Positions 1-44,263 of a stretch of 44,263 bases of DNA are shown in pieces. The notes beneath the pieces are model-generated. The model saw nothing but the letters and a program-made list of their open reading frames with translations, searched no databases and had not been told where the DNA came from. This stretch comes from Gonapodya prolifera JEL478 (lineage: Eukaryota > Monoblepharomycota > Monoblepharidomycetes > Monoblepharidales > Gonapodyaceae): contig KQ965898.1 in assembly GCA_001574975.1 (NCBI GenBank), forward strand, positions 1-44,263. Direction: 5' to 3'. Made by a program: the position numbers and the translations under genes. The number at the start of each line of letters is the position of its first letter. Position 1 is the stretch's first letter.

Positions 1-685
1 AAAATTAACAACATGTAAATTTATAATGGCCCATAAAAAGTTCCAAGATTGGTAAAAGTTCTCTTTCCTAAAAATACATGTTACATCACAATTCTATGGC
101 CCACTATGAAATCAATACCTCACCAAACCAAAACTTTGCAATTTTCCCCACTCTCCTGCATAGTGGCTCTCTATTTATCATATACTTGCTACTATGCATT
201 AAGTTCTCATTCCCAAAAATACTCGCCACATCACATTTGTATTGCCCACAACTCCACCAATACTTTATCAAGTCATGATTTCGTAATTTTCCCACATTAT
301 CTGATATCAGGACTATGTTTTGATACCACACTTGCTCCTATGCATTCAGTTCTCATTCCCAAAAATACCCGCCACATCACATTTGTATTGCCCACCACAC
401 CACCAATACATCACCAATCCATGTTTTTGGAATTTTCCCACACTCTCCTATATCAAGGCTTTCTTTTGGTACCACATTTACAGCTGTGCATTAAGTTCTC
501 ATTCCCGAAAATACCCACCACATCACATTTCAATTGCCCACCATACCACCAATACCTCTCCAATCTACGTTTTTGGAATTTTCCCACATTCTCCTATATC
601 AGGGCTATCTTTTGGTAGCACAATTGGAGCTGGGCATGAAGTTCTCATTCCCGAAAATCCCCCACCCTCACCCAGCGTCCTATTG
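1..685. repeat. 146-bp subtelomeric tandem array
   Basis: The motif AAGTTCTCATTCCC recurs at about 57, 201, 347, 493 and 639, a period of 144-146 bp. Between the motifs each unit repeats the same order of words (a block reading CCACATCACAT, then TTGCCCAC, CACCAATAC, TTTTGGAATTTTCCCAC). The array is cut by the window start and its last unit is partial, running into the telomere-type repeat. Units diverge by perhaps 15-30 %, so this is an old array. Its short open frames are by-products of the periodicity and show no recognisable protein. The unit length is close to one nucleosome core; that this matters is inference. Confidence 0.88.
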
Positions 686-687
686 CA

Positions 688-717
688 CCCTAACCCTAAC
701 CCTAACCCTAACCCTAA
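688..717. repeat. Telomere-type repeat (CCCTAA)5
   Basis: Five perfect CCCTAA units stand directly after the 146-bp array. The C-rich strand reads left to right, the orientation expected for a telomere on the left side. It is too short to be a working chromosome end and is followed by unique DNA, so it is an interstitial or subtelomeric remnant. Confidence 0.9.
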
Positions 718-1247
718 GTGTGGGAGAAATGTAGGGGTAGTGATGTGCAAAGTGAAGACAATCGAGCTCAACTGCTGAGCAGCCAATTGCGGCGATGCTG
801 CAATCTTAAGTGCTACAATGTCCCCTGCTGGTCTCCAAACCTCTAGACCGGTCCATAGTGGACGGGGTCGGAGGTTTGATGAGTTGAGTCGCGGTTGTCC
901 CCCCAAAATGTGGCAGAACTGATACTTGATCAGCCTCCTAGGATGTTCCAAAGGGTAAGTAGCAGTATGGGACAGGTTAGGATGGGACAGGTGGAGAGAT
1001 GTGAGATGTTAGAGAGATGTGTATTGGTCTAGCTAGATGAGGCTCTGAACATATAAATAGTAGTGCCTGAGGCTACCTTTTAGCCCCATCCGACTCAAGG
1101 CTATAGTAGTATTCACTAACCCCTTTCAAATGTTAGTTCCACTACAAGAACCACATCATATGCGTCGCCCACGCCATCAATAATGCATCACAAGCAGCAA
1201 TCAAAACCTTTGGTGTTGGGTCTACATGGGAATAAGCAAATGGGGAC
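718..1247. other. Gene-free stretch between telomere repeat and hAT relic
   Basis: I see no gene here. A TATA-like ATATAAATAG lies near 1050. The stretch may include the decayed left end of the hAT element, but I could not identify a terminal inverted repeat or a target-site duplication. Confidence 0.4.
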
Positions 1248-2627
1248 TTGGATGGAGTGGATATGGCAGGGGTTGGTGCAATTGCAAAGGTAAGTGATTT
1301 GACTGTGTTTTATTGCAAGTATGCTCTACTAAATACATTTTGCAGTTGCGAGGTCTCGCAAATGCAATCCGAGCTGCACCACAGCGCCACCAACAACTTG
1401 CAGGATACTGTGATGTTGAGGGGATTCCTCACCTGGAATTAATTTGGGACATGCAGATACAATGGAATTCAACCTTTGCAATGGTAGAAAGGGCATTAAA
1501 ATTGAAAGAGCTGAGTTTGGTTTTGGGGTGGTTGTTTAATGAGCATTTGAGCCTGACCACAGCCTCCTTTTCTTCAATGTGAACCCATTGAATTGACTGG
1601 TCCCAGGCCCTCAAGAGCATTGTCAGTGCGGATGTGGGACTCATGCAATTCAGGATCTTGGAGGATGAGTGGGAACTGCTGAGCAATGTGGTGGACCTAC
1701 TCAATGTGAGTTGCGTGATCAGTGCAGAGTCTCTTTTTGGTTGATTACTACTTTTTAGCACTTGCTTTTATTCTGTTACAGCCTTTCTCAACCGCAACCG
1801 ACCATGTTTCCGCCGCCAAGCGACCAACATTGGGGTCTGTCATCCCCATTTTCAACTTCCTGATGGACAAGCTGGAATTGTTCACCAATAACTCGATGCA
1901 GGAAGCAAGGGACACAGCATTCGGGAAGCTGCAGGATTACTACGCAGCTCGGGACAGTGCATGCTCGGTGGTCGGAATGGGTAAGTGCATAATTGCATGT
2001 TTTTTTGAATTTAGGCATTGATTGCTGTAGTCAATGTCAGAAACTGTTAGTACTAACATTGGTTGTTGTTTTATATTAGTGCTGGACCCCCATATCAAGA
2101 TGTCGTACTTTGAGCAGCACAAGTGGGAGGAGGAGTGGGTGGAGCGGGCGATGAACCAGGTCACGGATATATTCCATGAGTATTTGGGAGAGGGAGGTGC
2201 ATCGGAAGAGGAAGGGAGGGGGCAGCAGGATGAAACAATGGAACTGGAGGACAAGTTCCTCCAGCATGTGATGGACAGTGGGACCACGCGGATGACGGTT
2301 GGTAACAGTGACAAGCTGTCCCAATACCTTTCGGAGGGAGTGCAGCCTTTCACAGTCAATCCCTTGGAGTGGTGGAAGGTGAGTGATGCTGTTTTGGTTC
2401 TTGACTTTGTTCTATTGCACCAACACATCACTATAGATAAACGCGCCTTGCTACCCAAGAAGGCTTGGGTAGCACAGGACTACCTCACCATCCTGGGATC
2501 AAGTGTGGCAGTGGAACAGAAGTTTTCAGGAGTCAGGGAGTTGGTGGCAAAGAGGAGGGGGTCAATGAGTGCAGAGACAATTAGGAAAGAAATGTGTTTA
2601 AGATTGTGGTGGAATAGAAAATTGTGA
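1248..2627 (+). pseudogene. Decayed hAT-family transposase (C-terminal part)
   Basis: Three frames together give a hAT transposase. Near 1440-1500 lies a D-x-x-x-x-W-N-S-T-x-x-M-x-x-R-A type block. Near 1822-1930 is a block reading PTLGSVIPIFNFLMDKLE. From about 2080 comes VLDPHIKMSYF, and at 2350-2627 the dimerisation region with NPLEWWK, a degenerate YP, DYL, and a serine/valine-rich segment ending in MCLRLWW. Introns with GTAAGT/GTGAGT donors fit near 1709-1782, 1980-2079 and 2379-2437. The gene is broken: there is an in-frame stop after SFSSM (about 1580) and a frame change between the CYPR and AWVAQDYL segments (about 2455-2465). No intact N-terminal BED finger was seen. It is therefore a dead copy. 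Confidence 0.82.
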
Positions 2628-2659
2628 AGTTTAAATTTATTATTTGAAATAATAATACA

Positions 2660-2830
2660 ATAAAACCAAGCCGAGTCCAAGTCCTAGCCAGGCCATTGAG
2701 TCCAAGTCCGTGTCCAAGCCGAGCTGGACAAGTCCAAGTCCGAGTCCAAGCCAAACCGGGCTTCTGTCAGTCAGAGCCGAGCCAAGCCACCTTTGTACCC
2801 GGCTCGGCTCAACAAGTCAGAACACTAGGT
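2660..2830. repeat. Low-complexity CCAAGTCC/CCGAGTCC run
   Basis: The words GAGTCCAAGTCC, CCAAGCCGAG and GAGCCGAGCCAAGCC repeat irregularly immediately downstream of the hAT transposase. It probably belongs to the subterminal region of that element. 2830-3001 shows nothing further. Confidence 0.5.
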
Positions 2831-3001
2831 CCGTAGCAGCAACGGGCACCAAATTTTGTGGTCTAGTATGAGCGGGGACCACTTTGGGGGCAAGTTGTGT
2901 CCCAAAGATGTAATTGTCTGGGCTTAGCCCAGGAAGTAATACAAATGTAGTCTAAACGCCTAAACCTATATGGCCATGGGGCCTGCACGTCGTGGTTCGT
3001 A

Positions 3002-3540
3002 TCATTCTACCACACTGGTGGCATAAACGGCTGCACCACACTGCTTGAGATACTCCGGCGTCATTAACTGATCATCCCATGCCATAATGTGTCCAAATCC
3101 GTCCGCGATTCCAATCGCTGTCTCATAGACAATCTGCAAAACTTGCAAGTGGTCCCTTCTGAAGAAGATTGCAATGTACCCAAGACGCCTGGTGTACGAT
3201 AAGCGCATGAGGAGCATGCATAATGCTGTTGTTCCGGGAATCTTGAGGTGATCGGTGGTTGTGACAATATCAGGGATGTGGAGGGAAGCGCAAAGGCGGT
3301 CCACATCCACCAGACTGAATCCGCCACATTACAAGTTAGATGAACAGAATAACTCTCACAGAGCATTGATCCATACTGGAAATGATAAAAATGATCTGCA
3401 TCGGTCAACGATTCCATGTCCAGCAGTTCCAAAGTGAGACTCTGGTGTGAAGGCGGCGCCGAGACCACCAAGAGGCTGAGAACAGCTGATATACGGACAG
3501 CAAGTGACGCGCCATCCTCAGCTGTATCTGTTTCCATCAC
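3002..3540 (-). pseudogene. PIF/Harbinger-type DDE transposase fragment (N-terminal)
   Basis: On the minus strand, joining 3540-3378 to 3315-3002 across a 62-bp GT-AG intron (3377-3316) gives a continuous frame: DHFYHF, then VDRLCASLHIPD, then ALCMLLMRLSYTRRLGYIA and a tail with WDDQ. This order (a substrate-contact helix, a 'LPD'-type turn, a short hydrophobic R-L-x-Y block, then a 'W' segment) is typical of the region just before the DDE catalytic core in PIF/Harbinger nucleases. The frame ends at a stop near 3002, and no catalytic D/D/E residues follow, so it is truncated. The frame extends upstream to about 3774 without recognisable homology. Could instead be a domesticated fragment; less likely. 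Confidence 0.6.
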
Positions 3541-3774
3541 CATCGGATGGTATTGCAGCATATTGGTACAGTAATGTGGGATGGTGCACGGTATATCTTT
3601 AATCTTGCGCAAACTAAAATATACTAAGTAATTTCTTGTGTGCCACGGTAAATTTTTTTGGTTGCGCAAACTCTCTATTTTTTGGGTAAGGACCACCATT
3701 TTGAAAACAGCTGTAACGATTGCAATACGAGCTTTCCAGCAGTACAAGTTCGCCTGTATAAACTTCATTGCCAC

Positions 3775-4279
3775 TGCCTTTCTACTGATTTCTGTAGCTT
3801 GACGTCAATTGATTGAATTTTCAAGAAATTGCTATGGTTGGAGTCCAATGCAGCCTGATCGATGTTAGTTTCCTGGCGTGAAGTTACTTTGCAATCTTTA
3901 TTCATTCACAGTTGCGTGATTTGCAACTCTCACTTTCGTAGGAAAGAATTGCCTCGAAGGGAGACTTTGGTCCTGGCACCGGATGACCCCATCGATGGTC
4001 ACTGTCGGAGCCATCCACGCACGTACGCACTTCGTCTAAAATCACGGAAGCTGCACGGTGTTGTCGACCGGGACTGGAACTGGTGAGCGATTCCCTGACA
4101 TCGTGAGTGCCATCATTGTTGTGCGCCTCGTTCTCCTCGCCTGACCTCCCAAGAACTCGGTCACCCCGCCACGAATCGAACAGGAAAGACTCGTCAGTCC
4201 CTGTATTTTGAAGCGTGATTGCCCCTCGGCGTGAAAGTGCCACCGGGATCTCCGTGGGGCGCCTGATCACGGACCCGAA
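3775..4279. other. 5' flank of the large WH2 gene
   Basis: No separate gene supported. This 0.5 kb precedes the start codon at 4280 and presumably holds its promoter and 5' leader. I found no clear TATA box. Confidence 0.4.
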
Positions 4280-7200
4280 ATGAGTGGCCGAATGGAGAAT
4301 CCACGGGCCAGGTCCCGGTCTGTCGGGAGGATTCTTGGCATGCGGGATAATGCGGCTAGGGAAAGAGAACAGGCTGGCGGATGGGAGGGAAACATGGGTG
4401 GCTCTGGGTACGATTATGTGGTGCGAGGTCGCAGTGACAGCTCCGCTCCTCCACCCGAGTGGTATGTCCCAACTTCAAACGAACATGCCAACGGGAGAGG
4501 TCGGAATTCTGGGCACGGTCGGTCAGACTCTGGGGCGGGGTCAGGGTCTCGGGACATGAGGGACTATCAAGACTACCGACCAACGTCACAGTACAACGGA
4601 GGAGGAGACCCGCGCTCGCAGTATCAGCAATATCCACTGCAACAGCAATACTACGACCGTACGCCCTCGTCCCATCAGCAACCCTCCAACCAGTACTCCG
4701 CGGATGGGAATTATCCTGGTTACCCTTCCCCCAATCCTCCCCCAAGCGCACAACAAACACGCGCACCACCTCCTCGTCGGAAATCGGAGCACTCCGGTCC
4801 CGCAACTAGCCAGTTCGATCCATACGAGTCACCGCCCATCCGTGGGTACCAACAACAACCCCATCTACTCCCGTCCTCCCGCGCGGCATCGTCCAGCGCC
4901 GTTGCCCAAGCACCTCCGCAGAACTATCAGTTGCAACAGGCGTCCTCAACATATCCGCGCCAGCAAACGCAGCCCACTTCAGCTTCCTCCCGCGTCCCCC
5001 AAAATCCCTACCTCGCAAATCGCACATCCCAAGCGCCGAGCGCCCCGCCCCAGGTGATTGATAAATCGGCCTTTGCTTCCCTCTCCCAGCCTACTTTCCA
5101 GGACGACCCTCCCCGAAGATCGTCCTTATATCACCAACCTCAGAGTAACCCCTACCTGCAATCTTCGAATCGACCTCAAAATTCCAGCTATCCGTCTTCG
5201 CAATCTTCAGGCTACGGATCCTCGGAATCGTATTCTCAGCATCAGCAGAGTGGGCCGAACCCTCCGCGTCGTGGGTACCAGGAGCGATACCCCACTGCAA
5301 CAACGCATTCTGCTCCGACTTCCCGTCAGAACTCAGCCCCTTCACTCGCTGCTCCTGAAACTGGGGCGGTTGCTGGTGCTGATTTTCTGTCTTCGTTCCT
5401 CGGGAAGATTGAACAACGATCCCAAGGAGGAGACTCCAATCCGTACACCCGTCCCGGAACTGCTCCACCAACCTCTGCAACCGCTCAAACGCGCTCTTCA
5501 CGGACCCCACCGAGCACTCCATTAGTTCCATCTGATCGACCATCCAGCTTCTCATCTCCCGCGGAAGCAGCCGCTGCACGATGGAATCGGGCAGACCGAC
5601 TTTCTGGATCTTCTTTAGGAAGTCGGCTTTCTGTGGTGCAGGACTCTCAAGGATATGAGCGGCCACTTTCCGAATATGATCGTGATAGAACAAGTAGTCG
5701 CCCGCAGAAGGAGTCCACTGGAAGCGGGTCGCGGAGGCCAAATTCGGGGGACACCTCGCCCACCACATATGGCCAGAACCTCAGGGAACTCCGGCGGTCC
5801 GGTTCGGGACTTTCTACGAGTCGGGATGATGTTCGAAGTGCGACCCGAGGGCAGGAGCGGGACTCATCCAGCCGACGGGATCGACGTCTCTCGGACCGAG
5901 ACACCTCGTATCGGGAGTCTATCCATGACTCACGTTACGTGGGTCGTGAGGTGGATAGCAGACGGCGAGACCGCGATCCGGGATATCGGGATTCCACTTA
6001 TCGTTCGGACGGCCGGGAACTGGTGGACAGACCCTCATCTGTGCACTCAACCACATCACCCGTTTCGAGACACCCCGTCCCGACACATTCGAATTCCGGG
6101 TGGCCCTCGTCTTTGGCATCTACCACCCACTCGTATGCATCTCGCAGCAGCGCGAATCCTCTCCCATCGCCACCTCTGGCCGATGCGTCGAACACACCAG
6201 CTCCAAGTCCACCGACTCGTCGCCCGTTTGTCCCTCTGAGTCGCGCCCCGGCTCGCCTCGGCGCAACGACCGTCAGGCGAGACTTCACCCTCGATGGTCG
6301 CAAGACAAGTATCCGTGTAACAGTTAAGTCGAGTAAGACAGTAGCAAGTCTTTCGAGGGGCAAGCGCGAGTGGGGTGACTTGGCAGAAGAAGGGGAAGCC
6401 AAGGTGAGGACACTCTGTAATAAATTGTTACTCTCAGTATTTTGAAATCGGAACTGGATAATCTACAGCCCGGCTCCGATCCGCCCCCACCAATAATCAC
6501 CAACCCCAGTACACCATCAGCGGTACCCTATTCCATTCGTGCGCCGACTCCACCATCCCCTGTGCCGCTCGTCACATCACCATCCCAATCATCACTTTCA
6601 GACAGCTTGTCTAGTGGCACTGCCGTTCCACGCGAATCTTTTGTCTTGGATGTCGACGACGAGGAAGAAGATTTCGATGAGGATGAGGATGAGGATGAGG
6701 ACCTCACAGAGGGGGAGGACGAGTTGTGGGACAGGGAACGATCACGTGGACCCAGGAGTCGCTCTCGAGCTAGGAGCAAGAGCCGAGCGCGAAGTGTGGC
6801 TCCCGGGGGGACAGGCGGCGATAAAGAGGGTCGAAATATAGGGCGGAGATCGAGCTCGAAGAAGCCGGGGACTCGAAGTCGTCCAAAGTCCGCCGTGGCT
6901 TCCGAAGAGCCTAGAAGGTCCGGGTCAGGAAGCTTGAGCGATCTTTCCAGTAAGTCTTAGTCTCGCTGACATATCGGCCTTTTCTCAATGCCCCTCTTCA
7001 CCCCACCCTAGCTTCCCTCTCATCATTCCTTCCACATCCTACGGTTTCGCTCCTCGATGACTTTTCTCTTTTCCCGCTTTTGGGTGGTTCAAGCAAGCTC
7101 CTGGATTTAGAAGTTTCCAAACCTGGAACCGCAGAAAAGTCCACCTCGTCGTCCTCACTTTCCTTGGATATTGATTCAGTCTTTCGTGAACTTCAACAAT

Positions 7201-10200
7201 CTGCGAAGAATCTTGGTGTCCCTCTCTCACCCCTTCCAGGTGAAAGGCAGAAGGACATGCCCCTCTATCAGATAGACTCAAATCAGGATCCAACCCCTTC
7301 GTTCGCGATGTCCACATCACCAGCACTTCCAGAGATCTACCTCGGTCCTGACCTCGCTCTGAATCTTGATCTTGCGACGGGGAAGTCTGGTGCACTCGGA
7401 AGTCTTGAGGATTTGATGAGCGGCTTAGAGATGGAGCTAGAAGGTCTGATAGCCGCGGGGAGTTCAGGATCTAATGATCTCAAGCACACCGCGGACACCA
7501 CTACCTCAGCGTCAAAGACATCACCTGATGATGTATCTGCGGCGGTGGCAAACGGGATGAGTGAAGCGGATCGATCCAATGATGAGAAAGGACTTCGTCG
7601 ACAAACGTCAACCATGGGAAACCATATTGCTGGAGGACAGATATTTTCCCAGTCAATGGTGTCTCTGGAGCCTTTTACTTCGCCACCACCTCCCGAAAGT
7701 CTTCAGTCTCCTCCTCGCACGTTGCCAGAGGTTGTTGTCGTAGAGCCAACGGAATTGGGACTTGGGAATGGGCAGTTCGATCAAGGGCTCTCCGTTTCAG
7801 CGGAAGCATCTCCGGCAAGGTACCCTCCAGGAGCGATGCTCGGTGTTGACGACGCCACCATGCAATTGCGGCGGTCTCTGGTTGGAAGCCTGATGAGAAA
7901 ACAGAAGGAGCGTGATGAAACGTGAGTTCTTCATCGAGTACCCCTTCTGATCCGCCGTTGTCTAATCTGAGCTTTTTAAAAGTGGCAAAATTGGGAGGAT
8001 TGGAAGGGTACCTGGGGAGGAGCGAGTGGATCAGCTACTTTCCGTCCCCGCGGAGCCGCAGGAGTGAGTTCAATGTTTTTCTGCGTTGATCATCCTACCG
8101 TCAACGCTTCTTCCAGACCTTCATCCGTCTCACCGGAGTACACCACTCCCGTCTCTACTAGTTTGACCGAACAGGTGTTCAGCGGGACGAGCCAAGACGG
8201 GATCGCTGCTCCGGTTTCATCGAAAGGACATGTAGAGACCACTGTGACGCGCCGATCAAGTCGCATGTCTTCTCGTCGTGAGAAGGACGACGGTACCCCT
8301 GTTCAAACCACGGTCGCACCGTCGGATCTAGCTGACGAATCTATGTCCCCTACTTCATCTACTTCTGTGTCTGTCCATGCTGGTCCTAGCCGGTCACCTT
8401 CGAACCCTGGTTCGAGACGCATGAGAGCATCGCGCTCAACAGCGAGGACTCCGAGTCCCTCCATTGTGGGAACACCAGATGTGGCCAAGGTGGACGCGGA
8501 GACTACCTTTGATCTGCCCAATACGACAGCCGAAAACAACACCGGAGGAATGTCAGAGATATTAGCACCATCTCGCTCAAATTCATCCAGGACAACTGCT
8601 ACATTGACATCTGTGCTTTCTATCGAACATCAAGATACTGGTAGTGGAACCGTCAAAAGTGGGGAGGAAAGTATTAGTGGAACTATTGGACCAACTGGCT
8701 CTTTGGCACGCCGCAGTGCCAATAGGATCTCATCGCTTGAGGCTACTTCGTCATCTTCAAGAAGTACTCGCAAAGCGATCAGTCCAACTCCAGGTGTTTC
8801 AAGTCGAGCTGAGCCAACCATTCGCACAGGCAGTACCACCGATCCTCCGGAAAGTGTACCCCAAGAGCGCAAAATCGGAAGCGACCATCCGTCTCGAACC
8901 CGTCTTGCTGCGGCCCCACCCACTGGACCTGTTCCATCCACCGCTTCCCCCAAGCTTGGTCCGTCTCTACCAAGCGGTCTTCCACCCCCGCCCCCTCCGC
9001 CTCTCGCGGCTCCACCTCCGCCCCCAGGTTTACCTCCGCCCCCAGGTCCACCACCACCTCCAGGAGCTCCACCGCCTCCTATGCCTCCTCCACCTCCAGG
9101 AGTACCACCGGCCGGCCCCCCACCCCCACCTTCACTTGGAGCGCCCGGGGCTGCCTCAAATCCGAAGATGAGTTCTGGAGACGTGCAAGCGGAGCTCCTG
9201 AAGGCGATTAAGTGAGTTTAACGAGCGATCGCTTGTGAAATGCACATCCTCACACGTCTCCAAAGGGGTGGTAACGTAAAGGCGGGTCTTCGCAAAGTGA
9301 CTTCACGCCCGCCGCGTGAGGCGTTTGTTTCGTCGGTCTCTGGGGACTCTTCCAGCGAAGACATCCGACAGGCCCAGCTTGAGGAGCGGCAATCACTGTT
9401 TTTCGACCTCCTCGAGTACATGGAGGCACCCGAAGGCAACCTCGACGAACTTATTGACAAGCTCAACAAAAGCACAGCGACGGCGAGAGGATTCTTGTAC
9501 AGCATGGTGAAGCGCGGTTGGGTGGAGGGCTTCCGTGTTCTGGAGGCGGAGCTCCTTGCCGAGGTTGACAAGCAAGCGGCAGTCGTACCATCTGTTCCAG
9601 GCATTGATTCTTCGACTGTGGATCAACCCCCCCAGAGTTTCTCCGGGGGACCTCCACCCCCTCCGCCTCCACTTCCCCCTTCGCTCCCTGGGGGCTTCCC
9701 ACCGCCCGGACTTGAAACACCGTCCCTTCCCGGTGATTTTCCACCACCGCATCCGCCACCTCCACCCAGCGGTCCGCCACCGCCACCACCGCCACCGCCT
9801 TTCCGTGGACCTCCACCTCCTCCCCCGCCGCCGGGTGGATCTGCTCCGCCCCCAGCGCCAAAACCTGCTGCGACAAGCGGAGGAGATTTCCAAGCTGAAT
9901 TGATGGCGCAGATCAAGTGAGTTGCATGGACAACAATGTGTCAATCCCAGTAGACCAACTATCATGTGTTCCGTCGTAGGGGCGGTATAAAACTTCGAAA
10001 GGTCACTCCTCGTGATCCCGGATCGCCGAAGATCCCAAAGCCCAAACCTCGACCGTCAAAGCAAACTGCTCCAGTAAAACCGAAGATTTCCCCGTGCATC
10101 GTCTTCCCTGGTAGAGAGTGGACGAGCTCTATCACCCTCCCCGACATTACCCGGGAGAAGGCAGTGGCAACTCCACCTTCCAGTGTCGCGATGCGTGCCC

Positions 10201-11933
10201 ACATGTACCGCTTCGATCAAGCACCCATCACCGCTGGAGGTACCCAGCACAATCTGGACGAAATCATGCTTCTTCGAACAGATAACCTCCCTGTTTTTAT
10301 CCCGGGCTTTGACGAGGCCGAACCAAAGAAGGATGGATCTCTCCAAGCGCTTCAGGCTCATCAACTGTGGGAAGTGAGGAAACAGGCCTACGAGCAGTCT
10401 GACTGGGCGCAATGGTCGCTGTACCAGACCAAATTGACGGTAGCGGACTCGTCTCTTGTCTCACACTTTGCTCAGCTAGAAGCCACCGTTCAAGGCATGC
10501 GCGCACTGAGCGAGACTGTTCAAGCTGAGATGGACAGCGTGGAGCTCAACGCCCTGCGCAAGGCCGTCGGGTCAGTGCCCGTGAAAGTGAGAGAGCTGGC
10601 ACGTCAGTTGCAAGAGCAGACGGGGATCAAGATCCGGGAGGAGAGTGTAAAGCTCACTCCGGCGTTCATGAGACGGCTTCTCCGGGAGGCTGCGAAGGAG
10701 AGTCAAGGAGGGCGCCGGAGCCGGAGGGAGAAGCTCGTTTTGGTGGGACACCGATCAGATGATGAGGACGATGGAAAGAGTCCTCGAGACTATGCGATGC
10801 AAACGGACCCTACGAGCCCTATTGAGCGGCGACCAGGAACGCTCGAGCGGAAGCTGAGAGAGGGTACGTTGGAGCGACGTGCCAAGGAAGCACTGGGTGC
10901 TTCCTCGCGAGACGCCGCGGTGCGGTCGGATGTCGGAAAAGTCCCTACCGTTGTGGAGCATCGCCGGGGAGGAAGCTTGGGCATGAACGAGCCATTGCAT
11001 TCGAGGAAATTGTCTGGAGCGGGAGAATTGAGTCCGAAGAGTCCACCAAAGGAGGCGGCAATGTGCCCGAAAGAAGCAGCGACGAGCCCGAAGGATGTTC
11101 AAGCTGCGGATACACCTGAGGCGACGGGGGTTGCGGAGGTAGAGAGCGTCAAAACCGAGGCAGCTGTTCCAGCGACGAAGGAATCTGGTACGGGGATGGA
11201 ACAGACGAATCAGGTGGAGCGCCCGGTGGAGAGCATGGTCGCTGAGCAAGATGGTAATTCTGGTTCGGGTCCGGTTGTTCTACTGGATGCAGTGAAGGAA
11301 GACAGTGCACAGACGGTGGCGTTGAGTGGTGAGACTGTGGCGGTAGACACAAACACGGACGAAGTCGAGGTGCAGTCCACACATCACGATGAGGTCACAA
11401 AGGCTGCAACGAATCATGAGGACTCTGGCCTGGCTGAAGCGACCCTGAAAGACGGGGATTGGGCGGGAAACGCGGCCCCCTCCGTTTCCGCGGAACCTTT
11501 GTTAACCGAAGCTGCGTCACCCGTTGGCGATGGTGATGCACAAATCAAGGCACCTGACGTCCCTAGCGAGGCGATCACTTCATGTAACTCGCGAGTCAAG
11601 GCGGAAACTGCTGCGGCTGATGTACCTGGAGAGCCGGGCGATCTGCCTGCAGAAAATACAGCGGCTGAACCATTTGACGGTCCCACTAGCGTGGAATCTG
11701 CAGAACTGGAGTCTGCGGAGGTGGATGAGGCAGAACAAACGAATCCTCTGGATGATATCGTGGACGCTTCTCCAGAGGTGGCCAGTTCCCCGACTGGTGA
11801 AATGCAAGAAGTGTTGACCGAGGCTTTGGTTGAGGAGACTGTTGGAGAAGACGCAGCCTATGCCGACGCGCCGGGGCGGACTGATATCGCGTCCGCTGTG
11901 CCCTCGGCAGATGTTGCGACCGACGCTGAATGA
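4280..11933 (+). CDS. Large proline-rich tandem-WH2 protein (paralogue A, 2431 aa)
   Basis: Seven exons: 4280-6403, 6469-6949, 7012-7921, 7983-8063, 8117-9211, 9266-9916, 9980-11933; every junction is GT-AG and phase-consistent, giving 7296 coding bases. Order of parts: a Q/S/P/R-rich disordered head (1-640); a block with PFVPLSR and RRDFTLDGRK (647-708); an acidic run followed by an SR-rich run (about 770-840); LD-rich SLEDLMSGLEMELEGLI; polyproline 1 (about 1500-1540); WH2-1 (AELLKAIK..GLRKV, about 1557-1575); a helical block with LLEYMEAPEGNLDEL and ARGFLYSM (1603-1660); polyproline 2 (about 1690-1760); WH2-2 (AELMAQIKGGIKLRKV, about 1774-1790); a block starting FPGREWTSSI (1823-2023); and an acidic tail. 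WH2 motifs bind G-actin and polyproline binds profilin (known). No FH2, WH1 or KIND domain is visible. Role as a cytosolic actin nucleator or scaffold is inferred. Paralogue at 38675-42757. Confidence 0.9.
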
Positions 11934-14355
11934 AACGATATGAACTTCAAGTTACGGATGTATGAACATTGTCACGTGTTTCGAGGCAAAGTGCAGGTGG
12001 CAGTGGTGAGGTGGGTATTTCCAAATTGTGGAGTAGTACAATTAAGTATGATTGATTTTGAGTTATCTATTTGGACGTGTATTGGGATTGATAAGTTGAG
12101 GGCGATGAATTACTTCCATGATTGGAGGGTGGTGTTCACGAGAACGCTGCAATTTTTTGATTTGAACTAGTGGACGATTGTGGGAATTTCCGTTCGCCAC
12201 AATAAGGGTCCTTCAAAAGTCTCGACCGATGATTGGCTGGAAGCAAGAAAGTCGTGAGACATTTCAAAACCGCGAAAAGAAAATGTTAACATCTCGTTTT
12301 CACGACGTGCGATGAGGGCAAGGGGCAGACTTGCATTGAATCACCACTCAAGTACTTTTCGGAGGTCCTTCATTAGTGTAGCACAAATCCACGAGCGCTC
12401 GTACTGGACGCGATGAAGAGGGAGATCTACGTCTGAACGGCAACTACTGTGATTGCAACTCATCAGCGGTTCCAAAGAGTACTGCAGCGATCTTTTTGCC
12501 CGTTGGGATTCGTTTTTGAAAGTAATCAATGCATCTACACATTTTGTCTGATTAAATGTGATGCCTACAAGGACAACCAACCAGGGTTCGATATGAACGG
12601 GATGGGTTGGTTTTGTGTGAACAACACTCGGAATGGTTAAGTTGAGGGAGAGCACGCGCGGAACAACGCACCGTCACCTTCGTCTGTGGTCACCTACACC
12701 TTGCGCACTCTGGTCCGGCAGGGCAAGACCACCGCTACGGGTGCACGTAACCTATTGCTTACGTTTTTGACGTCTCCTCGCATGTTTCCACCTCGGGGAA
12801 CGACCTCAAAGCTGCCCTGAGCATGCAGGCAATCGGTTTCACCATCTTTGATTCTGCGAAGCGGTGGGCGGTGAGATTACTTGGCCCTTGGAACTGGAGC
12901 CGAGTCTGAGGCGCAAACCTTGGACAAGAGCTCTTCATCACTTTTTTTTGGACACGGCATGCAGGTTTGGACTATCCCCGACTGACGTCTTGGTTTCAGG
13001 GTGGTTCTCGTGTGGCTTGGTTCTGATTTGAACGGATGACGATGGGAATACATACCGGGTACTCTTGTCCCGTTTGGACTGCCCATGCTCATGATTATTC
13101 TTAGAACTTCTAGTCGTGCTAGAGACGCTCCCGAGTGTCGAAAAATTCTTTGGTGACGTCAGCTTAGCCATCGTGTCACCTTAGTCACAACAGGGATGCG
13201 TGGGTGATTGCAATACTGTTCCAAATAGGCCTCATGTACTCTTCTACACAACACGTCTTTGAACCACCAGCATACGCCACGGAACATTCCCCCAGTGGTC
13301 ATTGCTGTTGCTTATTTTTCGACGTCCCCGCCGCTCAGTCCTCCCTTTTGGACAGCTGTTTCCACTGCTGGGACGTCAACAATATGTTTCCTGCACGAGT
13401 TTTGTGGTGAAAATGACTGGACCGACCACCCTGCGTTTTTCGCACCTTCTGTTTGGACGCTGCTGAGCGTCGGTTTGTCATGTGTTCTCTTTATGGGCGC
13501 ATTCACCGCCTGCTGTGAAGGTTGAGCTGGCACTGCAGTAACATCATTCCCACATATCATATGTAGCCCCAGATTGTAGACATTGCACACCACCTTATTT
13601 CAACACGCACCAGAACTCTTTCTCCTTCTGAACGTCCCAGTGGAGGAAGCTCTCCATACAGGGACCCTGTTTTGATCCGTGCCAGAAACGACCAGCGCAC
13701 GTTCGCCTCATCCGTCGCTGGATATCTCTTGGTTCTTCCGGGCATTCAACTTCGCTCTAGCACCCCTGGGTGTCATGTGGAATTTTGATGTGAGCCGTGG
13801 ACCGCGGTATCGGGATAGACCGTCGCAGTCGACACCGCTGCCCAGTGCCCTTGAGCTTTCTTTATTTTTGATGCCGCATGCGGGGTTGGGCGATCCCCAA
13901 ATTCCGGCCAACTTTCAAGGTCCCGGTACTCCTGGGACTCCGCATTTAATGATCGGGGCGAGCGCAGTACCGAGGTGAACAGTCTAGCACGAGAGCGCTG
14001 TGGTAACGGAAAAGGACCTGGACCTCCAAGTGTGCGAATCTTTTCGCGGCCTGACTGCGTTCCCCTCGTGCGGATCCTGTCGTATGATTTTTATTATTTA
14101 ATGACATTCGCATAAGCTCAATACATTGCTCGTTGTGCACAGTTGCCTGAGGAGGCTGAGTTAATGAGTTGCGCATTGCGAAGGAATCAACGAGCACCCT
14201 GAGCGTCGATCGACGTACGAAGGAGAAATAGAAGAAGCTACTCACGGGGTATGCAGACGGAAGTAGAAAGAAACCGAAAGCTCTATATCATGTCGGTCCA
14301 CATTCACTCCCTGCAAGTTCGATGGTTCTCGAAATAGCCCCAAGAAATACGAGGT
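11934..14355. other. 2.4-kb gene-free region
   Basis: Many short frames on both strands, none with a family signature, sustained coding character or convincing splice logic. It contains one copy of a dispersed repeat (12703-12795, listed separately) and G/C-rich stretches that look like decayed repeats. The first few hundred bases are presumably the 3' flank of the large WH2 gene. Confidence 0.45.
12703..12795. repeat. Dispersed direct repeat, copy 1
   Basis: Shares the words GCACTCTGGTCC, GCTACGGGTGCACGTA, GTCTCCTCGCA and GTTTCCAC in the same order and spacing with 16992-17091. Identity is roughly 75-80 % by eye. Family unknown. Confidence 0.6.
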
Positions 14356-14362
14356 TATAAAT
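14356..14362 (+). promoter_or_regulatory. TATA box of the small secreted-protein gene
   Basis: TATAAAT lies about 100 bp upstream of the ATG at 14458, a usual distance for a fungal TATA promoter. Confidence 0.5.
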
Positions 14363-14457
14363 GTACCTTACGTCCTCCCTCGCGCCGACATGTTACCTCT
14401 CCGTCCGAGCTCTCGTTCTCTTGGCTTTCTCCGGTTGACATCCAGTCACCACCCACC

Positions 14458-14734
14458 ATGCGCATCTTCACGTGCATTCTCATTCTCGTCTTTCCACTGC
14501 TCATCAGCGCCGCGTCTATCGCCCCACGTGACAAAAATGATCGCTGCCCTCCGCCGGATGGATGTTCAGGGGTACGTTCTGTCAACGGTGCTAAGCTGCG
14601 GTTAAGTCATATCCCAGACGATACGTCACTGTATCTCACTCCTTCTCGCTTTTCTCGGTTCCCAGACTTGCGTCGGAACAATTTCAGGTCCTGTTTGCCG
14701 TACACCCAATAAAGGCAGTAGACTTCCCCTGTAG
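14458..14734 (+). CDS. Small secreted four-cysteine protein (60 aa)
   Basis: Two exons, 14458-14571 and 14666-14734, join in phase 0 across a 94-bp GTACGT...CCCAG intron. The ATG has a good context (CCACC before it). Residues 1-19 are a textbook signal peptide: a positive start (MR), then the hydrophobic core CILILVFPLLISAAS. The mature part is about 40 residues with four cysteines, in the contexts NDRC, DGC, TCV and VCR, plus several Pro and Gly. Such short cysteine-paired proteins are exported and are often effector-like or antimicrobial in fungi (known in general); here the function is unknown. Without splicing the frame reads into a cysteine-poor tail, so the spliced form is preferred. 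No family recognised. Confidence 0.62.
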
Positions 14735-15008
14735 GAGGATCAACAACTATGAGTCCACAATTTGCAAGAATTGAATCATGACCCGCGCTTGGATTGTAAC
14801 CGATGGAAACGGTTGACAGACTTTGTAACTCAGGCATGGTGTGCAATGGCGACATGCCGACACACAATTAGACGACGAAATGGGGAGGTGTTCCCCGTCA
14901 GCTGCGGGTACTGGCGACGGTGTGTCATTTTTTTTGAAACAAATGAATATCACAATCAAGACTCAATTACAGCCAACACTTTCTTCTACCGGGAGTTTAT
15001 CCCCATCA
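14735..15008. other. Intergenic stretch
   Basis: About 270 bp between the convergent 3' ends of the small secreted-protein gene (+) and the SDR gene (-). Nothing else identified. Confidence 0.4.
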
Positions 15009-15874
15009 CTACGTAAACAGTACAGTCACCACATCCCTCTTCTCCTCCAACTCGGCAAACTTTGCCGCCACATCGTCGGGATCAATGGTGGCCGAGCCTT
15101 TCCCATCATCCCACGCCGTACCCTTGACCTGCCCCGCGACCGTCACCTCACCCGCGTAGATCCCCTTGGTAGCGAGGGTGGCGTTGAGGAGGAACACGGT
15201 CTTGCGCTGTGCGGCTTTGGAGATTGCCAGCGTCGCGGCGTTGAAGGAGATGGAGGCTTTCACAGCGTCGTCGTGTTCGAGCTGGAGAGGGCGATGCGGC
15301 GTCAGGTAAACTGCAGTCGATCGATGATGCTAGGCGGGATAGTTTACAACTCACCCCGAATGCTCCACCAGTCACGAGCACGGCCCCTTTGGTGGCTTCC
15401 AGGTCTGGCAGAACTGCATGCACTGCCACGAGGACGTTGCTGACAGAGATGGCAAAGTTCTGGACGAGGAGGTCTGCAATCTTGTCGTCGAGGAGACCGG
15501 CACCCTGCCCGTAGGCGTTCCTGAGAGAGGGGTGGATCGACACAGCGATAGTCGATACAATTGAGAAATGAGTTAGAAAGAAAGAGTCTCTGCGACAAGC
15601 GAACCCACCAGTGCAGAATCTTGACTTTTGCCCCACCGAACGCCGCCTTTATGTCCGCCAGCACTTGCTTGACAGCGTTTGGGTCCGTCAGATCCGCGGC
15701 AAACCCTTTAGCGTCGATGCCGTCCTTCGCAAGCGCGACCGCTCCCTCGTCGACTCTTGCTTTTGTGCGTGAAACAAGCGCGACTTTGAGTCCCTGTTTG
15801 CCCCACTTCTTGGCGACAGAGTTGGAGATGCCGGGACCGAAGCCCGCGACCACGATGATGTTGGCAGTGGGCAT
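15009..15874 (-). CDS. Atypical short-chain dehydrogenase/reductase (234 aa)
   Basis: Exons 15874-15609, 15520-15355 and 15281-15009 with GT-AG introns of 88 and 73 bp give 705 coding bases. The start MPTAN is chosen because the Rossmann strand begins there; an in-frame ATG exists 23 codons upstream at 15943. Family signs: the dinucleotide-binding loop VVAGFGPGIS (9-18), then a VSRT strand end typical of NADP(H) preference, the ADLTDP acidic turn, WNAYG where NNAG is usual, and LVTGG in strand 5. Odd point: the active-site region reads TLAISKAAQR, so the Lys of YxxxK is kept but the Tyr is replaced, and the catalytic Ser position (GGAFG) is also lost. It may bind NAD(P) without classical catalysis or use another residue. 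Substrate unknown. Confidence 0.85.
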
Positions 15875-17521
15875 TGGCGTGTGATGGTGTGCGCGTGGAT
15901 GCGCCTGTATGTGCTTTTGTTCGATGGCCGGGTAAAAGTACAACCGGCTGATACCGGCTTATGAAACCTGACGTGGGCAGCTTGCATTCTGTCGCAACAA
16001 TGAAATGTTCCCATTTATGAGTGCATTACAAAATGTGCTGCAATACTCTCCAACTGACAGGAAGATACTCACATCGAACAAGTAAAGCGTTTCCAACGGT
16101 CCCAATAATTGGCTGGCGTCAAGTACCTCCCAAATTAAAAAATAAACATCAATACATGCAACCTTCTACATAATGATGGTGGACTACGACTTGATAATTG
16201 AGTAATCGGTATCCATTCGTCGACAATCGACCTCCACTGACGGCCAGTTGCGCGGATGCATGATGCCTTTGCTCCACCTTGCACCCACACCCGGCCTTCC
16301 TTTTGTCACGAGCTCAAGCGTCTCCATCAAAGAAGCACGCTCGGTTCCGTCATTGCCCATCGCTAGTCGCTCGTCCTTTGTGGTCCCAGACGCCTTGCGC
16401 TCCAGTGCCGCGTCACGTCTCGCCCACGTGGGTCGTGGACCCTTTTGGACGTACCTACGGCCTGCTCTCCGGAGCCGGCGCGACATGGGTTGTGTCACCA
16501 TCACCAAAGCGTTCTGTGTCGCCAGGCGACTGATCGCACCACACATCACATCATCGACACTCCCGCCACTGTACACTCATCTGCATCGTTCTTGCTCCTG
16601 ATCTTGCTTGTTTTGGGCGTTCCGAGTGCAGAAACAGTTCCCTTCTGAGCCTCTTTTGTCGCGCGGTGACGACAACGGAGCCCCATGGCCGGTCGCGAGC
16701 GTTTGTTCCGGGTTTTCCACCCCGTCCTGACATTCACGTCGCGGCGCTTCACAAACGCATCAGTCTCTTTTGAACTAAGTTTTTTAAGACGTTCCCAGCG
16801 CAGGAACTCCCCCGGTTCTGGTGCGCGATGATGTCACGAGAGTTCAAAGGGCGTTTGTTCCGTTGCGAAAACAACTTATAGCAAACTTGATCCACCCACT
16901 CGCCCCTTAAAATTTTCATGTCCATCTCACAACCGCGTGTGTCACTGTATAATGCGCCTCAAAAGACCAAGTCATCACAGTACACGGGCAGCGGCACTCT
17001 GGTCCCATGGGCAACCACTGCTACGGGTGCACGTACTCGCACTCCCATAGCATACTTTTTTGGATGTCTCCTCGCACGTTTCCACGGGGCACTTCTGCGT
17101 GAGTTGACGTCAGCACAAGTCGGGGTTCGCTGTACCGCATTCCCAAACTGACTGGTTGACGTTCTCCCTACCTGCTATTGCTTGGACGTTTTGACTATTT
17201 GAACGTCCTCCCGCCCCCTCGCTTCAGCCGCGCCTGAGCGGGCCTGGTACGGTGATGTCAAAACAGTTATTCATTGCTTGTCGGGGTCCACTTCTGGTGG
17301 ATCACGTACAAAGCTCTCGCTTGAAACAATAGCTTCTGACTGTAGTGTATAGAAGTATAAATTGAAAATAAAAACATGGATCAAAATCAATTTTGAAAGC
17401 TCCGAGGGGTCTGGGTGAGCTGCGATCATCGCCGGCTAGGTTGCTGACAATGCACCTTCTGTGCGGGAGCACGCACAAGATGCTAATGTAGTTCTCCCTT
17501 TCGAATCAATTGTTGTTGCAT
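15875..17521. other. 1.6-kb gene-free region
   Basis: No supported gene. It holds the second copy of the dispersed repeat (16992-17091). Part of it, next to 15874, is the promoter side of the SDR gene. Remaining short frames lack any family feature. Confidence 0.4.
16992..17091. repeat. Dispersed direct repeat, copy 2
   Basis: Same-orientation partner of 12703-12795: both carry GCACTCTGGTCC, then GCTACGGGTGCACGTA, then GTCTCCTCGCA and GTTTCCAC. Small indels separate the copies. No ends or target duplication identified. Confidence 0.6.
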
Positions 17522-18045
17522 CCGTCTCGACTCGCTGAGATCGACAGACGAAATCAGGTAGCAGCACCCCTTGTCCGCAGGCAGCTGGTTGGCTTTCGCG
17601 CAGCAGAGGCCGAACACGACGCTTGTGTAGGATGACTCCGGCAGCAACTTTGCATAAAATCTTATGATTTTTGCGACTGTCCCGCTCTCGAGACGCCAGT
17701 GATTCTCGTTGAAGAAGCAGGTCTCGACGACAAGAGTGGCCCTGCTTCGGTCCAATTTGTGAGGAGTTTCGAGGCGTGGCGCCGTCGCAAATTCAGCGGA
17801 TCGAACTTCGAGCTTCAGCGCACAGCACTCTGTGATATGTGCCATGTGCGCTGTCGCTGTCTCGAGGTCTGGCGTCGCTCCGTTCGCGAACGGCGGAGGT
17901 GTGCTTTGCGCTATGGTGGCTTCGGTCCAAAACCTGAGGAGCTTTCTCTGGCTGCTCCGGGCGTCTTCCGAAGCTCTCCAACCTCGTCAGCAGGTACAAG
18001 AGTAGTGGCGAGGTGCTCTATGTATTCCGTGGACCTTACTGGAAC
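17522..18045 (-). repeat. 524-bp inverted repeat, left arm
   Basis: Reverse complement of 20999-21522 with no gap (paired positions always add up to 39044). I counted about 12 mismatches, so roughly 97-98 % identity. The outer end is CCGTCTCGACTC. Open frames occur in both arms, but their products match no family I know and their frames are not preserved by the mismatches in a clearly coding way. Confidence 0.9.
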
Positions 18046-20998
18046 CTTCTCTTCCGCTCTGCAGGGAAATTTGCACCAATGTGTTGGACACAAGTCACCA
18101 CCACGATCACATTCCTTTCGCATTCCCATGTATCCACTCCTTATATCGCTGTGAAAACTCTTTTCAAGCAAAACTTTGTCAGCGGGTGTAGCCGCAGCGC
18201 ATTGGCTCTCTACAAGTGTCGCTATGCTCAAATTATCGCATATTGTGTCGAATCTGCCACTACCGTCATTTTCCTGCATCATGTAAATTCAAAGCCAGTG
18301 ACAAAGACAACAGTCCTATTTCGTAGCTTTATACATCGCATAAATGGTTGAACTAATTACTCACACTGCACAAACTGAACCGTCAATACCATCTTGCCAC
18401 GCCTCTGCACAGTGCGGTAAGCCGGTCACCACATCCCCAAACATCTCTCCTCGCATTCTTTGTCACAGACAATGAGGTCGCAATTCCTGGGACACTCGCC
18501 AGCCCTCGGGTCCAGATGTACAGTACCTAAACATGAAACACTCACCGTTCATGTAACCGACGCGTCCTTCAAATTGGCAACCGTGGTGCCGTTGATACTG
18601 CACTTTTGTAAGATGGTCAGGCCTTCTTCTTGTCTTGGTACCATCCACACACCCATACTTCTGTACTCACCACGAATCAAAACTGCTTGGTCAGATGCTC
18701 CCTAAATAAGTTGCGAGATAGATCCGGCTGGCGCACAAGGAGGATCTTGGAGCGCTGCGTTGGTGGTTGAGTTGCCTTCTCCGCCCATCTGCTGTCCCCG
18801 CCAGCTTGAGCGGCGCCATCATCACCAGGAGGTTGGTTGTCCTTGTGAGAAGGTCATTAACCTGTTGAACAGGGGGAGAACAGATATTGTTAGCGATTTT
18901 GTGCGATGACATGAGAGGTGGGCCAGTGAGCGTCACTCAGCAAGGCAGCAAGTGGATTCACCTTGGAGATCAGCCACATGTGCATTGTGTACGCATACGG
19001 TGACCAGTTCCCTCACCCATTTCAACTGGCTACGCCCAACGTCCTCTCAAATGACCACCTCCGACACGTCTCTCACCCAGGGCACAGCACTCGTTTATTC
19101 TCCCTCCACGCCCACAAGCCCACATGTACCCACCTCGCGTCACGCGAACACACCTGGAATTCTCCACACCCATTCAACCTGTCGGCCTGCTGATAGTCAC
19201 CGTTCAACGTAAACCATGTGACTACGCGGTGGATTCTTCTGCAGGCTAGTCGCAGCGGGATGAGAGATTCGACGGGGATGTGAGAGACGTTGAGTGGGGT
19301 GGATTACTGCAGCTTTAGATACCCGTCGACAAGAGAGGGAGTAGAAGGGGGGATTGCGAAGAGGGGGAGGACGGGAAAGTGTTGAGAGTTTGGTCGTCGC
19401 AATCAAGATCCCCGGCCGGCCCACCTCCATTCCGGAAACCCGACACCCCACCCCAACTCAGTGTGCACAACGACTCAATTCTTTTGAGCCCGCCAATCCT
19501 CCAGCCACCTTCCACGTCGCCTCCGCCATGAACTAAAACTGGCGGTAACACTTCCCATGTTGACCAACAATGCCTCCCTGCCGTACTGCCCGACACTCAC
19601 CTTCAACCTCACTGCATCGCACTCTATTCCACAGCCATCACACTACCCGGTTTCCTCGCCGTATTGTGGCTGGCCCTCGCCAGGCGTTTGAGGTTATTCA
19701 GACCCGCGCGCACGTCGAGACGTTGAGACGACGGTGGTCAGGGCTGGGAGGACGCCGCGTAACATCATCGGTGAGACGCTCTGAATCATGCAGCACAGAT
19801 GGTTGTGAAGAAGTCTGCGTAGGAAAGGATGGTCAAGATTCCAACGTTGTCGAAAGGTGAACCTTGGCCACTTTCATCCCGGAAAGCATCGCTGGGTTGG
19901 AAGAGAACTCACGCGTTTGTCTTCCTGGATCCTCTCTGCTGTCTACCGTCAGCGATTCCAAGACGGGGATTGGTGAGCAAGAGAGGGAGGTCCTCCAGTG
20001 AAGTTCCCATACCGAGGAAGCCTGGCGCACCACGAGTCCATCGCCCGGAGTGATTCCTTGTCAGCGAATTCCCAGGGGGTTTCGACACTGCCGAAGACGC
20101 GTCTTTAGGGGGTGTTGTTGAGGGATGGGTTTTCACACATTTGGTGCTGCCCACAAAGACAATAATCTTCAATTGTAACCATAAAAACGAAAATATGCGA
20201 ATTGAAAAAAAGAGCACGTATTCCATCACCAAAATTCGTTCTACAGCAAGTTGTTTCGCCTGTCTTGTTGGGTGAAGCAGTGACAGGCGGTGCAGTTTGG
20301 TAAAAACAGGAATGGGTTTGAGACTGCAACGTTCGTCTGGGAACGAATGCTTGTTACCAAGCAGGACAGGTCGGGAATAATGAAATGTGAGATTGTAAGG
20401 TGATTTTTCCACATCCGACTTCTTGTTTATCAAGGCAGTCGGTGTCCGTTGCCACCACGTCAGATAGGACTCATAAGCGAGAAAATGGTTCACGTAATAA
20501 AGCAGTACCATAGCGCCAGGCATGCGAATCCCAAGTTTCGAGTGTGGCGACGCACCGCCGGGGGACAGGGGGGAACAAGATGGCACACTTCCGCGACGCT
20601 GTTTGCGCGACTTCGGGGCCGATTGCGCGTGATTTTCGACGGTGCCACGCGTCTCAACTCCTCACCGCTGGGACCGCAGCAGGACACACACTCACAATTC
20701 TATCTTTGGGTAGTGAGTACGCCGCCCTGTTCGCACCCCACTCCACTCACGATTGCGGCATCCCCACGCTCGCTCCTGACGCAGTATACTGACACACACT
20801 GCCTTGCGTCGACCGCTGACTGACCGACCACTGCATGGTTCCGCCACCCCACACCCGCCCCACCCCACTCCGCCCACCACCCGCAGATAACAGTATCGGC
20901 GATGTCGGAGCAAGAGCGATGGCGGAGGCGTTTGGTACCGTGACGAGTGGCGCGAGTGGGACTGCGGGTGGAGCGAAAGTGGACCGGTCCCTGTCGAC
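18046..20998. other. 2.95-kb spacer between the inverted-repeat arms
   Basis: No confident gene. There are short frames on both strands, none with a transposase, integrase or polymerase signature. A T-rich patch lies near 20150-20220. If the arms are terminal repeats this would be the body of a non-autonomous element of about 4.0 kb. Confidence 0.4.
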
Positions 20999-21522
20999 GT
21001 TCCAGCAAGGTCCACGGAATACATAGAGTACCTCGCCACTACTCTTGTACCTGCTGACGAGGCTGGAGAGCTTCAGAAGACGCCCGGAGCAGCCAGAGAA
21101 AGCTCCTCAGGTTTTGGACCGAAGCCACCATAGCGCAAAGCACACCTCCGCCGTTCGCGAACGGAGCGACGCCAGACCTCGAGACAGCGACAGCGCACAT
21201 GGCACATATCACAGAGTGCTGTGCGCTGAAGCTCGAAGTTCGATCCGCTGAATTTGCGACGGCGCCACGCCTCGAAACTCCTCACAAATTGGACCGAAGC
21301 AGGGCCACTCTTGTCGTCGAGACCTGCTTCTTCAACGAGAATCACTGGCGTCTCGAGAGCGGGACAGTCGCAAAAATCATAAGATTTCATGCAAAGTTGC
21401 TGCCGGAGTCATCCCGCAGAAGCGTCGTGTTCGGCCTCTGCTGCCCGAAAGCCAACCAGCTCCCTGCGGACAAGGGGTGCTGCTGCCTGATTTCGTCTGT
21501 CAATCTCAGCGAGTCGAGACGG
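20999..21522 (+). repeat. 524-bp inverted repeat, right arm
   Basis: Partner of 17522-18045. The outer end is GAGTCGAGACGG, the exact complement of the left outer end; flanking bases differ, so the symmetry stops sharply. No matching target-site duplication is visible directly outside the two ends. Confidence 0.9.
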
Positions 21523-22184
21523 CGGCTCTAAGGGGAGTGGTTACGCATAAATGAGCTTAACCGTGGACCACAGACTCGTCACTCTCGCTCATCAAACGGG
21601 AAATCATTCGCCCCCTCGGACATATCTTGGGACTTGGGCTGCCGTACTACTTAGGCTGACTTGATTTTGTATACCAAGAGAAATCAAGAGGAGTGACCCC
21701 TAACATTGTATATTGTCCGCGTTCGTCGGTGGTCACTTTACGCTTGGCGAGACTGTCACTATTCAGACAACGCAAGTAATTCCCGTCGCGGATCTTTCCC
21801 CATCCCCCCCGCTCTCGAATCTCCAGTGGCTAGCTTCTGTACTCATCCAACCACCCCGAGTCAGGGGTTAGCATGGGGAGACGAACATCGGGGCATCATG
21901 GCTCGTAGTCTTGTATGGGATGTATTCACAGAATACTTTTCGACAGATCCGATGGTACACAACAGATGGTACTACTAACAGATGTTACTACTAACAAAGT
22001 AAACAAAGTGATGAACGTCACAATATATGAAAGTTCAAACCACGGTCTCGCTACTTTCGCCCAGACTAACGACAGTCGACTTCTCCGCGTCCCCATTGAC
22101 GTGCACGTGTGACGGCGCCTTTGTGGGGAGATCGCGGCCGTCAGAATCTTGGTCTGGGTTGAACACTAGACATAGGGATTATTT
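21523..22184. other. Intergenic stretch 3' of the aquaporin gene
   Basis: No gene supported. A short direct repeat (CAGATGGTACTACTAACAGATG and neighbours) occurs near 21960-21995. Confidence 0.4.
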
Positions 22185-23729
22185 TCAGGGGGGAGAGCGT
22201 TGGCAAGAGTTTGAAACCACGTGCGACCAACCTCGGTAATTAATTTTGGTAATAAAGTAATAATGCACGGACGCGAATACGGCTCCCAGTACCGGTCCAA
22301 TCCAGAAGATCCACTGGTCCTTCCAATACCCTATTACGTCGGCGTGTGACATGTCCAAATAAACCAATGAGGACATCAGTCGCGATCGATTTGGATGCAG
22401 AAGAGTGAAGACGGGCGGTCAGTCAAGTGACAACGACGTCGCGCGCCTCACGATCGCGGTTCTCAACAAGTTTAAGGCTTACGAACCTGTAATAACCGCA
22501 GGCCCAAAAGAGCGTGCGGGGTTCACGCTGCACCCGGTGTAGGGGATTAGGATGAGGTGCAGGACGAAAACGACGAGACCGATCAGGACGGGGGCACTAA
22601 GTCCGCGGAATGGTGGTCGGGGGTTGGCACAAGAAGGGAAGAAGACAACACACCAAACCAGTAGCACTCACAGAAATGTAATCCTCGACTTCTCAACCGC
22701 GGTCACGAACACGGTCGAGATGAGCAGGAACGTCCCAAAAGCCTCAATGAAAACGCCTTGTGCGTTAGACTGGTCGATAAATGTGGACTGTTAGTATTTC
22801 GTGCCACACAGAACGAGCGCGAGCGCAACCAAAACTTGGAGTCAGTCCGCGAGAGTGGTTTGCTCCGGGGATAAGTCTCTGCTGGCAGACGAAAAAGTCA
22901 AGTCCAGTCCTTGACAATACACGCTCCGTGTACTGGGATCATTCACGTCACAGAATCCTCAGTTTCGCCCCGCGAGGTGTTCGCCTCAATCGGCGAGGCC
23001 TCCTGTTACGCACTCCGTCCGCTACGGTGACTCCGATCGGTGCACTCACCAATCCATCCGCGCGCTTATTCACACCAATCACACCCCCAGGATACAACGC
23101 GTTTATGAACGCAGCAGCGACGATCCCACCCAGAACCTCCGCAACGATATACAACGCCGCCTTGCGGACGTTGAGTTTGCCAATGAGGACTAGCCCGAGG
23201 GTGACGGCAGGGTTGAGGGAGCCCCCGCTGACGCGGTACCACAGCGAGACGTTGATGGCGAGGCCGAAACCGAACGCGCATGCGATCGAGAGGACGGCGG
23301 CAGGGTCGAGCGAGGCGGTGGCGGTGACGGAGAGCGCGGCGTTGACCCCGGCGAGGCCTGTGTAGACGAAGAACCTGGTGGGCGTTGGCCACGGGAGGGG
23401 TCGTCAATTGAAGTGAATTGAGGAGGAAGGGGAAGACGGGGATGAGTGGACGAACCAAGTTCCCACAAATTCTCCGAGGGCCTTGAAAGACGTGAATTTA
23501 ATGTGGGGTGACAAGAAAAGACGGGAGAGAAAAGCGAATGTCCACAAAAAGATGAAGGCAACGTTGTGAGGATTGTACTACACACACCGAGTGCCATCTA
23601 AAACGTGACTTTTTGACACTCGACCCTCACCTGAAGCAACTCAACGACGACTTCAGAATACGGCGTGCGCGGATGTGACGGCGCGAAGAGGAACGCCGTG
23701 GGGTTCAAGAGGTCACTCGACGTTTTCAT
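22185..23729 (-). CDS. Aquaporin / major intrinsic protein (273 aa)
   Basis: Six exons on the minus strand: 23729-23631, 23481-23456, 23374-23050, 22787-22672, 22596-22487 and 22330-22185, total 822 bases, all GT-AG and in phase. Both channel signatures are present: SGGSLNPAVTLG (first NPA about 96-98) and TGCSVNPARSFGPAVI (second NPA about 214-216, followed by the selectivity-filter Arg). Transmembrane segments are visible at LGEFVGTWFFVYTG, ACAFGFGLAINV, the AALYIVAEVLGGIV stretch, the FIEAFGTFLLIST stretch, LIGLVVFVLHLILI, and IFWIGPVLGAV. The short loop between the second NPA and TM6 and the ordinary spacing suggest a water-selective aquaporin rather than an aquaglyceroporin (inference). 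Exon 2 is only 26 bp. Two introns use the unusual donor GTTCGT. The 262-bp third intron could hide a small exon, though phase does not require one. Confidence 0.88.
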
Positions 23730-23865
23730 TGTGTGCGCAAATGTGAATGTGAGGGTAGGAAGACGGGCGCTGCCTCCAGGTATCGTCGAGGGTGTTTGGT
23801 ATCAACGGAAAGGATGTATTCAAAAGTGTCCACGGTGAGTCGAACGGTGCCATATCCGGTCGCGA

Positions 23866-23879
23866 CATATTATATATCC
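23866..23879 (-). promoter_or_regulatory. Probable TATA box of the aquaporin gene
   Basis: On the minus strand the sequence reads GATATATAATATG about 140 bp before the ATG at 23729. It lies next to a short tandem repeat at 23878-23907. Confidence 0.45.
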
Positions 23880-23907
23880 AACTGTTCCAACTGTTCCAAC
23901 TGTTCCA
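23878..23907. repeat. 9-bp tandem repeat (ACTGTTCCA)3
   Basis: Three perfect units at 23881, 23890 and 23899, preceded by CCA, directly upstream of the aquaporin TATA-like sequence. Could be tandem factor-binding sites or slippage. Confidence 0.8.
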
Positions 23908-25678
23908 GATCGTCGCTGCGTCCCCACTCGTATTGACCCGAATATATGACCCGGCCACGGGTGGCGTCGACGGCTTGGTGCAACAGCGGCACCAGAAACG
24001 CGAGGAATCGTGGCCACCAAAAGCACGAAAGCAGACGTGGCGACTCACGCGAGCCACGAAAAGTGCAGCGAGAGCGGGCGTCGTGAAAAAAAAAGACAGG
24101 GAATGGTGACAAGGTATTCCACTGGCATCTGGCTGTGCCCATCTGCGGTCAGGCAAACTTTTGATACCTTTGTTTGTTTTTGTATCCCAACGAAGGTAGA
24201 TGACCAGAATGCTGCCTGCGATTCGTCAATAAAGGTTCATGGAGCCAGCTTTCGTTAACCCTTGAGGTTTCGTGTCTGACATTTTCTCCACCCGGCATCG
24301 TTGTGTGACAAGTGGGAGCAACGCGCATGGTACCGGCCAAACACGTGCGGGTCTGACATGAAAACGATGCTCAAGGCCTTCTCTCTGCATATATAAGCGC
24401 GTAAGTAAGGTCTTGCAAAAATGACTGGAGGAGATTGCGACTCCCAGATCGAGGTACTGGTGGATCCAAAGAACTAGACATCAAGGACAAACAATGACAG
24501 CTCTTCAACTTTGGTTGACATGTCTGCTCAAAAGTCACGCATGGGTCAATTGCCCAAACAGATACTGCAGTGAGTCAAGTGCTAGTGCTACCAAAGCTGC
24601 AAATTTACAGAGGAGAGTGCACTGCAGTAATGTTATGGTGCATACTTTGCTGCCCACAGCATCACTGCCAAAGAAGAAGAAAACAAAAACAAGCACTTGA
24701 CAGGGTGCAGTATTTTATCATTGCAGAAGCGGTCAACGTTTGTCTTTAACAGTTTATGTATTCGCCCCACGTTTGACGTTACACAAGTGTATTAAAGCAA
24801 TACACTTGGAGTACTCAGACTTATTGTGTGACATACGGGAGTCAGGAACGAATAACTTTTCAAGAAATAGATTCCGTTGATCAACATAATTCATTGATCA
24901 ACGTTCCTGGTTCACAAATTCTCGGTAGCTAGGCGCCGTCAGTCCCATGTACGAAATTGAAAATTTGCCGAAGACGGTGATCCAAGCGGGCGCGATGACT
25001 GGTGGTAACCTGCCGAGTACCGGTGGCCGCCCTGATGACTCGACGTCAGGTAAGTTGGTACGATAGAGATGTATTGTATGCGTTCTGGCGATAGAGAATC
25101 CTTATAGCACACTGTGCCGTACATCGTGGGCGTCTGAGCTGGATTCCATGGGTGTGGGAGAAATGCGGGGTTACCGAAATACGGCGACACGTGGGTGTTT
25201 GCAAGTGATGAACATATCGGACCTGAATGACCGTAAGATTTCGATTGAATACATGCAAAGGAAGTAGTTCCGATAGTCCGATGCGGTGCGATCTCCTTGG
25301 GGAGTGCTGCGGGTGTGTGGGGAGAGCGAGCACGGACGATGAACGCTCACACCACCTCCACACCAACCGATCGAGCAAATCCACGCCAACCACACTTAAT
25401 CTCCATTTAATTCCAATCTATAATGGTGTTATCTCTCCACTCCCACCCCCACGATGATCGGCGCCTGTGAGTCACCCGGTCTTCGCCAGGTGGTGTGGCG
25501 AAACAAAGCACCGAGAGTCCATCGCAGTCAAAACACCCAGGCCGGGCGGAAGACAACACAGCGGGAATACAGCAGACACTCATCAGACGCTCTACGCTGC
25601 TTAAGACAACGCTAAGAGTGCATCCAATCAGCGCAATCACCTCGCATCAGCAGCTCAACGCGCACATCTGCACAAGCA
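23908..25678. other. 1.8-kb intergenic region with weak gene candidates
   Basis: Between the aquaporin (-) and crotonase (+) genes, which are divergent. A good TATATAAG lies at 24390-24397 (+), about 100 bp before an ATG at 24494 that opens a 68-codon frame ending in a Lys/Thr-rich tail (24494-24700); the frame has no family signature. On the minus strand a frame at 25190-24939 with proline- and tyrosine-rich composition could be the last exon of a small gene, but no upstream exon could be fixed. Neither is strong enough to list as a gene. Confidence 0.3.
24390..24397 (+). promoter_or_regulatory. TATA-like element without a clear gene
   Basis: TATATAAG in a C/T-rich context (CTCTCTGCATATATAAGCGC) looks like a real core promoter. 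The only downstream candidate is the weak 68-codon frame from 24494. Confidence 0.3.
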
Positions 25679-27723
25679 ATGCCAGCACTCGCCGCGCTCT
25701 CCAGAGCGCCCGTAGCGGCAGCATCGCTCTCTCCCGCACTCTCCTCTCTCCACCGCCTTATCCCCCTGCTCTCCTCCGCTTGCCTCTCTCCCCTCTCTCC
25801 CCGCTCCCCCCACCTCCTCACCCACCCCGCGCTCACCCGCGCCTACCGCACATCCCCCGACGCCGACCCCGCCACCGACGCACAGGGCAAGACCGACCCG
25901 CTCCCCTTCCACGTCTCGGAGCTCTCGTCCTCGCTCCGCAAATCGCTCCGGCACCGCGCGCAGCACTTCCCCGCCGTCGTCATCGGTGACCCAGCTTACA
26001 CGGGCACACCGCCATCGTTCAACCCGCTTGCGGCGTTCGAGAACCCGAGTGCGGAGTACTTCAACCACATCGGGTCCTCCTCCTCTGATCACGCTCACGT
26101 ACCACCAACAGCACACACCCTGCAACCAATCTCCGCCACCACACGCGCCCGAATCCGTGGCGTCGGCACCGGGTCCTGCTCTCTCGACCTCTCCTTCGCG
26201 CCCGGTGTCGCATGCATCACCCTGTCCAACCCGTCAAAGCGGAACGCCATGTCCGGGAAAGTCGTGGCGGAGTTTGCTGATGCGTTGGATGTGCTCGAGA
26301 GGGTTTGTAAAGGTGGGGATGCGGAGGTTGGACCTGGGAAGGAAGTTGTGGCTGTTATCGTCAGGGGCGCAGGGGGGATTTTTAGTGCGGGGTCTGGTGA
26401 GTAACTCACACGCGAGACGGAGGCCTGCAAATGCCGGAGGCGAATGAATTGCGCGCGAGACGGAGACCTGAGACGGTGGCCTGCAAATGCCGGAGGCGAA
26501 TGAATTGCGCGCGAGACGGAGACCTGAGACGGTGGCCTGCAAATGCCGGAGGTGAATGAATTGCGCGGAGCGCATATTCTTGCGGAGATTCTTCCGGACA
26601 CCATTCTCCATTTCAACTATCTTGTTTTACTCCGTCTCATCTTTTGTCTTACCATCTCTCGCCCGTACCACCCACCCGGTTACCACGGCAGACTTGACCG
26701 CGGCGAAAACGCACCCCGAGACCGTGACGGACATCCACAACCTGATGGTGGAGACGATTGCGCGGCTGCGGCGGCTGGACTTGATCACGTGTGCGGCGAT
26801 TGATGGGTATGCGTTGGGTTAGTTTGCGCGGCATTTGGTTTTTACGTTGACGTTGACGGGATGTGGAACTCACTCGTTTCTCTGTTCTCTTTCACGGTTC
26901 CTCGTACTCCTCCCACTTCCGCCTCCATCCCTCCCGATTTCTTGGATCTTCCATCGATCTCTCACTTTGTCACCCCTTCCATGTCCCTCTTCGGTGCTCC
27001 CTTCGACGTCGCCTATATACTCCACCACCACCACCCAAAAGGCGGCTCAACCGAACTCCTCTCGGCGTGCGACCACCGCGTCATGGCCGAAAACGCCGTG
27101 ATCAGGTTCGTACAGGTCAATATGGGACTGTCGACGGCGTGGGGTGGTGAGTCTTCTCGCGTGGGGGTGTTGTGCTCGTCACCTGCTAAGCCTCAATTCT
27201 CACACGTCGCACCCCACCCCCTCTCCCCCTCTCCCCCTCTCCCCCTCCCCACTACTCAGGCGGCTCCTCCCTCGTCCGCACGGTCGGCCGCTCCAACGCG
27301 CTCCAAATCCTCGGCGGCTCACCCAAAATCACGGCCCCACTCGCCCTGAAACTGCGCCTCGCCGACCACGTTGGCCGTCCGGGGCAGGACGCGACGAGCG
27401 CCGCTGCGGAGTGGCTTGCGCAGTATGTGTGGGAGGATCCGGATGCGGCTGTCAAGTGCGGGGCTGCGTTGCCGGCGTCCTCTGGCGCTGGTCTCCCCTC
27501 GGAGGCGGGAGCGGGAGCGGGAGCACCGGGAACAGGAGGCTTGGGGCAAAGCTTGAAGAAACACGACGTGGCCGCGGTCCGCGGGATAAAATCCGTGGTG
27601 GTCAAAGTGCAAGACGAGAGGATGGAAGATAACGCTGCGTACGAGAAGGCGTTGAGGGAGAGGTTGATTGCGAGTGAGGGGAGTAAGAGGGCGATGGGGG
27701 GGCCGATTACGAAGAAGATTTGA
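25679..27723 (+). CDS. Crotonase-family enzyme, ethylmalonyl-CoA decarboxylase-like (470 aa)
   Basis: Exons 25679-26396, 26692-26817, 27042-27146 and 27260-27723 (1413 bases, all GT-AG, in phase). The first ~55 residues are rich in Ala, Ser, Leu and Arg without acidic residues, as in a mitochondrial targeting sequence. Crotonase core: VACITLSNPSKRNAMSG (about 185-202); the first oxyanion-hole segment FSAGSD (about 236-240, split by intron 1); IDGYALG-GSTELLSACDHRV (about 276-296); and IRFVQVNMGLSTAWGG, which with the Trp-Gly-Gly pattern is closest to the ECHDC1 group (ethylmalonyl/methylmalonyl-CoA decarboxylase, a metabolite-repair enzyme). A plain enoyl-CoA hydratase is the alternative. Two additions are unusual: ~130 extra residues before the core, and a Gly/Ala-rich low-complexity insert near 380-400. 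Confidence 0.85.
26411..26567. repeat. 56-bp tandem repeat inside crotonase intron 1
   Basis: GCCTGCAAATGCCGGAGG starts at 26423, 26479 and 26535, a strict 56-bp period with almost no divergence (one C to T change in the third copy). The repeat fills over half of the 295-bp intron 26397-26691. Confidence 0.92.
27217..27250. repeat. CCCCCTCT microsatellite in crotonase intron 3
   Basis: Pyrimidine-only run of CCCCCTCT-type units just before the acceptor ACTACTCAG of the intron 27147-27259; it may serve as the polypyrimidine tract. Confidence 0.8.
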
Positions 27724-28086
27724 AGGGGTGTGGGATGGGGTGGGCCGGGGTTGGTTTGGTGGAGAAGGGGGGAGGTGTAAACGGGAACTGCGAAGAAAGG
27801 GAGGACAGGAGAGGAATGATGTTGGGTAGGATATATAGACTGATAGATTCATCACGTGTTGTTCTCGTCATGTTCACTGCTTTAGATCATAAATGCTTTT
27901 TCCGTACTCTTGCGGTCCCCTTACTGATCAATCGTTCAGTGGTAACGTAATACGTTTATGCAAAAAGCCTGGATCCAGCACTTCATCCCTGCAGGTACCG
28001 AAACAGTCGCAAGTCCGCCGTCCGATCTACCACCGTCCGCAAGATGGACGTCACCGTTTGGGTATCATAAATCAATGTCGTTCGAC
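27724..28086. other. Intergenic stretch
   Basis: 3' flank of the crotonase gene; GGATATATAGAC near 27830. No gene seen. Confidence 0.35.
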
Positions 28087-28510
28087 TTACCGATAGCATG
28101 GCATTGGCCATACCTGCCAATACCCGTCTTTCCTCAGTTCTGCTTGGCCCGTCACTGAGAAAGGTGGGTAATCTCTGCACCCCGACCCCATTTCGACATC
28201 CAAATATTTCCCATTTCCGCCCTCGTAACTCATGAACTGGCATTTCACTTCCTCGCTCAAAAGATTGCACGAAGGGCTTCTGTACAAAGGCGGCGCACTC
28301 ATGATGTACTCGTACACCACGCCATCTGCGATGGGAGTGTAGTAGTGTGCCATCGTGAAAGGTGCTGTGTGCGTGCCGGACACATAGGAGCAGTTCCAGA
28401 GCACAACGTTCTCGACATCCCCCCCACCGGGTCAACAGATTGTCTTGCGGCAGCTGTAGTGGCGAGTAGTGCGACGCCAAGACAGTATGCGAGCAGCTCA
28501 TGGACCTGGA
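28087..28510 (-). pseudogene. Possible small secreted cysteine-containing protein, frame-broken
   Basis: On the minus strand a hydrophobic stretch (ELLAYCLGVALLATTAAA, about 28500-28450) looks like the core of a signal peptide. About 30 bases later a different frame carries a tyrosine/cysteine-rich protein (NCSYVSGTH..., with further Cys in SCNLL, KCQF, GCRDY and PCYR before the stop at 28087). The two frames would join if the run of seven C at 28419-28425 (seven G in sense) had one more base. So this is either a slipped homopolymer or a broken gene. No ATG was found in the signal-peptide frame close by. No family recognised. Confidence 0.35.
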
Positions 28511-28728
28511 TGGAAGGCGGTTGAGATGCCACACGGTCCCACGCATCACAAGATGAAAGTAAATCACCTGCGAGGATTGGACATGTCAAAGCGGCTCGGT
28601 GGGTGGGAACCGACATTTTCTGAAAAACGGGTAAAAGCAGCCACTCGTCGAAGGTCACGGGGGATTCAGAAATGCGCTCAACAAGTCATCGGAGGATCCA
28701 CTCCATCCGTGCGCGCACACTCGCAGGC

Positions 28729-28747
28729 GGGGGGGGGGGGGGGGGGG
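28729..28747. repeat. 19-base poly(G) run
   Basis: Nineteen consecutive G after AGGC and before TAATATATT. The true length cannot be trusted from sequence reads. The surrounding 28560-29077 shows no gene. Confidence 0.9.
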
Positions 28748-29077
28748 TAATATATTGCTGCGTCGCAATTTTTAAAGCTTGACCATCTATTTGCGATCCA
28801 ACCACTTCAGAAAAGTAAATACAAGTGATTGACATTATCTTGCAAATTATTCCCTATATTTACTTAAGTCCCAAGAACATACGTATGTACGGCGGCCCGC
28901 CCACGGTACCACACGGAAAACACTTCACCGCTTCCCCATCCACGACAACTCTCACGCCGCACTTACTCCCCATCTCGTCCATCTCCGTCTTCAGTCTCAC
29001 ATCGGCTCACAGTTTGCCGTCCGAACAAGACGATGTAGCAGCGGTGTGCCAAAGAGTGCTTTCAACTGGCTCTCCCT

Positions 29078-30399
29078 CTACTTCTTCTTATGCTTTTTCC
29101 GCCCCGACTGGTGCTGTGGGGCACTTTGCATGACCCTTGAGACCGGCTTCGGGACAGTCACGGCGGCGGAACCCTTCCAATCTTTAGTGTCGCACACGCC
29201 CCGGTCGTAAAGAACAGTTTTGATGCTGCAAAGGCGAAGTATCCATTGGGTAGGTCGAGCTCGGAGCATGACTGATATGACAGTGATGGCGCATGCTAGC
29301 ATGTCATCGAGTTCGGTGATGTCACGACTCCAGGCCCGTTCGTCCACCTGATCCGTATGTTCAACCGAATCTCCAATACTTCGCGACAGGGAAAGACTCT
29401 TAGAAATGTGCTGAGGGCGGATTTGACACTGGCCGGCTTCTTCTTGCAAACCTCCCTAAGGTCCAGAACATGTATCTCCACACGAAGATTTCGTACACTG
29501 GGGAGTACGGTCTCAGACAAAAGAGTAGGCAGGCACAAGTGGCTTTCGGGGTCCGCGCTCGCTCCGATTGCGATCACATCGAGCTGGGATAGGTTGGGAA
29601 AGAGAGTCGCGGTCTGAAGGAAGTGGATGGTGTGTTAAGGTGCAAGCACGGCGCTGACCAGCGCCGCAATGATGAGTGACTTGACGTGCCGTCGAAATTC
29701 TTCGGGCGCATGGACCTCTGCAGCTGCGACGTGGTCAGGGTTTTGGATTACCATATCCACCAAATGTTCCGCCCCAGGCAATCGTTCCAAAAGGATATCG
29801 AGGCCGGTTGGTGAGAGTGACAACGCGATGTGATACGAGACGAAGATTTTCACAGTATCGAACTTGGTTGTCGAAGGCATGTCCTCCCAGAACAGATCCG
29901 AGATGTGAACGTCCCCGAGTTGAAGCTGCGACACCCGGCGAGTCTTCATGGAGTCCACCAATCGATGAGCCATGACTCTCTTGAAGGACACCGACTCTAA
30001 TCCCGCGATGCACACTTGTTTGATGACGAGCTTCCATCGCTGGAAGGGTAGGTTTGCCTTGACGGCAACCTCGCCCACTTTCTCGAGCAACGTGCCTTCC
30101 CAGAACGCCGTACCATCGCTCCCCAGGACGGTATCAGGAGAAACAGATACACGACATCAGATGCCGGTCCATAACCTAACTCCTGGTCTTGTGCGGTGCC
30201 CAAATCGAACGCATCCCACTGGTCCAGAACATGGAGACCCGCAGCGTCCCTGGTAGGGACTGAGTTCAGAAACACAAGGCACGAGATGCCTGTTCCGTTT
30301 TCGGCCGATCCGGGAAGGGCACCATGTCGCGACGGAGAACAAGGTTTTCGGGGGAAGGAGGCGGAGAAGGCGGACGATCTCGACTGGGTGGCGATTCAT
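29078..30399 (-). pseudogene. F-box/LRR-type protein, frame-broken
   Basis: Minus strand. An F-box-like start lies at 30399 (HPVEIVRLLRLLPPKTLFSV, followed by a Trp), the helix pattern by which such proteins bind Skp1 in SCF ubiquitin ligases. Next come segments with LGSDGTAFWEGTLLEKVGEV, long Leu-rich repeats, and, after a clean 45-bp intron (29658-29614, phase 0), LTATLFPNLSQLDVIAIG and VLPSVRNLRVEIHVLDL, which resemble LRR strands. The product ends in a Lys-rich tail (stop at 29078). Frame changes are needed at about 30255, 30150 and 29440, without splice sites that would explain them, so the copy looks dead. If the last change is ignored the frame ends at 29296. Assignment to F-box rests on pattern only. 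Confidence 0.45.
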
Positions 30400-31320
30400 G
30401 AATGTCGATGGTAAAAGGGTATCGAGTTTGGAAATTCTGGAGAATTGGTGGGTGGGCAACCGAACGATCGAATGCGTTCCCCGCTTGATTTCTGAACCCA
30501 CGGGAAGAAATGAAAAGCGCTTCATTATCATGAAAATGTGGAGCGTATATAACTTTTGAGCTCGTTCCTCTTTTGTAATTTTGCATACATGAACGTTTTC
30601 TAATTCATTGCCAGCAATTTGGGAGGGGAACTTATTTACCCTTGGCATATCACGAACGCAGGTGAGATTTGACGGGCACGAGTTCGAGAACTAGCACCCA
30701 TAGTTTTTGAACTGGGAAGTACTCAACGAAGAGCACACCGGGTTGGAGCACGAAGGAAATTGGAGAGATCAGAGTCAAAGCACTGCGGAAACCGGATGCG
30801 CCTTGGAGGACGAAGCCAGAGCAAACGACGATATGTTCACAGACTTCGGCACCCCGCACGTCGAAGAGCTTACGAACCTGTACATTCGATGTCGCAAACA
30901 ACTGGTGGTTCCGCTGTGCGGCTGTGGATCAGATCCCCCCCGGAGAAACGTGAAGAATTCGACCGTTGCTTCAGCGAATGGAGTGCCGGCGGAGAAAACA
31001 TCAACGACCGGAGGCGCGAAGAGTTTTTATGCCGAAGGACTATGAGTTGGTGATAGACAGACATAAGTTCAATATGACGGCATGTTGTGTTCTAGTTACG
31101 AGATCTTCTGTAAATCACGTGTTAAATTGACTTTTTTTAGTTCGCACTTCCATGTGCATCAATGTAATGATTTGGCATCGATCGCAGATCCTTTGCCAGA
31201 GATACAAACGCCTATCTCGACCATGTAAACAAATCCTTACGCCACCATCTTCTCGCTCAACGTCCTCCACCAGCCACGCCGCGTCGCGCTAACGCCTCTG
31301 AATGTCCAACCCAACTTCCC
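30400..31320. other. 0.9-kb region without an assigned gene
   Basis: Open frames on both strands at 30650-31060, without family signature. A minus-strand frame at 30901-30650 rich in Val/Leu could be an exon of a lost neighbour, but no splice chain could be fixed. Confidence 0.3.
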
Positions 31321-33196
31321 TCACCCCCGCGCCGCCCTCTTTGCCATCGTCACCTTCTTTTCGTGCTCCTTACTCGGCTGCGTGCCCTGCGCCGTCCGCC
31401 TCCGTTCGGCCGCGTCGCGGGTCGCGTAATCAGCGAATCCGGGGACGCGGACGTTGTAGTACCGTTCTGGTGGGTGACAAAGTGTGAGAGAGGCGGAGGC
31501 GGGGAGAGAGCGTGTTGGGAGGCAGACGAGGTTTGGAGTGAGACATTGGAATGCCTAGGCGCGAACAGGTATTGCGTCCAATTCGGCGTCCAGCTTCGAT
31601 CGTTTCCGTTTGACGACCAAGTCACGTTGCACTCTCTACTCTCCGACAACGGTTGTGCGACAAAATGGCCGCTGTGGCAAACACGAATCGGCGAAATAAT
31701 AGTGCATTTTGATCCCACGTGGGGTCGGTGACCGGGTCCTCCTTCACACCAGCACTCCCAATAGCCCTGCCCCGGTAGCAACCCGTTTTCCGCTTCTGTA
31801 TCCCCTCCACCCATGACCCCCAACACAACTACGTACTCACCTAACACAATCTGCACATCCCTCAGCTCCAGTGAGTCGCTTCCCCTATGCTTGGCGAGGC
31901 GGCACGCCATGTCGAGGACTTGGTCGAGGAAAGTAGTGGAGAGCGTGGCGAGCATCTGTACCATACGAATGTTCGACATGAGAGGCAGATGAGAAGAAGT
32001 GGAAAGAGTCCATCCGTATCGCTGGCACACAAGTAACAGCTCATTCGCTTCTGTCACTCGATGTACAAGCCGAGATCTCACATCGGGCGGCGCCACGGTC
32101 CTTTAGACAACACCGTTCCGTGTCAAATACCAGCCTCGGGCGTACGCCTTGTCAGTGCTTCGCACCTCCATGTTGGAGTTCTCTCTTGGCTCGGAGCTCG
32201 CAACTTCAGCCTCGCCGGGCTCCGGCTCTCGACATCCCCCAAACTCACCACCCCTGTACGCAATCAACCCACCTCACCAACCTCTTCCTCAATCTTCGCC
32301 TCCGGATCCTCCATCCTGACCAACTCCTTCGCCTTTTCCCGACTCAATAGTTCCTCGCCCCACTCCGTCACCAGGTCCTGGTTGAGGACCGGTTGCATCT
32401 GCATCTGCGGCATCTGCTGCGGGTGCATGAGTGGTCGTCCGGGACCAGATACAGAGGCGGGGAGCATGTTGATGTGGGGCGAGGATACCGAGCGCGACAT
32501 GTCCCCCGGCGGGCGTGCAGGCACGGGTTGCTTCGGCCGGCCGGGGTTCGGCTGGGAAGACGAGATGTTCATGTGTGCCGCAGTGTTGGCTTTTGCCGCC
32601 GGTGGGCGGCCTGGAGGGCGACCTGCTCCTGCTCCAGCGGCTTGTGGACGGGCCGCTGCGTATCCGCCACGAGCTGGTTGTTGTAGCTGTTGTGCAGCAG
32701 CGGTGGCGGGTTGTTGTTGTTGAGGCATGCCGGTGATGGCGGGTGGGCGGGTGGGGACGTTGTAGATCTGGTTGTTGATGATGAACTGCTGCTGCTGCTG
32801 AGGATGAGCCTGCTGCTGCTGTGTGGGGAACTGAATGAATTGCTGCATGTTGGTCGATGAGAGCGAGACGAGTTGTTGTTGTGGGAGTTGGCCCGGTTGT
32901 TGGGGCCGGAAGAATTGTTGCTGTACTTGTTGTTGGGGGTATATGTGCATGTAGGTATTGAGGTGTTGCTGGTGGACCGTGGGCAGAGGTAAGAAGGTGG
33001 AGAGGTGGAGTAAGGAAAGTAAAGCGCGTGGCAGAAGCAGAAAGAGCAGCGAAGCGGAAAGTTTGGCAGTAGTTGGACAGAACAGTCCACAGGTCGAAGT
33101 GTAAGGCGTCGAGTCAATGGAGTGCAATACAGCGAGCACCCACCTGAGTGACTCCCTGCTGTCCCTGCGCGCTCTGTGCATTCTGGCCGCCCTGCC
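31321..33196 (-). CDS. TAF12: TFIID/SAGA subunit TAF12 (5' end incomplete)
   Basis: Minus-strand exons 33196-33144, 32968-32273, 31955-31841 and 31466-31321 join in phase across GT-AG introns of 175, 317 and 374 bp. The first listed exon is Gln-rich and needs a further upstream exon for the start codon, which I could not place (33200-33480 is likely). The middle exon is a Gln/Pro-rich arm. The end is the TAF12 histone fold: LLSREKAKELVRMEDPEAKI (helix 1), then MLATLSTTFLDQVLDMACRL and AKHRGSDSLELRDVQIVLE, closing with YYNVRVPGFADYA, the diagnostic 'E-R-x-[WY]-N-[IV]-R-[IV]-P-G' end, and a basic tail. TAF12 pairs with TAF4 in TFIID and with Ada1 in SAGA in the nucleus (known). The fold is split by introns but fully intact. 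Confidence 0.9.
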
Positions 33197-33440
33197 CTGT
33201 GTCGGTGGAGTGTCAGTCTCCCGGTCCATAACACCATCTTCCCATTCCATCGGCCCCTCACCCTTCTTCCAGTTTCCTCATCCTCCCTGTCTCTCGTCTC
33301 CACGGCGTCTCACCGCTATCGCTGCATCCCCAAGCTCTCGTTCCCACAAGTACTACAGGCAGTAATATCCGTCGTCCCCCAAACCGCTCCTTTCCCCGTA
33401 GTCCCTACACGCACCAGGCAATCCCAGTCCAAAATCCGAC

Positions 33441-35134
33441 ATGGCGAGGATTCTTCGCCGCTCGCCTCGACAAATCGAATTCCAGGTGCGCGTGAGCGAT
33501 ACAATCAATCGTGGCAAATTGCAACAAAGAGCACTGCAGCATTACCGGGCATTACCTGCTTCCGCCTAAAGCACAATCGGCTTCTTTCGCCGGAGCAACC
33601 CAGACGAATCGAATTCGGAGTCGCAGAGTCACCAAAATTGGTTCATCTGATGGAGCGCGACTTGGAGGTAACCGACGACTCCACACCCATCTGAACAACG
33701 AGGCCGAACTTCCCAATACGTCGCAAACCACTGATGGCGAAGCCGCCCCATTTCATAGTGCCACCCGAGAAACTCGAGGAAGTCAACCGTTATTTGAATT
33801 CCAGTATCAAACACGAGCGAATAGAGCTTTTGCGCTTCATAGACACACTAATTGAACTAAGTGATTCGCAAATGGGCAAGGCGCTTGATGCTACCGAATT
33901 CGTGTTCGTTGTCGAGGACGAGGAGGATTAGCTCACCGATTCAGAGAACGAACCAGCCGCGGTGCTGTTCATAACAATCACTCTGGACCCTAATGCGCAT
34001 TCACTCGTTTACAATCTGGAGGATGATCCGGGAAAACTGCAAATGGCTCTTGTCCAGCAAGAGCTTGCAGTCTATGCAGAGAAGCCATTCGTCTTTCCCA
34101 ATTTGAATGTCATTTGGAATGCACTTATACTGCGTCTTGGTGAGAGCTTTTCTATGGTCTATAGTCGAATGCTGTATTAGAGATAACTCACTCCCCAACC
34201 AGACGCTGCAAATGATCCTGAGTCTGCTCACAGATACCCGCCATAGTTTGCCGATCAAACCTGTCGCTGCTTTCTTATGACTTTCCTTCCAGACCTTGCC
34301 CGAGGTGTGATGCGACCTCGAAAACGACGTCGAAATCTAAAATTCCGCCTCCCAGATTTCGTTCGGACAATTTCGGAAGAACCAAACGCCACGCCAGACT
34401 CACTCAGCCAACATGAATCGGCGTTACTGAAATGTGCAGCTCTCATTACAATACTTGTCCTCCAATTGAGGGATGGCAGTGATGTGCGCTGTCTCATAAG
34501 ACACTACGGTCCTCCCTTCTTCAGAAGAATTTTGGAACTCTGCTTGGACTACATGGGTACGCAGATGGGACTTGCCCCCGATACAGGAGCAAGCCCTCAG
34601 GAAGGAGGCTCATTTGTTTACGCTATGAGCTTTCTCCTCACATTCGTTGTTGATGTCGACGCTGCCTGGGGGGAGCATTTTGTCGCCAGGGACTCTTCCG
34701 AGACAGAGAAAAGACGATGGCAGAGCTCGAGCATGCAGTGCCGCTTTTTCAGACGATGTTCGCTGGGAGATATCCTGCAAAAGATGACAAACCAGAGCTG
34801 CTCGACTTTCTTGGTCTTGCAATTTTTGTTCGACAATACCTTGTCTGCTCTGTTGTGCGAGCGCGTGATGGAATTGAGGATCCGGAAGGGTTAATCTACA
34901 CCAACCGACGTGACATTACAGATCCGATAACCTATGAAGACTACACAAGAGTCGTCAAATGTTGCACGCCCGAGTGTGCGGTGACAGTGAACAATCGCGA
35001 AGGCGGAGCCACAGTCAAATTGCGTGCATGTGTCGGATGCAGAATCGCAGTATTGCTCGCCAGTATGCCAGAAGGAGCATTGGAAAGAGCACAGGCAGAG
35101 TTGCAAAAGATTCCAGGAAGCGGGGATCAAGTGA
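33441..35134 (+). pseudogene. MYND zinc-finger protein gene, broken
   Basis: A plus-strand gene ends in a MYND finger: CCTPEC, then LRACVGCRIAV, then in another frame CSPVCQKEHWKEHRQSC and a short tail to the stop at 35134. The ligand spacing (C-x2-C, C-x3-C, H-x3-C) is complete, but a one-base loss near 35051 separates the halves. Other damage: an in-frame TAG at 33929 between EDEED and LTDSENEPAA, and a frame change near 34710 between DAAWGEHFVARDSS and PLFQTMFAGRYPAK. A GTGAGA...ACCAG intron near 34139-34200 is likely. Upstream sequence is helical (EKLEEVNRYLNSSIKHERIE; LITILVLQLRDGSDVR). MYND fingers bind proline-rich partners (known); the fungal family is large. First exon (ATG 33441) is tentative. 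Confidence 0.7.
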
Positions 35135-35281
35135 TGTCGGAAATGGGAAGTCCGAAATTAGTTGATGATAGTTTCAGTAGGATACATTCAGCGATGCTGT
35201 ACTTATGTAATGAGGCTTTTCGAATTTCCATCCATGCAATACAAATTCAAACATAAATTCGACCAAGCCGCCAAGACTTCT

Positions 35282-36877
35282 TCACAACGCAAAGTGCAAC
35301 TGCGTCCCGAACACCGCCGTAACGGGCTTCACAAACGTCTCCTCGTACCCCACCTTCGGAAGCGCCGCCGTGTTGTTGGCGAACGCATAGTCCAAGAACT
35401 CAATGTACGACACCCTCCCCCGTACATGATCCCATCGTGCGATAGGTCCGGGTATATATGATGCGCGATCCAGCTCTGCGGGTTCGCTCTCGCATTAACC
35501 CTCCCCACGGCCGCCGACCCGTCCACACCGACCAGCACGTCGCCCACAGATGACACGATCAGCATGGGCCCGGCGAGCTGCCTCGTCCCGCCGCTGGGCT
35601 GGACGCGTTGTGACCACACCGCGGTGACGTCGTTGAGTCCATCGAGGAAGAGCTCCGAGGCGTTCCCTCCTGCGGTGATGAATGCGCCGGCGCGGACGCA
35701 CCCCCCTTGGTTGAGGAGGCGGTGCATGACTTTGCCCTTTTCGGTGAGGAAAGTTTCGGGATTGATGGATTTGTTGAGCTTGGCGGCGGATTGGAGTGAG
35801 AAGGTGTCTGATGGAGGTCGAGGGTAGAGGTTCGCTCGAGGAATGGGTGTGCGTAGGCAACGACACAATCTGAGCGCAGCTCACAGTAGATATCACTGTC
35901 AACCGGAATGGGAATCTGTCCAGTTGCATTCGGCGCCGGATCGGAGCCTTGAACCATTGCTGGCAGACCGTCGGTGACGTTGGGTTGAGTGTAGGTAATG
36001 TTGTCCAAAACCGCGGTGAGCAGCGAGGATGCGATGGGAACACTGCCGAGGATTCCGCCGACAGGGCGTTCAGCCTCCGCTTCGTTGACGTACCACGCCA
36101 CCATGCCACCCTCCGAATGACCGACTGCCGCCCCACTCGTACGTCAAAAGCTTGGCGATGGGGCTCTTCGTAATGGCAACCACCGAATACGACGCGTCGT
36201 CTGCATGCGGACGGCTGCCTCGTAGTCGAACTGGGTGTCGGATCCCAGCCCGGCGTACTCGGGGCCAATGACCGCGAAGCCCGAGTTGGCAAGCTCGAAG
36301 ACGCCCTGGAAGTCGTAGTAGAACGGGCGGCGGAGAGATGGCGTGCAGTCACGTGTGACGCCTGCAGTGCCGTGCGTCCAGACGACGGAACAGATTTGGA
36401 TGTGATGTTGGCGGAGACTTTGGAGGTTGCGTAGTAGGGGAGCAGGACGAAGCCGGTTGCGGGAACTGGTTCTTTGTTGATATCGAGGGAGAAGTACATG
36501 AATCTAGACTGGCAAGGAAGGAATGGTCGAAGTCACGTTTGTGTTGGTTGAGAACATTTTCTACACGGGCAACGTACCTGTACAAAGTAAGAGAGGGAGG
36601 ATAAGCATACTGGGCATCCAAGGGCGACCGACTGATTTGCTCGAACTTGAGCAAGTCACCGGGTTTGGACTTCGTGCTCGAGAAGTTTGCCGGAGTTCGG
36701 TAAAACGCGGATGCCGTTCACCGCCGTGCGGGTGTTGAAGAAATTGAAAGCGAACGCGTAGGTGTCACGGACGCTTTTGAATGGATCCTGTGTCTGGCGA
36801 CTGAGAAGGGGGATGGCATCGGTTGGCGCAAAGAGAGCGGCCAACACCGCGATGATGATAGTCGGACTGAGTCGCAT
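35282..36877 (-). pseudogene. Secreted lipase-like alpha/beta-hydrolase gene, broken
   Basis: Minus strand. The start (36877) has a signal peptide (IIIAVLAALFAPTDA), then DPFKSV. Later blocks in three frames match secreted fungal lipases: PATGFVLLPYYATSK, WTHGTAGVTRDCTPS (oxyanion loop), FAVIGPEYAGLGSD, the nucleophile elbow VGHSEGGMVAWYVN, an Asp in VSSVGDVLVGVD and a His in DLSHDGIMYGG; the stop is at 35282. Two introns are clean: 36577-36504 and one with donor GTGTCG near 35867 and acceptor CATCAG near 35810. But unexplained frame changes remain near 36665, 36395, 36205, 36135 and 35420. The nucleophile, acid and base residues are all still readable, so decay is recent. An extracellular ester hydrolase was presumably the ancestral product. 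Confidence 0.75.
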
Positions 36878-38387
36878 GTTGAAGTGATGGAAGACTTCCG
36901 CGGTGACGCTTTGTAAGTGCGCCTTCGGAGACCCATTTTACTTTCTCCTGGCGGTCCGAATGTTCTGAGTTCGCATCAATGGTCAACGTGATGGTAAGCA
37001 AGATGAACAAGGCATCAACGCACCAGTATCCGTGTCGAAATCAAACCACCGATATGATCAAAGATAAAGACTGAGACGCTCGGATGGCCCCAACCAAAGT
37101 TCGGCCACGTTGCGTCACGTGGCGGACACACACCGACTCCCTCCCATATGTTATGAAAAGTGAACAGTTTACACGTCGCACACGAGAAAGCTGACTACAG
37201 TCTATGTCGTAACGAAATTTAGCCTCGGGCGACGCAATGTCGGGAGACAAGCGTTGTTTCATGGTTGACGCCGAGATAATGCAGTGGCACATGCGGTCGA
37301 ATTCAACGCGAGATTGGGAGTAACCAAGACGGCCAAATTTGTCTTTTACGGCGGTGGCGAGCATATGAGAAGTCATCGGGCGATCGGGTAGGTATTCAAA
37401 GTGCACGGTCAATCCCGATTTCGAACATTTGGCGACCTGGTGTGCAGCATTTAAGGTATCCTTCGCTAGGAGAAACGCACTTTCGGACATAGATGTACGT
37501 CAAAGGTGGCCTCCCGCGTGCCATGCCTTCGAATTCAATTCGCGAGTGCCCCGCGGTGGATGTAATGTACGATTGGATGACCCCAACGCAGACCGCCAGG
37601 GCTGAGGAACACGGGGGGGTGTCAGATTTGAATCCAAAGTAGCCACACGTATTGCGGAGGTCTGAGATTGCAGAAGCCGGACGCGTTGTTCCAGGCGCGC
37701 GAGAAAAGCCACATTCTAGGGATCCTTCAGGTGTGGCGCAGCATCTGCCAGGCGTCGATTTTAAAAAAGACGAGTGTTCGGTCATCGGCAGCCGTTCAAA
37801 CGCTTTTGGACGCAACTTTAACCACCCAAGCGCTGAAACTACTCTCTCCAGTTTCCCGCAAAGCCCCGCGATTGCCGCTGCGTTGCTCTACCAACGTCAC
37901 TTGAGGAGCTTCGCGATGCACGAACACCGTCTTTATAATGTCCACGTGTTTGGACTCCGTATATATCATACCTTCCGCCCATTCGTTCGAGAGCGTGACT
38001 TATGGTGTGTGGTAGCGTGGTGTCGCCTCCAACACACTCAAAAGTTGATCACGTGTTCGTGGTGTCACCTAGTGCATTATTGTCCTATCGAAGAATGGGT
38101 CAGACGGACCAACCAGAACCACCAAATCACCGAGTTCCGCAGCCCAGTGGCAACTTCTTTTCACAGGAAAGTAACCCCCCGTCTTATGTCAGACGTCAGT
38201 CCAATTCAATGACCCAAGATAGTAGAATGGTTTTTTGAACTCGGTTTTCAAGTGAGCATGGGCGTGTCTCGCTGGAAGGGATCCTCGTCTGACTTGTGTT
38301 CCCCTTGACGAGGTGAAAGGAAGGGGAACGTCTCAGCCTCGATTATCACTCCCATTGATGTGAACTCGCGGCTTCACCAGTGTCTCC
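36878..38387 (-). other. Region with one weak hypothetical frame
   Basis: On the minus strand a 149-codon frame (37490-37041) starts with ATG (MSESAFLLAKDTLNAAHQV) and has mixed helical composition in its first half, but its second half does not look coding. A frame just upstream (37815-37396) contains CSSALAVCVGVIQSYITS. They could be exons of one unknown gene. No family recognised. 37820-38387 shows nothing. Confidence 0.25.
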
Positions 38388-38435
38388 GCGCCGCCACCTG
38401 TTAAAAAGCCACCGCCCAAACCTCCTGCGCCGGCA
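38388..38435 (+). repeat. Inverted 48-bp copy of the WH2-gene C-terminal exon
   Basis: In sense this fragment reads PPPVKKPPPKPPAPA, the same as the start of the last exon of the neighbouring minus-strand WH2 gene (about 39510-39557). DNA identity is about 83 % by eye. It lies on the opposite strand, about 240 bp beyond that gene's stop. It has no longer frame around it, so it is a relic. Confidence 0.6.
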
Positions 38436-38674
38436 TCCCTTCCCCCCATGACCAAAGAAGTGGCTGGACTTTAGCAGCCTACATAACACGACCTGAATTT
38501 AACTTAACACTTGTATGTACGCTTGCAAAACGTATACAGAAACTATCAGGAATAAAAGGGCGAGGCGGCGCTACTACTAGCGATAAAAATCGACATCCCA
38601 CAGAAACAGAACCAATTCATTACCGACTTGAGACATCCCAATCATCCACAATATCCCAGGCACACAAAAAAGCT

Positions 38675-41600
38675 CTAGTACAACGTCTTGTTCCTCCTCA
38701 CGGCAGAATCGTACAGCTCTCTCCTCTGCCTCTCTCGCTGCGCCTTTTGCAGGCTCACTCCGACGCCATGCTTCTCCTGAAGTGGTGACACCGGTGGCTG
38801 TACTCCGTTCGGCCCTCCGGTGACAAGGTTTCCTCCCAGCATCAGTTGATCTGGTCGATGGCGCCTGCGGTATCCTGGCTGCGCCTCCTTTGCAGCCTCC
38901 CTCAACAGCCTTCTCATGAAGGCCGGCGTCAACTTCACGCTCTCCTCCCGAATTTTAATTCCCGTTTGGTCTTGAAGTTGCCTCGCAAGATCTCGCACCT
39001 TGTTGGGTACCGATCCAACCGCCTTTCTCAGTGCACTCAAATCGGTAACCTTGTCCATCTCTTCCCGCACTGTCTCGCTCAGAGCACGCATCCCGGCCAC
39101 CGTCGCCTCCAGCTGCGAAAAAGTTCCTGTGATCGTCGCATCGGCCGCCGAGAGCTTTGTTTGGTACAACGACCACTGCGCCCAGTCCGACTGCTCGTAA
39201 TCCTGCTTGCGCGTCTCCCAGAGTTGATGCGCCTGCAGTGAGAGTAGACTACCGTCTTTCTTCGGCTCGGGTTGATCAAAAGGAGGAAGTGCCGTTGGAA
39301 GCTTCGGCGTCCTGAGGAGCAGAATCTCGTCCATGTTGTGCTGCGAAGCACCTGGGGCTACAGGCACCTGGTCGAAACGATACATGTGCGCCTTGCCAGC
39401 AATGGACTCGTTGGGCGTCTGCGCAGCTTTTGATTTCGCGATGTCGGGTATGGTAATACTGGAGGTCCACTCCCGTCCTGGGAACACTACGCAAGGAGGT
39501 ATTTTGGGTTTGGCCGGTGCGGGTGGTTTGGGTGGTGGCTTCTTAACAGGTGGTGGTGCGTTAGGATCTCGTGGAGCGACTTTTCGCAGCTTTACGCCTC
39601 CCCTGGAAAGAGTCACAGCATAAGTGAGCGGCGAAGGAGTGTCATCGTCCAACCAAAGAACTCACTTGATGGCATTCATCAATTCTGCTTGCATATCCCC
39701 CGAACTCTTTGGAGCAGGAGCAGGAGCGGCTGGCGCAGTCGGCGCACCAGGCGCTGGAGGAGGTGGCGGACCCGCACCTGGTGGAGGAGGCGGCGGTGGG
39801 GGTCCTCCTGGAGGTGGAGGGGGAGGAGGAGGACCGCCCATCATCGGCGGTGGGGGAGGAGGAGGAGGACCACCCGCCATTGGTGGAGGAGGCGGCGGTG
39901 CCGGTGGGCCTCCCATCATGTGCGGGTGTGGAGGTGGAGGCGGAGGGCCACCGATCATTGGAGGCGGTGGTGGTGGTGGTGGAGGTCCGCCTGCCATTGG
40001 AGGTGGGGGAGGCGGGGGAGGGGGACCGCCCATCATTGGCGGAGGAGGAGGGGGAAGCGGTGGCCCTCCGGCCATTGGTGGTGGTGGAGGAGGCGGTGGA
40101 GGACCTCCTGCCATTGGTGGAGGTGGAGGTGGAGGGGGTGGGGGTGGGCCTCCCATCATCGTTGGGGGTGGCGGCGGAGGTGGGGGCCCACCATCCATTC
40201 CCGGTGGAGGAGGAGGAGGAGGCGGAATACCTTTTGAATATACAATTCAACGAGTGAAAATCGCAAACGAAAGATGCAAGACGTACCTGGTCCTCCAGGC
40301 GGTGGGGGTGGTGGTGGGGGTGGTCCTCCAGTCATTGCCAGAGGCGGGGGTGGAGGTGGCGGGGGTCCACCTCCACTCGGTAACTTCTGTTCCTCCTTTT
40401 TGACTTCCTTCTTGACCTCCTTCTCCGGCTCTCCATCGAGGACTCTCCATCCGTCCACCCAACCTCGCTTGATCATACTGTACACGAAACCTCGTGCCGT
40501 GGCGGTCGCCTTGCCCAGCTTCTCCACCAACTCGTCCAAGTTACCTTCCGGGGCTTCCATGTATTCCAGCAGCGTGAAGAAGAGAGCTTGCCGCTCTTCG
40601 ATGGCTTGTTGTGCAAGTTCTTCCGCCGAGGGACCAGGCTTGGCGACTGGGGCTGCAGCAGGTCCCGACCCGGCACCTCCAGCTGGAGCGACTTTCTTGA
40701 GTCGGTTCTTCGCACCGCCGCTGAGTATGGCGTGATTGATTCGACGTGTGTGGCGTTCGTGGACGGTTTAAAGTTAGACCAAATCCCAGTCCTCAAAGAC
40801 GTCCGGATACTCACCGAATCGCCGCCATCAACTCCGCCTGCGCATCAGCTGCCGACACCTTCGGTTTCGCTGCTCCAGATGCCGGCGGGGCTGGTGGAGC
40901 TCCAGGCGGTGGTGGTCCTGGAGGGCCCGGCGGTGGGGGAGGCCCGGGTGGGGGAGGAGGCCCTGATGGTGGTAGTGAACCGCACTCGCCACCTAAAGGT
41001 GGAGGCGGAGGTGGTGGTGGGACTCCGGGTGGACCAGGTGGGGGAGGAGGCGGGGGCGGCGGTCCGCCTGGAAGAACGGGAGGAGGCGGAGGAGGGGGAG
41101 GAGGGGGAGGTGGGCCACCTGGTATCATCGGCGGAGGCGGCGGCGGCGGTGGTGGACCCGCCATGGGAGGTGGCGGGGGTGGGGGAGGCGGGATGCCTGT
41201 TGCCAAGTAAAATGAGGATTGAACATATCAACTACGGCGTGTAGCATGAATACGAACCTGGAGCATCTGCCATCATCGGGGGAGGTGGAGGTGGTGGTGG
41301 CGGGATAGCGGACACCTCGGGTTCTTCCGCAATTACCGGTGGTGGAGGAGGAGGAGGCGGGGGCGGAGGTGGTGCTGGAATGACTATCCGCACCGATTCA
41401 GTCATACACCCACGTTCCAATCATTTACTCAAAAACTCACCGGGACCGTCGACAACCGGCGCACTCGGAAATGCCTCCTCGTACGGAATCTCCTCCACTT
41501 CCACCACTTCCATCGATGGCGCAACTGGAGGCGGTAGAGGGGGTACGGGAATGGTCAAATGAATAGGCGTGGTCGCTCCCGGAGAGATTGCATCCGGTGG

Positions 41601-42757
41601 GAGAAGCTCCTCCTCCGGGGAAGAGAGCAAGGGTGGGGTTATACGGGAGGATATACGCGGCCGCGGACGACGCGAGAGGCCGCCGCTGGGGGGGAGGGAA
41701 AGAGTAGTGGTTTCCGGGGGGGAAGAATCCGTGGGCGTCGTTGGTGCCGCGGGGGGTGGAAGTGCTGAGGCGGGAGGGTCGGTAGCTGCATGGTTGAGAG
41801 CGACAGTAGGACGAAGACTGGACGTCCGCCCTCGTAAGCCGTCCCCGTTGGCTGAAGCAGCTAGGCTTCGAAGACTCGATGTGCGCCGCGGCATTTTGAA
41901 GGAGAGTGATGGAGCCGGACTGGATGGTCGTGGACTGGCTGGTGGTGAGAGGATCTTTCCCTCGGCCTCGAGTTCCTTGTGTGCCTGCTCCGGATCAAAC
42001 CCGTCGTCAAAGTCTTCCATGGGGGGAGGACTGAACGTGGTCGACCTGGCAAAGGAGTGTCCAGATGCGACCGAGCATGCGTCATCGTCCGAGTCCGACC
42101 CCGAGTCTTTATCGTTTTCGTCGACGTCGATGAGAATCGCTTCTCCGAGGTCAGCTGCAGTGGTGGCTGAAGTTGTTGATCCGTTGGATATCGTGGATTC
42201 TTGAGTGGCGGTCCGGGATAAGGCGCGTTGGGGCATCATAAAATCTGGCGGTGGGGAGGATGGGTGGTCCGGGTTGAGAGAGACTGATATGACGTCAGGC
42301 TACAAATAGTACAACCAGGTGATTAGAAATGCGACTGTAGTGGGCGTTGCTTCAACGGGCGCACCTTTGATTGGTCGGGTTGACCCGCATTCGCTTCGCT
42401 CTCCTCCAATGCAATGTCCCACCATTGCCTTTGTGTTGGAGGCTTTCTCGGGTGTTTAATGGTCACCATGACCGACCTCGGTCTCCCGGCTAGCGAAATG
42501 TCCCTTCGAATTGTCTGACCACGCGTGGCTGAAGAACGAGAGAGCGGTACGAAGGGTTTCCTATGCGCAAGGCTGCCGACACTTGAGCTTGACGGGGTAT
42601 CTCCATTCATATCACTTTCGAGTGGAGTTCCATTGGGAACTTCGAGTGTTACGAATGCTACAGGAGGGTCCAATGGGCTCGCATAGGTTGTTTCGACGGG
42701 GACGGGAACCCTGCGCTCCCGCGACCCAGGTAGAAATCTTCGCCGAGACAGGGCCAT
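38675..42757 (-). CDS. Proline-rich tandem-WH2 protein (paralogue B, 1228 aa)
   Basis: Minus-strand exons 42757-42365, 42299-41441, 41383-41258, 41196-40815, 40720-40287, 40230-39666 and 39602-38675 (3687 bases; all GT-AG, in phase). Order: PFVPLSR block with IRRDISLAGRP (66-131); Ser/Asp-rich and Pro-rich disordered part; polyproline 1 (about 420-560); WH2-1 (AELMAAIR..NRLKKV, about 580-597); helical block LLEYMEAPEGNLDEL...ARGFVYSMIKRGW (about 625-690); Lys/Glu run; a long polyproline 2 made of PPPPPPPMxGG units (about 700-905); WH2-2 (AELMNAIKGGVKLRKV, about 912-928); Pro/Lys linker; FPGREWTSSI block (about 960-1161); short basic tail. Compared with paralogue A it lacks the 640-residue head and the acidic tail. 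G-actin and profilin binding are inferred from the motifs. Confidence 0.9.
39780..40225 (-). repeat. Coding minisatellite of Pro/Gly units in paralogue B
   Basis: About ten imperfect units of 36-54 bp, each coding GGPPPPPPPP followed by MMGG or MAGG. The opposite strand therefore reads as a long Gly-rich frame that is not a gene. Unit number is likely to vary between strains and would change the number of profilin-binding proline tracts. Confidence 0.8.
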
Positions 42758-43359
42758 ATTCTTGGCCCAAAACTACGGGCAACGCAGGTAGTTCCTGCGC
42801 GGTGTTCGGATTGGTTCGACCGGGGTCCTTTGTGCCTGGAGTGTGGAAGCCGCGGTGAAAAGACCAGAAAGACGTCCCAAATAGAAGCAAAACCACCAAT
42901 TATTACAGGGAGGTGTACCAATCAGACTGCGCTATCTCGACTCGCCTCGGACCAGCCGGAGAACTTCCTTCCCCTTTTCACGACCTCAGTCGACTCCAAT
43001 CCACCCCCGACTCCAGACTTCGTTCGTGATTGTTCGTTCTGCCGTCGTTTCCACCAACGCAATCTCCGATTTGGCGCAGGAACGAGCGGGCGTGTGGTTT
43101 GGGGTTGGCTGCCTGTCCCGGTGGCAGGGACGGTTGCCAAATATGTGGTGCAATGTCCAAAGCTTCGTTTATCAGATCAGATTTACTCTTCTCATATCCA
43201 GAGTTAGCGAGCTCTTTGTCCCCGTATGTGTTCAGGTTATTATTTTTGATAAGAGAATTGAGGAAGAAGTTGTGTTCAAACGCGCAGCAAACTTCCTTCT
43301 TGCACCAGTACCTGGTATCTAAACGAATTCCCTTGTCATTTGATTGTTTATATGAATGA
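42758..43359. other. 5' flank of paralogue B
   Basis: Presumed promoter and leader of the minus-strand WH2 gene. No TATA box or separate gene identified. Confidence 0.35.
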
Positions 43360-44134
43360 TTGTTTGTCTTGAAGTTGAGGGTGAGTTCGGCGTCCACGAA
43401 ACTAGCAGTACAAATGCCGATTGATTTGGCGCGCCACCGACTCGCCTCCACAAGGGAAGTTTTGCAATCTGGCATACTCGTTCGACCTCACCCAACCGTC
43501 CTATGGCCTTTCCGGAGAGTCTCGCAATCGTTCAAAAGCGATGTCCGTCAAACCTGCCTGATTCGCTTCCAAGACGCCTGCATCAGGACCAAAAAAAACG
43601 AGGGATTTGCGCGATATGTTTCTATTTTCTGCTCAAACTTCACGATTTGCCGTTCATGGGACAGTTGCTTGACGACTTGCAACCAGATTTCACCACATTC
43701 GCGGACATTATTGGGACGAAGCCACGGTTGACGGGACTGCAAATCACTTTGGTGGTTGTGTGAAGCATTTACGGTCAGCGGCCTCATGCCGTGAAGCTTC
43801 TACGGCGAGTTGTTCAGCCGGAGGAGGTGCAAGATTTATGTGATAGAAGTCAACGAGGGGTTGCAGGTGATTTTGGCTCACTGGCATTTGCATTGAATCA
43901 CAATGATTTTGACATGAGGTATTGAAGCCTGAACGTTGGGCGCCGACAGAGGAGCTGCTGCCACCAATCAAGGATGGGCATACAATCTCCACAGGGGAGT
44001 GGCCCGAGTTCTTTACCACTATCTCCCAGTTGCCGCTTGAGTTCAAATGCGCTCGCATGCTTCTTCGCGAGTTTAACGGATCTGGAGCCGCATTAGCATG
44101 TTGTAGTAGGGTTACTACGGGAGTTAGTCGTTAG
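43360..44134 (+). pseudogene. Possible degraded coding relic
   Basis: Several short plus-strand frames follow one another without a common frame: GQLLDDLQPDFTTFADIIG (about 43660-43715), then a frame with QPEEVQDLCDRSQRGVAG (about 43815-43870), then WAPTEELLPPIKDGHTIS and LPLEFKCARMLLREFNG up to a stop at 44132. The composition looks protein-like but the family is unknown and frame jumps make an intact gene unlikely. From 44135 to the window end nothing is seen. Confidence 0.25.
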
Positions 44135-44263
44135 GGTAAGATTAGTTTTGAGTATGGAATAGCTCTGTTGTTCGTCTAGTACATGTGCTATATATTGACC
44201 GGTTCCGAGGGCTACTGTGGTCACGACGCCTACCGGCGCCCACAACGCCAATCCCTTCGGACC

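Follow-up and report, generated by a model that had tools for sequence, protein, structure and literature searches.

Knowledge of actin in fungi comes mostly from yeast, with formins, WASP, and WIP as the recognized assembly factors. The window analyzed here, a stretch of 44,263 nucleotides from Gonapodya prolifera JEL478 (contig KQ965898.1, hereafter C168), carries two genes in which long polyproline tracts stand directly before WH2 motifs, and it raises the question of whether these genes belong to one of the known families of actin-assembly proteins or form a family of their own, and in that case what their products might do. An earlier note had described the first gene as encoding a 2431-aa protein in which a conserved block separates two polyproline-WH2 modules and a further conserved block lies toward the C-terminal side, and this anatomy agrees with our splice model and BLASTP results. 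The note had also called the family fungal, which is borne out by 72 Fungal_trans matches in the genome, versus none in 14 prokaryotic control genomes. An IFT57 match above the cut-off was obtained on contig C16 (three of the 14 controls match, none above the cut-off), as well as 36 chitin-synthase matches, which are a weak marker as four of the 14 controls also pass the cut-off. Together, these three sets of matches point to a flagellated fungus.

Gene 1 (4280..11933, forward strand) corresponds to an ab initio splice model with one terminal stop. Its seven exons (4280-6403, 6469-6949, 7012-7921, 7983-8063, 8117-9211, 9266-9916, and 9980-11933) are separated by six introns of 53-65 nt, all of them GT-AG. 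On the same strand, the protein comprises an N-terminal conserved block (6218..6403, residues 647-708), a first polyproline tract (8976..9150, with P runs inside residues 1488-1537 and approximate edges), a first WH2 or WH2a (9180..9299, residues 1554-1575, with intron 9212-9265 inside), an inter-WH2 block with a winged-helix-like appearance (9351..9551), a second polyproline tract (9651..9833, P runs inside residues 1693-1753), a second WH2 or WH2b (9885..10004, residues 1771-1789, with intron 9917-9979 inside), and a C-terminal conserved block (10077..10700).

Gene 2 (38675..42757, reverse strand; 1228 aa, also an ab initio splice model) has the same layout. It consists of seven exons (42757-42365, 42299-41441, 41383-41258, 41196-40815, 40720-40287, 40230-39666, and 39602-38675) with introns of 56-94 nt. 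All its parts lie on the reverse strand: the N-terminal conserved block (42392..42562, residues 66-122, from BLASTP to gene 1), the first polyproline tract (40928..41372, P runs inside residues 422-549), WH2a (40690..40846, residues 577-597, with intron 40814-40721 inside), the winged-helix-like inter-WH2 block (40420..40632, from its sequence match to gene 1, HTH_IclR rows, and a structure model), the second polyproline tract (39755..40365, P runs inside residues 706-890), WH2b (39578..39697, residues 910-928, with intron 39665-39603 inside), and the C-terminal conserved block (38882..39511, from its sequence match to gene 1 and to the paralog copies). Each polyproline tract of gene 2 contains one intron.

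The sharing of this layout by the two genes, already proposed in the note, is upheld by BLASTP. The last WH2 and the C-terminal block match at 60% over 334 columns (E = 5e-99), and the first WH2 and the inter-WH2 block at 54% over 115 columns (E = 3e-31). In addition, the two proteins share an N-terminal stretch that the note did not mention (residues 647-734 of gene 1 and 66-154 of gene 2, E = 7e-10).

The genome contains three paralogs, each found twice: the C-terminal block and the inter-WH2 block each occur at six places, which are the same six genes. The third gene is located on contig C85, and the second copies of all three lie within about 120 kb of each other on C48. In gene 3, a single polyproline run precedes a single WH2; the inter-WH2 and C-terminal blocks follow, and no second polyproline or WH2 was found between them. 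Two short stretches of its upstream frame match gene 1, while none match gene 2 at E <= 1. As the third paralog possesses a single WH2, tandem WH2 motifs do not define the family, so that the description of the family as one of tandem-WH2 proteins stands for genes 1 and 2 and fails for gene 3. The paralogs also differ in their runs of at least five prolines: there are nine in gene 1 and 24 in gene 2, all of them within tracts preceding a WH2, and one in the frames read for gene 3, again before its WH2. Given these numbers of proline runs (9, 24, and 1) and of WH2 motifs (2, 2, and 1), the paralogs are probably differently tuned.

The second copies are part of a longer resemblance. The window and positions 1-54.5 kb of C48 are piecewise collinear, subtelomeric repeat included, at 70-89% identity. 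The segment at 13.6-17.0 kb of the window is inverted relative to C48, and no match on C48 was found for 17.1-21.5 kb and about 27.9-34.3 kb; 4353 bases of C48:16000-25999 read N. C168 is therefore either a second, diverged haplotype of this chromosome end or an ancient duplicate. The WASP, WIP, and above-cut-off IFT57 matches are each found on one contig, so the doubling is not general, although paired matches also occur elsewhere (e.g., on C24 and C147). As for other genes in the window, a scan of 20 of its 75 frames revealed exons of a short-chain dehydrogenase and of the TFIID 20 kDa subunit above the Pfam cut-offs, as well as an enoyl-CoA hydratase-like gene and a MYND finger below them; these four neighbors suggest no functional link to the WH2 genes.

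How securely can the WH2 motifs be recognized? Against PF02205 (cut-off 23.1 bits), the whole gene 2 protein scores 29.3 bits and the whole gene 1 protein 18.9 bits, the latter below the cut-off. When the motifs were taken as spliced single peptides, gene-1 WH2b (22.0 bits, slightly below the cut-off), gene-2 WH2a (21.8 bits), and gene-2 WH2b (20.4 bits) all remained under it, and gene-1 WH2a and the gene-3 WH2 gave no match. Hence, none of the five single WH2s passes the cut-off and three produce a sub-cut-off match; in the same comparison, the WH2s of this genome's WIP and WASP score 50.4 and 28.9 bits, respectively. The first WH2 of gene 1 is divergent and is not detected by Pfam. All five motifs nevertheless fit the pattern [LF][LM]xxI[KRQ] ... 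L[KR][KQ]V. A WH2-like pattern is matched at the two WH2 sites of gene 1 and the two of gene 2 and nowhere else in these proteins, and none of 5000 residue shuffles of either protein reached two occurrences. The C-terminal half of gene 3 contains one copy, a number reached by three of 5000 shuffles. As the pattern was written post hoc, these shuffles are a weak control.

A further line of evidence comes from gene structure. All five WH2s are interrupted by a phase-2 intron in the codon following the isoleucine, and four of the five motifs in the second copies show a GTGAGT donor at that codon, the fifth being unmatched by the pattern used. The WIP and WASP WH2s of this genome each match PF02205 within one open frame. 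The common intron site argues that the five WH2s descend from one ancestor, and suggests that a symmetrical exon was gained in the two-WH2 genes or lost in gene 3. The residue preceding the WH2 isoleucine is alanine in gene-1 WH2a and in both gene-2 WH2s, glutamine in gene-1 WH2b, and glutamic acid in gene 3. In PMC8102491, an alanine at this position is associated with tighter actin binding and is found in all three WH2s of Cobl. By analogy, actin binding is predicted to be tight in gene 2 and looser in gene 3.

The C-terminal block (about 208 aa) is 54-75% identical among paralogs and 93.8, 95.7, and 98.7% identical between the two copies of one paralog. For the inter-WH2 block, the corresponding values are 58-71% and 94-100%. 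When gene 1 was matched to gene 2, identity was 75% for the C-terminal block and 72% for the inter-WH2 block. Between copies, dN/dS of the C-terminal block is 0.02-0.12 in all three pairs, indicating constraint; the family is real and, judged by this constraint, probably functional. For the inter-WH2 stretch, dN/dS is 0.05 and 0.07 in two pairs and 0.62 in the gene-3 pair, where it derives from few changes. Values among paralogs were saturated or nearly so and were set aside.

The note had called the family undescribed. This is in line with our searches of the C-terminal block, which retrieved no credible Pfam family for any of the six members (best E 0.027) and no convincing match in a PDB sequence search (best E 0.37). 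Using both blocks, four scans of viral, bacterial, and archaeal contig collections returned 53, 53, 98, and 104 pattern matches and no tblastn relative in any scan; such collections carry no information on other fungi. Among the titles listed in a limited literature search, none describes a protein combining WH2 with a winged helix, and the parts of PMC3298513 (Kollmar and co-workers) used here, which discuss fungal WASP-family proteins, describe nothing like this family. Its undescribed status is based on Pfam, PDB, and this limited literature search.

A PDB sequence search with the inter-WH2 block (best E 0.27) was set aside. The block weakly matches HTH_IclR in all six rows (best E 2e-4; row 1 at 20.5 bits versus a cut-off of 22) and the MarR model in two of them, the six rows being three genes in two copies each rather than six independent tests. 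The predicted structure (mean pLDDT 73.8, pTM 0.41) has the order H-H-H-E-E, i.e., three helices and a two-stranded hairpin, as in a winged helix. Foldseek yielded 21 matches at E <= 10, none of them meaningful (best E 4.9), and VIA-align against 28 chains yielded three with Z >= 2 (best 2.5) and no significant match. Two of these three, 2w25 and 2efn, are what we take to be Lrp/AsnC-type regulators, a similarity too weak for use. The block may thus be a winged helix according to its HTH_IclR matches and its model, although the fold searches gave no confirming match. A structure model spanning the gene-3 inter-WH2 and C-terminal blocks (10-row alignment) was set aside because of its mean pLDDT of 41.6 and pTM of 0.25.

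Genes for recognizable actin-assembly proteins were detected elsewhere in the genome. Contig C9 carries a gene with a WH2, the only WH1 match of the genome, and, as in WASP, a terminal W after an acidic run. A WIP-like gene on C2 has one WH2 above the PF02205 cut-off in its frame. FH2 exons are matched 17 times across seven contigs, 15 times above the cut-off, and there are six profilin matches. WASP, WIP, formin, and profilin are thus encoded separately from the three-paralog family.

By their anatomy, genes 1 and 2 would be WH2/polyproline actin regulators. We give about even odds to their being members of a three-paralog family of profilin-actin delivery or elongation scaffolds that act when clustered. 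Profilin-actin would be captured by the polyproline tracts, and the WH2 next to each tract would take the monomer over and pass it to barbed ends. The winged-helix-like and C-terminal blocks would dimerize the protein, cluster it, or tether it to a partner, bringing many modules into joint action. That the proteins bind G-actin, recruit profilin, transfer monomers, and elongate filaments is proposed by analogy with known WH2 and polyproline biochemistry, and the two blocks are, as a guess, the best candidates for clustering or localization. According to PMC5753033, a proline-rich segment next to a WH2 in WASP-family proteins hands actin over from profilin to the WH2; when clustered, such segments work as distributive polymerases, and on a surface they give faster elongation. 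This transfer mechanism fits the repeated polyproline-WH2 units and their varying number. We counted in favor of a delivery scaffold the gene models with their shared blocks, the above-cut-off PF02205 score of gene 2 and the near-cut-off scores of three of the five single WH2s, the proline runs that immediately precede the WH2s of genes 1 and 2 and the one run ahead of the gene-3 WH2, the above-cut-off profilin matches in the genome, the six occurrences of each block, and the low dN/dS of the C-terminal block. We counted against it the sub-cut-off or absent PF02205 matches of the single WH2s, the low-confidence structure model that includes the C-terminal block, and the gene-3 inter-WH2 dN/dS. 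The polyproline partners could also be SH3 or WW proteins instead of profilin.

The note had proposed a new class of actin nucleator or a profilin-actin scaffold, and it is the scaffold half of this proposal that fits better. A tandem-WH2 nucleator would seed a filament by holding together the monomers bound to its two WH2s, or to the four of a dimer, and genes 1 and 2 do possess two WH2s each, three of these four carrying the alanine linked to tight binding and to Cobl in PMC8102491. However, the two WH2s are separated by 195 residues in gene 1 and 312 in gene 2, with the conserved block and long polyproline in between, and the third paralog has only one. Nucleation in the manner of Spire or Cobl is generally considered to require monomers kept in close proximity by their WH2s, and because of the separation seen here we prefer a delivery scaffold to a Spire- or Cobl-type nucleator, which we consider improbable at roughly one chance in five. 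A WIP/verprolin-like adaptor, in which polyproline binds SH3 proteins, WH2 binds actin, and the C-terminal block docks a partner such as WASP, myosin-I, or a formin, seems to us just as improbable. WIP has the same polyproline-WH2 layout, and the WIP frame of this genome has one WH2 above the cut-off, but that frame also contains the pattern S[DE]LP[AP]P, taken as the WASP-binding motif of WIP, which matched neither gene 1 nor gene 2 nor the C-terminal half of gene 3; moreover, WIP is already present as a separate gene. Finally, the weak similarity of the inter-WH2 block to HTH_IclR and MarR would accommodate a nuclear or chromatin-linked regulator whose winged-helix-like block binds DNA while its WH2s handle nuclear actin. 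This is very unlikely, as both whole proteins fall below the HTH_IclR cut-off (16.2 bits for gene 1 and 15.5 bits for gene 2), the fold searches gave no significant match, and winged helices are frequent protein binders.

We put forward a broader proposal tentatively, considering it rather less probable than not: the family may constitute a separate class of fungal actin polymerases or nucleators, distinct from formins, WASP, Ena/VASP, and Spire, with a variable number of polyproline-WH2 modules mounted on a conserved winged helix and an uncharacterized C-terminal domain, and with paralogs graded in their loading of profilin-actin. If so, this three-gene family, equipped with conserved domains of its own, would add a filament-building route beside formins, WASP, and WIP in a flagellated fungus, a route that, speculatively, yeasts may have lost. 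The paralog series, which varies in WH2 number, polyproline dosage, and the residue before the isoleucine, would then allow the tuning of profilin-actin delivery to be studied as a natural experiment.

How does this family compare with known systems? As the note had anticipated for FH2, WH1/GBD, and KIND, no FH2, WH1, PBD/GBD, KIND, or tetramerization domain was detected by Pfam at E <= 1 in the whole proteins of genes 1 and 2. The family resembles WASP/WAVE proteins (Las17-type WASP) in that polyproline precedes WH2, and in gene-2 WH2a the distance from the isoleucine to the basic motif equals that in this genome's own WASP WH2. In contrast to WASP/WAVE, genes 1 and 2 have no WH1, PBD, or acidic, Trp-containing C terminus, and carry the two conserved blocks instead. 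The final 80 residues of gene 1 and of gene 2 contain no W, and the one W found in this region of gene 3 lies outside any acidic-W pattern; the single acidic stretch with W in gene 1, at residue 791, is far upstream of the WH2s. With WIP/verprolin, the family shares polyproline, WH2, and long stretches devoid of predicted domains, but it differs by lacking the pattern taken as the WASP-binding motif, by its conserved block after the WH2, and by the existence of a WIP gene elsewhere.

Genes 1 and 2 are like Spire and Cobl in having more than one WH2, and unlike them in lacking KIND, in the wide spacing of their WH2s, and in having a single-WH2 paralog. A genome-wide KIND search returned nothing, in the controls either, and is thus no evidence of absence at the genome level; SPIRE is reported as not identified in fungi in PMC11231147. 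The formin-like trait is a long, FH1-like polyproline tract ahead of a conserved C-terminal block. However, FH2 (PF02181) was detected neither in genes 1 and 2 at E <= 1 nor in any of the six C-terminal blocks at E <= 10 (a limit at which HMMER filters remove most matches above 0.1), and other sites of the genome do carry FH2 matches. As in Ena/VASP, polyproline would feed a monomer-binding motif, although genes 1 and 2 show no Pfam match at E <= 1 to the EVH1/WH1 or tetramerization domain of Ena/VASP. Judged by their defining domains, the family is thus placed outside WASP, WIP, formins, Spire, and Ena/VASP.

The contig under study begins within a subtelomere: at 184-717 a 146-bp tandem repeat gives way to a telomere-like (CCCTAA)n tract, the telomere repeat being set back from the very end of the contig. 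Both repeat and tract fall within a region resembling 762-1377 of C48, the contig of the same genome that carries a second, divergent copy of the region.

Further along, the two copies differ in structure. The segment at 27900-34280 has no counterpart in the C48 pieces compared, while both of its sides match C48 with order kept, which marks a second insertion or deletion distinguishing the window copy from the C48 copy. Another segment, 17522-21522, is likewise without counterpart in these pieces; it is bounded by 524-bp inverted repeat arms (17522-18045 and 20999-21522) that are 98% identical to each other, and a DNA search using 19000-21500 as query matched only itself and the other arm. This segment looks like a mobile element. 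The orientation of 13600-17050 is reversed relative to 24.4-30.6 kb of C48. In gene 2, an imperfect 39-bp repeat makes up the second polyproline tract (39810-40141), which looks almost identical by eye in the C48 copy.

Elsewhere in the assembly, family matches are paired between contigs C24 and C147 and between C22 and C23, the two members of a pair having either the same score or a similar position, which suggests further divergent-haplotype regions.

Outside the WH2 modules, genes 1 and 3 share the short motif DLMxGLExELxGLI (residues 993-1028 of gene 1; about 3510-3620 of L012, the compared sequence with gene 3), with 47% identity over 36 columns (E 6e-4 against a database of two proteins). 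A hydrophobic-acidic motif, such as ILIDVDE, precedes the WH2 part in all three paralogs (residue 766 of gene 1, residue 186 of gene 2, and in the compared sequences L011 and L012). The former resembles paxillin LD motifs and the latter a SUMO-interacting motif.
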